A stretch of DNA of 64,000 nt from Zunongwangia sp. HGR-M22 (GTDB lineage Bacteria; Bacteroidota; Bacteroidia; Flavobacteriales; Flavobacteriaceae): contig NZ_CP115159.1 in NCBI RefSeq assembly GCF_027594425.1, positions 2,875,001 through 2,939,000 of the forward strand, written 5' to 3'. Made by a program: the position numbers and the translations under genes. Under the pieces are notes generated by a model. It was given only the letters and a program-made list of their open reading frames with translations, was not told the DNA's origin and made no database searches. This document shows, one piece after another, positions 1 to 64,000 of the stretch (the stretch's first letter is position 1; each line of letters starts with the position of its first letter).

Positions 1-2781
1 CGCAGGAATACCTGCATCGTTCTCTGGAATATACCAATTCACATCTAATTTTTGGCGACCACGATCTCTTACATCTGCAAAATTAGAGTGGAAATTACTG
101 TACACTAACACGCCCTGATTAGTGATTAAAGATGCGGATAGATCCCAGTTTTTATATCTAAAATTAGTAAATAAGCTCCCTGACCAATCTGGATTTGAAG
201 ATCCAAGAATAATTCTATCTTCTGGAGTATAGCGGCCATCATTATTAACATCTACCAATTTCTCTTGTCCTTCTTCCATACCATAACCAGCAGCTTCGTC
301 GACTTCATCTGCCTGCCAGATACCATTAAATTTATAATTATAATGTGCATCTATAGACTCTCCTATAAACAAGTTATTACCGATATCATCTACCTGATCT
401 TGACCATAAATTGATTCAATAGCATTTACATTTCTAGTAAAAGTGAAATTTGTAGTCCAGTTAAAATCTGATGTTTGGATGTTTCTGGTCGTTAATGCAA
501 TTTCTACCCCTTTATTACTTACAGATCCTATATTTGCCGTAATATTATCCCATCCACTTTCCAATGGCAATTGTTGCTCTAATAATAGATCGTCTGATAG
601 TTTATCGTAATAATCTACACTACCCTCGATTCTATTATTCAGGAATCCAAAATCTATCCCGAAATTAACTTCTCGGGTTTTTTCCCACTTTAAAAATGGA
701 TTCGCTAAAGATCCAGGAACCCAACCTGTAGTAACCTGACCGCCGAAATCATAGAAATATCGAGAATCTAAGGTATTAATTGTTGAATATGGAGCAATAA
801 TATTATTTCCTGTAAATCCATAACTTACTCTCAACTTAAGGGTTGAAATAGCGTCTACATCTTTAAGAAAGTTTTCCTGCTTTAATTTCCATGCGAATGC
901 TCCAGAAAAAAAGCTATCCCAATTATCTGCTAGCAAAGACGAACCATCCCATCTAGCAGAAGCGGTTACCAAATACTTATCCATAAGCGAATAATTGGCT
1001 CTTAAAGCATAAGATGCCAGCGTTTGTTTCTGGTAATTAGAATTCATATCATAAGTACCAGGATCACCACTACCAATGTTATAGAATTTAGTTTCGAATG
1101 GAATTCTTCTAGCAGACTGAGAGGATGTTTCTCCTTCAGCAGAATAAAGACTAAATAATCCAAGTAAATTAATATTATGATCCTCATTAAAGGTTTTTGA
1201 AATATTAAATTGGTTGTCCCAAGTATAGTTGAAGTTTTCTCCATTTTGTATCTGAGCAGAAGGTAGATTATCATTATCAATACCTACAGCAGTTTGTGCA
1301 CCCCAAGACCTTCCAATTCTATAATTTTCAATTCCTGTTGAAAAAGTTGTTTTTAATTCTAACCATTCTAATGGATCATATTGAAAATAAGTGCTAGAAA
1401 GTATATTCCAGCTTTTATTAACATCGGTGGTATTATTTATATTCAGAATAGGATTGTACGTACTTGTTTTATTGATTAAAAAGTTTCCGTCGTTATCCTG
1501 AAGTTTTCCTGGTAATGGATAAAGTTCGCCATCCAATCCATACGGACTCAAATAAGGATTCAATCGAAAGGCATCACGCATGGCAACATCACTTCCAAAG
1601 TTTTGTTCCAATAAAGTAATGGTAAGATTAGTACCGTAAGATACTTTATCGGTTACCTGATGATTAATACCTAATTTAAGGGTATATTTTTCTAAACTCT
1701 CATTTTCGATATTTCCGGTCTCTTTTTGATAACCCAAACCTAAGTTATAACCAACTCCATTATCTGATCTTCCAGATACATTCAAATAATGATTTTGTTG
1801 GATTCCGGTTTGAAGCACCTCATCATACCAATCGAACGATTCCCCATCTACCACTCTTCGAAATAACTCATCATTTTGTCCACCGGCTGATACAGCATCT
1901 CTTAGCGTCTCTGGTGTAACTGTTCCCGTTAACGGATCTTTAGCTGCGGTTGGTAAGTAAGCCGATTGATGATATCTCCACCATTTTTCAGGAGACATTA
2001 GTTCAGGCAAACGAGTAACTTCACGTACACCAACAAAATTATCGAAAGAAACATTAAAGCCAGCTTTTGCTCCCGCTCCATCCTTAGTGGATATAATCAC
2101 TACTCCGTTTGAACCTCTGGAGCCATAAATCGCAGTTGATGACGCATCCTTTAGGATATCCATTCGCTCAATGTCCTGAGGATTTAAAAAATCAATACTA
2201 TTTGTAGGCACTCCATCTACGACGTATAGCGGAGAAACATTGCCGCTAATAGAGTTTTTTCCACGAATAGTAATATCAAAACCATCTCCTATTCTACCGG
2301 TAGAAGTGCTAATCTGTACTCCTGGAACATTTCCCTGTAAGGCCTCTAGAGGATTGGTCATATTCCTTTCTGCTAAGTCTTCACCTCCTACCGTTCCTAC
2401 TGAACCGGTTAAATCGGTTTTCTTTACCTTTCCGTAACCTACAACTACAACATCACTTAATGCCTGAACATCGTCCTGCATTTGAATATCAATAGTTGAT
2501 CTCCCATCCACTTCAATCGTTTTCGTTGTAAAGCCTATATAACTTACAGTTAGTGTTGCGTCTGATGGAGCTTCTATTGTAAAATTCCCATCAAAATCTG
2601 ATACCGTAGCGTAATTTGTTCCTTCCACAAAAATATTCACGCCCGAAAGAGGAATACCATCTGCTTCAGAGCTTACGGTACCGGATATTGTTTTTAAATC
2701 CTGCGCATAAATTTCATTGGAAATTCCAATGGACAGGATTAAAAAAAACATCGTTAGATAATTTCTAAAGTTCGTTTTCAT
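1..2781 (-). CDS. SusC/RagA-family TonB-dependent outer-membrane receptor (3' end outside window)
   Basis: Open without a stop from an ATG at 2781 to the window edge (927 codons), so the C-terminal barrel end is missing. A signal peptide (MKTNFRNYLTMFFLILSIG) is followed by a carboxypeptidase-regulatory-like domain (ISGTVSSEADGIPLSGVNIF), then a plug domain with VVVGYGKVKKTDLTGSV and the SusC-typical LKDASSTAIYGSRGSNGVVI, then barrel sequence. Such receptors import oligosaccharides with a SusD partner. It lies 58 bp after the GH28 gene on the same strand, so it is probably read from the GH28 promoter and belongs to the pectin island. No SusD partner is inside the window; it would be expected past the left edge. 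It is a second, divergent SusC relative to the gene at 10,299-13,571. Confidence 0.95.
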   Translation of the reverse strand, partial: MKTNFRNYLTMFFLILSIGISNEIYAQDLKTISGTVSSEADGIPLSGVNIFVEGTNYATVSDFDGNFTIEAPSDATLTVSYIGFTTKTIEVDGRSTIDIQMQDDVQALSDVVVVGYGKVKKTDLTGSVGTVGGEDLAERNMTNPLEALQGNVPGVQISTSTGRIGDGFDITIRGKNSISGNVSPLYVVDGVPTNSIDFLNPQDIERMDILKDASSTAIYGSRGSNGVVIISTKDGAGAKAGFNVSFDNFVGVREVTRLPELMSPEKWWRYHQSAYLPTAAKDPLTGTVTPETLRDAVSAGGQNDELFRRVVDGESFDWYDEVLQTGIQQNHYLNVSGRSDNGVGYNLGLGYQKETGNIENESLEKYTLKLGINHQVTDKVSYGTNLTITLLEQNFGSDVAMRDAFRLNPYLSPYGLDGELYPLPGKLQDNDGNFLINKTSTYNPILNINNTTDVNKSWNILSSTYFQYDPLEWLELKTTFSTGIENYRIGRSWGAQTAVGIDNDNLPSAQIQNGENFNYTWDNQFNISKTFNEDHNINLLGLFSLYSAEGETSSQSARRIPFETKFYNIGSGDPGTYDMNSNYQKQTLASYALRANYSLMDKYLVTASARWDGSSLLADNWDSFFSGAFAWKLKQENFLKDVDAISTLKLRVSYGFTGNNIIAPYSTINTLDSRYFYDFGGQVTTGWVPGSLANPFLKWEKTREVNFGIDFGFLNNRIEGSVDYYDKLSDDLLLEQQLPLESGWDNITANIGSVSNKGVEIALTTRNIQTSDFNWTTNFTFTRNVNAIESIYGQDQVDDIGNNLFIGESIDAHYNYKFNGIWQADEVDEAAGYGMEEGQEKLVDVNNDGRYTPEDRIILGSSNPDWSGSLFTNFRYKNWDLSASLITNQGVLVYSNFHSNFADVRDRGRQKLDVNWYIPENDAGIPA

Positions 2782-2839
2782 TATTCATCCAAGTATTTAG
2801 AATTAGTATTCGATTAGTTACTTATTTCAAGTCTGATTC

Positions 2840-4276
2840 CTATTCCATTTTTGAACCGTTTATAGTTACATTTTCGTAATTAACAGGATCAGCATCGGTA
2901 ATTTTTGTAGCAGTTTCTGCTCCTTTAATGGTTATATTCTTCAGATTAATATTCGAAATTTTTGAACCTTCGCGTCCAATAATTAAGATTCCATATTTTC
3001 CTGCATTCTCAACATTAATATCTTCTAGGTATATATTAGAAATATTTGGAAAGAATTCACCCTCCTGATTATCGTAGATTCCATAATGAAGATTCACTTT
3101 TAGCATTGCTTCTTTCACCTGTCCTACTTCAATATTTTTAACATAAACTCCATCTACAAAACCACCTCTTAAAGTATTTGTCTTTATACGAATCGCACGA
3201 TCTAAATTGGGACTGTCCATTATACAATTTCGAACATAAACATTGCGAACACCAGCAGAAATTTCACTTCCCATAACAACACCTCCATGGCCATCCTTCA
3301 TATTACAGTCTTCAACAACAATATTTTCACTAGGAATAGCGACACGCCTTCCATCATTATTTCGGCCAGATTTAATAGCTATACAATCATCACCTGTATT
3401 AAATAAACAATTTTTAATATGTACATTTTTGGCATACTCCGGATCACATCCATCGTTATTAGGGCCATGACTATTTACCGTTACGCCATCTACAGTAACG
3501 TTGTTCGATTTAATTGGATGAATTACCCAAAAAGGGGCGTTAGTAAAAGTTACATCCTTAACTAGAACGTTTTCGCAACCGAAGGGCTGAAAAAAAGTTG
3601 GACGCAGTTGGTGTCCTTTTCCAAACTTTCGTTCTGAAACTGGTGTATTTTCTTCATTCATTCTTCTTAGTGCGGGTAGATTGTGATCTTGCTTTTGGTG
3701 TGCTTCACCTTCCTTATGTCCATAACGCTCTGCACCAGACCATGGCCACCAATTATCATTATCGGCTTGACCGTTAAACGTTCCCTTTCCGGTAACAGCA
3801 ATATTTTCCTGTTCGAAAGCATAGATTAAAGGAGAATAATTCATTAATTCTACACCTTCATACGAGGTATGTACTGCCGGAAGATAATCGTTTGCATCTT
3901 TACTAAACAGAACCTCTGCTCCTTCACTTAAATGTAAATTTACATTACTTTTTAGATGAATGGGACCTGTGAGATATTTTCCCTCGGGAACGATAACTTT
4001 ACCTCCTCCTGCTTCATTACAAGCTGCAATCGCTTTTTTAAATGCTTCTGAATTATTAGTTGTACCATCTGCAACCGCTCCATATTCCGTAATATCAAAC
4101 AATTGATCTTGAAACTGAGGTACTATAATATCTGCGATAATTTTATCTGCTTTTTTCCAAACATCAGATTCTGATATTTCGTTTTTAATATCCTCTTTTT
4201 TCTTTTTTTTATCGGTATTGGTTTTACAGGCCATAAAAGCCGTAATAATCGTAAAAACTAAAAGCAGTTTTTTCAT
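2840..4276 (-). CDS. GH28 polygalacturonase, lipoprotein
   Basis: Family 28 glycoside hydrolase cleaving alpha-1,4 galacturonan. The ATG at 4276 gives a lipoprotein signal (MKKLLLVFTIITAFMAC); an upstream in-frame GTG lies inside the operator and is not a likely start. GH28 motifs are present in order: NDGCDP near residue 275, TGDDC near 295, GHGG near 328 and RIKT near 362, which carry the catalytic aspartates and the substrate-binding His, Arg and Lys. The N-terminal FDITEYGAVADGTTNNSEAF is the usual opening of the right-handed beta-helix. The lysine-rich stretch after the lipid Cys suggests surface or periplasmic anchoring. A LacI-type operator lies 22 bp upstream, so it has its own promoter although it follows the pectate lyase gene. 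Exo versus endo mode cannot be read from sequence. Confidence 0.93.
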   Translation of the reverse strand: MKKLLLVFTIITAFMACKTNTDKKKKKEDIKNEISESDVWKKADKIIADIIVPQFQDQLFDITEYGAVADGTTNNSEAFKKAIAACNEAGGGKVIVPEGKYLTGPIHLKSNVNLHLSEGAEVLFSKDANDYLPAVHTSYEGVELMNYSPLIYAFEQENIAVTGKGTFNGQADNDNWWPWSGAERYGHKEGEAHQKQDHNLPALRRMNEENTPVSERKFGKGHQLRPTFFQPFGCENVLVKDVTFTNAPFWVIHPIKSNNVTVDGVTVNSHGPNNDGCDPEYAKNVHIKNCLFNTGDDCIAIKSGRNNDGRRVAIPSENIVVEDCNMKDGHGGVVMGSEISAGVRNVYVRNCIMDSPNLDRAIRIKTNTLRGGFVDGVYVKNIEVGQVKEAMLKVNLHYGIYDNQEGEFFPNISNIYLEDINVENAGKYGILIIGREGSKISNINLKNITIKGAETATKITDADPVNYENVTINGSKME

Positions 4277-4297
4277 ATAATTATCTTTATTATGTTT

Positions 4298-4311
4298 TGT
4301 AATCGATTGCA
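4298..4311. promoter_or_regulatory. LacI-type operator upstream of the GH28 gene
   Basis: TGTAATCGATTGCA is identical to the site before susC at 13,603-13,616 and is the reverse complement of the site before kduI at 25,704-25,717. On the gene strand it directly follows a -7-like box (TATTTTAG, 4312-4319), so a bound repressor would cover the transcription start. The regulator is inferred to be the LacI protein at 13,815. Confidence 0.8.
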
Positions 4312-4433
4312 CTAAAATATAAAACCTTTAGCAATTAACATAATTTATAGTCTTAAAACTAAGAAAAACTAAAAATCATAGCTAACGAAATGTGGTATTA
4401 ATATTATTAAGTTTAATTTATTGCAAAATTAAA

Positions 4434-6647
4434 TTAGAAATCAATAATATTAGAAATCGAAAATTTAGAAACTTCCTCTTTGGACAATTTTCTCGCCCAT
4501 TTTACTCGGTCGCCATCGGCTCCAGGACCTTGAGAGTTAAATTCCGCATAAAATGCAGTTTTTTCAGCATTTGGCTTATCCCAATTATGCCAACCTTCAT
4601 CTTTAATATGTGCTCCCAAATTGCAATTTATCAAAATGGTCTGCGCATAATCTCGCCAAGGTCTACCTAGGTATACAGTATCTTCATCTACACTACCAGT
4701 AAAATCACATTCAATAAAAATCATACCGAATTTAGATTCTTTTTTAGTTGAAGCCGCCGTTACATATCCTTTAGACTTACTGAAGATTTCACAATTTTCG
4801 AAAACAGCTGATGACCAACCAAATATAAAATCAACCGTACCTTCTATATAACAGTCCTTATAGTATTGTGTATTGTTTTCACCATGCAAATACAATGTAT
4901 CCTGATTTCCTAAGAAAGAGCAATTTTCAAATTTTGCATGATCTCCGTCAACTCTAACAGCTACAGCTTGACCTATTTGCCCTGCATTATTCTGAAAAGT
5001 AAGATTCTTAGCGGTGAAAGAGTCTCCGAATATAAAAAATGAAGAAGAACCTGTTGTTCCCAATTCTTCCCCAAAATCATTTACTTTAGTTGCATAATCA
5101 TCGTAAGTAATTATAGTTTTATCTTGATCTTCGCCTATAAAAGTAATATTTGTTTTAGTGGATGGTAAAACTAATTTTTCTTTATAAATCCCATTTTTGA
5201 TAAAAACTCGAGTTTCTTTTTTTCTGAAGTTTGGTAAATGATTAATCAAATCTGTAAGTGTACTAAAATCACCTGAACCATCTTTTGCAACCAAAAAGTC
5301 ATAACTTTTAATTTCATCTGAATTGTTTTCTTCCACCAGACTATTCATATATACTTCAATATTCGTATATTCTTTACTCAGGTCGTATGCATTAGCATCG
5401 TTTGAATTTAGATTCAAATTGTATTTTTTTTCCCAAACATCCGGCATTCCATCGTCATCCAGATCTTCTAATTTTTTTCCTTTTCTCAAAACGGGCCATC
5501 CTCCTACGGTTTCCTGAGAATCAATTATTCCATTCTTAAAAGTTGTTTCTCCTGCTCTTACCTCTGCAACCAGTCGCTTATCCACTTCATCCCGTGCATA
5601 GCTAGAACCTGCATATCTTAAAACAGAATTGTAAGCTTCTAAAGCAGATTGAGTTTTTATATTATCGTTTATGGAAAATTCCGTTTCACTTTTAGCCGCT
5701 AAAGGATCTTCGCATTGGATTCCTCCATCCCAATTATTCTTAGTTATTTCTGGGAAATTGTACATATAATTTCCTTCAACATAAAATTTACCGTAAGGAA
5801 GAGATGGTGCTGCAATGCGATCTTTTTTAGAAGAAGTGGTTGCTGGACCCGACTTAAAATAGTTATTTACTATATTGTAAGAACCTTTTTCTCCACCGTA
5901 AATATTATTATCCCCCCAATTAAAGATCACATTATTTCTGAAATCTACTAACTCATCTGGTGTATTTGGTACACTTTTAGACCCTCCAAATCGTGGATTT
6001 CTACTATTGTTACTCATAATTAAATTGTGATGGAAACTTGCTTTTTCACCTCCCCATATTCCGCCATATCCATGAGCTCCTTTATGATGAACTGATCTAT
6101 TTAGAGCTTCTGAAATTATACACCATTGCATGGTAAAATTCTTATTCCAGTAAAAGGATACGTTCTCATCTGTAGCCCAACTCATTGAACAGTGATCAAT
6201 GATAACATTTTTTTGACCTCGCCCCCCTAAGGCATCATCTTCAACTTCATTTTCATCTCCCATTCTAAAACGCACATAACGTATTATAACATTTTCTGCT
6301 TTAATCTTCATAGGAAATCCTTTTAAGGTTATACCCCCACCTGGCGCTGTTTGTCCCGCAATAGTTAAATTGCCATGATTAATGTCTAAAGACGATTTTA
6401 AATCAATCGTTCCTGCTACTTCAAAAACAATAATTCTAGGATCATGTTTTAAAATTCCTTTACGCAAACTTCCTTCTCCATCATCATTCAAATTGGTTAC
6501 TTTATAAACTATACCTCCTCTTCCTCCAGAGGTATATCTACCAAATCCTTCTGCAGTAGGAAAAGACAAGGTTTGTGAATTAGCGAACTGAATTACGCAT
6601 AATACACAAAAAAGCGAGAAAATTGATTTTTTAAGTACTTTCGACAT
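4434..6647 (-). CDS. Secreted two-domain pectate lyase (PL1)-pectin methylesterase (CE8)
   Basis: One 737-residue protein joins two pectin-active enzymes. After a signal peptide (to about residue 24), residues 25-400 are a PL1-like pectate lyase (FPTAEGFGRYTSGGRGG, IRYVRFRMGDE, DHCSMSWATDENVSFY, and the EGNYMYN turn typical of bacterial PL1). A short DLDDDGMPDVWE calcium-loop linker follows. From about residue 452 (FLVAKDGSGDFSTLTD) to the end is a CE8 pectinesterase with GNQDTLYLHG near 580, DFIFGW near 605 and LGRPWRDY near 659, which hold the two catalytic Asp and the substrate Arg. The pairing makes sense because CE8 removes methyl groups that block pectate lyases. It follows the beta-helix lipoprotein gene after a 92-bp gap with a hairpin. 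There is no obvious type IX sorting domain. Confidence 0.93.
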   Translation of the reverse strand: MSKVLKKSIFSLFCVLCVIQFANSQTLSFPTAEGFGRYTSGGRGGIVYKVTNLNDDGEGSLRKGILKHDPRIIVFEVAGTIDLKSSLDINHGNLTIAGQTAPGGGITLKGFPMKIKAENVIIRYVRFRMGDENEVEDDALGGRGQKNVIIDHCSMSWATDENVSFYWNKNFTMQWCIISEALNRSVHHKGAHGYGGIWGGEKASFHHNLIMSNNSRNPRFGGSKSVPNTPDELVDFRNNVIFNWGDNNIYGGEKGSYNIVNNYFKSGPATTSSKKDRIAAPSLPYGKFYVEGNYMYNFPEITKNNWDGGIQCEDPLAAKSETEFSINDNIKTQSALEAYNSVLRYAGSSYARDEVDKRLVAEVRAGETTFKNGIIDSQETVGGWPVLRKGKKLEDLDDDGMPDVWEKKYNLNLNSNDANAYDLSKEYTNIEVYMNSLVEENNSDEIKSYDFLVAKDGSGDFSTLTDLINHLPNFRKKETRVFIKNGIYKEKLVLPSTKTNITFIGEDQDKTIITYDDYATKVNDFGEELGTTGSSSFFIFGDSFTAKNLTFQNNAGQIGQAVAVRVDGDHAKFENCSFLGNQDTLYLHGENNTQYYKDCYIEGTVDFIFGWSSAVFENCEIFSKSKGYVTAASTKKESKFGMIFIECDFTGSVDEDTVYLGRPWRDYAQTILINCNLGAHIKDEGWHNWDKPNAEKTAFYAEFNSQGPGADGDRVKWARKLSKEEVSKFSISNIIDF

Positions 6648-6667
6648 AAGTATTTATTTAAAAAGAA

Positions 6668-6704
6668 CCCTGAGCATCTAATTTATCAATTATCAGGCTC
6701 AGGG
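6668..6704 (-). other. Intercistronic hairpin between the lipoprotein and PL1-CE8 genes
   Basis: CCCTGAGC (6668-6675) pairs with GCTCAGGG (6697-6704) across a 21-nt loop. No T-run follows directly, so it is not a classical terminator. It could stabilise the susCD part of the message or limit read-through into the lyase gene. Role inferred only. Confidence 0.45.
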
Positions 6705-6739
6705 AACTAATAGCAATTATTTTTCTTAGCTAACTTTAA

Positions 6740-8449
6740 TTAATACCACCATCTGGGATCGCCAATAGGACCTCCGCTAGAAGATGCCGTTTGTAAAGCA
6801 GAACCGCTTGGCAATGTGAAATTGGTTGTTTGGTTATCCCAATCTAATTCAATTTCGAAATTATTGTTAATGGCATTTGTAGCTACCTCTGGGAAGGTAA
6901 TTGGCTGAGCATCATCTCCACCAGTAGTTAAATTATAAAGGTTATTGTAACTCATAATTATAGAACTATTTTGCCCATTTAATCTGTACAGATCGGTACT
7001 ACCTAATTCTCCGTCAACTCTTGGAATGTTTGCAATAATACTATTCTGAACGGTAAGATTAACGTCTACAGTGTTTGCATCGATTAGCGTATAGCTTTGT
7101 GCATACCCAATACTATTAATAGTACAGTTATCTATAGTGATATTAGGCGTTTGAGCTGGTGCCGGATCTGAAAAGTTTGCTCTATACCTCATAAACAGAT
7201 CACTAATTTCATAGAAAGTTGAGTTTTTTAGAGAAACATTTTCGAAAATTAGTTCTTCCAAATGTAAAAACGCGTAATTAGAGATGCTAAAATCATGGAA
7301 GATGGAATAATTGATTGAAAAAGATTCCATTGTATAACCTCCAGTTGGCCCTCTATTAGCTCTAAAAGCACTGGTCCCTACGCCATAAACTTCGCAGTTT
7401 TCTATACTTACATTTGCAAAATCTGCTGGTTCACCACCAGTACTTGTTAGATTGATCAGGTAATTTGCTCCTATGGTAGCTCCATCTAATTCAAGATTTT
7501 TTAGCGTAATACCTGCTCCGGTATCATTCAGTTGAAATTCCTTAAATGATATTTTCGTATCAGATGGATTATTGGTAGTTCCCTGAAGAGTAATAGATTT
7601 TCCATCTAATAAGAAATTCTCTGTCGCTTCGTAATTACCAGGATTTAAACCTATAACCGCTCCATCTTCTGCAGAATTTACAATGGTTACAAGGTCTTCT
7701 CCTTCTGACACCATAATCGTGAATTCAGTAATTGTCTTTGTTTTAAAGGAACCATAACCTACACTGGTATTTCCGCTATACAAATCTACGTTATACCTAG
7801 TATCGGGCTTTAAATCTGTTATCGTTTTGGATCCTTCAGCAGCTTCAGTAGAAGAGATATCGTACGATATAGGATCTCCAATCAAGACAGCATCTTCATC
7901 TTCTTCCTGAGTATACTCCTGTACTTGGATTGTGGTAACACCTTCAGTAACATTCCACTTTATAACCGCTGTTGTAGCATTTACGTTAGGATCATAAACT
8001 TTTTGTAAAAATTGAGTTCCTACAATTCTAAAACTTGTACTTGTAGACCAGTTAGAAGCCAAATCATCAGTTTCTGCATTAGTTTTAACGCGAACAAAAT
8101 ATTTTTGACGAACGGAAACTTCATCACTATAAAATACAACGCCCGTAGAATCTGTTTCTTTGGTGAGAATAATATCTTCAGAATTTTCAAAAAGAGAGTC
8201 TTCAGAAACTTGTGCTGTATATGTTTCATCTACTTCGCTCGTAAATAAAGCAGCGTCCCAGCTAATCTCAGAACTATTTTCCAAATTGGATACGCTAAGT
8301 GATAAAGGCGTAAACATTTTCATTTCTCCAGTAGGATCATCGAACATTTCGTCTTCACAGGAAACAAATAATGCGCCCAGTGCTAAAAATACTCCTAAAC
8401 CTGTGGCTTTAGGGAGTATATTTTTAAATGTATAGTTTTTAGTATCCAT
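6740..8449 (-). CDS. Surface lipoprotein with FnIII-like modules and a beta-helix (DUF4957/DUF5123-like), putative pectin-binding
   Basis: 569-residue lipoprotein (signal peptide ending LGALFVSCEDEMF). The N-terminal third contains two beta-sandwich modules of fibronectin III type (SEISWDAALF..., TTAVIKWNVTEG...DLKPDTRYNVDLYSG). The rest is a right-handed beta-helix with repeated N/S-rich rungs (FANVSIENCEVYGVG, ITIDNCTINSIGY, NLTVQNSIIANI), closing with IGDPRWWY as in the DUF5123 family. No GH28, PL1 or CE8 catalytic motif is visible, so a binding role is more likely than lysis. It occupies the SusE/F position after susD and its start overlaps the susD end by 11 bp, suggesting translational coupling and surface display with the SusCD complex. 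The domain family names are from memory. Confidence 0.8.
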   Translation of the reverse strand: MDTKNYTFKNILPKATGLGVFLALGALFVSCEDEMFDDPTGEMKMFTPLSLSVSNLENSSEISWDAALFTSEVDETYTAQVSEDSLFENSEDIILTKETDSTGVVFYSDEVSVRQKYFVRVKTNAETDDLASNWSTSTSFRIVGTQFLQKVYDPNVNATTAVIKWNVTEGVTTIQVQEYTQEEDEDAVLIGDPISYDISSTEAAEGSKTITDLKPDTRYNVDLYSGNTSVGYGSFKTKTITEFTIMVSEGEDLVTIVNSAEDGAVIGLNPGNYEATENFLLDGKSITLQGTTNNPSDTKISFKEFQLNDTGAGITLKNLELDGATIGANYLINLTSTGGEPADFANVSIENCEVYGVGTSAFRANRGPTGGYTMESFSINYSIFHDFSISNYAFLHLEELIFENVSLKNSTFYEISDLFMRYRANFSDPAPAQTPNITIDNCTINSIGYAQSYTLIDANTVDVNLTVQNSIIANIPRVDGELGSTDLYRLNGQNSSIIMSYNNLYNLTTGGDDAQPITFPEVATNAINNNFEIELDWDNQTTNFTLPSGSALQTASSSGGPIGDPRWWY

Positions 8450-10271
8450 AGTCCTGACTTAAATTGTAATTGGTATTAATAATCTCATCATAAAAAGGAA
8501 CAAGTTCTGAATGATTTGGTTGAAAATAGTAAGCAAAACCACTACGTTCTCCGTTTATATAATCATCGTCTATTTGTGCTCTCCAATTCACTTTACTGTA
8601 ACCGGCAGGAACAGATTCTGCCGTTGGTTGATAGAAAACATTTGCCTGGCTTGTACCGTTAAAGAAAATATCTAAATTAGAAACGGTTTGCGATGCTGAA
8701 GTAGAAGGATCGTAATCTGAGGGCTGGTAGTAAATAGCATCAGGTACATTTTTGTATTCTCCAGTACCGTTCATAAAATCAGTCAATTTTTGTCTAGTTT
8801 CAGCTATAGTGCTTTCCAACTCGTTCCATCTAATTAGGTCATAGCGTCTTATACCTTCCCCGCCAAATTCTAATAGTCTTTCATGCATAATCTCTGCGAA
8901 AAATTCTTGATAATTATTAGCATTAACTTCTGGCATTTCTTCAGGATTATCGCTAAAAGCTCTTGCTCTAACCTCAGTTAAAGCTTCGATGGCACCAGAG
9001 GTTGGCCCGTTATTTAATTCATTTTCTGCTTCAGCATACATCAATAATATATCTGCAAATCGCATAATTGGCCATTCTATTCCTAACTGCTGAGTTGAAC
9101 CAGTAATATTAGTCCAAGTTTTTTTGAATTTCCCGTCTGTGAAACTATTTGTAGATGTAAGTTTCGTTTTGTCTTCAGCATCAATCTGAAATATGTTAAT
9201 CGTTACATCTCTTCTTTCATCATTTCTGTCAAACTCATAGAAGTAAGTTGGTAAAGCATTTACTCCGCCGCCGCCTCTTCCGTAAGAAGAAGCTGCATCA
9301 ATTCTCAAACCGTTGTAAAAACCTAGTTTTGTATCTGTCTTAGAATTTGCTCCATAAGCACCAACTTTAAAAATCATTTCGTTAGTGGCATCTTCTCGAT
9401 TTTCGTGTAACGCTCTAAAAATATCTTCGTAATCTGGATTTAGATTATGTTGATTACGATTTTGCATAATTTCGTAGCATTCTTCTCTTGCTATTTGGTA
9501 ATATTTTTCTGGATTTGTGCCCTGAATCATATCTACAGGATCTCTTCTTAGAGAATATCCCGCTCGTGCTAACGCAATTCTAGCTCTTAGGCCTTTTACA
9601 AATGCTTTGGTCACACGTGTTGTAGTAGCAGAAGATTCGCTTCTCCATGGTACATATTCTTTAGCTACCTCTAGATCTGTTAACAAAACCTCGTATATAC
9701 TATCTCTATCTGTTTTAGGTAAATAGATATTTTCATATTGTGACGCAGGTTTATCTTGAAAAGGCACATCTCCCCAATTTCTTATAAGCTCATAATAATA
9801 CTGCGCTCGCAAGGTCATTGCTTCACCTAGGTATTGTCGCATCTCTTGTTGCTCACTTTCTGTTCCGTTATTGAAGATATTAGACTTCGGAACATTGAAA
9901 ATGATAAGATTTGCTCTTTCGATACCACTATATAATTGTAAGAATGGTCTATTTAACTCAGCATTTGAAGAACAAACCTGATACATACTAAACGCCCTTC
10001 TATCATTACAATTATAATCTCCTGAAGTCTCCATATCATCAGCAGACATTGGATAATATAAAGACATTCTGATTCCGTACCCGTTATCACCTACCAAATC
10101 ACTATACACCGCTGTTAAAGCAGAAGAAGTATAAGACAAATCTTCGAAAACCTCAGCTTCGGTAAGATTTGACGGACTTGAAACATCTAGATAATCATCA
10201 CAGGAAGAAAATAATCCTGCAATAACACCTGCTAATGCTATTCCTTTTAATATTTTATAATTCCATTTCAT
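8439..10271 (-). CDS. SusD/RagB-family surface glycan-binding lipoprotein
   Basis: Lipoprotein lid for the SusC transporter at 10,299. The ATG at 10,271 gives the compact lipoprotein signal MKWNYKILKGIALAGVIAGL ending in SSCDDYLDV. An upstream ATG at 10,295 is possible but puts eight extra residues before the signal. Typical SusD features follow: YLDVSSPSNLTEAEVFED, the TPR-like LRAQYYYELIRNWGDVPF, EWPIMRFADILLMYAEAENE, and the C-terminal HERLLEFGGEGIRRYDLIRW. It starts 27 bp after susC and is translationally coupled to the next lipoprotein gene by an 11-bp overlap. The ligand is inferred to be homogalacturonan fragments from the neighbouring enzymes. Confidence 0.95.
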   Translation of the reverse strand: MKWNYKILKGIALAGVIAGLFSSCDDYLDVSSPSNLTEAEVFEDLSYTSSALTAVYSDLVGDNGYGIRMSLYYPMSADDMETSGDYNCNDRRAFSMYQVCSSNAELNRPFLQLYSGIERANLIIFNVPKSNIFNNGTESEQQEMRQYLGEAMTLRAQYYYELIRNWGDVPFQDKPASQYENIYLPKTDRDSIYEVLLTDLEVAKEYVPWRSESSATTTRVTKAFVKGLRARIALARAGYSLRRDPVDMIQGTNPEKYYQIAREECYEIMQNRNQHNLNPDYEDIFRALHENREDATNEMIFKVGAYGANSKTDTKLGFYNGLRIDAASSYGRGGGGVNALPTYFYEFDRNDERRDVTINIFQIDAEDKTKLTSTNSFTDGKFKKTWTNITGSTQQLGIEWPIMRFADILLMYAEAENELNNGPTSGAIEALTEVRARAFSDNPEEMPEVNANNYQEFFAEIMHERLLEFGGEGIRRYDLIRWNELESTIAETRQKLTDFMNGTGEYKNVPDAIYYQPSDYDPSTSASQTVSNLDIFFNGTSQANVFYQPTAESVPAGYSKVNWRAQIDDDYINGERSGFAYYFQPNHSELVPFYDEIINTNYNLSQDYGY

Positions 10272-10298
10272 CGTATCTATATTTAAAATAGCCATTTT

Positions 10299-13200
10299 TT
10301 AAAAAGTAATATTAATTCCGCCAAGGATAAATCTGCTCTGTGGATATGCGGCATAATCAACACCTGGTGTAAGCGGATTAGAATTTCTAGTATTCGCCTC
10401 AGGATCATAACCTGAGTAGCCTGTTAAAGTGAATAAATTATTAACAGTACCGTAAATTCTTATATTGCTAACTACATTAGACTTCTTTAACCAATCTTCG
10501 TTAATTGAATATCCTAAAGTAAGATTACTAAGTCTTAGATAAGATCCATCTTCGATAGCCCAAGAATGAAGAATATAATTCCCACGACTTGGTGTCCATA
10601 ATTGTGCGTTTTGATTTAAACTAGCCAACTCGTCAGGATTTGTAACTCGCTGCCCGCTGTCATCAAAATTTCTCCAAGAATCTGAAACTATTGCAAGTGA
10701 GTTATTATCTGTGTAATTGTAATCTGTTGTAAATTCTATTTTATTGGCATTATACACATCGTTGCCTACAGAGAATGTGAAGAATACGCTCATATCAAAG
10801 TTTTTCCACTGTAACTGTTGGTTAAAACCACCATAAAAATCTGGTTGGGCATTTCCAAGCACTGTTTTATCCTCTTCTCCAATAATACCATCACCACTAA
10901 GGTCTTTCAATTTTAGATCTCCAGGCTTTACCTCTTTAGCTCCAAGCGCTGCCTGGCTACCGTTTGGTACACCTTCTTTTAGTGTGTAAGATTGATCTGT
11001 TTCATTGTAGTTAAAATCATCTAAAGTATACCATCCATCAGTTACGAAACCGTAAAACTGACCTACTGGCTTTCCTACCTCCACTTTAAAATCATTCAGG
11101 TTATTTACCCATCCTGAACGTTCGTAGTAGTATTGAAGTCCCTCTCCGGTAACATCTGTACCTAGTGAGCGAATTTCATTATTGTTGTGAGAAATATTCA
11201 AATTTGCACTCCATTTGAAGTTATCGTTACTTATAATATCCGCTCCAAGGTTTAATTCTACTCCTGTATTTCTTGTACTACCAGTATTTTGATATTGATA
11301 AGAATAACCACTAGTTTGTGGAATATTAGCTAGCAAAAGTAAATCGTCTGTATCTGTAATATAGGCATCTATACTACCGTAAACTCTATTGTTAAATAAA
11401 GTATAGTCTAAACCAATATTCTTAGTTTTTGTGGTTTCCCATTTTGTATTAGGATTTGCAAGAATAGATCCTGCCGCTAAACCTGGAATTATACTACTAG
11501 TATAAGAATATCCATAATCTGAAGAACTTGTGAAAAAGGTAGAATATAAGAATGGACGAATACGGTTATTACCAGAAGTTCCATAGCTTAATCTTAATTT
11601 TAAATCATCTACCCATCTAGATTCTTGTAAAAAGTTTTCTTTACCAATATTCCAGGCGAAAGAGGCCGCTGGGAAAACTGCGTATCGATTATTCGGTGAA
11701 AATACCGTTGAACCATCAGTTCTTATAGTAAAATTAGCAACGTATTTTTGATCAAAAGTATATCCTACTCTTCCGAAAAAAGAAGCCAGACGATCTATAT
11801 TTACTGAAGTAGATGGTGCATCCTGAATTCCTCCTTCTGGTGGTACTGCACTTTGAATATTTGCAAATGCCTGAGAAGGTGTGATATCCTCAGGAAGCCA
11901 TTTAACTTCTAAACTCTGTGATTCCCCATCTGTTTTCACAATTTCCTGTCCTAAAAGGACATTAAATTTATTTTTCTCACCTAGCCTAAAGTCATACTGC
12001 AATGTATTTGAATTGGTCAATTTTCTAGACTGCTGATCACTCATTTGAACGACTGGTAAATCTGCATTTATTCTAGATCTATAAGATCCTCTACCATTAA
12101 AGATATTTTGTTGACGATCGTTTTGAACGTAACCAAAAACAGATTTAAAGGTCAGGTTATCTATAATTTCCCATTGAAAATATCCATTTAAATAAAGGTC
12201 ATCTCGCTGATCTTCTTTGATCTCATTATTTACAAGAACAAGTGGACTAACCAGATTAGTCTGACTGGCATAATCTGCATCAAATTGATTATCAAAAGAA
12301 CTACCAGTAGCGCTCTCGAAAGGCTGAAATCTTACTGCATTACGCAAACGGTTAGCACTATTACTTTGGGTACTACTGGTACCGATTCCTGTAATTAAAC
12401 GCTTACTAAACCTAACATTTGCACCAACCTTTACGGCATCGCTGATCTTATGGTTCATTTTGAAATTGGCAAGTTTTCTTTTATATCCTGAATTAATCAT
12501 AATACCATCTTCCTCCATGGCATTTAAATCGATACTAAAATCAGTTCTCTTGTCACCTCCGGTTACAGATAAGTTGTTATTATAACTAAAGGCACTTCTA
12601 CCAAAAATTTCATCTTGCCAATCTATTGCATCTATATTGCGATAATTCTCTAGATCAGCATAAGTCCCATAACGTCTTTCGAAATTTCTTGCCGCTTCTT
12701 CTCCTCCATAAATATTGTATACTTCATATTGATGTTTTACAAACTGGTAAGGATTCATTACGTCTAACTTATTTGTAATCTCCCTAACACCTGCAAATCC
12801 AGAGTAAGTTACTTTGGTAGGTGCGTTAAAACCGCTTTTAGTAGTAATCAAAATAACACCATTAGCACCTCGTGCTCCATAAATAGCAGTAGAGGCTGCG
12901 TCCTTCAGGACATCTACAGATGCAATTTCTTGCGGAGAAAGTATGGAAAGGGCGTCATCTACCTGAATACCGTCTACAATATAAAGCGGACTATTGTCCT
13001 GAGTAATTGAAGTTCCGCCACGTACTCTAATACTTACCTCAGCTCCCGGAGCTCCTTGAGATTGAGTAACTCTTACTCCTGCTAAACGTCCTTGAATTGC
13101 CTGAGCTGCGGTATTTAATGGAATATCCTTAATCTGTTCAGATTTTACAGTGGCTACTGAAGATGTTAAATCTTCCCTAGAAACCTTAGAATATCCAACA

Positions 13201-13571
13201 ATCACTAATTCCTCTAGCTGATTTGCTTCCTCATTCATTACTACATCGATAGTAGCTTGATCATTGAATTCTTTCGAAATCGTTTGAAATCCAATGTAAG
13301 AAAAAACTAACGTACCTGAAGCCTTGCCTACAACGATTTCGTAATTACCATCAAAATCAGATGCCGTTCCATTACTGGTTCCCTTTTCAAAGATGTTTAC
13401 TCCGGCCAATGGCACGCCATCAGTATCGGTGATTTTACCCGAAATGGTTCTTTGCTGATTTGTTGGATCACCTATAGCATGTATAGATGCATTAATAGTC
13501 CCATAAATAAGAAATACCACACAGCAAATTAAGTATCTCCTAAAATAAGAATGCGTAATTGTTTGTTTCAT
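10299..13571 (-). CDS. SusC/RagA-family TonB-dependent transporter for pectic oligosaccharides
   Basis: Full-length 1090-residue receptor. It has an N-terminal signal and hydrophobic stretch, a carboxypeptidase-regulatory domain (ISGKITDTDGVPLAGVNIFE), a TonB-box-like segment (ELVIVGYSKVSREDLTSSV), a plug domain with the SusC signature VDVLKDAASTAIYGARGANG, and a barrel ending in the canonical aromatic SRFILGGINITF. It is the first gene of the pectin operon (susC, susD, beta-helix lipoprotein, PL1-CE8) and has the LacI-type operator 32 bp upstream. Substrate is inferred from context: oligogalacturonides released at the cell surface. A divergent LacI gene lies 243 bp away. Confidence 0.96.
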   Translation of the reverse strand: MKQTITHSYFRRYLICCVVFLIYGTINASIHAIGDPTNQQRTISGKITDTDGVPLAGVNIFEKGTSNGTASDFDGNYEIVVGKASGTLVFSYIGFQTISKEFNDQATIDVVMNEEANQLEELVIVGYSKVSREDLTSSVATVKSEQIKDIPLNTAAQAIQGRLAGVRVTQSQGAPGAEVSIRVRGGTSITQDNSPLYIVDGIQVDDALSILSPQEIASVDVLKDAASTAIYGARGANGVILITTKSGFNAPTKVTYSGFAGVREITNKLDVMNPYQFVKHQYEVYNIYGGEEAARNFERRYGTYADLENYRNIDAIDWQDEIFGRSAFSYNNNLSVTGGDKRTDFSIDLNAMEEDGIMINSGYKRKLANFKMNHKISDAVKVGANVRFSKRLITGIGTSSTQSNSANRLRNAVRFQPFESATGSSFDNQFDADYASQTNLVSPLVLVNNEIKEDQRDDLYLNGYFQWEIIDNLTFKSVFGYVQNDRQQNIFNGRGSYRSRINADLPVVQMSDQQSRKLTNSNTLQYDFRLGEKNKFNVLLGQEIVKTDGESQSLEVKWLPEDITPSQAFANIQSAVPPEGGIQDAPSTSVNIDRLASFFGRVGYTFDQKYVANFTIRTDGSTVFSPNNRYAVFPAASFAWNIGKENFLQESRWVDDLKLRLSYGTSGNNRIRPFLYSTFFTSSSDYGYSYTSSIIPGLAAGSILANPNTKWETTKTKNIGLDYTLFNNRVYGSIDAYITDTDDLLLLANIPQTSGYSYQYQNTGSTRNTGVELNLGADIISNDNFKWSANLNISHNNNEIRSLGTDVTGEGLQYYYERSGWVNNLNDFKVEVGKPVGQFYGFVTDGWYTLDDFNYNETDQSYTLKEGVPNGSQAALGAKEVKPGDLKLKDLSGDGIIGEEDKTVLGNAQPDFYGGFNQQLQWKNFDMSVFFTFSVGNDVYNANKIEFTTDYNYTDNNSLAIVSDSWRNFDDSGQRVTNPDELASLNQNAQLWTPSRGNYILHSWAIEDGSYLRLSNLTLGYSINEDWLKKSNVVSNIRIYGTVNNLFTLTGYSGYDPEANTRNSNPLTPGVDYAAYPQSRFILGGINITF

Positions 13572-13602
13572 ATTGAAAGATTAGATTGAATGAATCTTTT
13601 TT

Positions 13603-13616
13603 TGTAATCGATTGCA
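13603..13616. promoter_or_regulatory. LacI-type operator of susC
   Basis: TGTAATCGATTGCA in the susC-LacI intergenic region, identical to the GH28 site. On the susC strand it directly follows the promoter described at 13,617-13,647. It is 212 bp from the LacI start, so autoregulation is possible but not evident. Confidence 0.85.
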
Positions 13617-13647
13617 CTAAATTATGTAATTATTACCAATAACCAAA
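13617..13647 (-). promoter_or_regulatory. Predicted susC promoter (TTTG-N19-TAATTTAG)
   Basis: Reading the minus strand, TTTG (complement of 13,644-13,647) is separated by 19 nt from TAATTTAG (complement of 13,617-13,624). This is close to the Bacteroidetes TTTG/TAnnTTTG consensus with one mismatch. The LacI operator begins at the very next base. Confidence 0.65.
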
Positions 13648-13814
13648 TAAAAACTTCAAAAAAATGATAAAATATGAAAAATGGTTTTCCTTATTAACAT
13701 TTAACCAAACCTAATGGCTTTATATTACTAATATCGGAATCCATATGTTTTAATTCTTATTCCTATATTGCGTCTCGTAAAGTACAAACTTTAACTTTAA
13801 AAGTGAGTTCCTGA

Positions 13815-14837
13815 ATGGCAGAAAAAGTTACCATTTATGATATTTCCAAGAAGCTGAAAATTAGCGCAGCAACTGTTTCTAGAGCGTTGAACGACAATCC
13901 TAAAATTAGTCAGAAAACTCGGGAATTAGTTATGGAAACGGCAGCAGCGATGAATTATAAGCAAAATCGACTTGCTCAGGCATTAAAAAGTGGACGTACA
14001 AATAATGTTGGAGTTATTGTTCCTTATATAAACCGTAGTTTTTTCTCTAGCGTTATTCGTGGTATTGAAGAGGAATTATCGCCTCACGGTTATCATGTTA
14101 TCATCTGCCAAACACATGAAGATGTTCGTAATGAGGTTAAACAAATAGATACTTTACTAAACACACAGGTTGATGGAATTTTTATGTCTGTCGCAAAAAC
14201 CACACAGGATACTTCTCATATTAAGAAAGCAATTGCCGAAAACACACCTTTGATCTTTTTTGACCGTAAAAAAGATGTAGAAGGTTTAAGCGCTGTAGTT
14301 ATCGACGATTTTAAAGGCGGCTATTTAGCTACCGAGCATCTTATAAAACAAGGTTGCAAAAAAATAGCTCACTTTTCTGGAGACTTAAATTTAGAAATTT
14401 ACAAGAATAGACACGAAGGTTATCTAAAAGCCCTTAAGGATCATAAAATTACACCATTAAAAAGGTTTAGTGTTCAGGTAAATAGTAAATTAGAATCTGG
14501 TGCTTCAGCAATTAAAGATTTATGGGAATTTGATGAAAAGCCCGATGCTATTTTTTCTTCTAGTGATTATGCGGCTTTAGGTGCCATTCAAGAATTAAAA
14601 GCAAATGGGATAAAAATACCTGAAGAAGTATGTGTGGTTGGTTTCAGTAACGAGCCTTTTACAAAATACATGGAACTACCAATTACCTCTGTAGATCAAA
14701 CCCCACTTGAAATGGGTAAAATTGCAGCTCAGGTTTTCTTAGAACAAACAAAAGAGAGCCAGCCACTTACTACAGAAAAGAAAGTTGTGCTGGCTCCCGA
14801 GCTTTATGTTAGAGATTCTTCTAATAGAAAATTATAA
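13815..14837 (+). CDS. LacI-family transcriptional regulator of the pectin/uronate regulon
   Basis: 340 residues: an N-terminal LacI helix-turn-helix (VTIYDISKKLKISAATVSRALNDNPKISQKTR, residues 4-35 in segments) with hinge helix (NRLAQALKSGRTNNVGVIVP), then a periplasmic-binding-like effector domain (GIFMSVAKTTQ, FFDRKKDVEGLSAVVIDDFKGGYLATEHL, PDAIFSSSDYAALGAIQELK). It is divergent from susC and convergent with the uronate operon. Three near-perfect TGYAATCGATTRCA palindromes with the central CG typical of LacI operators precede susC, GH28 and kduI, making this the obvious cognate repressor. The inducer is probably a pathway intermediate such as 2-keto-3-deoxygluconate or a galacturonide; this is inference. 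Its stop codon abuts that of uxaA, leaving no terminator space. Confidence 0.93.
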   Translation: MAEKVTIYDISKKLKISAATVSRALNDNPKISQKTRELVMETAAAMNYKQNRLAQALKSGRTNNVGVIVPYINRSFFSSVIRGIEEELSPHGYHVIICQTHEDVRNEVKQIDTLLNTQVDGIFMSVAKTTQDTSHIKKAIAENTPLIFFDRKKDVEGLSAVVIDDFKGGYLATEHLIKQGCKKIAHFSGDLNLEIYKNRHEGYLKALKDHKITPLKRFSVQVNSKLESGASAIKDLWEFDEKPDAIFSSSDYAALGAIQELKANGIKIPEEVCVVGFSNEPFTKYMELPITSVDQTPLEMGKIAAQVFLEQTKESQPLTTEKKVVLAPELYVRDSSNRKL

Positions 14838-16448
14838 AGAAACTCCACGTTTCCACGGAATAAAGTCATTTTGATTATTTTGATCTGCTTTTGAGGTGAT
14901 CTCGCCACTAGCAACATTAATAATATATTCCAAAATTTCTTCTCCCATCTCTTCGATCGTTTTTTCTCCCTTAATAACCGCTCCGCTATCAATATCAATA
15001 ATATCAGGCATTCGGGCTGCTAAAATTGAGTTTGATGAAAGCTTTATTACAGGCGCTATAGGATTTCCTGTTGGCGTTCCTAAACCAGTGGTAAAAACAA
15101 CTACATTAGCTCCAGAACCTACCATGGCGGTTGTACTTTCAACGTCGTTACCCGGTGTGCACAGTAAATTTAATCCTGGCTTAGTTACATATTCCCCGTA
15201 ATCCAAAATATCCTGAATAGGTGATGTACCTCCTTTTTTGGCAGCTCCGGCAGATTTCATCGCATCAGTTATCAAACCATCCTTGATATTTCCCGGAGAC
15301 GGATTCATATCAAAACCGGAACCGGAAGCTTCGGCAGCATCTTCGTAAGCTCGCATTAGTTCAAGAAAACGCTTGGCTTTTTCATCATCAACAATTCTAT
15401 TTACCAATTCTTGTTCTACTCCACACAATTCAGGAAATTCAGATAAAATAGGCGACCCGCCTAAGGCTGCCAATAAATCTGACGCGTAGCCTAAAGATGG
15501 ATTGGCTGAAATTCCTGAAAATCCATCAGATCCCCCACATTCTAAACCTAATTTAAGTTTTGATAATGGTGCTGGTTTTCGTTGAATTTCGTTTGCTTTT
15601 TTAATACCCTGAAAAGATTCTCGGATAATTTTATTCAGCATATCATCAATAGTGCCCTCTTGCTGCTGCTCGTAAATTAATACCGGCTTTTTCAAATTTG
15701 GATTTATAGCATCCAAAGCTTTCTGAAAAATATCTATTTGTAAATTCTGGCATCCTAAGCTTAACACAGTTGCACCCGCAACATTTGGGTTATTTACGTA
15801 TCCCGCTAAAAGTTTCGATAAGGAAACAGCATCCTGGCGTATACCCCCGCAACCTCCTTGATGTGTTATAAAACGAACATTTACATTACTAAAAACCTCT
15901 TCTTCCTTTTCGCTTTCCTCTTCATTAAAATCTATATCGTTACCACTAATAAGATTTCTCAATAATTTTCGCTGCTTGGTAGACTTATGAAGGGATAATT
16001 CTTTTTCAAAAACATCTTTCAATAATTCCACATTACGATTTTCGCAAAAAACCAAAGGAAAAAATAACCACGTATTCGCTGTTCCCACCTGCCCATCTTC
16101 ACGATGATAACCCATAAAGGTTTTATCTTTCCATTTAGAAATATCAGGTTTTATATAACTTGTACTTTCGGTTTTACCGGTGGTAATACTCGCTTGATGC
16201 TTTACATTATCTACTGTAAGTACGTCACCTCTCTTAATGCTGCTAGTTGCTTTTCCTACTAACACGCCATACATAAAAATTTTACTTTCAGGTTCTAGAT
16301 CAACCATTGTAATTTTATGCTTCGCTTTAACATCAGAAAGTATGATGACATCTTCGCCCTCAAAATTTATCTTATCACCCTGCCAAAGATCTATCAAGGC
16401 AATAGCTACATTATCATCTGGATGTACTTTAATTAATTTATTCTTCAT
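14832..16448 (-). CDS. uxaA: Altronate dehydratase
   Basis: Converts D-altronate to 2-keto-3-deoxygluconate, the third step of galacturonate catabolism. 538 residues: an N-terminal SAF domain (residues 5-95, DDNVAIALIDLWQGDKI) and a large C-terminal UxaA domain beginning GYHREDGQVGTANTWLFFP, with GGCGGIRQDA, LGLECGGSDGFSGISANPSL and TPGNDVESTTAMVGSGANVV. These are the family's conserved Gly/Cys/Asp segments. Length matches full-length flavobacterial UxaA. It is the last gene of the operon, 28 bp after uxaB. The coding end overlaps the convergent LacI gene by 6 bp (TTATAA serves as stop for both strands). Confidence 0.95.
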   Translation of the reverse strand: MKNKLIKVHPDDNVAIALIDLWQGDKINFEGEDVIILSDVKAKHKITMVDLEPESKIFMYGVLVGKATSSIKRGDVLTVDNVKHQASITTGKTESTSYIKPDISKWKDKTFMGYHREDGQVGTANTWLFFPLVFCENRNVELLKDVFEKELSLHKSTKQRKLLRNLISGNDIDFNEEESEKEEEVFSNVNVRFITHQGGCGGIRQDAVSLSKLLAGYVNNPNVAGATVLSLGCQNLQIDIFQKALDAINPNLKKPVLIYEQQQEGTIDDMLNKIIRESFQGIKKANEIQRKPAPLSKLKLGLECGGSDGFSGISANPSLGYASDLLAALGGSPILSEFPELCGVEQELVNRIVDDEKAKRFLELMRAYEDAAEASGSGFDMNPSPGNIKDGLITDAMKSAGAAKKGGTSPIQDILDYGEYVTKPGLNLLCTPGNDVESTTAMVGSGANVVVFTTGLGTPTGNPIAPVIKLSSNSILAARMPDIIDIDSGAVIKGEKTIEEMGEEILEYIINVASGEITSKADQNNQNDFIPWKRGVSL

Positions 16449-16476
16449 TTCTCCTAAGTTTTAAGCTGAATAAGTA

Positions 16477-17928
16477 CTAGATTGTAGCTTTTTCAGTAAA
16501 ATTTTTATATCCTTCTTCTATACCTTTAGTTTCAATCAATTCTAAAGCTAAGGCGATGTTGTCTTGTAAACCTGGAACTTTTGTTAAATCGCTGTCCCAA
16601 AATTTTTCATTTTTCAATATTTCGCCGCTAATTTCCTGATAACTGTGCATTTCCCAAACTCGCTTGAGTTCAGCAACCACCGCATCATCATCATTAATTG
16701 GCAAAGTATGATTATTCCATTCGCCTCTATAAAATCTTATTAAGCAAGCAAATGCAAAAGTAAGATGCAAAGGTAATCGATTGCAATCTTTTTGAAAAGC
16801 TAATAAACTAGGTAGTACTCTAACCTTAAATTTTGAAATTGAATTTAAAGCAATACTCGCTAATTGATGCTTAATAAACGGATTTCTAAAACGGTCTAAA
16901 ACTTCTTCAGAAAACGTTTTTAATTCATCCTCTGGCAATGAAAGTGTTGGAATTATTTCTTTAAAAATTGCTTCTTTTACAAAGGCTCCCGTAAATTCAT
17001 GATCTACAGTTTCTTTAACGGTTTCATTTCCGAAGAGCATAGAAAAAGGAACCATCGTGGTATGCGCGCCATTTAAAATTCGAACTTTTCTTGTTCGATA
17101 GGGCTGCATATCTTCTACAACGATTATATTTTCGTCTATTTTATCAAATGGAATTTTGGCTTTCAAAGCTTCTCCTCCTTCGATTACCCAAAGTAAAAAT
17201 ACTTCTGCAGAAACAATTAATTTATCCTCAAACTGAAGTTCACTTTGATACGCATCAATATCAGCTTTAGGATACCCGGGAACAATTCGATCTACTAAGG
17301 TATTATGAAAACTATTACTGTTGTTGATCCAAGCTACAAAATCGGCTTCTAATTTCCATAATTCTGCATATTGAAGTATAATTTTCTTTAGAGTATCGGC
17401 ATTATAATTTATTAATTCACAAGGAATAATGGTTAATCCTTTCGCTGAATCCCCGCCAAAATGCTTAAACCTTCTATACAATAAAGCGGTTAATTTTGCT
17501 GGAAAACTTTTATGTGGTGTTTCTTCCAGAGTATCGCTTTCATCGTAAGCAATACCTGCTTCTGTAGTGTTAGAAATTACGAATTCTAAGGTTTCTTCTT
17601 CCGCTAGTTTTAAATAATCTTCGTAATTTTTATAAGGATTTATTCCTTTCTGAATACAAGAAATTGTTCTTTGCTCCTGAATTTCTTCACCCTGCTTTAC
17701 TCCTTTCATAAACAGGTTGTACAACCCGTCTTGTTCATTAAGCATTTCCACTAATCCGCCTGCTAAAGGCTGAATTACGGCGACACCGGCATTAAAATTG
17801 GCTTCTTTATTTAATTTATCTATTACAAAATCTACAAAGGCTCTCAAAAAGTTTCCTTCGCCAAACTGAACTACCTTTATTGGTAAAGTTGTTGTTAGAT
17901 TTGCATTTTTTCGGTTTAATTTTTCCAT
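16477..17928 (-). CDS. uxaB: Tagaturonate reductase (altronate oxidoreductase)
   Basis: Reduces D-tagaturonate to D-altronate with NADH. 483 residues of the polyol-specific long-chain dehydrogenase family: Rossmann start VVQFGEGNFLRAFVDFVID, mid-protein LTIIPCELINYNADTLKKII, and the family lysine/asparagine segment VRILNGAHTTMVPFSMLFG. The C-terminal helical domain includes RNPFIKHQLASIALNSISKF. It lies between the TRAP permease (14 bp) and uxaA (28 bp). Context with uxaC and uxaA favours tagaturonate over fructuronate, for which a separate SDR is present at 25,777. A near-copy of the LacI operator lies within the coding region at 16,772-16,785. Confidence 0.93.
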   Translation of the reverse strand: MEKLNRKNANLTTTLPIKVVQFGEGNFLRAFVDFVIDKLNKEANFNAGVAVIQPLAGGLVEMLNEQDGLYNLFMKGVKQGEEIQEQRTISCIQKGINPYKNYEDYLKLAEEETLEFVISNTTEAGIAYDESDTLEETPHKSFPAKLTALLYRRFKHFGGDSAKGLTIIPCELINYNADTLKKIILQYAELWKLEADFVAWINNSNSFHNTLVDRIVPGYPKADIDAYQSELQFEDKLIVSAEVFLLWVIEGGEALKAKIPFDKIDENIIVVEDMQPYRTRKVRILNGAHTTMVPFSMLFGNETVKETVDHEFTGAFVKEAIFKEIIPTLSLPEDELKTFSEEVLDRFRNPFIKHQLASIALNSISKFKVRVLPSLLAFQKDCNRLPLHLTFAFACLIRFYRGEWNNHTLPINDDDAVVAELKRVWEMHSYQEISGEILKNEKFWDSDLTKVPGLQDNIALALELIETKGIEEGYKNFTEKATI

Positions 17929-17942
17929 TTTAAAATCTTATT

Positions 17943-19232
17943 TTATTCAAATAATTTTGGCAGCCAAAGGCTAATTTCTGGGATATAAGTCACTAATAAT
18001 AAAACAATAAACATAACCACATACAATGGTAATAAAGGTTTCATCACTTTTTGTATGGTCGTCTTCGCTACTCCTACCCCTATAAAAAGTACGGCTCCTA
18101 CTGGCGGTGTACATAATCCAACGCATAAATTCATTACCATAATCATCCCGAAATGCACAGGATCTACGCCTAAATTCTGCATAACAGGAAGTAAAATTGG
18201 CGTAAAAATTAATACGGCCGGCGTCATATCCATAAACGTTCCTACAAAAAGTAAGAGCAAATTGATTATAATAAGAATCACATATTTATTCTCGCTTAAG
18301 CCTAGTAAAAGATCACTAACCGTCTGCGGAATATTTTCAAAAGACATTACCCAGCTCATACTCATAGATGTTGCAATAAGTAATAATACAATTGATGTAG
18401 TTCCTACTGAACTTAGAAAAATATTATAAAGCTTTTTGAGGTTTATTTCACGATAAATGGTTGCAAGAATCAAAGTATATAGGACGGCAATTCCTGAAGC
18501 TTCTGTAGCTGTAAAAATTCCGGAGACAATTCCTCCAATTACAACCACCAATAATAACAAGCTAGGTAAAGCATCCAGAAAAGTTACGGTAATCAATTTA
18601 AAACTAGACTTTGTACCGGGCGGATATTTTTTCTTTTTAATCCATATGGAAGCAACAAGCATTAACGCTAATCCCATCAAAATTCCTGGAATGTATCCCG
18701 CCAAAAACAAACTTGCAATAGAAACCCCTCCACTTGCTAGCGAATAAACAATTAAGACATTTGAAGGTGGAATAATCAATCCCGTTGTCGACGCTGTTAC
18801 ATTAATCGCTGCTCCAAATTCTTTAGAGTAATTTTCTTTTTCCATTGGCGGCCCTAAGATCCCTCCAATTGCAGAAGCTGCTGCAACTGCAGATCCGGAA
18901 ATGGCTCCAAATAACATCGCAGCAATCACATTTACGTAGATTAAACCACCGGGCAGGGAGCCTATTAAAGCTTTCGCAAATTTAATTAAGCGATTCGCGA
19001 TTCCCCCCTGATTCATTATTTGTCCCGCCAGAATAAAAAACGGGATTGCTAATAGCGAAAAGCTATCTAAGCCTGTTGCCATACGTTGAGACACTGTAGT
19101 AAAAGAAGCTATTGGATCGATAGAAAATAAAATCGTCACCAAACACGAAATCCCAATAGACCAGGCTACAGGAACTCCTATACTTAACAAGATCACAAAC
19201 GAAATGACCAATATGAGTATTTCTGTAATCAT
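17943..19232 (-). CDS. dctM: TRAP transporter large membrane subunit (uronate uptake)
   Basis: 429-residue polytopic inner-membrane protein of the DctM/SiaM family with 11-12 hydrophobic segments. Visible family sequences include GVPVAWSIGISCLV, ATGLDSFSLLAIPFFILAGQ, LFGAISGSAVAAASAIGGI, INVTASTTGLIIPPSN and DMTPAVLIFTPILLPVMQNLGVDPVHFGMI. It forms the Na+-coupled channel of the tripartite transporter with the DctQ gene, which it overlaps by 4 bp, and the DctP gene. Its place between kdgA and uxaB implies import of galacturonate or glucuronate and perhaps unsaturated galacturonide products from the periplasm. Confidence 0.93.
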   Translation of the reverse strand: MITEILILVISFVILLSIGVPVAWSIGISCLVTILFSIDPIASFTTVSQRMATGLDSFSLLAIPFFILAGQIMNQGGIANRLIKFAKALIGSLPGGLIYVNVIAAMLFGAISGSAVAAASAIGGILGPPMEKENYSKEFGAAINVTASTTGLIIPPSNVLIVYSLASGGVSIASLFLAGYIPGILMGLALMLVASIWIKKKKYPPGTKSSFKLITVTFLDALPSLLLLVVVIGGIVSGIFTATEASGIAVLYTLILATIYREINLKKLYNIFLSSVGTTSIVLLLIATSMSMSWVMSFENIPQTVSDLLLGLSENKYVILIIINLLLLFVGTFMDMTPAVLIFTPILLPVMQNLGVDPVHFGMIMVMNLCVGLCTPPVGAVLFIGVGVAKTTIQKVMKPLLPLYVVMFIVLLLVTYIPEISLWLPKLFE

Positions 19233-19696
19233 AATAAGTATTTTTTAGGATTAAAAATTTCGTTCAGCTTATAAATAATAATTAACGCGCCACTTAATGG
19301 TATTACCGTATACACCACTGATAATGGCAAATGTAAAGCTGCGGAATCCTGACCGAGTTCTATATTCATTAATACTAAATTTCCTCCTCCGATAATCAAT
19401 ACCGTCACACAGAATAGAATTATTAGAATGTTTATAAAAATCATTAATTTAACTCTGTTGTCTGGATTTAATTTTGGTGGTAAAATATTGATTGCTAAGT
19501 GTTCTTGCTGTCCAGAGGCATAAGCCGCGCCAAGTAAACCAATCCAAATTAAGAGATATCGGGCAATTTCTTCGGTTACTGAACTGGGATTTTGTAAAAC
19601 ATACCTTGAAAAAACCTGCCACAAAACGGCAATTACTATCAAGGTCATTAAAAACACCAAAACGCCTCCCAGTAGCTTGTCTAATACTTTTTTCAT
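19229..19696 (-). CDS. dctQ: TRAP transporter small membrane subunit
   Basis: 155 residues with four predicted transmembrane helices and the DctQ signature around VTEEIARYLLIWIGLLGAAYA, followed by GQQEHLAINIL. It pairs with the large permease whose start overlaps its stop by 4 bp. It follows the binding-protein gene by 4 bp. Confidence 0.92.
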   Translation of the reverse strand: MKKVLDKLLGGVLVFLMTLIVIAVLWQVFSRYVLQNPSSVTEEIARYLLIWIGLLGAAYASGQQEHLAINILPPKLNPDNRVKLMIFINILIILFCVTVLIIGGGNLVLMNIELGQDSAALHLPLSVVYTVIPLSGALIIIYKLNEIFNPKKYLL

Positions 19697-19700
19697 AATT

Positions 19701-20687
19701 TTATTGTACAGCTTGTATTGCTTCTATTGTTTTTTTCATTACAGGGTCTTCTTTAAATTTTTCGTACATAGGCTCTACCTTTTCACGAAATACTTTTTTA
19801 TCAGGATAGGTAACTTTTACTCCCGCTTTTTGAATTTCTTCTAAAGCATGCTGTTCAGCTTCGTGCCAGATTTTTTTCTCATATTCAGCAGATTCCATAG
19901 CGGCTTCTTTTAACCATTTTTGCTCCTGCTCATTCAATTTATCCCATACAATGGTACTCACTATTAATTCGTCCGGTAGTGCTGTATGCTCATCGACCAT
20001 AAAGTATTTACATACCTCGTAATGATAAGAAAGGTAAAAACTTGGTAGATTATTTTCCGCGCCATCTACAATGCCTTGCTGCAATGCAGTATAAAGTTCT
20101 CCCCAACTAATTGGTGTTGGAGAACCTCCAAGATTTTTCACCATATTGATTGCAGTTTGGGATTCCATAACTCGTATTTTCTGCCCTACTAAATCATCAG
20201 GATTATTTAATGGTTCTGTGCTGTAGAAACTTCTACTTCCGGCATCATAAAACGTAAGTCCTCTCAAACGATTTCGTTCACTCGCTAGCAAAAGATCTTG
20301 TCCTATCTCACCTTCTAAAACATTAAAACGGTGATCGCTATCTCTAAACAAAAAAGGTAAACCGAAGACTTTTAGTTCTGGAGCAAAATTTTCTAATACT
20401 CCAGTAGAAACCTTTGTCATTCCCAAACTCCCTATCTGTAACAATTCGAGACACTCTCTTTCTGACCCTAATTGCTGATTGGGGTAGATATCGATTGTCA
20501 TGGTTCCACCAGATTTTTCTTCTAGACGATCAGCCATGAATTTCATTGCTTTATGTACTGGATGAGAAGTATCTAAACCATGCCCCAATCGTATTATCTT
20601 TGTTTGATCTTCCGATTGGCAACCTGCTAAAATAAGCAGGCTACACAACGAAAAGTAAAACAGGTATGTTTTTCTTAGTATCTTCAT
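19701..20687 (-). CDS. dctP: TRAP transporter solute-binding lipoprotein (uronate type)
   Basis: 328 residues with a lipoprotein signal ending LILAGCQSED; a lipid-anchored DctP is usual where the receptor stays at the inner membrane. Conserved DctP features: LGHGLDTSHPVHKAMKFMAD, IYPNQQLGSERECLELLQ, QKIRVMESQTAINMVKNLGG with the carboxylate-binding Arg, and WGELYTALQQGIVDGAENN. The ligand is a carboxylated sugar by family rule, and the operon makes a hexuronate most likely. Its ATG overlaps the kdgA stop by one base (TAATG). Confidence 0.93.
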   Translation of the reverse strand: MKILRKTYLFYFSLCSLLILAGCQSEDQTKIIRLGHGLDTSHPVHKAMKFMADRLEEKSGGTMTIDIYPNQQLGSERECLELLQIGSLGMTKVSTGVLENFAPELKVFGLPFLFRDSDHRFNVLEGEIGQDLLLASERNRLRGLTFYDAGSRSFYSTEPLNNPDDLVGQKIRVMESQTAINMVKNLGGSPTPISWGELYTALQQGIVDGAENNLPSFYLSYHYEVCKYFMVDEHTALPDELIVSTIVWDKLNEQEQKWLKEAAMESAEYEKKIWHEAEQHALEEIQKAGVKVTYPDKKVFREKVEPMYEKFKEDPVMKKTIEAIQAVQ

Positions 20688-21355
20688 TATCTTAAAGATT
20701 CAACTATTTTTATGGCTTCTGCTACTTTTGCCTGAACTTTTTGTAAATCAAACTTTCCATCTTCATTTTTAATAAAAAGTTTAGATCCTATCCCGACGCA
20801 ATGTACGCCAGCTGCAAACCATTCACTTAAGTTTTCTTTTGTTGGGGAAACCCCGCCTGTAGGCATTATACTTGCCCACGGTAAAGGACCTTTTACCGCT
20901 TTTACAAACGAAGGGCCACCTACCTGAGAGCCTGGAAAGATCTTTACAACCTCAGCACCTAACTCTTCCGCATAGTTAATTTCTGTTACCGAACCACATC
21001 CCGGCATCCATGCAACTTTGCGTCGATTACAGGTTTTAGCCATTTCAGCATTAACCAAAGGAGAAACAATAAAGTTTGTTCCTAGCTGAAGGTAAAGTGT
21101 ACTTGTACCTGCATCTATCACCGAACCCACACCAAGCATCATTCCTGGCAATTCTTTCACAGCATACTTTACTAATTCACCAAAAACCTCATGAGCGAAA
21201 TCACCTCGATTGGTAAATTCGAAAACACGAGCTCCGCCATCATAACATGCTTTTAAAACTTCTTTACAGGTTTTTATATCAGAATGGTAAAAAACAGGAA
21301 CAATTCCTGTCTCTTTCATCTGTTGCGCTACCGCTATTCTTGAATATGTTGCCAT
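20687..21355 (-). CDS. kdgA: 2-keto-3-deoxy-6-phosphogluconate aldolase
   Basis: Cleaves KDPG to pyruvate and glyceraldehyde 3-phosphate, the exit of the pathway. 222 residues in a class I aldolase barrel: the Schiff-base lysine lies in VVKIFPGSQVGGPSFVKA, with the phosphate-binding IMPTGGVSPTKENLSEWFAAG near the C-terminus and the FEFTNRGDFAHEVF segment near the N-terminus. It follows kdgK after a 177-bp gap (21,356-21,532) in which I see no terminator and only a weak -7-like TAAACTTG, so a secondary promoter is possible. Confidence 0.94.
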   Translation of the reverse strand: MATYSRIAVAQQMKETGIVPVFYHSDIKTCKEVLKACYDGGARVFEFTNRGDFAHEVFGELVKYAVKELPGMMLGVGSVIDAGTSTLYLQLGTNFIVSPLVNAEMAKTCNRRKVAWMPGCGSVTEINYAEELGAEVVKIFPGSQVGGPSFVKAVKGPLPWASIMPTGGVSPTKENLSEWFAAGVHCVGIGSKLFIKNEDGKFDLQKVQAKVAEAIKIVESLR

Positions 21356-21532
21356 TTAATAATGGTTATAAATTAAATTATTTCCTATTTCTAGATTTTT
21401 AGTTTTGGTTTAATACAGAATCTATTCAAGTTTATCAAGATGTGATCCTGAAATAGATCTAAGAAAACCTTCTTTCTTGTTTCCTTCTTTTAAAATCTAG
21501 CGTCTATATTCTAATACCTAGTTTTGTAAAAT

Positions 21533-22555
21533 CTACCTTTTTATTCTTCCGCCGGTACTCCCCTCTGCTACTTCTAAAACTTCTTCAGGACTTACCAAAT
21601 TGGCATCACCTAAGATGGTATGTTTTAAAGCACAAGCTGCATTTGCGAATTCTATTGCTTTTTGATCATCAAAATGAAGCAATCCATAGATAAGTCCGGC
21701 CGCATAAGCATCCCCCGTTCCTATTCGGTCTACAACATTTGTTATTTCTAATTGTTGAGTTTCAATATATTCTGAACCTGTCCAAGCATGAGCGTAAACC
21801 TTCTGCCAGCTTGCACTAACGCCTTCTCTTATTTTATCAAACACTTTTTCAATAGAAGGACATTCTTTAATCAATGCTTTGCTCGCCTCGATAAAGCCTT
21901 CCTGCGAAAAATCGAAATCAGTTTTTAAAATCTCATTAATTTCGTTAACGCCACCAATAAATATGGTAGACATCCCCACTAATTCTTTCAAAACCTGATG
22001 GCCATCTTTACCATATTTCCAAAGATTACTGCGGTAAGCGGGATCTGCAGTAACTGCAACTCCTTTTTCTTTAGCGATCTGCAAGCCTTCTTTCAAAGTT
22101 TGGTAAGCACTTTCTGAAATTGCAGGAGAAATCCCCGTCCAATGTAGAAAACCGGCGTCCTCTAAAATTTCCTCCCAATTTACACTTTCTGGTGTAATAT
22201 TGGCAAAACTTCCTTGTAAACGATTATAAGCAATTTTACTAGCTCGAAGGCCTGATCCTACTTCTAAAAAGTAAAGCCCAAGAGGATGGTCTACTTTGTT
22301 AACAGCAGATACATCAATCCCGAATTTTCTCATAGCAGCGATAGCTGCTTCACCCACTAAATCGTTTGAAACATTAGTTATTTGTTGTGTTTTTTCACCG
22401 AAATAAGATAGTGAAGCTGCTACATTCATTTCAGTTCCCCCGAAATAAAAATCCATGGAAGTAGCCTGCGGAAGCTTTCTATTTTCCGCAGGTGATAATC
22501 GCATTAGAACTTCTCCAAAAGAGACGATCTTTGTATGTTGATTTAATTTCTTCAT
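21533..22555 (-). CDS. kdgK: 2-keto-3-deoxygluconate kinase
   Basis: PfkB/ribokinase-family kinase phosphorylating KDG to KDPG. 340 residues; it shows FGEVLMRLSPAENRKLPQA at the N-terminus, the glycine-rich FYFGGTEMNVAASLSYFGE, and PfkB signature 2 DRIGTGDAYAAGLIYGLL with the catalytic Asp. Its ATG begins at the base after the uxaC stop codon, so the two are tightly coupled. Confidence 0.94.
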   Translation of the reverse strand: MKKLNQHTKIVSFGEVLMRLSPAENRKLPQATSMDFYFGGTEMNVAASLSYFGEKTQQITNVSNDLVGEAAIAAMRKFGIDVSAVNKVDHPLGLYFLEVGSGLRASKIAYNRLQGSFANITPESVNWEEILEDAGFLHWTGISPAISESAYQTLKEGLQIAKEKGVAVTADPAYRSNLWKYGKDGHQVLKELVGMSTIFIGGVNEINEILKTDFDFSQEGFIEASKALIKECPSIEKVFDKIREGVSASWQKVYAHAWTGSEYIETQQLEITNVVDRIGTGDAYAAGLIYGLLHFDDQKAIEFANAACALKHTILGDANLVSPEEVLEVAEGSTGGRIKR

Positions 22556-23959
22556 CTAAAAATTGAAATAATCTTTGGCATTTCCGTAGCAAATTTTTGA
22601 AATAGTATTTCCTACCAACTCCATATCTTCTGGTAGTTCTCCTAAAGCTATTTCTTTTCCGAAGAGATTACATAATACTCTTCTAAAATATTCGTGTCTT
22701 GGGAAAGAAAGAAAACTTCTAGAATCGGTTAACATTCCTATGAAACAACTAATTAAGCCCATATTAGAAAGTGCATTCATCTGCTTTTCCATACCATCTT
22801 TTTGGTCTAAAAACCACCAACCAGAACCCAACTGTACTTTTCCTTTTACACTACCGTCATTAAAGTTACCAATCATTGTGGCAAAAATCTCGTTATCAGC
22901 CGGATTAAGATTATACAAAATAGTTTTAGTTAATTTATCTTTTCCGTCGAGCGCGTCTAAAAATTTAGAAAGTTTTTCAGCCTGACTATAATCACCAATT
23001 GAATCCCAACCAGTATCTGGTCCCAACTGCGCCAACATACGCTTGTTATTGTTACGTAGCGCTCCTAAATGGAATTGCTGCACCCATCCAAATTGATGAT
23101 AAGTTTTCCCTAAAAATAATAGTAAAGCAGTTTTAAATTTCTCTATATCACCAAATGAGATTTCTTTTCCTGCAAGCTTACTTTTGAAAACAGCGTTTAC
23201 TTCAGCTTCTGTAAAGTTCTCAAAGCTCATAGAATTTAGCCCGTGGTCACACAATTTGCATCCATTTTCGTCGAAATATTGAATACGCTTTAAAAGTGCA
23301 TCTTTTAGATCCTGAAAACTCTGAATATCTATCTCGGCAACTTTCCCTAACTCTTTTAAATAATCGGTATAACCTTCCGCATCAATTAAAATAGATTTAT
23401 CCGGACGAAAAGCTGTACTTACTTTAATACCAATATTTTGTTCTTTGATGGTTTGATGATGCTTTAAGTTGTCTGTAGGATCTTCTGTGGTACATAAAGT
23501 TTCTACATTCATCTTATTCAACAAACCTCTACAAGAATTTTCTTTTTGTTGAAGTTGTGCATTTACATTTTCATAAATTGAAGAAGCATTTTTTTCATTC
23601 AGCAACTCCTCAATCCCAAAATAACGTTTTAATTCTAAATGTGTCCAGTGGTAAAGTGGATTTCTAAGCGTATACGGAACTGTTTTACCCCAAGCCTCAA
23701 ACTTTTCTTTATCGCTTGCATCGCCAGTAATAAACTTTTCGTTTATACCCAAAGTTCGCATCGCACGCCACTTGTAATGATCCCCGGCCAACCACACTTT
23801 AGAAATATTCTCGAATTGTTTATCGGCAGCGATCTGTGCCGGTGGTAAATGATTATGGTAATCGATAATTGGCTGATCTTTTGCATAAGAATGATACAGC
23901 TCTTCTGCATATTTATTCTCTAAAAGGAAATTATCGGTTATAAAAGTTTTTGTACTCAT
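22556..23959 (-). CDS. uxaC: Uronate (glucuronate/galacturonate) isomerase
   Basis: Amidohydrolase-superfamily isomerase making fructuronate from glucuronate and tagaturonate from galacturonate. The ATG at 23,959 gives MSTKTFITDNFLLENKYAEE, the usual UxaC start; a TTG 15 bp upstream is in frame but unlikely. Motifs: DYHNHLPPAQIAADK (metal His pair), HWTHLELKRYFGI, GWVQQFHLGALRNNNKRM and LTDSRSFLSFPRHEYFRRVL. It feeds both the UxaB/UxaA branch and the SDR/UxuA branch, which fits a locus having GH28/PL1 and GH115 enzymes. Confidence 0.95.
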   Translation of the reverse strand: MSTKTFITDNFLLENKYAEELYHSYAKDQPIIDYHNHLPPAQIAADKQFENISKVWLAGDHYKWRAMRTLGINEKFITGDASDKEKFEAWGKTVPYTLRNPLYHWTHLELKRYFGIEELLNEKNASSIYENVNAQLQQKENSCRGLLNKMNVETLCTTEDPTDNLKHHQTIKEQNIGIKVSTAFRPDKSILIDAEGYTDYLKELGKVAEIDIQSFQDLKDALLKRIQYFDENGCKLCDHGLNSMSFENFTEAEVNAVFKSKLAGKEISFGDIEKFKTALLLFLGKTYHQFGWVQQFHLGALRNNNKRMLAQLGPDTGWDSIGDYSQAEKLSKFLDALDGKDKLTKTILYNLNPADNEIFATMIGNFNDGSVKGKVQLGSGWWFLDQKDGMEKQMNALSNMGLISCFIGMLTDSRSFLSFPRHEYFRRVLCNLFGKEIALGELPEDMELVGNTISKICYGNAKDYFNF

Positions 23960-23988
23960 TTTTCTATTTTTCAATATTTTGAGAAAAA

Positions 23989-24750
23989 TTATCTTCCCAT
24001 CCAGCCACCATCTACGGTAACTATACTTCCACTCATATAGTCACTAGCTTCTGAAGCCAAGAAAATAGTGGGACCTTTAAAGTCTTTTGGTTCGCCCCAA
24101 CGTCCTGCTGGGATTCTAGCTAAAATTGCTTCGCTTCTTTCCTCATTATCACGCAAAGCTTGAGTGTTATCTGTCGCAATATAACCAGGAGCAATCGCAT
24201 TAACCTGAACGCCTTTGCCAGCCCATTCGTTAGAAAAAGCCATCGTTAATTGACCAATTGCACCTTTGGAAGCCGCATAACCAGGAACCGTAATTCCACC
24301 TTGGAAGGTTAACAATGAAGCGGTAAAAATTACTTTACCGTGACCACGCTTAATCATTTCTTTTCCGATTTCTCGAGTTAAGATGAATTGCGCATTTTGG
24401 TTAACTTCAATCACTTTATCCCAGTATTCATCTGGATGCTCTGCTGCCGGCTTACGCATTATGGTACCGGCATTATTAATTAGAATATCTATTTGCGGAT
24501 TTTCAGCTTTTGCTTTCTCAATAAATTCGTAAAGCGATTTTCGATCTGAAAAATCACATTGATAGGCTTTAAATTCTTTTCCTAATTCTTTGATTCGCTT
24601 TTCAATTGCCGAACCTTCTAATTCTAAAGAAGCAGAAACTCCCAAAATATTTGCTCCGGCTTCCGCTAAGGCTTCTGCCATTGCAAAACCAATACCGCGT
24701 TTACATCCGGTGACTAAAGCTGTTTTTCCTTCTAAACTAAATAAACTCAT
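23989..24750 (-). CDS. kduD: 2-keto-3-deoxygluconate (2,5-diketo-3-deoxygluconate) oxidoreductase
   Basis: Classical short-chain dehydrogenase of 253 residues that reduces 2,5-diketo-3-deoxygluconate to KDG after KduI. NAD site TGCKRGIGFAMAEALAEAGA, NNAG motif in ILINNAGTIMRKPAAEHPDE, catalytic Ser in FTASLLTFQGG and YAASKGAI with the Tyr/Lys pair. Position 10 bp after kduI supports KduD over a generic SDR. Confidence 0.93.
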   Translation of the reverse strand: MSLFSLEGKTALVTGCKRGIGFAMAEALAEAGANILGVSASLELEGSAIEKRIKELGKEFKAYQCDFSDRKSLYEFIEKAKAENPQIDILINNAGTIMRKPAAEHPDEYWDKVIEVNQNAQFILTREIGKEMIKRGHGKVIFTASLLTFQGGITVPGYAASKGAIGQLTMAFSNEWAGKGVQVNAIAPGYIATDNTQALRDNEERSEAILARIPAGRWGEPKDFKGPTIFLASEASDYMSGSIVTVDGGWMGR

Positions 24751-24760
24751 AGATTGCTTC

Positions 24761-25594
24761 TTATTTAAGTTCGTCTGGAGTTACTTTATCCATATCTCCA
24801 TAATCTAAATTTTCACCGGCCATTCCCCAAATAAATGTATAGTTTGAGGTTCCTGCACCTGCGTGAATAGACCATTCCGGAGAAATAATTGCTTGATGAT
24901 TTTTCATAAACACGTGACGTGTTTCATTTGGTTGTCCCATAAAATGGCTAATGGTTTGCCCTTCTTCTAAATCGAAATAAAAGTAAACTTCCATTCTACG
25001 CTCGTGCGTATGCGGTGGCATGGTGTTCCAAACAGATCCTTCCTGAAGCTCTGTCATCCCCATTTGTAGCTGACAAGTTTCTACCACGCTATTTACGATC
25101 AATTTGTTGATCACACGTTTGTTTGACGTTTTACTATCTCCCAACTCAACAATCTCTGCCTCTGCTCGAGTTACTTTTTTAGTAGGATTTATTCGATGTG
25201 CTGGCGCAGAATTAATGTAGAAATAAGGCTGTTCATCGGTAGCTTCGAAAATCACTTCTTTAGAACCTCTACCTACATAAATAGCTTCACGGTGACCAAT
25301 TTCATAAACCTTACCATCAACGGTAACTTTTCCTTTACCACCAACATTAATCACTCCTAATTCACGACGATCTAAAAAGTTTTCTGCTTTTAACTCGTCG
25401 ATAGGTTCTAATTTTAACGCCTTATTTACCGGAAATGCACCACCGGCGATATAGCGGTCATACATGGTATATGTTAATTTTATTTGATCCTTTACAAAAA
25501 GTTCCGGAATAAGAAAATGTTCACGAAGTTCTTCTGTTGTATATCTTTTCACATCTTCGGGATGATGTGCATATCTAAATTCTGATGTTGTCAT
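24761..25594 (-). CDS. kduI: 5-keto-4-deoxyuronate isomerase
   Basis: Cupin-fold zinc isomerase converting 5-keto-4-deoxyuronate, formed from unsaturated galacturonate, into 2,5-diketo-3-deoxygluconate. 277 residues, the usual length. Features: [20 protein letters not shown] at the N-terminus, [10 protein letters not shown]-like [15 protein letters not shown], and the metal site in [19 protein letters not shown] (His, His, Glu). First gene of the ten-gene uronate operon, with the LacI operator 110 bp upstream of its ATG. Confidence 0.96.
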
Positions 25595-25703
25595 AATTTT
25601 GGTTATTTTCTTATTTTATAGAATAAAAGAGCAATTTATTCATAATTAGCGAAAATTGCATCCCGGACTAGCCTGAGAATTATTTGATACTAATTTAGAA
25701 TTA

Positions 25704-25717
25704 TGCAATCGATTACA
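25704..25717. promoter_or_regulatory. LacI-type operator of the kduI operon
   Basis: TGCAATCGATTACA, the reverse complement of the susC and GH28 sites, in the 182-bp gap between kduI and the SDR gene. On the minus strand it immediately follows a -7-like TAATTTG (25,718-25,724), the same arrangement as at the other two promoters. Confidence 0.82.
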
Positions 25718-25776
25718 CAAATTATTTTTCTCTTTTTTTAGTAAATATTTAATATAATCTCAGTTTAGAAATAATA

Positions 25777-26583
25777 TTAAACTCCACTAAACGCATTGAA
25801 GCCCCCATCGACTGGAATTACCGTTCCGGTTACGAAAGCTGAGGCATTGCTCGCTAACCATACTGCAGGACCCTGTAATTCTTCTGGTTCACCGAAACGC
25901 CCCATAGGCGTTTGATTTACAATTTTTTGTCCGCGACTGGTTAAAGAACCATCTTCGTTTAATAATAGATCTCTGTTTTGTTCCCCTACAAAAAATCCGG
26001 GCGCTATGGCGTTCACGCGAATTCCTTCGCCGTATTTATGGTTCATTTCTACGGAAAGCCATTTGGTGAAATTATCGATCGCTGCTTTTGAAGCGGAATA
26101 CCCCATCACTCGAGTAATAGTTCTTTGTGCGGCCATCGATGAAATATTGATAATACTTCCCTTTTTCTGTTTTACCATTTCTTCAGCAAAAACAAGCGTT
26201 GGCAATATAGTTCCGTTGAAGTTCAGTTGATTTACACCATCTAAAGCATCCATAGAAAGATCAAAAAATTCCTGATCTGGAGTAATCACCGCGCCTTTTT
26301 TATTTCCGCCGGCGCCATTTACCAAGATATCGATACTTCCCCATTCAGAAAGTACTTTTTCCTTTGCGCTTTTTAAACTTGATCTTTCCAAAACATCAGC
26401 AACCAAGGCTAGAGCTTCTCCTCCACTATTTTTAATTTCTTCAACTCTACTATTAACTGTTTCTTCCGTTCTACCCAAAATCGCCACTTTAGCACCGTTT
26501 TTTGACAAACCATGAGCGATTGCTCCGCCTAAAACTCCATTTCCTCCAGTGACAATAGCTACTTTTCCGTTTAATTCAAACAT
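25777..26583 (-). CDS. D-mannonate oxidoreductase (fructuronate reductase), SDR type
   Basis: 268-residue short-chain dehydrogenase: TGGNGVLGGAIAHGLSKNGA cofactor site, VNGAGGNKKGAVI, INISSMAAQRTITRV with catalytic Ser, and YSASKAAIDNFTKWL. It lies 4 bp after uxuA, the gene for the next step, so reduction of fructuronate to mannonate is the best guess. Bacillus subtilis uses an SDR (UxuB/YjmF) for this step, unlike the long-chain enzyme of E. coli. Substrate is inferred from position only. Confidence 0.82.
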   Translation of the reverse strand: MFELNGKVAIVTGGNGVLGGAIAHGLSKNGAKVAILGRTEETVNSRVEEIKNSGGEALALVADVLERSSLKSAKEKVLSEWGSIDILVNGAGGNKKGAVITPDQEFFDLSMDALDGVNQLNFNGTILPTLVFAEEMVKQKKGSIINISSMAAQRTITRVMGYSASKAAIDNFTKWLSVEMNHKYGEGIRVNAIAPGFFVGEQNRDLLLNEDGSLTSRGQKIVNQTPMGRFGEPEELQGPAVWLASNASAFVTGTVIPVDGGFNAFSGV

Positions 26584-26587
26584 ATTA

Positions 26588-27772
26588 TTATTTCAATGCG
26601 TTTATAATTCCAAATTCTAATCCGCGTAATTCTGCTAAACCACGTAACCTTCCTATTGCAGAATATCCAGGATAATACGGTTTCCCCTGGTCGTCCATCA
26701 TTTCGTGACCGTGATCTGGTCGCATTGGTAAAAGTCGATCTTTGCCTTTGGAGCATTCATAAAAAGTTTTTACCAAATCGAACATTTTAGCGCTTCCTTC
26801 TAAATGATTGGCTTCATAAAAATGATAAGGTTCTACGCGATTTACCGAGCGTAAATGCACAAAGTGAATACGATCATACCAAGTTTTGATAATTTCGGGA
26901 AGATTATTGTCTTCTGAAGCACCTAGACTTCCACTACAAAATGTGAGTCCGTTATGCTTTGAAGGGACTTTTTCAAAAATAAATTTCAAGTCTTCAGCAT
27001 TGCTCACAATTCTTGGAAGTCCAAAAACCGGCCATGGCGGATCATCGGGATGTACCGCTAAAACCACATCATACTTTTCAGCTACAGGAATAACAGCCTC
27101 CAAAAAATAAATCAGATTATCCTGAAGTTGTTCTCTGGAAATGTTATCGTATTGCGCTAATCCATTTTTCAACTTTTCAATAGTAAAACCATCTTTATCA
27201 CCTGGCAATGCCATTAAAAGACTTTGTTTTAAGACTTTAATTTCTTCATCTGAAAGACTATCGTATTTTTCACGCGCTTTTAGCAAAATATCATCTGAAT
27301 ATGATTTTTCGGCATTTTTACGTTGCAGCATATACACATCGAAAATCACGACATCGATCATTTCATGTAATAATGCCGTGCTTCCGTCTTCTAATTCAAA
27401 CCGAATATTTGTTCTTAGCCAATCCAAAATCGGCATAAAATTGTAACAAATTGTTTTAACGCCACAAGCCGCTAAATTTTTGATACTTTCTTTATAATTT
27501 TCGATTAACTGATCTCTTTCTGGTCGTCCTTGCTTTATAAACTCATGTACAGGCAAACTTTCTACCACATTCCAATGTAGTTTAAAAGAATGTAATCGAT
27601 TGCTCTCTTCGAGCAAATTAATCCGTTCCTGAATCTTTTCCTGTGTCCAAATATCGCCTACAGGAACTTGATGTAATGCCGTAACCACACCATGAGCACC
27701 GGCCTGTTTTATAGTATTTAGCGAGACAGGATCATTGGGACCATACCATCGCCAGCTTTGTTCGAAAATCAT
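26588..27772 (-). CDS. uxuA: Mannonate dehydratase
   Basis: Dehydrates D-mannonate to KDG. 394 residues of the UxuA TIM-barrel family: opening FEQSWRWYGPNDPVSLNTIK, VVTALHQVPVGDIW, KTICYNFMPILDWLRT, LAVHPDDPPWPVFGLPRIV and the C-terminal MRPDHGHEMMDD...GYSAIGRLRGLAELRG with metal-ligand His and Asp. It is the middle gene of GH115-uxuA-SDR (9 and 4 bp gaps), so it handles glucuronate freed from glucuronoxylan. The coding sequence contains a one-mismatch copy of the LacI operator at 27,591-27,604. Confidence 0.95.
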   Translation of the reverse strand: MIFEQSWRWYGPNDPVSLNTIKQAGAHGVVTALHQVPVGDIWTQEKIQERINLLEESNRLHSFKLHWNVVESLPVHEFIKQGRPERDQLIENYKESIKNLAACGVKTICYNFMPILDWLRTNIRFELEDGSTALLHEMIDVVIFDVYMLQRKNAEKSYSDDILLKAREKYDSLSDEEIKVLKQSLLMALPGDKDGFTIEKLKNGLAQYDNISREQLQDNLIYFLEAVIPVAEKYDVVLAVHPDDPPWPVFGLPRIVSNAEDLKFIFEKVPSKHNGLTFCSGSLGASEDNNLPEIIKTWYDRIHFVHLRSVNRVEPYHFYEANHLEGSAKMFDLVKTFYECSKGKDRLLPMRPDHGHEMMDDQGKPYYPGYSAIGRLRGLAELRGLEFGIINALK

Positions 27773-27781
27773 TTTATTTAT

Positions 27782-30628
27782 TTAGTTTTCTAATTTTGTT
27801 TCTTTTAATAAACCGTAAGGTAAGGGTTTATCGATTGTTTTTAAATATATAAAATCTATAGCAACTGCCGGATCGATCATATAAATATTTAAAGTATGTT
27901 TTCCCGACTTTAAAAGTTTTACCGGTAATCTTGCTTCAGCTTTATTACTAAGAACATTTTCTTTCCAAATTGCACTTCTTCCATGGGTTTCAAAATTCAG
28001 AATCTTAATCGGTTCATTATCCCATTGAACACCTACTCTCACGCCATGTTTATTAGTTATTGGATGCGTAGGAAGCGCATAAATAATAAGTTCAGCATTA
28101 TCGGTTATACTTTCTGTAATAATCTCATAACTCAATTTTGCATGATTTTTTTCAAAATTTAAAGTATCTAAGGGATTTTTATCGAATGGCATTGCCTGCA
28201 TTATCGCACCAGAATATCCTAAACCATCAATCTTTTGCCATTTATTATTTTTAAAAGATGATTGTTTTTGAAAGTTCTCAGCATACACAACAGCTATCCC
28301 GTTTTTTTCGAAAACACCTGATTCTAAATACTGATATTCTTTAAATTGAAGATCTATTTGGTGAAAATCTCTACCTAGTTGAAGTATAAAATGATCATCA
28401 TTATTTCTAGATTTTCTATATTGATTCCAGTTTATTTGAAAATAAATTCGGTTTTGAAGTTCATTGAAATCTGAATTTAATTCACCATTTCTATTCGAAA
28501 CCATTATCCATTCCGGAAGATCATTTAAACTCCATTTTACGATTCCTTCTTTGGTAAGAAAAATATCCATAAAATAGGTATTGTTAGCGCCTTTATAAAA
28601 AGTTGGTAGTTTATTCACTTTGTCAAAATCTCCTTCAATATAAAAATCAACTGATTTTTCGGTATTCTTGATTTTAGAACTGAATTCTGGTTTCTTGAAA
28701 ACCGGTAAATTTCTAGGTTTCATGGACATGATTCCGTTCCATTTTCCATCAGCTATTCTATTATATCTTTCTGTAATTTTCTGAATACTATCATACGCCG
28801 CTAATGATTGTTGCTGAAATATTTTTGTACTTAATCTTCCCTGTTTTGCATATTTTTCGGCTAAATCGCGATTCAACTGCTTTTCATTCATAAACATTTC
28901 AGCCTTAACCGGATAATGCACTAATTGAAAGTAGCAAGCTTTCAACGAATCTGGTACCTTTTTCCAAACACGATCTGATTGTCGACCTAAATTCTGGTAC
29001 GTTTCTAATCGATGCTGAATTTCATCTCCATAACTAAAAGGAGAATAAGCAGTAGGTTTTACTTCCGTAGTAGGTTCGGTTTGGCTCCAACCCATAAATT
29101 CCGGTTTACGTTCCCAGGCTAAATCGTAATACTCTTTTCTTAATGCTGAAATTTGAGTTCCTAATTCTTTTCCGAAAATCGTATCATAGAATTCATTTCT
29201 ATGATTTTCAACTTTTGAAGCAGATTTAAATTGACTCATATCGTAAGCCATATCTAAAAAAAGCTGCATGTTATATTCTGCCGGTTTCAGGTCTCCAACA
29301 TTCAGGATCCAAATTTTGCGAGCGTTCATTAGATAAGCTTTATGCATTTCTTCCCAAATTAAGGCAGGATTGGTCGTACTAAGCCATAAATAATCATGTG
29401 GTCGTCCCCAATACGAAGCGTGATAATAGACTCCAGCGCCACCGCTTCTGGCACGCTCTTTCTCATTTCCTAAACGCCTTATGTATCCATAATTATCATC
29501 GGTCCAAACCAGCGTAATATCCTCTGGTAATTTCATGCCGTAATCGTACAAATCTAGCACCTCTTTATACACCGTAAAGGCTTGTGGAATTTCAGTTGCA
29601 CTTTTTCCACGATGTTTTTCAAGCATTGCACGCTGATCGGCAATTACGGTTTCTAACAAACTCGCCGCTTCTTCGATACTCTTCACACCTTCCATCCCGC
29701 TATCGTGAATGCCACGCATTCCGACAGTGAAAATAGCATCGATATCTTTAGATGCTGATATTCTACTTCCCCAATATTCGTTGATTTTTGCTTTGTTATT
29801 TTTATAATCAAAATGTCCAAAATCATCTTTCCATTCATCGACATTATTCCTCAACATGGGTTCGGCATGCGAGCTTCCTAAAACAATATGATACTTTTTT
29901 GCTATTTCAGGATTTCCGGGATAATGAAAGAATGCTTTAGTCGACGGGTGCATTGCCGGCCAAATGGTATTCGCTTTCAATCGTAATAATAATTCAAAGA
30001 TTTTTGAATACGTTTTCGGCCCAATATCGCCTGTTTCCGAATCAAAATTTTTGGCAGCCCAGGGTTGCAATCCCCAATCTTCATCATTTAAAAATATACC
30101 CCGAAATGCTACCGAAGGTTTTTTAGAAAAATAATCGTTCTCAAGAAACTTTAATTTTCCAGACTTTTTTACGGGAACATCTGCCCACCAATACCAAGGT
30201 GAAACGCCATTTTTTTCAGCAAAATCGAAGACTCCATAAGCGGTTCCGCGAGGATCGGTTCCTGCAATAATAAAGTACTTTTCGTTTTTAGACCAACCTT
30301 GATAATAACTTTCTTTTTGTTGCTGAAATGACTTTGGAATGTCTTCTGAAAGATTTTTTTGAATAAATTCAGAATCAATACTACCTACTAAGATTGCTGA
30401 TTTTTGAAAGGCTTTTTCTGAAGTAAGCACATTTGGTTTTTTACCGGTCACTTGAAAAATATCTTCCGCAAGTAAATGAGCTGAAATAGAATCAAGACTA
30501 TTCCCATTTTTATCGTAGCAAATAGCGCTAATCGAGAAGGCTTCACTTTCCATTTTTTGCTTTTGAAATGCAAAACAGCTAATCGTAAGGAAGCAAAAAC
30601 AACATAAAATATATCTCAATTGGAGCAT
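27782..30628 (-). CDS. GH115 xylan alpha-1,2-glucuronidase, secreted
   Basis: Removes (4-O-methyl-)glucuronic acid side chains from xylan. 948 residues: signal peptide LRYILCCFCFLTISCFAF, then the GH115 N-terminal domain (AYGVFDFAEKNGVSPWYWWA), the barrel (RGIFLNDEDWGLQPWAAKNF, LLLRLKANTIWPAMHPSTKAF, ITLVWTDDNYGYIRRL, GVYYHASYWGRPHDYLWLST, IWILNVGDLKPAEYNMQLFL) and a C-terminal beta domain. It precedes uxuA and the SDR by short gaps, so released glucuronate goes straight to catabolism. A perfect palindrome overlaps the start codon. Confidence 0.95.
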   Translation of the reverse strand: MLQLRYILCCFCFLTISCFAFQKQKMESEAFSISAICYDKNGNSLDSISAHLLAEDIFQVTGKKPNVLTSEKAFQKSAILVGSIDSEFIQKNLSEDIPKSFQQQKESYYQGWSKNEKYFIIAGTDPRGTAYGVFDFAEKNGVSPWYWWADVPVKKSGKLKFLENDYFSKKPSVAFRGIFLNDEDWGLQPWAAKNFDSETGDIGPKTYSKIFELLLRLKANTIWPAMHPSTKAFFHYPGNPEIAKKYHIVLGSSHAEPMLRNNVDEWKDDFGHFDYKNNKAKINEYWGSRISASKDIDAIFTVGMRGIHDSGMEGVKSIEEAASLLETVIADQRAMLEKHRGKSATEIPQAFTVYKEVLDLYDYGMKLPEDITLVWTDDNYGYIRRLGNEKERARSGGAGVYYHASYWGRPHDYLWLSTTNPALIWEEMHKAYLMNARKIWILNVGDLKPAEYNMQLFLDMAYDMSQFKSASKVENHRNEFYDTIFGKELGTQISALRKEYYDLAWERKPEFMGWSQTEPTTEVKPTAYSPFSYGDEIQHRLETYQNLGRQSDRVWKKVPDSLKACYFQLVHYPVKAEMFMNEKQLNRDLAEKYAKQGRLSTKIFQQQSLAAYDSIQKITERYNRIADGKWNGIMSMKPRNLPVFKKPEFSSKIKNTEKSVDFYIEGDFDKVNKLPTFYKGANNTYFMDIFLTKEGIVKWSLNDLPEWIMVSNRNGELNSDFNELQNRIYFQINWNQYRKSRNNDDHFILQLGRDFHQIDLQFKEYQYLESGVFEKNGIAVVYAENFQKQSSFKNNKWQKIDGLGYSGAIMQAMPFDKNPLDTLNFEKNHAKLSYEIITESITDNAELIIYALPTHPITNKHGVRVGVQWDNEPIKILNFETHGRSAIWKENVLSNKAEARLPVKLLKSGKHTLNIYMIDPAVAIDFIYLKTIDKPLPYGLLKETKLEN

Positions 30629-30641
30629 TAAAACGTTTTAA
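30628..30641. promoter_or_regulatory. 14-bp palindrome at the GH115 start (possible operator)
   Basis: TTAAAACGTTTTAA is a perfect palindrome with a central CG, the form of LacI-family operators, but differs from the TGYAATCGATTRCA sites. It ends at the A of the GH115 ATG, so binding would block transcription or the ribosome site. The cognate regulator is not evident in the window. Confidence 0.45.
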
Positions 30642-30781
30642 GTATAAATATAGTAAACTACTTAAATCACTCGTCCTGTTCTGTCATGAATTTTAATAAT
30701 TATGCGTGGTTAAATATCTCACAAATAAATATTTCCAACTCTTTTGAATTGTAAATTTAGATCACTAATAGAACCATAAAA

Positions 30782-32584
30782 ATGAAAAATGATTCCACTA
30801 CTTATCCTATAGCGCCATCACTTGGCATGGGCGCGATTATAGAAGAAAACTTTACCACATTTAGAGTTTGGGCACCCCATGCAAATCGTGTTGCGGTTAC
30901 CGGAGATTTTAATGATTGGAATCCAGATGATCTAGAACTGGAAGCTGAAGATAATGGCTATTGGGCCGGCACTACAGATAAAGCTAAAAAAGGCGACCAA
31001 TACAAATTTCTTATCCACAATGGCGACCAATCTCTTTACAGAAATGATCCTTATGCTTTTGAAGTAACCAATAGTGACGGAAATTCTATAGTTAGAGACC
31101 TTAATTTTGACTGGGAAAATGATGAATATCAGTTACCTTCCTGGAACTCTCTTGTGATCTACGAATTACACGTGGGAACTTTTAATCGCAAACATCCAGA
31201 TCAAGTAGGAACATTTGACGATGTTATTGAAAAACTAGACTACTTAAAAGATCTCGGCATAAATTGTATCGAATTATTGCCGGTGGCAGAGTTTGCCGGT
31301 GGAATTTCTTGGGGATATAATCCAGCTCATCCTTTCGCTATCGAGCAGGATTATGGAGGACCTGAAGGATTGTTTCGTTTGGTAAAAGCTGCGCATCAAA
31401 GCGGAATTGGAGTAATTATGGATGTTGTTTACAATCATCTTGGCCCATCTGATGTTGATCTTTGGCAGTTTGATGGATGGCACGAAAATAATAAAGGAGG
31501 TATTTATTTTTACAACGATCACCGCAGTGCTACACCTTGGGGAGACACGCGCCCAGATTATGGCCGTGCTGAAGTAAGACAATATTTTAGAGATAACGCT
31601 CTAATGTGGATAGAAAAATACCATTGCGATGGTCTACGAATGGATGCGACCTCATACATTCGTTACGAAGGTGGTGGTTTGGGATTTGATACCGAAATTT
31701 TAGAAGGTATTATGATGATGCGAGATATCAATGCTGAAATAAGATCGAAATATCCTAATATTATTACTGTTGCTGAAGATCTGAAAGCTGATAATATTGT
31801 TACTGCAGATGTTGAAAATGGCGGCTTGGGCTATGGTACGCAATGGGATATGAAATTTGTGCATCCGGTTCGTGAGGTTTTAACCACTATGCAAGATGAT
31901 GACCGTGATATAAAAAAAATTGTCGATGCGATCACTTATAGATATAATAGCGATGCATTTAATCGTGTAATTTATACTGAATCTCATGACGAAGTTGCTA
32001 ACGGCAAAGCTCGCGTACCAGAAGAAATACAGCCGGGAGATGCAGAAAGTGTTTTCGCTAAGAAACGTGCGATCTTAGGTTTAGCATTGGTGATGACCTC
32101 TCCGGGAATCCCTATGATTTTCCAAGGACAGGAATTTATGGAAGATGGTTATTTTCAGGATAATGCTCAGTTAAATTGGGAGAAATTAAACAGAATGGAA
32201 GGTATTGACCATTTAAGCTCCGATCTTATAAAACTTAGAACAGGAGCAATATCGGGTGCAGATGGTTTAAGAGGGCAACATACAGAAATTGTCCATTGTA
32301 ATAACGAAACTAAAATATTAGCCTTTAAGCGAACTACCGATGAAAATCCTGTGCTTGTAGTACTCAATTTTTGCAATAAGGATTATCAGGATTACGGAAT
32401 TGGCATACTGGAACAAATGGACTGGAAAATAAAATTCAACAGTACTTGGAAAGGTTATGACGAAGATTTTTCAGAACTTCAAGTTCAAGACGTTCAAAAA
32501 TTACATGAAACTACCGATCAAAAAGAATGGACCGGTAAAATTAATATTCCGGCTTATTCGGCATTAATTTATACACTTAACTAA
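30782..32584 (+). CDS. GH13 1,4-alpha-glucan branching enzyme-like protein
   Basis: 600 residues: N-terminal CBM48-type module (FRVWAPHANRVAVTGDFNDWNPD), then a GH13 barrel with VIYELHVGTFN, GINCIELLPVAEFAG, GVIMDVVYNHLGP, DGLRMDATSYI with the nucleophile Asp near residue 287, TVAEDL with the acid/base Glu near 331 and TESHDEV near 401, followed by MIFQGQEF. It resembles glycogen branching enzyme (GlgB) and, in the N-module, trehalohydrolases; I keep the general name. It stands alone with no glgA/glgC/glgP nearby, divergent from the GH115 gene. Confidence 0.85.
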   Translation: MKNDSTTYPIAPSLGMGAIIEENFTTFRVWAPHANRVAVTGDFNDWNPDDLELEAEDNGYWAGTTDKAKKGDQYKFLIHNGDQSLYRNDPYAFEVTNSDGNSIVRDLNFDWENDEYQLPSWNSLVIYELHVGTFNRKHPDQVGTFDDVIEKLDYLKDLGINCIELLPVAEFAGGISWGYNPAHPFAIEQDYGGPEGLFRLVKAAHQSGIGVIMDVVYNHLGPSDVDLWQFDGWHENNKGGIYFYNDHRSATPWGDTRPDYGRAEVRQYFRDNALMWIEKYHCDGLRMDATSYIRYEGGGLGFDTEILEGIMMMRDINAEIRSKYPNIITVAEDLKADNIVTADVENGGLGYGTQWDMKFVHPVREVLTTMQDDDRDIKKIVDAITYRYNSDAFNRVIYTESHDEVANGKARVPEEIQPGDAESVFAKKRAILGLALVMTSPGIPMIFQGQEFMEDGYFQDNAQLNWEKLNRMEGIDHLSSDLIKLRTGAISGADGLRGQHTEIVHCNNETKILAFKRTTDENPVLVVLNFCNKDYQDYGIGILEQMDWKIKFNSTWKGYDEDFSELQVQDVQKLHETTDQKEWTGKINIPAYSALIYTLN

Positions 32585-32902
32585 TATTTTTTGAATTTCG
32601 ACAATAGATCATAAAGAGTTGTGGTCACCCTCAATTTGGTTCAGGGTCTCTTCACTAATTTATTTTACAAAATAGAATGAGATTCCCGATCAAGTGCCAG
32701 AATGACGAAAGTAGGAAGTATTATAAATTACAGATAATCGATACTGGTAAAGTCTGAAGATTAATTTCTTCAGATTTTTCTTATTGTCCTTTACTTATCA
32801 CTCAAACTAATCGGGATCTTTTTAAGATTTGTTGTTAAACTTATAAGCTAGTTTTTATATTTATGGCTTGAATCCAGCAGCTATTTTAGCATTTAAAAAG
32901 CT
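32585..32902. other. Intergenic region with a degenerate dispersed-repeat-like segment
   Basis: No gene seen. Positions 32,622-32,716 carry CACCCTCAATTTGGTTCAGG, a run of T/A, then ATGAGATTCCCGATCAAGTG and AATGACGAAAG. This resembles the GTCACCCTGAAC...GGGATGACG elements scattered between flavobacterial genes, here decayed. A related scrap (GCGTCATGCTTGCGCAACCT) is at 48,440-48,459. Confidence 0.35.
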
Positions 32903-32908
32903 TTGCCA

Positions 32909-34000
32909 GTGAATAACGAAAGATATACAAGACAAACTCGACTTCAGGGATTTGGCATAGTAGGCCAGCAAAAACTAGCAGAAGCAAGTGTTTTGGTAGT
33001 TGGAGCAGGTGGCCTTGGTATTCCTGTTCTACAATATTTATGCGGAATGGGTGTTGGCAAAATGGGTATCGTAGATAATGATAGTATTGATATAAGCAAT
33101 TTACAACGCCAAATTTTATATACAGAAAGTGATATAGGCAAATCTAAAGTTGAAGTAGCGAAACAAAAATTGCAAGCTTTAAATAGCGAAATTGAGATTA
33201 CAACGTTCTCAACTTTTATTTCTACGGAAAATGCCTTAGAAATTATTGAAAATTTTGATGTCGTTGTCGATACTTCAGACAATTTTGCAACGCGATATTT
33301 AGTAAATGACGCCTGTGTAATACTAAAAAAACCATTGATTTACGGAGCGATACAAGCTTTTGAAGGTCAGGTTAGTGTTTTTAATTATCAAGGCGGTCCT
33401 ACTTATAGATGTCTATTTCCTGAAATGCCAAATCCTGAAGAAATTCCAGATTGCAACGAAAATGGCGTCTTGGGAATTATCCCCGGAATCATAGGAAGTT
33501 TACAAGCCTTAGAAACGGTAAAAGTGATTACCGGAATTGGTGAAACACTTTCTGGTAAATTAGTATTGTTTGACGGATTAAGTCAACTTCAGCAGCAAAT
33601 AAAATTCAGCTTAAATCCTAAGAATTTAGAAATTGAAAAGCTTCAAAAATCCTATGAATTTAGTTGTACTTCAGAAATTAATGATATTAGTGCTGAGGCC
33701 TTTTTAGCAAAATGGAATTCTGAAAATATTCAATTAATCGATGTTCGAAATCCTGATGAAATCAAAAAGCAAAATCTCGAAAATACCTCTCATCAGCAGT
33801 GGCAAAATATTCCGTTAACCAAACTTAATTCAAAATATAAAACTATCGAAACGCAAAAACCAGTATTCTTTTTATGCCAGTCGGGCGTGCGCAGTTTAAA
33901 GGCTATTCGCTTACTTAAAGAATTAGGATTAAACGGTAATTTTATAAATATTGATGGCGGAATGAATGCCATTATTAAGGTTAAAAATAAAACTTTGTAA
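32909..34000 (+). CDS. MoeB/ThiF/HesA-family adenylyltransferase with C-terminal rhodanese domain
   Basis: E1-like enzyme that adenylates the C-terminus of a small sulfur carrier (MoaD/ThiS type), here fused to a rhodanese (about residues 260-363) with FLCQSGVRSLKA carrying the persulfide Cys. The ThiF domain shows RYTRQTRLQGFGIVGQQKL, VVGAGGLGIPVLQYL nucleotide loop and NLQRQILY. The zinc-site PCYRC of E. coli MoeB is PTYRC here and the second Cys pair is absent, common in Bacteroidetes homologues as far as I recall. No ATG start is available: GTG at 32,909 is chosen, with TTG at 32,903 as alternative. No other molybdopterin or thiamine gene is adjacent. Confidence 0.85.
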   Translation: MNNERYTRQTRLQGFGIVGQQKLAEASVLVVGAGGLGIPVLQYLCGMGVGKMGIVDNDSIDISNLQRQILYTESDIGKSKVEVAKQKLQALNSEIEITTFSTFISTENALEIIENFDVVVDTSDNFATRYLVNDACVILKKPLIYGAIQAFEGQVSVFNYQGGPTYRCLFPEMPNPEEIPDCNENGVLGIIPGIIGSLQALETVKVITGIGETLSGKLVLFDGLSQLQQQIKFSLNPKNLEIEKLQKSYEFSCTSEINDISAEAFLAKWNSENIQLIDVRNPDEIKKQNLENTSHQQWQNIPLTKLNSKYKTIETQKPVFFLCQSGVRSLKAIRLLKELGLNGNFINIDGGMNAIIKVKNKTL

Positions 34001-34031
34001 GTTAGAATTCCTTTAAAATTTCTAAATTAAA

Positions 34032-34340
34032 CTAGGCAGTTTCAACCTGAAAAGAATTCATTAAATTTTTAAGATAAGGCACAAAATTATCTTTTGATCG
34101 TAATTTATCCCACGCTTCACGTCTTTTAAATTCATCATTAATTTTACCAAGAAAGAAGTTATAAATTTCCGGATATTTTGAAGTATAAATTTCAAAATTG
34201 AAAATTACAAGATCCATTTTATACTCTGCCTTAGATTGCTCTCTTTTATTTGAAGCCGCTGATAGCAAAGATTTACTTTCATTAAATTCTGAAATAAATT
34301 TCTCTAAAACCGAAAAGTGACGAAAAACTAAATAATTCAT
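34032..34340 (-). CDS. Hypothetical protein, 102 residues
   Basis: Charged, mostly helical cytoplasmic protein (MNYLVFRHFSVLEKFISEFN...), without signal peptide, membrane segment or motif I recognise. ATG start with an open frame of good codon use for the region. It lies convergent with the MoeB-like gene and upstream of nothing obvious. Function unknown. Confidence 0.6.
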   Translation of the reverse strand: MNYLVFRHFSVLEKFISEFNESKSLLSAASNKREQSKAEYKMDLVIFNFEIYTSKYPEIYNFFLGKINDEFKRREAWDKLRSKDNFVPYLKNLMNSFQVETA

Positions 34341-34542
34341 AATTGATATAAGTATAATTGGTTAAACTATTATACGTACAAATGTATTATTCGGTTTTAG
34401 CCATCTCAATACCCTCAAGAAGGGATATTCTTACTTTTTTTAGAATTCACCCTACATGAAAGTTCAGTCTATTTCTTTTGAAAACCGCCGTAAACACTAT
34501 GATTTTCATACAAATACTTTTAGGATTTCTTTTTCATTAAAC

Positions 34543-34573
34543 AAAAAAAGACCGCATTATAGCGATCTTTTTT
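34543..34573 (-). terminator. Rho-independent terminator of xylBA
   Basis: Stem AAAAAAGACCGC/GCGATCTTTTTT with one mismatch and a six-base loop, followed on the minus strand by TTTTTTGTTT. It lies 20 bp after the xylA stop. Confidence 0.75.
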
Positions 34574-34592
34574 CAAAATAAATTATAAAAAT

Positions 34593-35903
34593 TTAATAGG
34601 CGTTAGCGATTATTTGCTCGTAAAGCTCCTGTTTTCCACTTATTTGTTTTGGTTCTCCATTTGCTTTTCCTAATTCGCTTAATTGCTCTAAAGTAAGTTT
34701 TCCAGTCTCAAAATCCTTACCGCTACCACTATCGAAACTTGCATAACGATCTTTTCTTAAGCTGTTATATTTTGTGTTTTTAAGAATATGATCTGCAGTA
34801 ATAAGACCTCTTGCAAATACATCCATACCTGCAATATGAGCTATAAATTTATCTTCAAGATCTGTAGAATTTCTTCTAACTTTTGCGTCAAAGTTAATTC
34901 CGCCACCTTGTAAACCACCACCTTCAAGAATAATCATCATGGCTTGGGTTACTTCAAAAAGATCGATTGGGAATTGATCGGTATCCCAGCCGTTTTGGTA
35001 ATCTCCGCGGTTAGCATCTATACTTCCTAACATCCCGGCATCAATCGCTGTTTGCAATTCATGCTCAAACGTATGCCCGGCTAGTGTTGCGTGATTTACT
35101 TCAATATTTAGCTTGAAATCATCTTTAAGTCCGTACTTATTAATAAAACCTAAACAAGTTGCAGCATCGTAATCGTATTGATGTTTTGTAGGTTCCATAG
35201 GTTTTGGCTCTAAAAAGAAATTACCTTTAAAACCTTCTTTTCTAGCATAATCTCTACACATTCCTAAAAACTTAGCCAAATGATCCTGCTCTCTTTTCAT
35301 GTCAGTATTTAGCAGGCTCATATAACCTTCACGACCACCCCAGAAAACATAATTTTCGCCTCCCAAAGCAATCGTGGCATCCAGGGCTATTTTAGCTTGT
35401 GCACCAGCGTAAGCAACCACATCAAAATTAGGATTTGTAGATGCTCCATTCATGTATCTTGGATTACTAAACAAATTCGACGTTCCCCAAAGTAATTTGA
35501 GTCCGCTTTCCTCCTGCTTTTGTTTAGCATATTCTGTAACGGTCTGGATTCTCTTTTCAAACTCTGCCAAAGTTGGTGCTTCATCCACAAGATCTACATC
35601 GTGAAAACAGTAATAAGGTACACCAAGCTTTGTCATAAATTCAAAAGCAGCATCCATTTTATCTTTTGCGCGCGCCACAGGATCTTCTTTTTTATCCCAT
35701 TCAAACACTTCGGTATCAGCACCAAATGGATCTCCCCCTTTGTTGTTGAACGTATGCCAATAAGCCACCGCAAACCTTAAATGCTCTTTTAAAGTTTTCC
35801 CTGCTACTACTTTATTTTCATCATAATATTTAAAAGCCAAAGGATTATCACTCTCTTTACCTTCAAATTTTATGGTATCGATATTTTTAAAATAATTACT
35901 CAT
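34593..35903 (-). CDS. xylA: Xylose isomerase
   Basis: Converts D-xylose to D-xylulose. 436 residues, the class II length. Motifs: [68 protein letters not shown] and SIDANRGD, which hold the metal-binding Glu, Asp and His residues. It follows xylB by 4 bp and ends the operon at a terminator. Confidence 0.97.
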
Positions 35904-35907
35904 AATA

Positions 35908-37395
35908 TTAAAATTTAATCGCTTTTTTCCAGTTATTATATATTGTCTTGTATTCTTCTACCAACTCTGGTTTTGGTTCTATAGTTTGTAAGCATTCTAG
36001 GCTGTTGAAAGCTTCTTCTAATGTTTCGTAATGCCCGTAACCAAAAGCCGCTCCTCTTGCCGCACCATCAGCACCATTCGTTTTGTAAAGTTGAAGTGTG
36101 GTATTTGTAGTATTCACGAAAATTTCTCTAAAAACTTCGCTCAAAAACAAGTTATCCTTACCTGCACGCACCGTTTTTCCTGAGGCTCCAACTTCTTGCA
36201 TAATTTCAAAACCGTAATTCATCGCAAACACAATACCTTCACAAGCTGCTCTAACAAGATGCGGAGTTTTATGGATATTAAAGTTAAGATTTGAGATTCC
36301 GGAGGATACTTCTTTATTCTGAAAAATTCTTTCTACACCATTCCCAAAAGGATGAAAAATTAAACCTTCACTCCCCGGTTTAGACTTTGCAGCCAGTTCA
36401 TTTAAATAATCATAATCCAATAATTGCTCATTTCCGGTAGATAAAATATTGCGTAACCACTGATATAAAATCCCCGAACCATTAATACAAACCATTACTC
36501 CGTTTCTATTTTCCTGCTCTTGATTATTTACGTGTAAAAAAGTATTAATACGGTTATCTTTATCGAAAGCATGATTTTCGCTAACCGAATAAATTACTGC
36601 GGAAGTTCCTGCAGTGGTGGCAATTTCTCCCGGGCTAAGTACATTTAGAGACATTGCATTATTAGGCTGATCCCCGGCACGATATGTAATTTTCACATCT
36701 TCTGAAAGCCCTAATTCTTTAGCGATTTTTGAAGATATCGTGGCATGATCACCAAAATTAGAAACAACCTCTGGAATTAAATCTACTGAAATTTCATAAT
36801 AATCTAAAATCTCAGTAGCTAGACGATTTTCTTTGAAGTGCCAAAGCATCCCTTCAGACAAACCTCCTTTACTAATCTGTGCTTTCTCGCTAAAACAAGC
36901 TGCTATATAATCTCCAGGAAGCATCATGTAAGCCGCTTTTTGATAAATCTTAGGTTCATTCTCTTTTACCCACTTCAATTTTGAAGCAGTAAAATTAGCG
37001 GGACTTCCCAAAATCATTTCCTGGCATTTTTCTTCACCTATTTCATGAAAAGCATTTTCTCCTATCTCTGCCGCACGACTATCACACCAAATTATTGAGG
37101 GTCTAACTGGTTTTAAGGCATTGTCTGTTAAAACTAATCCATGCATTTGATAGGCGATACCAATACTCTTTATTTTGGATAAATCAATATCAAATTCAGT
37201 ATGTAAACGTTGTAGTGCAATCTTTACATTTTCCCACCATTGGTTTGGATCTTGCTCTGCCAATCCAGGCTTTGCGGCTTCCATGGCCATTTCAGACTTT
37301 GGCTCTCCCACTGCGGCTATACTTTTGCCCGCGTGAGCATCGAAAATGGATAATTTTACAGAGCTACTTCCCAGATCTATTCCTAAAAAATACAT
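35908..37395 (-). CDS. xylB: Xylulokinase
   Basis: FGGY-family kinase phosphorylating D-xylulose. 495 residues: [20 protein letters not shown] nucleotide site, [44 protein letters not shown] with the catalytic Asp, [14 protein letters not shown] and the C-terminal [15 protein letters not shown]. First gene of xylBA, preceded by the shared palindrome-promoter unit at 37,434-37,480. Confidence 0.96.
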
Positions 37396-37433
37396 TCAAT
37401 GATGGTTTTATAATTTTAGATTCGAACTACTAA

Positions 37434-37448
37434 TAGTTTATTTGACTA
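37434..37448. promoter_or_regulatory. Xylose-type operator at the xylB promoter
   Basis: TAGTTTATTTGACTA, an inverted repeat TAGTY-N5-RACTA, shared with the sugar porter promoter (45,501-45,515). It abuts the -7 box on the xylB strand. Flanking bases are also conserved, giving 26 of 29 identical positions. Confidence 0.75.
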
Positions 37449-37480
37449 CAAGTATAATTTAAATTTTGACTATTATCAAA
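37449..37480 (-). promoter_or_regulatory. Predicted xylB promoter
   Basis: On the minus strand TTTG (complement of 37,477-37,480) lies 20 nt before TATACTTG (complement of 37,449-37,456). This is close to the Bacteroidetes consensus and matches the porter promoter in spacing. Confidence 0.65.
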
Positions 37481-37747
37481 AATTAAAGACTAAAAATGAC
37501 TAATAATGAAATTAAATTTGAAATATTAAGATATAAACGATTAACGGATCATCGAGAAAGAAAAAATTTAAAATTTCGCTATAAACATAATTTTAGATTT
37601 TTCACTTTATTGAAATTCTCACCTAGATTTTGATCGTAGTTAAATAGAAACAAATTTCTCCAGGGGCAAGCCCAAGCAGCATTTTATCGGAACGCATTTT
37701 AAACTTTAAAGATTACTGGCGAGGCGAGCCTCGGATTATTGAATAAA

Positions 37748-37774
37748 AAAGGCTAGCTTTTAAAGCTAGCCTTT
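37748..37774 (-). terminator. Terminator of the MBL-rhodanese gene
   Basis: Perfect stem AAAGGCTAGCTTT/AAAGCTAGCCTTT with a 1-nt centre, followed on the minus strand by TTTTTTATTC, 26 bp past the stop at 37,800. Confidence 0.8.
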
Positions 37775-37799
37775 GTATTATCTAAATTATTTTGAAAAA

Positions 37800-39212
37800 C
37801 TATAATAACGTACTTGGGCAAACATATTCCGTTCTTGGAATTGAAGTTTCTTTTATAGATTTAAAACCTCCGGTAACATCTGTAAGATCAGTCCACCCCC
37901 GCTGTTGTAAGATTGAAGCTGCAATCATGCTGCGGTAACCACCCGCACAATGAATAATAAACTTCTGTTCTTGTGGAAAGCTTTCTAAATGCTCATTAAT
38001 CTGACTAAGCGGTACATTTATGGCTCCTTCAATATGTTCTGAATCGAATTCACTTTTTTTACGAACATCTATTATTGCAGTTCCATTTTCAAATTCATGC
38101 TTTAGTTCTTCCGCAGAAATCCGGTTTATACGCGCAACTTCTTTACCTGCTTCCTTCCAGCTCTGGATACCGCCATTTAAGTATCCCTGTGCATTATCAT
38201 AACCTACTCTGGATAATCTGGTAATCGCTTCTTCTTCAGTTCCCTCTTCGGTCACTAATAAAATAGGCGTTTCTAAACTTGGTATCATTTCTCCAACCCA
38301 TGGCGCAAAACTTCCGCTTAAACCAATATTAATACTATTTGGCACATGCGCTTCTGCATAAGCGGTCGCATTACGGGTGTCTAAAATAAGACATGCATCA
38401 CTATTTGCTTTTAGCTCAAATTCTTCTGGAGTTAATGCTTTACCGGCCTGTTTCATTACATTATCAAAACTTTCGTAACCACCGATATTCAATAAAACAT
38501 TCTGCGGAAAATATTTAGGAGGTGCGGTAAGACCATTTAATAGTTCATCTATAAACTCATCTTTGGTCATATCGGCTCTTAGTGCATAATTTGTTTTCTT
38601 TTGATTACCCAAGGTATCGGTAGTTTCCTTACTCATCTTTTTACCACAAGCAGATCCCGCACCGTGATTTGGATACACTATAAGATCGTCGCTTAGGGGC
38701 ATTATTTTATTTCTTAGCGAATCGTAAAGGTAGCCTGCAAGTTTTTCTTGGCTTAAATCTGAAACCACATGTTGGGCAAGATCTGGGCGACCAACATCTC
38801 CTATAAACAAAGTATCGCCTGTTATTATGCCGTGCTCTTTGCCCTTATCGTCTATCAATAAATAGGTGGTACTTTCCATCGTATGGCCGGGTGTATGCAT
38901 GGCTTTAATGGTATAATCCCCAATTTTGAAAACCTGACCATCTTTAGCTATCAAAGCAGGGTAATCTGGTTTCGCATTTGGACCAAAAACAATTTCTGCT
39001 CCTGTTTTTTTCTGAAGATCTAAATGTCCGCTTACAAAATCTGCATGAAAATGAGTCTCAAATACAAACTTGATTTTAGCATTATCACTTTCAGCTTTTT
39101 TTATATAAGAATCTACTTCTCTTAAAGGATCGAATATTGCGGCTTCTCCATTACTTTCTACGTAATAAGCTGCATGAGCTAAACATCCGGTATATATTTG
39201 TTCTATTTTCAT
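37800..39212 (-). CDS. ETHE1-like persulfide dioxygenase/MBL-fold hydrolase with two rhodanese domains
   Basis: 470 residues: an MBL domain (1-235) with THFHADFVSGHLDL metal site, HTPGHTMESTTYLLID, GDTLFIGDVGRPDL and VYPNHGAGSACG, as in ETHE1-type glutathione-persulfide dioxygenases. The first rhodanese (about 260-365) has no Cys in its active loop and is likely structural. The second (about 370-465) has FIIHCAGGYRSMIA with the persulfide Cys. The combination suggests oxidation or transfer of sulfane sulfur in the cytoplasm. Single-gene unit with its own terminator. Confidence 0.88.
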   Translation of the reverse strand: MKIEQIYTGCLAHAAYYVESNGEAAIFDPLREVDSYIKKAESDNAKIKFVFETHFHADFVSGHLDLQKKTGAEIVFGPNAKPDYPALIAKDGQVFKIGDYTIKAMHTPGHTMESTTYLLIDDKGKEHGIITGDTLFIGDVGRPDLAQHVVSDLSQEKLAGYLYDSLRNKIMPLSDDLIVYPNHGAGSACGKKMSKETTDTLGNQKKTNYALRADMTKDEFIDELLNGLTAPPKYFPQNVLLNIGGYESFDNVMKQAGKALTPEEFELKANSDACLILDTRNATAYAEAHVPNSINIGLSGSFAPWVGEMIPSLETPILLVTEEGTEEEAITRLSRVGYDNAQGYLNGGIQSWKEAGKEVARINRISAEELKHEFENGTAIIDVRKKSEFDSEHIEGAINVPLSQINEHLESFPQEQKFIIHCAGGYRSMIAASILQQRGWTDLTDVTGGFKSIKETSIPRTEYVCPSTLL

Positions 39213-39325
39213 ATTTCTATTTGAAAAAGGATAATTTAAATTTTATATATGCAAAAATAAAAGAAGATTAAAGACTAGCCGGTAACACTTACAATAAATA
39301 TTAAATTTCCTTTCAGTATAAAAGT

Positions 39326-39355
39326 AAAAAGGAGACCCCGAAAGATCTCCTTTTT
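39326..39355 (-). terminator. Terminator after the DUF4625 operon
   Basis: AAAAAGGAGACC paired with GATCTCCTTTTT around a short loop, 44 bp beyond the stop at 39,399, with a T-rich tail on the minus strand. Confidence 0.75.
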
Positions 39356-39398
39356 AAATCAAATCACTTTTCTTTTAAAAAGTGGAAATACCTATTAC

Positions 39399-40532
39399 TT
39401 ATTCAACGACCTTAAAATGCGCATCTGTATTTGCTGTATTACCATCGTGATCTGTAACTTCTATAGATATATGATATTCGCCGATTGCAGCATCTGCCGG
39501 TACATCGATGTGCTTATGAAAATCGATCGAAGTTTCTTCTTCATAAGGAAAATCTTCCTCGTAAGACCAACCTTCACCGTCCTCAAAATGAATATGAACT
39601 TCTACATTTTCGATACCATGCTCACTGGTAATCTCGGTATCTACATCCATTTCTTCTCCAGCTTTTACTTCTTCATCTACAGTTAACTCTGAGAAAGAAA
39701 TGGCTTCTGCATTGTTACCTGCTTCAGTGATATGAAAATGAACTCCTTCTGTATGAGAATGTCCTTCCGCATCAACAACGGTAATTGACATGTGATACTC
39801 ACCTAAAGCAGCATTTTCTGGAATATCGATATGCTCATGAAATTCTGCAGAAGTACCACTATAATCATCGAAAGTTTCATCGAAAGTCCATTTGATTTCT
39901 CCATCTTCAGGATTAAGATTGTGACCGTGAATACCTACTGAGATTGAGCTGATTTCGTGTTCAGCGCTTATTTGAGCTTCAGCATGCATCTCTGATCCTC
40001 TCCCAACATCTTCACTTTCGATATCAGTAATGCTAATACCATGCTCTTCTCCTGTATGATCTTCACCAATAATCACCTGAACATAAACCTGATTTTCATT
40101 TCCTGAAGCATCAACTACAGTTATTCCTAAATGATAAGGCCCCTCTGCAATGTCTGCTGGAATTTGGATATGCTCGTGTGCATGATAGGTTTGAGGCATC
40201 CCTTCGATCTGGAAAGTTTCATTATAAGACCATGGGCTAACTGTTGTAGCCTGCTTTGTACCTACAGCCACAGTACTGTTTAAAACACCAGAATGTGTAT
40301 GCCCATCAAAATTATTATGAATATCTACCTTGTAAGATTTTAAAGCGTCGTTATCGCTTAAATCGACATCAAAATGCAGCTCCCCGCCTACTGCAAAAGC
40401 TTCATCTTCTACGGGATCGTTAATCGTTATTTCCGGTGCCTCTGTATCTAAAATATTATCATCGTCACTACTACAAGATGCGAAGAATGCTATTGTTAAT
40501 AGACCTATTACTTTTATTGAAAAATTTTTCAT
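39399..40532 (-). CDS. His-rich DUF4625 repeat lipoprotein
   Basis: 377 residues with lipoprotein signal (LLTIAFFASCSSDDDN) and three tandem immunoglobulin-like units (about residues 30-160, 165-270 and 275-377). Each ends in a variant of FHEHIDIP..A.LGEYHMSITVVDAEGHSH. Units are rich in His, Asp and Glu (HNNFDGHTHSG, GIHGHNLNPEDG, VEVHIHFEDGEG), the pattern of metal-binding surface proteins. Last gene of a four-gene unit with a TonB receptor and two small secreted proteins, so a role in capture of a transition metal (zinc or copper) is inferred. DUF4625 assignment is from memory of the family. Confidence 0.82.
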   Translation of the reverse strand: MKNFSIKVIGLLTIAFFASCSSDDDNILDTEAPEITINDPVEDEAFAVGGELHFDVDLSDNDALKSYKVDIHNNFDGHTHSGVLNSTVAVGTKQATTVSPWSYNETFQIEGMPQTYHAHEHIQIPADIAEGPYHLGITVVDASGNENQVYVQVIIGEDHTGEEHGISITDIESEDVGRGSEMHAEAQISAEHEISSISVGIHGHNLNPEDGEIKWTFDETFDDYSGTSAEFHEHIDIPENAALGEYHMSITVVDAEGHSHTEGVHFHITEAGNNAEAISFSELTVDEEVKAGEEMDVDTEITSEHGIENVEVHIHFEDGEGWSYEEDFPYEEETSIDFHKHIDVPADAAIGEYHISIEVTDHDGNTANTDAHFKVVE

Positions 40533-40593
40533 TTTAAAATTCTATGTTTAAATGTGTATTTCTTTAAATCTGTATTCTAATTTTTTTGCTGAA

Positions 40594-40923
40594 TTAAATA
40601 CTACACACGGGCGGTCCTCGCACATAAAATCTTAAATAATTTAAAGTCTTGATATAAGAACTAACATCAAGATAAGTTCGTTTTTTTACTGCTATGCTAA
40701 AAAATTCTTCTTCGGGCGTAATATTGGGAAGTAACCCACGATTTTCGCCATGTAAAAAATCTGAACACCAGTGCGGTGAGCTTACTTTCTCAAATTTTAG
40801 ATCATTTACCTCAAAAGAATTGGCATGCTCTTCTAAAACCAAATGTGCAGACCATAAAATTTGCCCAAATGGTAAAAGCAGCAATAGCAATCGACTAATA
40901 TATATCAACAACAAATTCCTCAT
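40594..40923 (-). CDS. Small exported protein ending RGPPVCSI
   Basis: 109 residues with an N-terminal hydrophobic signal (LLLIYISRLLLLLLPFGQIL), a HWCSDFLHG motif and a C-terminal YVRGPPVCSI. Its ATG overlaps the TonB receptor stop by 4 bp (ATGA), so it is translated with the receptor. The tail resembles that of the small protein on the other side of the receptor (RAPPAHRV). Function unknown; its location suggests an accessory role in metal uptake. Confidence 0.75.
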   Translation of the reverse strand: MRNLLLIYISRLLLLLLPFGQILWSAHLVLEEHANSFEVNDLKFEKVSSPHWCSDFLHGENRGLLPNITPEEEFFSIAVKKRTYLDVSSYIKTLNYLRFYVRGPPVCSI

Positions 40924-43301
40924 GATTGTCCAAATGGAATTTTAATACTTAGTTGAATATTTCTTCCCATCTCTGGAATCTGTAGTCTGCGATAAAAACT
41001 GGTATGATTAAAGTATTTTTTATTAAAAAGATTATCTACTCTTAAATTAATTTTAGCCAAAAATTTATTGAATCTTAAATCGCTACGTAATCCTAAACCC
41101 CATAATCCATAACCTGGCGTGATTTCCTCTCCCTGGGCAATGCGATCCTGCTCCATAACCAACCGGTTATTGATGCTTATTTCTGAATTATTAAAAGTCT
41201 CCGAAGAATTAAAAAGTTGATAACCTACTTCTGTAAAAAGATTGTTGGCCGGCGTAAAAGGCAACGGGAAATTACGTGAACTTTTTGAAGTTAATTGCTG
41301 GTTATACAAATATTCCCCAGCCAATCCAAAATGCCATCGTGCTATTTGTTTGTCTATGCTAAATTCGAGTCCGGTTAATAAAGCTTCAGATTCAGTATAG
41401 CTGTACAATTGCCCAGAATGTGGCAATAAAGAGAATGTTCCAGTTGGTTCTAAAAAAATGTAATTACTGAAAAAATAAGCATACGGACTAAGATTGATTT
41501 TCCATGAATTTTGAGCAAAATTTAGGCTAATATCGGCCATAAAACCCTTTTCTGGATCTAAATTTGGATCACCCTGCTCGTGTCTAAAAGAACCATGATG
41601 AATTCCGTTAGCTCCAAGTTCTATTGCGGTTGGCAAACGAAACGCTGTTCCGATATTAATTTTACTGTTCCAGTGCTCATCAAATTCGTGATCCCAGCCT
41701 AATCTTATATTGAAACTATTAAAATCTCTATCCAGATCCTGACTTCTTTGAGCGTAGCTATTTGCAGTTTCTTCAGATTGATTATTTCCGAGAAGGAATT
41801 CATATAAATTAGGATCATAATATCTTTCCATATCTATGGTTCCGTAATCGAAACGCATTCCCAACGTCCATAAATTTTCTGAAGAAGGTTTAAACTCATG
41901 GATGAGAAACATGGCATAATTAACCGACTGATATTCTGGCAAAAGAAAATTGAAGCCTTCAATTGTATTATTTTTCCATTGAAAATCAGCTCCTATTTGG
42001 GTCTCATGTTCTTTACTAAAATTATGATGGTAAGTTGCCTTGGCGCCATAAGTTTCTAAATCAAAATCAAGTTCTAAATTTGGGTTTACCTCTGGCGGTT
42101 CTTGGCCGGCATAATGCGTATGAAATAAACTCCATTCCTGCCGATGATTTTTTTGATAAGAAAGATCTACATCAAGTTTTCCGTTCTTAAAATCAAAATC
42201 AGAATTACTAATCACTTTAAAGTGAGTTACCCGCTGAAAGGGTTCTTCTATGTTTCTAGCATCACCATCGGGTTGTACTCTACTAATATCTGGTATACCA
42301 TGAGAACCAGGAAAAAACCCAGATTTTTGATATACATTACTTACACTAATTGTAGAGGTGAAATTATCTTTAATTACTCCAAATTGGCCGTACCAATCTA
42401 GCTCTTTCCCCGCTGTATTTTTAAGTTTCTCATCAAATATGGGTATATCGAAATTTAGATAGGAAATCTGTTTTGCTGGTAACTTATAGTCTGCAAAACT
42501 GATTCCGGTAATTTTTGCTTTTGCAAACCAATCTTTCTTCCTATATGCTACCTGCACCGAGCTTCCCAGGCTATTATTTACACTTTTAGTAAAGCTATAA
42601 ATGCTACCTGAAATTCCTTCCTTAGGGACTTTATTATTATTAATGCGAACAACCCCTCCCAAGGCATCACTACCATAAGCAATTGAGCCAACTCCTTTAA
42701 TCACTTCAAGATTTTCTACTTGTAGTGCATCGATTTCTAAACCGTGATCTGCTCCCCACTGCTGGCCTTCTTGTTTTACGCCATTTTCTGCTATTGCAAC
42801 TCTATTCAGCCCTAAGCCTCGAATAATTGGTTTAGAAGCTCCCGATCCTATTTGCATGGCATTAAAGCCCGGTAGTTTTTCTAAACTCGCTGCCAAAGAA
42901 CCGCTAAACTGATCTTCTAAATATTCGTTATCGACATATAAAACACTTTGACTTGTCTTTTTATGTTGATGCCCTTCCAGCAAAACTTCATCAAGACCGT
43001 TTACCGCTCGTTTTAACTCAAAATTTAATACTGAATTTCCTGTAAGATGGACTAAAGAATCAACCGACTGATACCCAATTATGGAAACATGAAGTTGGTA
43101 ATCACCTTCAGTTAACTTTGCCGAATAATCACCATCTGCCGATGTCCAGTAAAATTGGTCATTAATTTTAATGTAAGCGCCATCTAAGGCATCCCCTGTT
43201 TCAGATAAAACTTTACCTGATAACGTGTATGTATTATAATCTTGCGAGTAAGAATTATAAAAAAACAGGGATAAGAATAAACCTATCCAAAAGATTTTCA
43301 T
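40920..43301 (-). CDS. TonB-dependent receptor, metal/siderophore type
   Basis: ATG at 43,301 gives a good signal peptide (MKIFWIGLFLSLFFYNSYS, 793 residues); an upstream non-ATG extension is unlikely. Order: carboxypeptidase-regulatory domain (YTLSGKVLSETGDALDGAYI), plug domain (GLDEVLLEGHQHKKTSQSV, LEVIKGVGSIAYGSDALGGV) and a barrel ending RNIQLSIKIPFGQS. The plug lacks the SusC ALKDASATAIYG signature and the protein is shorter than SusC, so a small ligand is likely. His-rich partners on both sides favour a metal chelate. Confidence 0.92.
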   Translation of the reverse strand: MKIFWIGLFLSLFFYNSYSQDYNTYTLSGKVLSETGDALDGAYIKINDQFYWTSADGDYSAKLTEGDYQLHVSIIGYQSVDSLVHLTGNSVLNFELKRAVNGLDEVLLEGHQHKKTSQSVLYVDNEYLEDQFSGSLAASLEKLPGFNAMQIGSGASKPIIRGLGLNRVAIAENGVKQEGQQWGADHGLEIDALQVENLEVIKGVGSIAYGSDALGGVVRINNNKVPKEGISGSIYSFTKSVNNSLGSSVQVAYRKKDWFAKAKITGISFADYKLPAKQISYLNFDIPIFDEKLKNTAGKELDWYGQFGVIKDNFTSTISVSNVYQKSGFFPGSHGIPDISRVQPDGDARNIEEPFQRVTHFKVISNSDFDFKNGKLDVDLSYQKNHRQEWSLFHTHYAGQEPPEVNPNLELDFDLETYGAKATYHHNFSKEHETQIGADFQWKNNTIEGFNFLLPEYQSVNYAMFLIHEFKPSSENLWTLGMRFDYGTIDMERYYDPNLYEFLLGNNQSEETANSYAQRSQDLDRDFNSFNIRLGWDHEFDEHWNSKINIGTAFRLPTAIELGANGIHHGSFRHEQGDPNLDPEKGFMADISLNFAQNSWKINLSPYAYFFSNYIFLEPTGTFSLLPHSGQLYSYTESEALLTGLEFSIDKQIARWHFGLAGEYLYNQQLTSKSSRNFPLPFTPANNLFTEVGYQLFNSSETFNNSEISINNRLVMEQDRIAQGEEITPGYGLWGLGLRSDLRFNKFLAKINLRVDNLFNKKYFNHTSFYRRLQIPEMGRNIQLSIKIPFGQS

Positions 43302-43368
43302 AGAAATAAACCGTAAATAAAAATGTAACAAAGTATTAGTAAAATCAATTACCAAGAATTAAACCTAA

Positions 43369-43707
43369 TTATACACGGTGAGCAGGTGGTGCTCGTAAAG
43401 AAAAATAAGGATTTGGATAATCCCTAAGTGTTTGGGTAAGTGAAAGTGAATATATACTTTCTTTAAGCGGAATAAAAAGATCGTAAGAGACAAATTCTAA
43501 ATCATCTGCTCCTGAGAAATGGAAATCACAAATCTTACAATCCAGATTGGACTTTACGAATGTCTTATCCATTTGAGCGATATGATGATGCTCTTTTGAT
43601 AAATTTGCTGAAAAATCATGATCAAAAATATGAACATAAGGATATACCAGCGCAAAGACTACTAAGAGCGCAGTAAATAGAGAAATATATCCAGATGAAT
43701 TTTTCAT
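43369..43707 (-). CDS. Small exported His/Cys protein ending RAPPAHRV
   Basis: 112 residues from the ATG at 43,707 (a TTG 9 bp upstream is less likely). One N-terminal membrane segment (YISLFTALLVVFALVYPYVH), then HIFDHDF, KEHHHIAQ, DCKICDFHF and a C-terminal YFSLRAPPAHRV. Tail and layout recall small Bacteroidetes proteins with HYC/CC/PP motifs found beside metal-related TonB receptors (family name from memory). First gene of the receptor operon. Confidence 0.75.
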   Translation of the reverse strand: MKNSSGYISLFTALLVVFALVYPYVHIFDHDFSANLSKEHHHIAQMDKTFVKSNLDCKICDFHFSGADDLEFVSYDLFIPLKESIYSLSLTQTLRDYPNPYFSLRAPPAHRV

Positions 43708-43717
43708 GAGACGCAAA

Positions 43718-43742
43718 TGTAATAACTATTTGAACGCTTACA
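43718..43742. promoter_or_regulatory. Possible Fur/Zur-type inverted repeat before the metal-uptake operon
   Basis: TGTAA (43,718-43,722) and TTACA (43,738-43,742) form an inverted repeat with a 15-bp spacer, overlapping a -7-like TAATCTTG (complement of 43,741-43,748). A Fur-family repressor would fit the operon's content. Weak evidence: a short repeat in AT-rich DNA. Confidence 0.35.
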
Positions 43743-43878
43743 AGATTATAATCCACAAATTATTCCGTAGCAACCTCATGAAAATAGCTGAAATTTTTTT
43801 CAAATTTCAGTTTTTATCCTGCATTTCACTGGTTTTAAATCTTTTTTACTGAAGTTATTTTTTCTGAAGGGTACTCTA

Positions 43879-45492
43879 TTATTTTTCCTTTTTCAGCCAA
43901 AGCTGTTCCATATCTTCAAGCGAACGTCCTTTTGTTTCAGGAACGAATTTCCACACAAATACCCCTGAAATTACTGCAAAAGCTCCATAAACCCAATAGG
44001 AAAATCCGTGGTTGAAATTATCAACCAAAAATGGATTATTATTCATAATTGGGAAAGTCCAGGATATCACTAAGTTTGCTAACCATTGCACTGCTACAGC
44101 TACAGCCATCACACCTTTTATAGAATTCGGGAAAATTTCAGAAAGTAAAACCCATGTTACAGGTCCCCAGGAAACCGCAAAAGCTGCGATGTACACCAAC
44201 ATTAAAATTAGCGAAGTAAAACCAACCGTACCAGAAAAAAGCGAGAAACCAAGCCCAATCATACTAATCCCCATCACTACACTACCAATTAATAATAATT
44301 TCTTCCTTCCAAAATTATCAACTGTCATTATCGCAATTACGGTAAAAATAAGGTTAATAGCACCAACGATAATGGTCTGAATCATAGAGGCATTGGTATC
44401 TACACCCATCCCTTTAAAAATTTCAGGAGCATAATATAAAACTACATTTATTCCTACAAACTGTTGAAATACCGAAAGCAAAAGACCTACGATTATTACA
44501 GGCCACCCATAAAATAGCCAATGTGCTTTCTTTGTTTGAAACGACTTTTTTATTTCAGCAAGAATTCGATCTGAAGAAGATTGCACATTTAATTTATCCA
44601 AAATCGATTTTGCTTTTTCCTCTTTCCCCTTTAAAACATGAAAACGTGGTGTTTTCGGCATAAATAATAAGAGAAAGAAAAATAAGCATGCAGGAATAAC
44701 TTCAGATAAAAACATATAACGCCATCCCAAAGAAGATATCCATTCATCAGTTTGTCCTTGCACTATAAAGTAATTAACGAAGTATACGATAAGCATACCA
44801 GAAACGATTGCCAGTTGATTACAGGAAACCATTTTCCCTCTAATATTCGCAGGCGCCATTTCAGCAATATAAAGCGGTGCCAACATACTTGCTATCCCGA
44901 CTCCCATTCCACCAATTATTCGGTAGATTATAAAAGAAGAAAGTGTTTGTATTCCAAAAATATTGAAAGCTTCCGGATAGCCAGATCCCAATGCTGAGAG
45001 CAAAAATAAAACCGCCGAAATAATCAAACCATTTCGCCTACCCACCGAGTTTGCTATAAAATCACCAAAGGAAGCTCCTAAGATACAACCTACTAATGCA
45101 CTACTCGTCATAAACCCTAAAATCGAATTTCTTAGATTCTCGGTAAGCAAATCGGGGAGATCCAGAAAATAAATTTTAAAAAGAGGAATCGTTATGAGTA
45201 GAAAAACAATAACGATTGCGATCGCAGTTATTTTTTTGAAAAATTTAAAGAGAAAATAACCAAATAGAATAAGAACACCTACGGAAACAATACTAATAAT
45301 ACTTTTAAATTCTATAATCGCTCCAGAAGCTAAAACGTTATCGGAATCTAGCGGATTAATAAAATATGCGTTCATAGCTCCCACTGCTCCTGAAATTACA
45401 GCGGTATCATACCCGAATAATAATCCCCCAAGACTTGCAACCAAGGTGATTAAAATTATCAATTTATTATTGAAAGTGCTTTTATCTGCCAT
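43879..45492 (-). CDS. MFS sugar porter (probable D-xylose:H+ symporter)
   Basis: 537-residue polytopic inner-membrane transporter of the sugar porter family: GGLLFGYDTAVISGAVGAM in helix 1, GDFIANSVGRRNGLIISAV, RIIGGMGVGIASMLAPLYIAEMAPANIRGKMV with PxxxxExxPxxxRG-like motif, DNFGRKKLLLIGS and PETKGRSLEDMEQLW at the end. Unusual: about 75 extra residues with two hydrophobic helices (residues 45-118) between helix 1 and helix 2. The palindrome shared with xylBA sits at its promoter 9 bp before the ATG, supporting xylose as substrate. Confidence 0.9.
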   Translation of the reverse strand: MADKSTFNNKLIILITLVASLGGLLFGYDTAVISGAVGAMNAYFINPLDSDNVLASGAIIEFKSIISIVSVGVLILFGYFLFKFFKKITAIAIVIVFLLITIPLFKIYFLDLPDLLTENLRNSILGFMTSSALVGCILGASFGDFIANSVGRRNGLIISAVLFLLSALGSGYPEAFNIFGIQTLSSFIIYRIIGGMGVGIASMLAPLYIAEMAPANIRGKMVSCNQLAIVSGMLIVYFVNYFIVQGQTDEWISSLGWRYMFLSEVIPACLFFFLLLFMPKTPRFHVLKGKEEKAKSILDKLNVQSSSDRILAEIKKSFQTKKAHWLFYGWPVIIVGLLLSVFQQFVGINVVLYYAPEIFKGMGVDTNASMIQTIIVGAINLIFTVIAIMTVDNFGRKKLLLIGSVVMGISMIGLGFSLFSGTVGFTSLILMLVYIAAFAVSWGPVTWVLLSEIFPNSIKGVMAVAVAVQWLANLVISWTFPIMNNNPFLVDNFNHGFSYWVYGAFAVISGVFVWKFVPETKGRSLEDMEQLWLKKEK

Positions 45493-45500
45493 CTTACTAA

Positions 45501-45515
45501 TAGTTAATTAGACTA
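45501..45515. promoter_or_regulatory. Xylose-type operator at the sugar porter promoter
   Basis: TAGTTAATTAGACTA, matching the xylB site at 13 of 15 positions and at the same place directly after the -7 box. Repressor binding here would cover the transcription start and reach close to the ATG at 45,492. Confidence 0.75.
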
Positions 45516-45546
45516 CAAGTTTAGCTTAAATTTATATGATTTTCAA
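45516..45546 (-). promoter_or_regulatory. Predicted sugar porter promoter
   Basis: On the minus strand TTG (complement of 45,544-45,546) precedes TAAACTTG (complement of 45,516-45,523) by 20 nt, the same spacing as the xylB promoter. The leader would be only about 10-20 nt long. Confidence 0.6.
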
Positions 45547-45687
45547 TTTTTATAATATCTTTTTATCAGGTATTAATTTTAAATGAAAATAATTATTGAA
45601 AATGCTAAATTTCAAACAATAAAAAAGTTAAAGATTGCAAACTGTAAAACTCCTGATAAGAAAAAATGAGTTTATTATAACTGAAAA

Positions 45688-46260
45688 TTATTTTTTCACC
45701 AAATGAAATCTTTTAACCAAATATTGCTGAAATAAATAAAGCAGGTAACCGTAAAGAATACCGAATAAAGCACCTATTAGAATATCGGCAGGATAATGTA
45801 CACCAAGATAAACCCTACTATAAGCTACGATTGCAGCCCAAATTAAAAGATACCATATCATTTTTGGGATCCTTTTCTTAAATACAGATCCCAAGAAAAC
45901 TGCCACTGCAAAAGTACTAGAAGCATGCGCTGAATAAAAGCCATATTTGCCACATCTTTCGGCTACTATTCTAGCAAATTCGGTTATACCATCCTGCCGG
46001 CACGGGCGAGCTCGCATAAAAAAGTCTTTAAAGACGTTAGACATCTGGTCGGTACATGTGATCAACAAAGCAATGCAAACCATTGTGGCCAAGCTATATT
46101 TCCAACCAAATTTTTTAAAAAGAAGAAATAAAAGAAGTGCATAAAGAGGGATCGCCATCCATTTGTCACTAATGCCGATCCACATCCAGTCCCAGGTTTC
46201 AGAGCCAAGATTGTTTAAATAAAGGAATAATTTATGATCTAATTCTATTAAATTCTCCAT
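45688..46260 (-). CDS. PAP2-family phosphatase (membrane)
   Basis: 190 residues, about five membrane helices. The PAP2 phosphatase signature is split as usual: FKDFFMRARPCR (domain 1), GFYSAHASSTFAVAVFLG (SAHAS, domain 2, catalytic His) and SRVYLGVHYPADILIGALFG (domain 3, second His). Likely acts on undecaprenyl pyrophosphate or phosphatidate-type lipids at the periplasmic face; the exact substrate cannot be told. It follows a small acidic protein gene by 9 bp. Confidence 0.88.
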   Translation of the reverse strand: MENLIELDHKLFLYLNNLGSETWDWMWIGISDKWMAIPLYALLLFLLFKKFGWKYSLATMVCIALLITCTDQMSNVFKDFFMRARPCRQDGITEFARIVAERCGKYGFYSAHASSTFAVAVFLGSVFKKRIPKMIWYLLIWAAIVAYSRVYLGVHYPADILIGALFGILYGYLLYLFQQYLVKRFHLVKK

Positions 46261-46269
46261 AAAAACTTC

Positions 46270-46500
46270 TTAATCTTCCTCGTATCTCGCTACTTCGCGA
46301 TCATAAAATTCGTTGGCCTGCTGAATCAAACTTTCAGCTTCATTAGTTAATTCTTCTTCATCAGATTTATCAAAATCTTCAAGCCATTCTACCTCATCGT
46401 TTTCAAGATTAATAATAAAACGAGGAAATTCAGTATGAATTACAAAAATTGCATCTGAATAATCGGTGTTATCACCCAATAAAAATTTAGGAAATTCCAT
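46270..46500 (-). CDS. Small acidic hypothetical protein, 76 residues
   Basis: Soluble acidic protein (MEFPKFLLGDNTDYSDAIFV...), with FIINLENDEVEWLEDFD and a helical Glu-rich C-terminus. It sits 11 bp after the MATE gene and 9 bp before the PAP2 gene. It looks like a conserved flavobacterial hypothetical of this size; no function is known to me. Confidence 0.75.
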   Translation of the reverse strand: MEFPKFLLGDNTDYSDAIFVIHTEFPRFIINLENDEVEWLEDFDKSDEEELTNEAESLIQQANEFYDREVARYEED

Positions 46501-46511
46501 TGTATATATTT

Positions 46512-47885
46512 TTAAACAGTTTCTTCTTTAATTTCGTTTGGTTTATTCGCAATCAATTTATTACTTAAATAGTTGAATCTAAAATATAACATCAATGCGG
46601 AAGCCGTTAATCCCGCCAACAAACCCATCCAGATTCCCATACTTCCCATGTTTTCAGCTTTACCAAAATACCAAGAAACCGGGAAACCAATGATCCAATA
46701 GGCTACAAAACAGATTGCTGTGGGAATTTTAACATCCTGCAAGCCTCGCAAGGCACCCAAAATTACCACCTGCATCCCGTCACTAAGCTGAAATAAAGCG
46801 GCTACAATCAATAATTGGGCTGCAAGTAGTACAACCTCTGTATTTTCAATATAAAAGCCAGGCAACCAATCTTTCAGTAAAATAAAACCTACCGCGAATA
46901 TAGCTTCAATAATAAATACTAAAAGAAAAACAGACATGGCAATTCGGCGTAATTCTTTATAATGACGCAATCCTTTTTGATTGCCCACCCTAATGGTTGC
47001 CGTCACTCCTAAGCCTACAGCTATCATAAAGGTCATCGATGCTAAATTTAAAGCAATTTGGTTTGCTGCCTGTGGATTAGTTCCTAAAAGTCCGGCTAAA
47101 AAGACGGTAGCCGTAAAAATCGCAACTTCAAAAAGCATTTGTAAAGCGGTTGGAAAGCCCAGATTCAATATTTTCTTGAAAATATCGGTTTTAAATAACT
47201 CTTTTTTAGACCAAACAAAATAAGGTTTAAACTTCGATTTTCGTCTTAGGATTTCCCAAACAAACCAAAGCATAAAAAACCTTGAAATCAATGTGCCAAT
47301 AGCTGCTCCTTCCAGACCCAGTTCAGGAAAAATCCAAATTCCGTAAATCAATAAATAATTGAAAAGTACATTTACCAAATTTGCTAAAATTGTAGCGTAC
47401 ATGGCATATTTGGTTTGTGATAAACCATCGGCAAATTGTTTATAAGCTTGGAAAATCATTAAAGGCAACATCGAAAACGCTACAATTTCCAGATAAGGGA
47501 TCGCGTAATCTACAACCTCGGGCGGCTGATTTAAATAATACAATAATGGCTTTGCTACCAATAACAGTAAAAATAGTAGTATTCCGTTTATTCCGCAGAG
47601 AATAATACCATGATGAAAATAGCTTCTTCCTTTCTCTATATCGCCAGATCCATCAGCTTCAGCAATCAGCGGAGTGATCGCGAATGAAAAACCTATCCCT
47701 AAAGAAAGTGCAATAAATACAAGACTATTCCCTAAAGAAACCGCGGCTAATGGCGCTGCTCCTAATCTACCCACCATCAAGTTATCAGCAAGCCCCACTA
47801 AAACATGGCCCAACTGCCCTAACATTACCGGATAAGCAATATTGAGGTTTTTCCCGAATTCTTTTGTATAATCTGAAAGCTGCAA
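46512..47885 (-). CDS. MATE-family efflux transporter (NorM-like)
   Basis: 457 residues with about 12 membrane helices; multidrug/Na+ antiporter family. N-terminal NLNIAYPVMLGQLGHVLVGLADNLMVGRLG, mid-loop ALNLASMTFMIAVGLGVTATIRVGNQKG, and QVVILGALRGLQDVKIPTAI are typical of NorM. The start is a TTG at 47,885; the next ATG would remove part of helix 1. It leads a three-gene unit with the small acidic protein and PAP2. Confidence 0.92.
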   Translation of the reverse strand: MQLSDYTKEFGKNLNIAYPVMLGQLGHVLVGLADNLMVGRLGAAPLAAVSLGNSLVFIALSLGIGFSFAITPLIAEADGSGDIEKGRSYFHHGIILCGINGILLFLLLLVAKPLLYYLNQPPEVVDYAIPYLEIVAFSMLPLMIFQAYKQFADGLSQTKYAMYATILANLVNVLFNYLLIYGIWIFPELGLEGAAIGTLISRFFMLWFVWEILRRKSKFKPYFVWSKKELFKTDIFKKILNLGFPTALQMLFEVAIFTATVFLAGLLGTNPQAANQIALNLASMTFMIAVGLGVTATIRVGNQKGLRHYKELRRIAMSVFLLVFIIEAIFAVGFILLKDWLPGFYIENTEVVLLAAQLLIVAALFQLSDGMQVVILGALRGLQDVKIPTAICFVAYWIIGFPVSWYFGKAENMGSMGIWMGLLAGLTASALMLYFRFNYLSNKLIANKPNEIKEETV

Positions 47886-47992
47886 AATCGAAAATTTAAG
47901 TTTGCAAAGATAGTAGCTTTTATCTGGCTTAAGATTGATTTATCATTAAAAAATAGATTTCTAAAGCCTGCAATTTTGTTGGAATTTTAGTT

Positions 47993-48394
47993 TTACTTCC
48001 CTAAAATTAATTCTTCATAAGAATTTGCCTGCCTTAATTTTAAAATCCATTTCACTTCAAATTTGCCATAACCCAAAGTTTTTATTCTCTCTATCAAAAA
48101 ATCGCGAAGATCTTCTAATGTCATATATTCGTTAGTAGGTTCGAAAATAAGTTCGGTTTTGTAGATATTGGGTAAAAAGAAAAACACTTTTCTAAAGATC
48201 GATTTTGGTTGTTTTTCGCCTATAATTTTAAAGATTTTTCCGTTGCTATCACAAAACAGGTTGTCTTTTAAATATTCCTGAAAATAGGTTCCAGAATTAT
48301 TATAAATGAATTTATCCTGAAGCAAAAAAGAAGTTAGATCTTCTTCCCTGCTCCAATTAGGATTCGAAATATTTATTGCGGGAAATTTTATCAA
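47993..48394 (-). CDS. Hypothetical protein, 133 residues
   Basis: Soluble protein with TTG start (no nearby in-frame ATG), containing LICDSNGK-like NLFCDSNGKIFKIIGEKQP and the C-terminal EPTNEYMTLEDLRDFLIERI. No signal, membrane segment or recognised domain. Codon use resembles neighbours. Function unknown. Confidence 0.65.
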   Translation of the reverse strand: MIKFPAINISNPNWSREEDLTSFLLQDKFIYNNSGTYFQEYLKDNLFCDSNGKIFKIIGEKQPKSIFRKVFFFLPNIYKTELIFEPTNEYMTLEDLRDFLIERIKTLGYGKFEVKWILKLRQANSYEELILGK

Positions 48395-48754
48395 TTTAAA
48401 ATATTTAAAAACCGTGCTTATCTATCAAGTTAATTTGAGCGTCATGCTTGCGCAACCTAGTTGAATGCTCTCATTTATTGATCTTATACAATTTCATAGC
48501 ATCCTTTTTAAAGGTAGATTGCACAAAAGCTAGTAAAACTACTATTAAAAATATAAAGCAACACTCTTTATTTCTTCGGAATAAATTTGAGTTTAAAATA
48601 ACTACAAAATCATTCAATAGAAAAATTTTCTAAGCTCAAAGGCCGTAAAATCTTTTGCTGAAGAAGCTATATTAAATTTCTAATTGAATTGAAAACACTT
48701 CTCGAATAATAAACCTTATGAATTTATTATATTCGCAACCTAAATCATCGAATT
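48395..48754. other. Intergenic region before the GNAT gene
   Basis: 360 bp, AT-rich, holding the divergent promoters of the two flanking genes. A scrap at 48,440-48,472 (GCGTCATGCTTGCGCAACCT) resembles the dispersed intergenic repeats of flavobacteria. No gene seen. Confidence 0.45.
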
Positions 48755-49351
48755 TTGAATCAGGAAGAAAAAGCAGATATTATAAGAAAAGTGACCACTC
48801 TTTTAAAGGAGATCCCATCGTCTATGGACGTTGTAAAAAAGGGAGGGAACGAGCATAAAAGATACGAATATCTTGCAACGCATATGGTAAATAAAGCGAT
48901 CGAGAAAGATGCGCTCATTGTTAGTGAAGATGGAAACGGAATTGCCATTTTGTTTAAAACAAGTAAGAAAGATGAAAATTTCTGGAAAAATGCCTGGTCT
49001 GAATTAGGTTTAGTCTTTAATGTAACCGGAGTAAAAAACGCTTATAAAATTGTAAAAACTCAGGATTACATTAAAAAACAGCGACCGCAAGAAGGTGAAT
49101 ATTTATATTGCTGGTTCTGGGGAATCTTAAAAGAAGCTAGAGGTCCCGGCACACAGGTTGGTGTAGAAATGAAAAATGAATTTTACAGAAGAGCTAAGGT
49201 TTATAATCTTCCTTTATACGCCGAAACGAGAATGCGAAAAAATGCGATCGTTTATCAGAAATTCGGATTTCAGTTATTTCATGAATGGGATCACCCAAGT
49301 GGAGATACCATGTATTTCTTAAGATACCTTCCTGAAGAAAATAAAAAATAA
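48755..49351 (+). CDS. GNAT-family N-acetyltransferase-like protein
   Basis: 198 residues from a TTG start (MNQEEKADIIRKVTTLL); the ATG at 48,718 is in another frame. The C-terminal half has GNAT-like features: YLYCWFWGILKEARGPGTQ in place of the pantetheine loop, FYRRAKVYNLPLYAETRMRK and the terminal YQKFGFQLFHEWDHPSGDTMYFLRYL, typical of the last GNAT strands. Substrate unknown. Ends at a bidirectional terminator. Confidence 0.78.
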   Translation: MNQEEKADIIRKVTTLLKEIPSSMDVVKKGGNEHKRYEYLATHMVNKAIEKDALIVSEDGNGIAILFKTSKKDENFWKNAWSELGLVFNVTGVKNAYKIVKTQDYIKKQRPQEGEYLYCWFWGILKEARGPGTQVGVEMKNEFYRRAKVYNLPLYAETRMRKNAIVYQKFGFQLFHEWDHPSGDTMYFLRYLPEENKK

Positions 49352-49381
49352 AAAAAGCCGAATCTTAGGATTCGGCTTTTT
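49352..49381. terminator. Bidirectional terminator between the GNAT and Hsp20 genes
   Basis: Stem AAAAAGCCGAATC/GATTCGGCTTTTT around TTAG, with A- and T-runs on both sides, so it can serve both convergent genes. Confidence 0.85.
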
Positions 49382-49408
49382 CATTTTAACTAATCAACTA
49401 ACCTCAAC

Positions 49409-49849
49409 TTATGATATCTCTATCATTCTTTTAGCCTGTACTTTTGCTTCTTCTTTTTTAGGAAGTGCAATTTCTAAAACACCGTTATTGTAATTTGCAG
49501 AGATCTTACTGTTATCTACCGTATCAGGTAAACTAAAAGCTCTTTTAAATGTGCTATAGCTAAATTCTTTACGAGTATATTTTCCATTTTTTTCTGAAGT
49601 TTCTTTTTCTACTTTATCTTCAGCTGAAATGGTTAATACATCGTTATCCAATTCAATTTTAAAATCTTCTTTTGCTTTTCCGGGAGCAGCAACTTCAACA
49701 ATAAAATTCTCGTCTGATTCGTGAATATTAACCGCAGGAATTCTTGTTCCTATATTATTCACATTTGTAGTTCCTCCCATCCAATCGGTTTTAAACATAT
49801 CGTCAAATACAGATGGTAACCAGTTTTCATTTCTTTTTATTAAACTCAT
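49409..49849 (-). CDS. Small heat-shock protein, Hsp20/alpha-crystallin family
   Basis: 146 residues; ATP-independent holdase. The alpha-crystallin domain (about 38-146) shows IPAVNIHESDENFIVEVAAP, EDFKIELDNDVLTISAEDK, the YTRKEFSYSTFKRAFSLPD segment and the conserved A-x-x-NGVLEIALPK motif (ISANYNNGVLEIALPKK). Single gene, convergent with the GNAT gene. Confidence 0.96.
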   Translation of the reverse strand: MSLIKRNENWLPSVFDDMFKTDWMGGTTNVNNIGTRIPAVNIHESDENFIVEVAAPGKAKEDFKIELDNDVLTISAEDKVEKETSEKNGKYTRKEFSYSTFKRAFSLPDTVDNSKISANYNNGVLEIALPKKEEAKVQAKRMIEIS

Positions 49850-50018
49850 AACTCTTATTTTTTATTTAAACATTTTTCTTTTAAAGACACTAATCCAATA
49901 GCAATTTAAATTCCAAATAAATTTTAACGTCATTTTGGCAGTATTCCAGGTTTTTAACATGACTTTTTAACATACTAGCTTATTTTCGTACTATATTGTG
50001 CGAACTTTTATTTATTCG

Positions 50019-51317
50019 ATGAAGAAACTTTTTACACGACTACTCTCTTTTTTCAATTCTATAAGAAGTCAGATTGCATTTTATCCTACGTTATTTGCTC
50101 TTTCAGGATTTTTATTTTCGGCGCTTACGCTTTATCTAGAAAGCTTGGGAATTTCAGATTTTATAAGAGAAAACGTTCCCTCGATAATCGTCAATAATGG
50201 TGATACCGCATTAAGTGTGCTTGGCGCTATTATTACCGGGCTAATCTCTATGATGGTTTTTAGTTTCTCTATGGTTATGGTCCTGCTAAACCAGGCTTCC
50301 ACTAATTACTCACCCAGGCTGCTTCCCGGTTTGATTTCAGATCGTAAACACCAAACAGTTTTGGGAGTATACCTCGCGACAATTCTTTACTGTATTTTTA
50401 CTATGGTTGCCATAAATCCAGATGCTCCCCGAAAAGAATTACCTGGATTTTCGGTATTTTCAGGAATTGTATTTACAGTTTTCTGTATGGCTGCTTTTAT
50501 CTATTTTATACACAACATCTCAAAAAGCATACAGGTAAATAATATATTAGACAACATCTATAATTTATCAAAAAACAGATTACATAGACTGCTAGAAAGT
50601 GAAGCAAAAGAATTTAAACAATTTCCAGACTCCACGAACTGGCATACCTACTGCGCAAAAAAGAGCGGTTATTTTCAAAATATCTCTATAACCAATCTTT
50701 TAAAACTTTGTGACGAGTTAGATACAAAATTGCATATTCTTCCTGTTAAAGGAATTTTTATTCTGAAAGATTATCCCATACTTCGCTCTGAACGTAAATT
50801 AGATGAAGAACAATTAGATGAAGTTTTAGCAAATTTCAATTTTGCCCGGGAAGAATTAGTGGCAGACAATTATGTTCTTGCTTTTAAACAACTTACAGAA
50901 ATTATAGCTAAAGCCATGTCGCCTGGAATAAACGACCCAGGAACCGCGATAAATGCGATTGATTATTTAACTGAACTGCTAGGTCTAAGAATGCAGAAAA
51001 AGGACACGAGCGTTATAAGTCGAGAAAAAAAATGTTATTTAAAATTAAACACAGTAGATTTTAAAAGTTTACTTTATAATGTTTTAGCGACTATAAGAAC
51101 ATATTGTTCTCATGATCTAATCATTATCCAGAAGATTAGCTTAATGTTTGAATATTTATTAGAGCAAGAACAAAAAGAAGATTACTACAAAAAGCTTATA
51201 AGAGAAGAAGCCAAATTATTTTTTGATAGTGGAATACAAGCCGTAGAAAGTGATACCGATATTTCACTTATAAAAAGTCTTGCTGAAAAAATGAATATTA
51301 ATCTAGATGAAGCGTAA
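50019..51317 (+). CDS. DUF2254 integral membrane protein
   Basis: About 432 residues from the ATG at 50,019 (a GTG at 49,998 would add seven). Four N-terminal membrane helices (FYPTLFALSGFLFSALTLYL, AIITGLISMMVFSFSMVMVL, LATILYCIFTMVAI, FCMAAFIYFIHNI) and a cytoplasmic C-terminal domain with AMSPGINDPGTAINAIDYL, the DUF2254 hallmark. QASTNYSPRLLPGLISDR also fits. Function of the family is unknown. Confidence 0.88.
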   Translation: MKKLFTRLLSFFNSIRSQIAFYPTLFALSGFLFSALTLYLESLGISDFIRENVPSIIVNNGDTALSVLGAIITGLISMMVFSFSMVMVLLNQASTNYSPRLLPGLISDRKHQTVLGVYLATILYCIFTMVAINPDAPRKELPGFSVFSGIVFTVFCMAAFIYFIHNISKSIQVNNILDNIYNLSKNRLHRLLESEAKEFKQFPDSTNWHTYCAKKSGYFQNISITNLLKLCDELDTKLHILPVKGIFILKDYPILRSERKLDEEQLDEVLANFNFAREELVADNYVLAFKQLTEIIAKAMSPGINDPGTAINAIDYLTELLGLRMQKKDTSVISREKKCYLKLNTVDFKSLLYNVLATIRTYCSHDLIIIQKISLMFEYLLEQEQKEDYYKKLIREEAKLFFDSGIQAVESDTDISLIKSLAEKMNINLDEA

Positions 51318-51410
51318 TTATCAAGATTTTTCAGTCCTAATAGCTAAAATACCTATCTATAGGTAGTTAATTTACAAACTATTTAGCTATTTTTAATTAT
51401 CTCCAAACAC

Positions 51411-53270
51411 TTGATAATTAAAGTGCTAAGAAATTTTCTGTATTTTCTAATTTTACTAATACCTTTTTTCACCTTTGCTTCTGGTGACGATACCCTTTAT
51501 GTTAAAGGCTCATATCCCGGCCATATTGTAGATTTCTTGAAATCATACAAAAGTTGTGCTGAAATTTCTGAAGAAAAATTAATCAATGCTTTTAAAGATG
51601 GTGCATTTAAAAACATGCCTTCCAACCGGGTTGTCAATAAAGGATTTACAAAATGCCAGCACTATTTTGCACTTACTGTTAAAAATGATCAAAATCAAAC
51701 AGAAGATTACTTTTGGAGCTATTATAACGACGGCGTAATTTTTAGCCTTTATGAGTATAAAGACGGGAAGTTACATCAAATAGGGAAAACATCGGCATCA
51801 AAAAGCCTTGCTAAAAGATCAATTCCTATACGATGTCTTTCTTTTCAGATAAAAATGAAACCTTTTGAAACAAAGACTTTAATTCTTAAAACCGAATTAC
51901 AGGGACATGCCAATCTCTACTTTCCCACTGATTTTACGACTGCAAAGGATATTTATATTTACGAAACGAATCACGCTTTTTTATTGGGCCGCTATTTTGG
52001 TTACTTCATTTTCACAGCACTATTCAATCTACTTCTTTACATCATAATCCGAAGAAAATTATACGGATTTATGTTTGGCTACATTATAAGCATGATGGCT
52101 TTTAATTCGATAGAATACATGTATGACACCCATTTAGTACCAGACTTTTTACATTCTTTTTGGGTGCGCTTTCCGAAGATGTTTTTTGCGTTATTCGCTT
52201 CATTTTTTCATACTAAAGTATTTCAGTATTTCACTAATCAAAAAACAAACTTTCCTAAATGGTTTAAACTTTTAAAATATATAAACAATTTTATTCTTTT
52301 TATTTTATTACTATTCGTAACATCAAAAGTAATTTTACCAGAAAACAATGCAATTTTTGACCAATATCGATTAATTCTGCACATATGTTTCATTCTAAAT
52401 CTAGGCGCTTTAGTTGTTAGTTTGATATATTCTATCGCAAAAGGAAATAAACAAGCAGTTTACTACATCTGCTGCAATATTTTGTTAATTCTGTCACTCA
52501 TATTCTATATTACAAATTCTCTTCAACTGGGTGGTTCTACAATTTATATGGCTCCCGGAAATATTATTAATAGTGTATCTTTTGAAATTTTAAGCCTTAC
52601 CATAGCCTTTTTACTGAATTATCGAAAGGAATTGAGAGCTATGAATCAAAAAATTATTCAGGCTAAAAGAAAAAGTGAGGAATTAAGTACCGCACTTATT
52701 GAAGTTCAGGAAAAAGAACGGAAAATCATTGCTAGAAATCTTCACGATGGATTAGGAAATACCATGAATGCCCTGCGATTACTATTAGAATCGAAATCTG
52801 ATAACAAAAAACAAATTGATGGTGTATTTGATTTGGCTCAAATTCAATTTAAAAATTTAATTTTTCAGATCTCTCCTAAAAATATAGAACGTATCGGGCT
52901 TTTTAAAACCATCCAGCAGGATTTAAAACTATTGGAAAATACCAACATCGAAATAAATCTGACCATCCTTGGAAAAGATGATCGTATAGAAACTATAAAA
53001 GCCGTAAATATTTATAGAATTTTCCAGGAGCTAATATCTAATATCATAAAGCATGCTAAAGCAACTGTTATAGATATTGTTATAAATTGTGATGAGACTA
53101 CCTGTAGCTTACAATTAGAAGATAATGGTGTTGGACTAAAAAATAATTTCACCAAAGGCATGGGTATTAAAAATATAAAATCCAGAGTTTCTTATCATCA
53201 GGGGATATTTCATATGGAAAATACGGAATCAGGCATGATAAGCATCGTCGAAATACCTATTGAAAAATGA
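51411..53270 (+). CDS. Sensor histidine kinase, 7TM-DISM receptor with HisKA_3 core
   Basis: About 619 residues. After a signal peptide comes an extracellular DISM-type beta domain (residues 25-190), then seven membrane helices (about 195-410), a short coiled coil, and a NarL-type kinase core. The phospho-acceptor is His about 445 in ARNLHDGLGNTMNALRLLLE; the N-box is RIFQELISNIIKHAKA and the G-box LEDNGVG...GMGIKNI. Start is TTG at 51,411 or GTG at 51,423; no ATG fits. Overlaps its response regulator by 4 bp (ATGA). Signal unknown. Confidence 0.9.
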   Translation: MIIKVLRNFLYFLILLIPFFTFASGDDTLYVKGSYPGHIVDFLKSYKSCAEISEEKLINAFKDGAFKNMPSNRVVNKGFTKCQHYFALTVKNDQNQTEDYFWSYYNDGVIFSLYEYKDGKLHQIGKTSASKSLAKRSIPIRCLSFQIKMKPFETKTLILKTELQGHANLYFPTDFTTAKDIYIYETNHAFLLGRYFGYFIFTALFNLLLYIIIRRKLYGFMFGYIISMMAFNSIEYMYDTHLVPDFLHSFWVRFPKMFFALFASFFHTKVFQYFTNQKTNFPKWFKLLKYINNFILFILLLFVTSKVILPENNAIFDQYRLILHICFILNLGALVVSLIYSIAKGNKQAVYYICCNILLILSLIFYITNSLQLGGSTIYMAPGNIINSVSFEILSLTIAFLLNYRKELRAMNQKIIQAKRKSEELSTALIEVQEKERKIIARNLHDGLGNTMNALRLLLESKSDNKKQIDGVFDLAQIQFKNLIFQISPKNIERIGLFKTIQQDLKLLENTNIEINLTILGKDDRIETIKAVNIYRIFQELISNIIKHAKATVIDIVINCDETTCSLQLEDNGVGLKNNFTKGMGIKNIKSRVSYHQGIFHMENTESGMISIVEIPIEK

Positions 53271-53893
53271 AAAAAATTAATATAGTTCTAGTTGACGATC
53301 ATTCGCTTTTCACTGAAGGAATTATGCAAATTTTAGATCCTTTCGAGGATTTACAGGTAATCGCAACTTTTAGAGATGGTGAAACGATGCTCCAATCGGA
53401 TGAAATTCATAAAGCCGATGTTTTGCTATTAGATATTAATTTACCGGGAAACTCGGGTATTAGTATAGCTAAAAAAATGAAACCCTATTTTGGCTCGTTG
53501 AAGATTATTTGCCTCTCTATGCTTTTTGAAGAAAATATCAGAGAGAAATTAACGAAAATCGGCGTTGCGGGTTATTTACCAAAATTTGTAAATACTGAAG
53601 AGCTTATCGAAGCTATACGAAATGTAGGCAAAGGTGAAAAAGTCTTTTATGAAGAAAAGGTAAAAGCAGTTAGCAACATACAGGTTTGGACTACAGATTT
53701 TAAATTAACTAACCGAGAGCTTGAAATTTTACAGCTCATCAAAGAAGGTAAAACTACTAAAGAAATTGCTGATCTTCTTTTTCGAAGCCAATTTACAATA
53801 GAAACGCATCGTAAAAATATGATAAGAAAACTAAATCTTAAAAATTCAAGCGGGCTATTACATTTCGCCATGAAAAATTTAACGAGCGAATAA
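53267..53893 (+). CDS. LuxR/NarL-type response regulator
   Basis: 208 residues: receiver domain (1-120) with LVDDHSLFTEGI, phospho-acceptor Asp56 in VLLLDINLPGNSG and a Lys near the end of LPKFVNTEELIEAI; then a LuxR helix-turn-helix (145-205) with LTNRELEILQLIKEGKTTKE and FTIETHRKNMIRKL. Partner of the overlapping kinase; targets not evident. Confidence 0.94.
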   Translation: MKKINIVLVDDHSLFTEGIMQILDPFEDLQVIATFRDGETMLQSDEIHKADVLLLDINLPGNSGISIAKKMKPYFGSLKIICLSMLFEENIREKLTKIGVAGYLPKFVNTEELIEAIRNVGKGEKVFYEEKVKAVSNIQVWTTDFKLTNRELEILQLIKEGKTTKEIADLLFRSQFTIETHRKNMIRKLNLKNSSGLLHFAMKNLTSE

Positions 53894-53915
53894 TTAATAG
53901 GAACATTATCTAATT

Positions 53916-53943
53916 AAAAAAGGCTCCGATTTGGAGCCTTTTT
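53916..53943. terminator. Bidirectional terminator between the response regulator and ettA
   Basis: AAAAAGGCTCC/GGAGCCTTTTT around GATTT, 22 bp after the response regulator stop and 7 bp before the end of the convergent gene. Confidence 0.85.
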
Positions 53944-53949
53944 CTATAT

Positions 53950-55641
53950 TTATCTAGTAAGTTTTTTATACTTAATTCGTTTAGGCATAATATCACCACC
54001 AAGACGTTTTTTCTTGTTTTCCTCGTAGTCAGAGAAACTACCTTCAAAGAAATAAACTTGAGAATCTCCCTCAAAAGCAAGAATGTGTGTACAAACTCTA
54101 TCTAAGAACCACCGGTCGTGAGAAATCACTACAGCACACCCCGCAAAATTCTCTAAACCTTCTTCTAAAGCTCTTAATGTATTTACATCAAGGTCGTTGG
54201 TAGGCTCATCTAGTAATAATACGTTACCTTCTTCTTTTAAGGTCATCGCCAAATGAAGGCGGTTACGTTCCCCACCAGAAAGTGCGCTTACCTTTTTATT
54301 TTGTTCACTTCCGCTGAAGTTGAAACGGCTTAAATAGGCTCTGGAATTCACCTGTCTTCCCCCCATCATAATTAACTCTTGCTCGTCGCTAAAGTTTTGC
54401 CAGATGGTTTTTTCAGTATCAATATCAGAGTGACTTTGGTCTACATAACTAATTTTAGCAGTTTCTCCAACCTCAAAAGAACCTTTATCGGGTTGCTCTT
54501 CACCCATTATCATTTTAAAAATAGTAGTTTTACCAGCACCGTTTGGACCAATAATTCCAACAATACCAGCTTGCGGTAAATTAAAATTAAGATCTTCGTA
54601 AAGTAATTTATCGCCAAAGGCTTTACTTACTCCCTTAGCATCGATCACATTGTTTCCTAATCTTGGACCATTTGGGATGTAAATTTCAAGTTTTTCATCC
54701 ATCTGTTTTTGATCCTGACTAAGCAATTTATCGTAATTCTTAAGACGAGCCTTCTGTTTAGATTGGCGACCTTTAGGATTCATCTTAGACCATTCTAACT
54801 CTCGTTCTAAAGTTTTTTGGCGTTTGCTGGCTTGTTTTTGCTCTTGTGCTAAACGCTTAGATTTTTGGTCTAACCAAGAAGAATAATTTCCTTTCCATGG
54901 AATACCTTCTCCCCTATCTAACTCTAAAATCCATCCTGCAACATTATCCAAGAAATAACGGTCGTGAGTTACGGCTATTACAGTTCCTTTATATTGTGCT
55001 AAATGATGCTCTAACCAATGTACAGATTCGGCATCCAAATGGTTTGTAGGCTCATCTAGTAAAAGGACATCTGGTTCTTGCAATAAAAGACGACAAAGGG
55101 CCACACGCCTTCTTTCGCCACCAGATAGTACTGAAATTTTCTTATCAGCATCTGGAGTTCTTAAAGCGTCCATGGCAATATCTAACTTGGTATCTAATTC
55201 CCATGCATTACTGGCGTCTATTTTATCCTGAAGTTCTGCCTGCTTGTCCATAAGCTTCTGCATCTTATCTGCATCTTCATAAACTTCTGGCAAACCAAAC
55301 ATATCGTTTATTTTGTTATACTCATCGAGAATAGCTACTGTTTCAGCAACACCTTCTTTTACAACTTCAAGTACTGTTTTCTCTTCATCTAATTCTGGTT
55401 CCTGCTCTAAGTACCCAACACTGTATCCAGAAGAAAACACTACATCTCCCTGATAATTTGTGTCTCTGCCTGCAATAATTTTCATTAAAGTGGACTTCCC
55501 CGAACCGTTAAGACCAAGAATCCCGATTTTTGCTCCGTAGAAAAAACTCAGGTATATATTTTTTAACACTGGTGTATTCGCCGATTTGTAGGTTTTGGTA
55601 ACCCCACTCATCGAGAATATCACTTTCTTATCGTCTGCCAT
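53950..55641 (-). CDS. ettA: ABC-F protein, energy-dependent translational throttle EttA
   Basis: 563-residue soluble protein with two ABC ATPase domains. First Walker A GLNGSGKSTLMKIIAGRD, signature LSGGERRRVALCRLLLQEPD, Walker B LLLDEPTNHLDAESV; second IGPNGAGKTTIFKMIMG, LSGGERNRLHLAMTLKEEGN and LLLDEPTNDLDVNTL. The EttA-type arm (EYNKINDMFGLPEVYEDADK) lies in domain 1 and a charged linker (LAQEQKQASKRQKTLERELE) joins the domains. Binds the ribosomal E site and gates translation by ATP/ADP level. Confidence 0.95.
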   Translation of the reverse strand: MADDKKVIFSMSGVTKTYKSANTPVLKNIYLSFFYGAKIGILGLNGSGKSTLMKIIAGRDTNYQGDVVFSSGYSVGYLEQEPELDEEKTVLEVVKEGVAETVAILDEYNKINDMFGLPEVYEDADKMQKLMDKQAELQDKIDASNAWELDTKLDIAMDALRTPDADKKISVLSGGERRRVALCRLLLQEPDVLLLDEPTNHLDAESVHWLEHHLAQYKGTVIAVTHDRYFLDNVAGWILELDRGEGIPWKGNYSSWLDQKSKRLAQEQKQASKRQKTLERELEWSKMNPKGRQSKQKARLKNYDKLLSQDQKQMDEKLEIYIPNGPRLGNNVIDAKGVSKAFGDKLLYEDLNFNLPQAGIVGIIGPNGAGKTTIFKMIMGEEQPDKGSFEVGETAKISYVDQSHSDIDTEKTIWQNFSDEQELIMMGGRQVNSRAYLSRFNFSGSEQNKKVSALSGGERNRLHLAMTLKEEGNVLLLDEPTNDLDVNTLRALEEGLENFAGCAVVISHDRWFLDRVCTHILAFEGDSQVYFFEGSFSDYEENKKKRLGGDIMPKRIKYKKLTR

Positions 55642-55744
55642 GTAATTTTAAATTTTTTGGTTGAATCAATTTAATTTGAAATCGAGTTTCATTTCTATAG
55701 AAAAGAAATAAAATCGAGCAAAAATACAAATAAACGAATACAAT

Positions 55745-56206
55745 TTATTTGTGATCTCCTAAAAGTCGAAGTAAAAGAATAAGTTGACCAGTATGATAGG
55801 CATTATGCTCTATTACTAAAAGTAGTTCTCTTAATAAAGAATGCTTTTCGCTATTTTTTACCGGCGCATCCAAATCGTTAGAATCGTCCTGAATATATTT
55901 CGACAATTGCTGTCTTTCATTAAAAAACTGCTCTTTTAGCTGCTGCCATTCCTGTTCACTTTCTGGTGCTTGTTTTTGGTCCCAGTAGCCTTCTGGCCAT
56001 TTTGGTGTATTGTAATCATCTAAGATTAGATAATCCAGAATATCTTTTTGCGTATAGGTAATGTGATAAAATATTTCATAAAAAGAATATGGTAAGTCCT
56101 ATATTCGTTTACCAAGATTTTCAAATGAAACTTTTTCTAAAACCTTATCAATAGGCATAAACGCCTCGCCACCCTTAAGATGTTTTACTAACTGCTCTCT
56201 CTCCAT
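55745..56206 (-). pseudogene. DinB-family gene interrupted by an in-frame TAG
   Basis: Reading from ATG 56,206: MEREQLVKHLKGGEAFMPID...ENLGKRI, then TAG at 56,099-56,101 (codon 36), then 117 open codons beginning DLPYSFYEIFYHITYTQKDI and ending EHNAYHTGQLILLLRLLGDH before TAA. The HITYTQ and EHNAYHTGQ segments carry the three His of DinB-like metal sites, so the frame beyond the stop is clearly the same gene. No frameshift and no good restart codon after the stop. The protein would be about 153 residues, full family size. Possibly an annotation-breaking point mutation; a sequencing error at one base is also possible. Confidence 0.85.
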
Positions 56207-56227
56207 AAATCCTTTCAATTTTTAAAA

Positions 56228-56407
56228 TCAAATTCGACCTTTAAGGGCATTAAACACCCATGAAATGGCAAAAAAACCAATTCCAACTACAGAAAAACCG
56301 ATCGCATGATCTTTATATTTTAAAACACCCAGTAGTACAATTGCGGTGGCTATCAAAAAAATAATAAACGAAGCCCACGCAAAAATGGAGTTCTTATTTA
56401 ATCCCAT
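56228..56407 (-). CDS. Small two-helix membrane protein, 59 residues
   Basis: ATG at 56,407; MGLNKNSIFAWASFIIFLIA, then VLLGVLKYKDHAIGFSVVGI and FFAISWVFNALKGRI. Two membrane helices joined by a KYKDHA loop. It resembles a small flavobacterial membrane protein family that I recall as CAL67264. It ends 21 bp before the broken DinB-type gene and is probably co-transcribed. Function unknown. Confidence 0.8.
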   Translation of the reverse strand: MGLNKNSIFAWASFIIFLIATAIVLLGVLKYKDHAIGFSVVGIGFFAISWVFNALKGRI

Positions 56408-56588
56408 AAATTATTATTTCTTACAAATATCGCATATTTTGATTAGTAATTTAAAAATCAAATTGCCTGTATTTTGTATTTTAGCCAATATTGTGAAATT
56501 TTTTAAATTATTTTTGAAAAGATTTAAGCAAATCAAGATTAAAATTCATTTTTACTAACCATAAAATTGCTTCCAAAAAACTGTTTAT

Positions 56589-58217
56589 ATGGATATTAAC
56601 TTCAATAAAAATGAAGATCATAATAAATTATTAGTTTCAGATTTAAACCACCATCTTAAGAGAGTACATCTGGGAGGTGGCGAGAAACGTATAGAAAAAC
56701 ATCATGCCAAAGGAAAAATGACCGCCAGAGAGCGAATCAATTTTTTATTGGATAATCCAGAAGCTGCTATAGAAATAGGTGCTTTTGCAGGCGATGGCAT
56801 GTATAAAGAACATGGTGGCTGTCCTAGCGGCGGCGTCGTGGTAAAAATAGGCAAGGTTTCTGGCAAACAGTGTATAATTGTTGCAAATGATGCTACTGTA
56901 AAAGCAGGTGCCTGGTTTCCGATCACCGGAAAGAAAAATCTAAGAGCTCAGGAAATCGCTATTGAAAATAGACTACCTATTATCTACCTTGTAGATAGCG
57001 CCGGGGTTTATTTACCAATGCAGGACGAAATTTTCCCTGATAAAGAACACTTCGGAAGGATCTTTAGAAATAATGCTGTAATGAGTAGCATAGGAATCAC
57101 TCAAATTGCAGCTGTGATGGGAAGCTGTGTAGCTGGTGGTGCTTATTTACCAATAATGAGTGATGAAGCTATTATTGTTGAGAAAACCGGAAGTATTTTT
57201 CTTGCGGGCAGTTATTTAGTAAAAGCAGCTATCGGCGAAACTATCGATAATGAAACTTTAGGAGGCGCAACAACGCATACAGAAATTAGTGGTGTTACCG
57301 ATTATAAAGCCAAAGACGATAAGGACGCGCTCACCAAGATTCAAAATATTATGGATAAAATTGGCGATTTTGATACCGCTGGTTTTAACCGAAAAAAGGC
57401 AACTCAGCCTAAATTAGACCCGAAGGAAATCTTCGGAATTTTACCTAAAAAGCGCTCAGATCAATATGATATGACACAAATCATTGAGCGTTTAGTTGAT
57501 GACTCTGAATTTGAAGAATATAAAAAAGGTTACGGTGAAACCATCATAACCGGATATGCAAGAATCGATGGATGGGCGGTTGGAATCGTAGCCAATCAGC
57601 GTAAGATTGTAAAAACCAAAAAAGGTGAAATGCAATTTGGTGGGGTGATCTATTCTGATTCTGCCGATAAAGCCACTCGTTTTATTGCTAATTGTAACCA
57701 GAAGAAAATCCCGTTAGTATTCATTCAGGATGTGACCGGATTTATGGTAGGTAGCAAAAGTGAACATGGCGGCATCATTAAAGATGGTGCAAAGATGGTG
57801 AATGCAGTAAGTAATTCCGTAGTGCCAAAATTCACCATTATTATTGGTAATTCTTACGGTGCCGGTAACTATGCGATGTGTGGTAAAGCTTACGACCCAA
57901 GATTGATTGTTGCCTGGCCAAGTGCCGAACTTGCCGTAATGGGCGGCACACAGGCCGCAAAGGTATTGGCCCAAATCGAAACCGCTTCTTTAGAGAAAAA
58001 AGGAGAAAAGGTAGATGCTGAAAAAGAGAAAAAGGTTTTTGAAGAAATTAAATCCAGATACGACGAGCAAACCTCAGCATATTATGCGGCAGCAAGATTA
58101 TGGACAGATGCGGTTATTAACCCTATGGATACCCGCAAATGGATCTCGACCGGAATCGAAGCTGCGAATCACGCCCCAATTGAAAAAGATTTTAATTTAG
58201 GTGTAATTCAGACTTAA
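56589..58217 (+). CDS. Acyl-CoA carboxylase beta (carboxyltransferase) subunit
   Basis: 542 residues of the propionyl-/methylcrotonyl-CoA carboxylase carboxyltransferase family. N-half: KGKMTARERINFLLDNP, CIIVANDATVKAGAWFPIT, YLVDSAGVYLPMQDEIFPDK and GSCVAGGAYLPIMSDE oxyanion loop. C-half: PLVFIQDVTGFMVGSKSEHG and GNSYGAGNYAMCGKAYDPR. The YLPMQDEIFPD/FGRIF segment is nearer to methylcrotonyl-CoA carboxylase than to PccB. No biotin-carboxylase subunit is adjacent, so the acyl substrate stays open. Confidence 0.92.
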   Translation: MDINFNKNEDHNKLLVSDLNHHLKRVHLGGGEKRIEKHHAKGKMTARERINFLLDNPEAAIEIGAFAGDGMYKEHGGCPSGGVVVKIGKVSGKQCIIVANDATVKAGAWFPITGKKNLRAQEIAIENRLPIIYLVDSAGVYLPMQDEIFPDKEHFGRIFRNNAVMSSIGITQIAAVMGSCVAGGAYLPIMSDEAIIVEKTGSIFLAGSYLVKAAIGETIDNETLGGATTHTEISGVTDYKAKDDKDALTKIQNIMDKIGDFDTAGFNRKKATQPKLDPKEIFGILPKKRSDQYDMTQIIERLVDDSEFEEYKKGYGETIITGYARIDGWAVGIVANQRKIVKTKKGEMQFGGVIYSDSADKATRFIANCNQKKIPLVFIQDVTGFMVGSKSEHGGIIKDGAKMVNAVSNSVVPKFTIIIGNSYGAGNYAMCGKAYDPRLIVAWPSAELAVMGGTQAAKVLAQIETASLEKKGEKVDAEKEKKVFEEIKSRYDEQTSAYYAAARLWTDAVINPMDTRKWISTGIEAANHAPIEKDFNLGVIQT

Positions 58218-58381
58218 TAATAGTTCTGTCATTTTATTTACATTAATATAAAAATTCAAAATTGTAATGTATGTTCCCAATTTTGAAGTGTAAAATTTAC
58301 TTAAAATCAAGAATGGTTTGAAAATCTTCTTAACCTCAAATAACTAATTAGAAACCATATTGTTTAATTTAACCATCAGGA

Positions 58382-60016
58382 ATGAAAAAAGTTTTTTCCA
58401 CATTTTTATTTTCAATGCTTGCTTTTGCAGCTTCCTCACAAGTGCTAAGCAACAAAGAAAAATATACTGAAGCTGATACACTGCGCGGCTCTTTAAGAGC
58501 AGAACGTGCGTATGATGCTTTAAAATATCATCTAAAATTAAAGGTAGATCCTTCAGAAAAATTTATTGGTGGTAGTAACGTAATCACCTTTAAAACGGAA
58601 CAAAAACTACCAACAATGCAAATCGATCTATTTGAAAATATGAATATCGATTCGATTGTTTTCCACGGAAAAAACCTTGAATACAACAGAAAATACAATG
58701 CTGTTTTTGTGGAATTTGAAGAAGCTTTGGATAAAAATACTACCGATTCTTTAGAATTTTTCTATTCTGGGCATCCAATTGTAGCTAAAAATGCCCCATG
58801 GGACGGTGGTTTTGTTTGGAGTGAAGACGAAGATGGAAATCCCTGGGTTGGTGTTGCTGTGCAGGGCACCGGTGCCAGTCTTTGGTATCCTAACAAAGAT
58901 CACCAAAGCGATGAACCAGAAAGTGTTCAGTTAGATATTGCAGTGCCAAACGGACTAATGAATGTCTCTAACGGAAGAATGATCGGTAAAAAGGATTTAG
59001 GTAATGGTTATACCGAGTGGAGTTGGAAAACTGTGAATCCAATAAACAATTACGATGTGATGATTAACATCGCTAACTACGAGCATTTTTCAGATAAATT
59101 CCAAGACCTAACTCTAGATTATTATGTACTTCCTTACAATCTTGATAAGGCCAAAAAACAATTCAAAGAAGTTCAGAATATGATGGAATGCTTCTACAGT
59201 AAAATGGGACCTTATCCGTTTATAGAAGATGGCTATAAGTTGGTGGAAACTCCGTATTTAGGAATGGAACACCAGAGTGCAGTTGCTTACGGTAATAAAT
59301 ATATGAAAGGTTACCTGGGCAGAGATTTATCTGGAACCGGAATTGGTTTAAAATGGGATTATATCATAATTCACGAATCTGGACACGAATGGTATGGGAA
59401 TAGTATCACCGCCAAGGACATCGCAGATATGTGGATTCACGAAGGATTTACTACTTATACTGAATCGATTTATACTGAATGCAGATGGGGAAAAGAAGCA
59501 GCTTTAAAATATATAAAAGGACAACGCGCTAATATTCAAAATAGAGCGACCATTATAGGAGATTACGGCGTGAATGCTGAAGGTTCTGGTGATATGTATT
59601 TTAAAGGATCTAATTTACTAAATACCATTAGAAGCATTTATGACGATGATAAGCTTTGGTGGAATACCTTTAGAGATTACACCGCAACTTACAGGCACAA
59701 AATAATTGAAACTCAAACGGTAGAAGATTTTTTCAACAAACCTATCAAAACCGATTTACAACCTGTTTTCGATCAATATTTAAGACATAGCAGAATTCCG
59801 GAGCTGCAATTCAAAAAAGACGGTAAAACTTTCGCTTATCGCTGGAGAGCAGATGTTGAAGGATTTAATATGCCAGTAGATGTTTTTATCGACGGAAAAG
59901 AAACTCGCCTGAAACCAACTTTAAAATGGAAAAAATTAGATAAAAAAGTTTCTAGCGAAGATGCTATAAAATTAAATGATTTAGAATTTTACGTGAATGT
60001 AAAGTTTGAATCATAA
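58382..60016 (+). CDS. M1-family zinc aminopeptidase, secreted
   Basis: 544 residues with a signal peptide (KKVFSTFLFSMLAFAASSQ). An N-terminal beta domain (residues 25-210) leads into the catalytic domain with the exopeptidase-like GMEHQSAVAYG (GxMEN variant) and the zinc motif HESGHEWYGNSITAKDIADM WIHEG split over residues about 330-355 (HExxH-18-E). The C-terminal helical domain is short, as in several Bacteroidetes M1 enzymes. Digests peptides in the periplasm or outside. Followed by a strong terminator. Confidence 0.93.
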   Translation: MKKVFSTFLFSMLAFAASSQVLSNKEKYTEADTLRGSLRAERAYDALKYHLKLKVDPSEKFIGGSNVITFKTEQKLPTMQIDLFENMNIDSIVFHGKNLEYNRKYNAVFVEFEEALDKNTTDSLEFFYSGHPIVAKNAPWDGGFVWSEDEDGNPWVGVAVQGTGASLWYPNKDHQSDEPESVQLDIAVPNGLMNVSNGRMIGKKDLGNGYTEWSWKTVNPINNYDVMINIANYEHFSDKFQDLTLDYYVLPYNLDKAKKQFKEVQNMMECFYSKMGPYPFIEDGYKLVETPYLGMEHQSAVAYGNKYMKGYLGRDLSGTGIGLKWDYIIIHESGHEWYGNSITAKDIADMWIHEGFTTYTESIYTECRWGKEAALKYIKGQRANIQNRATIIGDYGVNAEGSGDMYFKGSNLLNTIRSIYDDDKLWWNTFRDYTATYRHKIIETQTVEDFFNKPIKTDLQPVFDQYLRHSRIPELQFKKDGKTFAYRWRADVEGFNMPVDVFIDGKETRLKPTLKWKKLDKKVSSEDAIKLNDLEFYVNVKFES

Positions 60017-60033
60017 AACTTTTAATACTTAAA

Positions 60034-60069
60034 AATAAAGCCTGAAATTCGATAATTTCAGGCTTTATT
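60034..60069 (+). terminator. Terminator of the M1 peptidase gene
   Basis: Perfect 16-bp stem AATAAAGCCTGAAATT/AATTTCAGGCTTTATT with a CGAT loop, followed by a run of T. Its right arm contains the stop codon of the convergent decayed PLDc_N gene. Confidence 0.9.
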
Positions 60070-60283
60070 TTTTTTAGATATTTGCTGTTTTATACCAAGA
60101 ATAAAATATAATAATGTTCCGAAGACGCTAAAGAAAATTACTATAAGCAACCATATCACTTTATCATTTCCTTACAATATCAATTATTGCCAATAACGAA
60201 AATAAAAAAGCTTAAAGAGAAAAAACTAAGATGAGAATAATTTGCGGAGCTCCGATGGCAAGAATTTGATTCAAAATTGTCAT
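60058..60283 (-). pseudogene. Decayed PLDc_N-domain small membrane protein
   Basis: From ATG 60,283: MTILNQILAIGAPQIILILV, then TAA at codon 24 (60,212-60,214), then AFLFSLLAIIDIVR. One extra base near 60,167-60,169 shifts the frame, after which NDKVIWLLIVIFFSVFGTLL and YFILGIKQQISKKNKA continue to TGA. The WLLIV-FG-LYFILG pattern is the phospholipase D-nuclease N-terminal (PLDc_N) membrane domain. Length 226 nt, one over a multiple of three, agrees with a single insertion. Confidence 0.78.
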
Positions 60284-60318
60284 TGATTGATTTGTTTAAA
60301 ATAATTATTTTAAACAAA

Positions 60319-60520
60319 TCAATCTGTTTCTTCCAGTTGAAAAATTTCATTCACAGAACATTCAAAAAATTTCAGAGAGCTTCAAAGCCAAAATTGTAGA
60401 AGGAGCGTATCTATTTTTTTCCATAGAATTTACCGTTTGCCGCGAAACACCCAGCAATTTCGCCAAATCCTCCTAAGTCATATTCTTTTTGGCGCGTTCA
60501 ACCTTAATCGAATTCTTCAT
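60319..60520 (-). pseudogene. Decayed XRE-family transcriptional regulator
   Basis: From ATG 60,520: MKNSIKVERAKKNMT, TAG at codon 16 (60,473-60,475) where family members have Gln, then [20 protein letters not shown] and [18 protein letters not shown] added in the run at 60,364-60,369 then breaks the frame; beyond it ECSVNEIFQLEETD runs to TGA. This is the compact one-domain helix-turn-helix family of about 66 residues. The ATG overlaps the stop of the upstream membrane gene (TAATG), showing former coupling. Confidence 0.85.
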
Positions 60521-60914
60521 TAATTGAACTTTTTCATAAAGTAGAAAACACCAAAATACCATAGAAACATGGTAAGAAGTAACTGACTGGCATGGATATC
60601 GATTTCAAAACTTCCGTGAAATAAAATACTTACAAAAGGACTCACAACAACAAATAGGACTCCGTATAAAAAAGTAGCGGCAAAAGCAACCAATCTTAAT
60701 TTCATACTACGTTCATCTTCTATTTTTTCTTTTGAAGGCGCCAATATTAAACAAGCAATTAGGATCAGATCAAAAAATATATTCTTTGCAATCTCTTTTT
60801 CTACGGAAATAATTTTTGTGACTGCAATTCCAAAAAAACTATTGAAATTGCTGATAATACATATCCAACTATTTTAAATTTATGCGAAAGTAATTTGAGA
60901 TCTGTATTTTTCAT
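60520..60914 (-). pseudogene. Decayed membrane protein gene, partner of the XRE regulator
   Basis: From ATG 60,914: MKNTDLKLLSHKFKIVGYVL, SAISIVF, then a base is missing in the A-run 60,832-60,838. In the shifted frame FGIAVTKIISVEKEIAKNIF and FDLILIACLILAPSKEKIED lead into a frame that stays open (MKLRLVAFAATFLYGVLFVV to FYFMKKFN). 395 nt, one short of 132 codons, so a single deletion explains it. About 131 residues with four helices when restored. A 74-codon remnant (60,520-60,744) is open but is not a real independent gene in my view. Confidence 0.78.
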
Positions 60915-61223
60915 TTGTAAAGAATTTAAGTCTAAATGACAAAAATATTTTACATTTCGATATAATCAAAAATTTTATAGTTTCGTCACACACTAAAGAT
61001 TCTGGACTTGATTCCTGTGGCTTTCATAAAATAATAGCGAACATAAAGGATAACAGGTGTTTTTTTAGGGTTAAAATAGAACATATTTTGAACAGAATCT
61101 GTATTTTTACCTAGAATGATATAGATTTTCATTAAACTACCCAGGGCAATTCTTTGCAGTATTTTTTTAAAACTTTATCAAGCCACAGAGTATTTTTACA
61201 TTCGATAATCTTATAAATAAATC
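60915..61223. other. Intergenic region after the decayed module
   Basis: 309 bp, AT-rich. A 48-codon frame on the minus strand (61,132-60,986) is open but shows no recognisable family. It may be remnant sequence like its neighbours. The promoter of the downstream monooxygenase gene must lie at the right end. Confidence 0.4.
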
Positions 61224-61532
61224 ATGAAAAAACCATATTATGTGATTGTTAGTTTCGAGATCGATCCTAAACAATTTTCAAATCTCATTGAATTAATAAA
61301 ATCTTTTTTTGAAAAAGAAGTTAGTACATGTCCTGGTTTTATTTCTTCACGCATTCTTAGTAATGAAGACCAAAATAAGGTTGTAAATTACGCTACATGG
61401 GAGAGCAAAGAAAAATTTGAAAAATTTGCTAATGAAGTGGCTGCCACCTCGAAAATATCTCTTGAAATTGCCGAATTTAATCCTATAAGAGAAACTTTTT
61501 ATGAATATGAATATTTAGCAAAGTCAGAGTAG
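61224..61532 (+). CDS. Antibiotic biosynthesis monooxygenase (ABM)-domain protein
   Basis: 102 residues forming one ferredoxin-like ABM domain: YYVIVSFEIDPKQFSNLIEL, CPGFISSRILSNEDQNKVVN and YATWESKEKFEKFANE. Such proteins are small cofactor-free oxygenases or heme-degrading enzymes, but many have unknown substrate. Monocistronic; not linked to any biosynthetic cluster here. Confidence 0.8.
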   Translation: MKKPYYVIVSFEIDPKQFSNLIELIKSFFEKEVSTCPGFISSRILSNEDQNKVVNYATWESKEKFEKFANEVAATSKISLEIAEFNPIRETFYEYEYLAKSE

Positions 61533-61705
61533 TTTCTTAGGATTAAAGAACCGTACTTGCTACTTTTCGAAGGCTCGAAATTGGCATATTATTTTCTCAA
61601 TATCCAAAATCGAAGCAGCCTAAAATTTCATTATTAAGTTTTGATTTTTAAATCAGCACATTTTCAAATTAATGAATTTTTAAATATTCAAAAGTAGTGA
61701 AAATT

Positions 61706-62803
61706 TTAACTCACCCTGCTTTTAAGTGTATTTTCACGATGAATTTTACCGCTGCTGGTTTCTTCAAATTTTTCAACAAAATAGATCTTTTTAGGATGCT
61801 CAAATCTTTCTAAAGATTTTAGATTATCTATTTTATCTTTCATTTCTGTGAGGTGTTCTTCTGAAAATGCAGCTTCAATAAATAGCACTAACTTGTTTCC
61901 TAATGAATCATCTGGGAGAGAGGTAATAAAAAAACGAGAATCTATAATTTTACCAAGTTTTTTCTCTATTTCTTCAGGATGTAATTTTACACCACCGCTA
62001 TTGATTACGTTATCAATCCTACCTTTCCAATTGAATTTCTTATAAGTAACAATCTCAACAACATCATTTGTGATAATAACTTCGTCGGAGAGCTTAGGAG
62101 CTTTTATTACCAAACAATCCCGCTCGTCTTTACTAATATTGATATTAGGCAATACTTTAAAAGGGCGAGCTTGTTTTTTCTTTTTCGTAGGATTAATTCT
62201 ACGAGCAGCAATATGGGTAATGGTTTCGGTCATTCCGTAGGTTTCGTAAACCTTAGTATTAACTTCTTTGACCATCTTTTGAAGTCTAAGCGACATTGCT
62301 CCTCCACCCACAATTAGTTTTCTAACCAAATGCAATCGCCCAACAGAGTTATCTAATTGGAACGGTATCATTGCACAGAAATCGTAGATTTTAAAAACCT
62401 GATCTAATGGCGTGGATGAAGGTGGTACCAAATCCAGTTGCCAACCACAAACTATAGCTCTAATAATCATCATTTTCCCTGCAATATAAGTTGCAGGAAG
62501 ACAAAGTAAAGCTTTGGTATCTTCAGGAAGATCAAAATATTTTGCAGTAGCCATCGCCGAATTTGCCATATATTCTTTTTTAAGCTGAATAATTTTTGGC
62601 TTTCCTGTAGAACCTGAAGTTTTAACCTCAAGAAAATTGTGCGGTTTCAACCATTCTAATATGAAGTTTCCTACTTCTTCTTCAAAAGCTTCTCCTTCTT
62701 TTATGAAATGAAATGCAAGCTGGCGCAATTCTGCATTGCTATAGTGCTGTTTATTCAGCTTAAAATTAGGATGTGTCTCGGGAACCTTATAATAGTCTGC
62801 CAT
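61706..62803 (-). CDS. menE: O-succinylbenzoate-CoA ligase-like AMP-binding enzyme
   Basis: 365 residues from ATG 62,803; a TTG 33 bp upstream is less likely. Adenylate-forming family: VKTSGSTGKPKIIQL P-loop, LLCLPATYIAGKMMIIRAIV, YETYGMTETITHIAARRI, and the C-terminal WKGRIDNVINSGGVKLHPEE and ETSSGKIHREN Lys loop. Shorter than E. coli MenE (about 450) but of the compact Bacteroidetes type. Activates o-succinylbenzoate in menaquinone synthesis. A menC-like end two genes upstream supports this. Confidence 0.88.
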   Translation of the reverse strand: MADYYKVPETHPNFKLNKQHYSNAELRQLAFHFIKEGEAFEEEVGNFILEWLKPHNFLEVKTSGSTGKPKIIQLKKEYMANSAMATAKYFDLPEDTKALLCLPATYIAGKMMIIRAIVCGWQLDLVPPSSTPLDQVFKIYDFCAMIPFQLDNSVGRLHLVRKLIVGGGAMSLRLQKMVKEVNTKVYETYGMTETITHIAARRINPTKKKKQARPFKVLPNINISKDERDCLVIKAPKLSDEVIITNDVVEIVTYKKFNWKGRIDNVINSGGVKLHPEEIEKKLGKIIDSRFFITSLPDDSLGNKLVLFIEAAFSEEHLTEMKDKIDNLKSLERFEHPKKIYFVEKFEETSSGKIHRENTLKSRVS

Positions 62804-62876
62804 GTTATCAAAAATCAATAAATCCTGACTAGTCAAAGTTATTAAATTGCTACGATTATTTAAATTTAATTATTTT

Positions 62877-63872
62877 TTAGTAATCTTTTTCCATTTTTGA
62901 CAAATCTTCAATATCACTTATTTCAGAAGTATGTGAAACGATAGGCTGCTGTACCTTACCAAATAGACGATTCCCCCAATTATTCCATTTGTATCTTTTT
63001 GCATAAATAAATAAAATAATAGGGTTTATAACTAATGCACCAATCCACACTTCCCAATCTGCGGTGGGATTAGATATATCCTTTAAAATAGATTCAGTAT
63101 TAAAAGCAGTCCAATCTGCCGTGACTAAAAGCGAAGCTACCAAATTATTGGCTGCATGAAAACCTAAAGAAAGTTCTAGGCCCTCGTCCATCAATGTCAT
63201 TATTCCTAGCATCAAGGCAGTACCAAAATAAGAAACCATCACCAAATCCCCCATCTGCGCTACCTCTGGATTTGCATAATGCATTGCTCCAAAAATAAAC
63301 GAAGTAATCACTAATGGAATCCAACGATATTTTGTTTTTATACCAATTCCCTGCATCAAATAGCCTCTAAAGAAATATTCCTCAAAACTAGTTTGCAGAG
63401 GTACAAACACAATTGCAATAAGCGTTAAGATCAGAAAAGGAACCAAATTGAAATTAAAGACGTAATCATCCGGACTTACAAAGAAATAATCTACCAGAAT
63501 CAATACTATATTTAAAATCGCTATTGTTGAAAATGAAAACCAAATTCGACTCCAATCAATTTTTTTTCTGCTTGTAGTTAAGTTCGTAATGCTATTTTTA
63601 TGAATTCTTTTATATATTAAAAAAAGAAATAATAGAGATAATGCAAACCCGAGGAGCATTAAGAAAAAAGTAGTATTACTATTGAAAGACGACATCAAAC
63701 TATTCTGATCTAGAAAAATAGCCATCATCTTTTCGTTATATCCATATTTGATAGATAGGGCAATAAAAAACGGAATTATTTGCAAACAACTCCAACCAAA
63801 AAATATTGCTAATGCACCAATTATATATCTTGCGCCGCTGCTTTTGCCTTTAAAGGCCTGCTCTATATACAT
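62877..63872 (-). CDS. CPBP-family intramembrane glutamic endopeptidase-like protein
   Basis: 331 residues with eight or so membrane helices. CPBP/Abi motifs: TSFEEYFFRGYLMQGIG (EExxxR), FIFGAMHYANPE (FxxxH) and SLGFHAANNLVASLL (HxxxN). These form the active site of CAAX-type proteases. It lies between menC and menE, probably co-transcribed, although no link to menaquinone is known. The C-terminus is a soluble tail of about 45 residues. Confidence 0.9.
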   Translation of the reverse strand: MYIEQAFKGKSSGARYIIGALAIFFGWSCLQIIPFFIALSIKYGYNEKMMAIFLDQNSLMSSFNSNTTFFLMLLGFALSLLFLFLIYKRIHKNSITNLTTSRKKIDWSRIWFSFSTIAILNIVLILVDYFFVSPDDYVFNFNLVPFLILTLIAIVFVPLQTSFEEYFFRGYLMQGIGIKTKYRWIPLVITSFIFGAMHYANPEVAQMGDLVMVSYFGTALMLGIMTLMDEGLELSLGFHAANNLVASLLVTADWTAFNTESILKDISNPTADWEVWIGALVINPIILFIYAKRYKWNNWGNRLFGKVQQPIVSHTSEISDIEDLSKMEKDY

Positions 63873-63880
63873 TCGTTATT

Positions 63881-64000
63881 TTAAAATTTAAAATCCCAAT
63901 TTTTTTCTGGATTATATCTTATTTCGCCTTCTTTTACCTCCAATGGACTTTCTATATTGTTGGTGTATAAACTTCCTGTTCCTAAGCCTTGTGGCATTCT
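63881..64000 (-). CDS. menC: C-terminal end of an o-succinylbenzoate synthase-like protein (5' part outside window)
   Basis: 39 codons reading RMPQGLGTGSLYTNNIESPL and EVKEGEIRYNPEKNWDFKF to TAA at 63,881. The QGLGTG-LYTNNIESPL tail is characteristic of flavobacterial MenC as I recall it. MenC supplies o-succinylbenzoate to the MenE-like enzyme two genes downstream. Only the tail is visible, so the call rests on this match and context. Confidence 0.65.
   Translation of the reverse strand, partial: RMPQGLGTGSLYTNNIESPLEVKEGEIRYNPEKNWDFKF

Follow-up and report, generated by a model that had tools for sequence, protein, structure and literature searches.

P0001, a 569-residue lipoprotein encoded in a 64,000-nucleotide stretch of Zunongwangia sp. 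HGR-M22 (Flavobacteriaceae; contig NZ_CP115159.1, positions 2,875,001 to 2,939,000; hereafter the window, to which all coordinates refer), is predicted to bind pectin, probably homogalacturonan, without enzymatic activity, as a surface glycan-binding protein (SGBP); its gene occupies the SusE position of a SusC–SusD locus. We put the probability that it works as proposed here at about 0.74. Gene order, domain make-up, the predicted fold and its relatives, conserved genomic context and subfamily-specific residue ladders were obtained by computation. The family of pectin-locus proteins to which it belongs is widespread and uncharacterised, and P0001 is a divergent representative. A surface pectin-binding role had been suggested in a preliminary description of this DNA; that the protein is a pectin-locus SGBP is well supported by gene order and context, and the binding itself we infer. 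The proposal provides a testable function and an ancestry for DUF4957 and DUF5123, Pfam domains without assigned function that are markers of pectin loci throughout the phylum.

Gene and domain organisation of P0001

The gene (6740..8449, minus strand) begins with ATG and was assigned as a DUF4957/DUF5123 surface glycan-binding lipoprotein from its open reading frame, Pfam matches and an AF2 model. It lies directly after susC–susD in a glycan locus, which bears out the SusE/F position described earlier. The 11-bp overlap of its start with susD is real because susD spans 8439..10295 on the same strand, so that positions 8439–8449 are common to both frames. A first-ATG overlap with susD is found in 16 of 80 named relatives, and the translational linkage is therefore recurrent rather than a rule.

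A putative lipoprotein signal peptide, recognised from sequence, runs to Cys31 (8357..8449, minus strand), and this lipid-anchor Cys is invariant across 81 aligned proteins. The acidic run EDEMFDD directly after Cys31, when compared with the export signals given in one study (PMC5080379), is suggestive of cell-surface exposure. Next come two FnIII-like domains, the first at residues 49–141 (8027..8305, minus strand; PDB sequence match, AF2 model and fold match) and the second at residues 155–236 (7742..7987, minus strand; PDB sequence match and AF2 model). Pfam fn3 (PF00041) reaches 21.5 bits at residues 155–235, under its cut-off of 25, the FnIII tandem of Tie2 among PDB sequences matches residues 59–230 (E 0.0013), and both sequence and fold matches in the PDB speak for an FnIII-like fold. 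The AF2 model, built with 81 sequences, has a mean pLDDT of 79.6, with beta-sandwich strands at about residues 49–141 and 161–236, a beta-helix between residue 245 and about 505, and a poorly predicted stretch ahead of the C-terminus.

The remainder is mostly a right-handed parallel beta-helix at residues 241–533 (end approximate; 6851..7729, minus strand), indicated by Pfam, the AF2 model, and fold and profile matches. It holds DUF4957 (residues 271–414) and most of DUF5123 (437–567). In Pfam, DUF4957 (PF16318) scores 52.2 bits against a cut-off of 30.8; DUF5123 (PF17161) scores 32.8 bits with hmmscan, against a cut-off of 35.1, and 36.2 bits in a six-frame search. The protein terminates in a GDPRW motif (6749..6763, minus strand), which also ends 73 of the 80 named relatives. 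The model of a relative from Bacteroides sp. 519 has a mean pLDDT of 91.2 and a layout identical to that of P0001. A search of P0001 against NCBIfam gave no match at E≤0.1, and SusE/SusF models are absent among the seven Pfam families that match it at E≤1. The earlier picture of a lipoprotein combining FnIII and beta-helix is upheld, both domain types being indicated by PDB sequences and the AF2 model and the lipoprotein character by sequence; the FnIII content needs amending from one domain to two, given the Tie2 tandem match and the AF2 strands.

The pectin locus in the window

The SGBP gene is preceded on the minus strand by genes for a SusC/RagA TonB-dependent transporter (10299..13571; ORF and NCBIfam) and a SusD homologue (8439..10295; ORF and Pfam). 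Directly after it, on the same strand, is a gene for a 737-residue fusion of a PL1 pectate lyase and a CE8 pectin methylesterase (4434..6647); the CE8 part is recognised by Pfam, and the PL1 part is similar to NCBIfam PelZ with a score under the cut-off of that model. A GH28 polygalacturonase-type enzyme, assigned by Pfam and an alignment of relatives, is encoded next on the minus strand (mechanical ORF 2840..4312). We rejected the mechanical GTG start (490 residues), as the relatives align with a later ATG at 4276, the likely start, which gives 478 residues. With this start, an operator-like site at 4298–4314 lies ahead of the gene.

That site is one of two exact copies of a 17-bp sequence, TGTAATCGATTGCACTA; the other lies at 13603..13619 (plus strand), between susC and a divergent LacI-family regulator gene (13815..14837, plus strand; Pfam LacI 44.4 bits, cut-off 27). 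Allowing up to three mismatches, there are six matches to TGTAATCGATTGCACTA at five places, against 0.18 expected, and two of the five places are inside coding sequence. We infer that these sites are a LacI-type operator. Sites of the form TGTAATCGATTGCA are spread across the pectin and galacturonate genes (4298–4314, 13603–13619, 16772–16788, 25701–25720 and 27591–27607), and they likely form a LacI-type regulon.

Galacturonate and KDG catabolism genes continue in the window, with Pfam matches for altronate dehydratase, KDPG aldolase, PfkB kinase, UxaC, KduI and UxuA. A DctP-type transporter part is also present downstream, within the genes of the galacturonate route, and a GH115 family gene (27782–30628) lies at the end of this run. 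The pectin island extends to the left of the window (L161–L163, within G000:C1:2780000-2879999), where there are more SusC/SusD pairs, GH28, PL1 and CE8 genes, as well as a Pel9A-like protein (L162 4998–6233).

Relationship of the beta-helix to PL6 alginate lyases

Structural comparison of the P0001 model with VIA-align placed the C-terminal helices of two-domain PL6 alginate lyases in all of the top six entries (Z 25.0–27.5). The best match is BcAlyPL6 (7dmk 427–747; Z 27.5, rmsd 2.8 over 293 residues), followed by 5gkq and 5gkd at about 26 (AlyGC, 5gkd 439–727), 8bwk at 25.8, and 7o77 and 7o7t at about 25. After these come RbmB (18.9), an alginate epimerase/lyase (18.6), a rhamnogalacturonan lyase (18.1) and single-domain PL6 enzymes (16–17). 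With the Bacteroides model, PL6 C-terminal rows score 29.3 and 25.6–26.6, and the next row 20.7. Pectin enzymes rank below the PL6 C-terminal rows, at best 15.8 for pectin methylesterase, 14.5 for GH28 and 12.2 for pectate lyase with the P0001 model, and 19.3 for pectin lyase and 19.0 for Pel9A with the Bacteroides model. All these fold lists re-examine the 1000 entries that Foldseek ranked highest.

Profile comparisons point the same way. A profile search of the PDB matched 7dmk at 426–732 (E 4.8e-16), the family profile scores highest on the C-terminal half in all nine PL6-type proteins, and in three of six PL6-type proteins scanned, the C-terminal half scores above the DUF4957 cut-off. In hhalign, run as one-to-one comparisons of chosen subsets (26 PL1, 31 GH28, 26 CE8, 3 PL6 N-terminal, 9 PL6 C-terminal, 101 SGBP helix and 21 c3 sequences, c3 being the subfamily of P0001), the helix of all subfamilies matched the PL6 C-terminal domain at 99.3% (E 6e-21), the N-terminal domain at 88.8% over 111 columns, and PL1, GH28 and CE8 at 2–12.3%; the PL6 C-terminal set includes six rows from ORFs with a cut or mis-set start. 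For c3 alone, the corresponding values were 98.5% (E 1.5e-15), 1.3% and 1.1–4.7%. Based on the fold and profile matches, we conclude that the P0001 helix and the PL6 C-terminal accessory domain very likely share ancestry, whichever of the two is the older. As far as limited literature searches show, the tie between this SGBP family and the PL6 accessory domain has been little noted.

In contrast to P0001, two-domain PL6 lyases such as BcAlyPL6 and AlyGC have a catalytic N-terminal domain; P0001 has instead FnIII-like domains, a lipid anchor and a pectin-locus setting. Chondroitinas_B, matched by six of six scanned PL6-type proteins, has no match in P0001 at E≤1, and neither do PL1, GH28 or CE8 in Pfam. 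The PL6 base motif that we assumed for scanning, read in part off the PL6-type protein L025, in which it is present, occurs neither in P0001 nor in any of 107 relatives, a single one of which carries a looser RHG/RYG motif. This agrees with the earlier statement that no catalytic motif is visible. Fold prediction likewise returned a beta-helix, so the fold class named in the preliminary description, that of pectin enzymes, is right; its specific relative is the PL6 alginate-lyase C-terminal helix rather than PL1, GH28 or CE8. The suggested evolution from a lyase-like helix survives as shared descent with the PL6 accessory domain. Descent from a catalytic pectin lyase is not supported; among pectin-enzyme families, the hhalign comparison covered PL1, GH28 and CE8 and rejected these three as ancestors.

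A family conserved in pectin loci

To gather relatives, named genomes were scanned for two short peptide patterns taken from six sequences of the large subfamily (c1). This gave 112 relatives, of which the best 80 were kept as the named loci; they are biased to c1. They come from Flavobacteriaceae, Cyclobacteriaceae, Bacteroidales families, Pedobacter and others, and P0001 is 21–26% identical to them. Every one of the 81 aligned proteins matches both DUF4957 and DUF5123 at E≤0.001, and 78 match fn3 at this threshold. P0001 resembles these lipoproteins of Bacteroidota pectin loci in domain order, in its place after SusC–SusD and in the C-terminal GDPRW; it differs in the ladder residues described below. 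Within Flavobacteriaceae, 61 of 299 sampled genomes carry a DUF4957 match, there being a single one in the genome of the window. These proteins fall mainly into two size classes, of about 520–575 and about 770–800 residues; all six scanned members of the longer class are of PL6 type, with Chondroitinas_B in the N-terminal part. In the literature searched, where most subscription journals lay outside coverage, DUF4957 and DUF5123 were found only in a gene list, and no title or abstract dealt with a beta-helix pectin SGBP.

SusC, SusD and the SGBP are contiguous on one strand in 77 of the 80 named loci. The exceptions are L142, in which SusC and SusD are split ORFs, L157, with 262 bp between SusC and SusD, and L160, whose contig begins before SusC. 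The split ORFs beside the SGBP gene in L142 (1–3629, Bacteroides reticulotermitis) perhaps reflect decay or sequencing error. Neighbours called with phmmer at 100 bits or more include PL1, GH28 or CE8 in 68 of the 80 fetched stretches, or 72 when uronate-catabolism genes are included. PL9-like or pectinesterase genes occur in three more (L117, L124 and L126), bringing the total to 75. No pectin or uronate gene was found in the remaining five (L113, L115, L121, L146 and L087, the last at a contig end), for which nine further genes were scanned. GH28 or CE8 alone occurs in 59 of 80 loci, compared with 5 of 33 SusD hits having either within 10 kb in the window's own genome, a count that serves as a rough yardstick.

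The other subfamilies share this setting. In family f4, which is probably Chitinophagaceae, all 20 c3 loci read have PL1, GH28 or CE8, and SusC–SusD adjoins the SGBP in 19. All seven c2 loci have SusC, SusD and PL1. In f4, some SGBP genes of the c3 or a related type have very large PL1-containing ORFs, of about 1900–2500 residues, in their vicinity (L248 3–5822, cut; L251 491–8002; L211 12265–18678). Open frames of about 1400–2700 residues with several DUF5123 matches each occur in genomes of other Bacteroidota families (G361, G630, G347 and G452). In L213 (7822–12657), a DUF5123 protein lies upstream of a SusC that resembles the SusC of the window only weakly, in a gene order unlike the other loci.

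Subfamilies and conserved residue ladders

In a tree of 64 sequences (27 of the 80 named rows, taken as every third, and 37 others), c1, the type of the 80 loci, c2 and c3 separate, each with starred support, and P0001 lies within c3 at 99/98. Near-invariant charged, Tyr or Trp residues in the large subfamily occupy 7 of 30 positions on one sheet of the helix; the counts for the other sheets are 0 of 42 and 1 of 24. Sheets were assigned by us from DSSP strands and spacing, without coordinates. In P0001 numbering, the c1 ladder on this sheet comprises D393, D396, R398, D418, R421, D423 and R457 (0.95–1.00 conserved). On the same sheet, c3 has Y330, N333, R363, Y392, D457 and R489 (0.80–0.95), with Y392 bordering its strand, and c2 has Y330, N333, R363, Y392, D398 and R457 (0.86–1.00). 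P0001 has all six c3 ladder residues and one of the seven of c1 (R421). That each subfamily carries its ladder on one sheet is the main reason to think that the subfamilies bind. Judged from sequences and the model, they may read different ligands through their differing ladders. With such conserved differences, ligand specificity becomes a direct question for mutagenesis.

Proposed function and alternatives

We propose that P0001 would be exported as an outer-membrane lipoprotein facing outwards, probably from one operon with SusC and SusD under the divergent LacI-type regulator. The two FnIII-like domains would keep the beta-helix clear of the SusC/SusD transporter, and the helix would bind pectin, most likely homogalacturonan, along the parallel sheet with the conserved polar and charged ladder (in c3, the six residues listed above). 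P0001 could then pass chains to the PL1–CE8 enzyme and to SusCD. SusE and SusF, the starch-binding lipoproteins, have the same genetic position and the job envisaged for P0001; they differ from it in that P0001 has no such Pfam model and its putative binding domain is a beta-helix. A levan SGBP has two Ig-like domains and a C-terminal binding domain (PMC7618045), a layout that the predicted model of P0001 resembles, with the helix as the candidate binding domain. In Bacteroides thetaiotaomicron, according to a review (PMC8002723), homogalacturonan is bound by the SGBP BT4112, which goes with BT4114/BT4113 as its SusC/SusD pair; its likeness to P0001 would be one of role in a homogalacturonan locus.

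The homogalacturonan assignment could be wrong if the ligand is instead RG-I, RG-II, acetylated pectin or an alginate-like uronate and the subfamily ladders read different polymers, which we regard as unlikely. The relatives of the helix are alginate lyases, and the sheet ladders vary among subfamilies. The c3 member of Pedobacter rhizosphaerae adjoins GH95, and the 20 kb that were read there contain none of PL1, GH28 and CE8. BT1026, which we take to be a gene in an RG-II locus, also counts for such a ligand. It is listed as a DUF4957 gene in one publication (PMC10434189). Against this, the window operon has PL1–CE8, GH28 and galacturonate catabolism genes, no alginate lyase was noticed in a by-eye scan of the window ORFs, and PL1, GH28 or CE8 accompany every c3 locus read in f4.

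A role in catalysis or in architecture has also to be considered. According to a review (PMC8618178), the C-terminal domain of BcAlyPL6 helps to fix the substrate and also has weak alginate-lyase activity, which counts against a strictly non-catalytic reading of the helix, and the Arg, Tyr and Asp conserved on one sheet would also fit such activity. We nonetheless see only a small chance that P0001 is a cryptic or weak uronate lyase, given the missing base motif, the single RHG/RYG match, and the link of the c3 profile to the PL6 C-terminal rather than the catalytic domain, even if the catalytic domain does align with the profile of all subfamilies over its 111 columns. Least probable of all, at odds that we consider very long, is a structural partner that shapes the outer-membrane SusCD complex and binds no glycan itself. 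Such a protein would fit with nearest relatives being common to SusC, SusD and the SGBP, and with AlyGC, whose C-terminal domain is described as serving in dimerisation and covering part of the active site (PMC6879350); charged conserved residues clustered on one helix sheet would, we argue, exceed structural need. A pectin SGBP, probably for homogalacturonan, remains our preferred reading of P0001.

History of the cassette

Among 396 other genomes of Flavobacteriaceae, no match to P0001 exceeds 28% identity besides two N-terminal matches of under 100 residues. None was found in five other genomes of the genus, the c2 protein of one of them (G100) being too distant for that search. By comparison, 46 of 294 f4 genomes have matches, and 20 regions from them were read. 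Fourteen rows are 35–38% identical along almost the entire protein, with E values as low as 4e-105, far beyond chance. The c3 relative in Pedobacter rhizosphaerae (L265) is 34% identical to P0001.

The transporter genes show a similar affinity. Best scores to the window proteins are 1269 and 704 bits for SusC and SusD in 23 f4 loci, compared with 812 and 274 in 60 loci that we classed as Flavobacteriaceae, the rest being left out. The trend is reversed for the enzymes, at 564 (f4) versus 696 bits for PL1, 385 versus 480 for CE8 and 251 versus 745 for GH28. P0001 served as the query that yielded the c3 loci, and selection accounts in part for their higher SGBP scores. A whole-genome check of GH28 agrees with these trends. 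Identity is 95% in G680, 81% in G100 and G679 and 44% at best in G681, all of the same genus, with no match at E≤1e-40 in G682. Outside the genus, all 15 Flavobacteriaceae checked reach 57–71%, and the 20 f4 genomes do not exceed 52%. By these sequence comparisons, SusC and SusD follow the lineage of the c3 SGBP, and PL1–CE8 and GH28 are Flavobacteriaceae-like. Base composition gave no sign of recent transfer.

GH28 is directly beside lacI in G680, G100 and G679, the genomes read at this site among five others of the genus, for which reason an insertion of the cassette in the window genome was first suspected. G680 is about 82–99.5% identical in protein through the aligned part of the island and lacks SusC–SusD–SGBP–PL1/CE8; between its GH28 and lacI there is a 34-codon relic of the CE8 end (L266 14283–16257). 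This relic indicates that the cassette was lost in G680, and rules out insertion in the window genome as the simple story. The mosaic locus and the loss in a sister genome show that uptake modules are gained or lost apart from their enzymes. Tentatively, and at somewhat less than even odds, we suggest that the pectin-locus arm and the PL6 accessory helix are one family of uronate-polymer binders whose ladders were rebuilt on a common sheet in each subfamily to suit different forms of pectin, and that the arm and transporter form a module mobile between bacterial families, the enzymes being native. In G100 and G679, the cassette is absent at the GH28–lacI site; G100 has a c2 trio elsewhere in its genome, and G679 has a similarly scoring trio.
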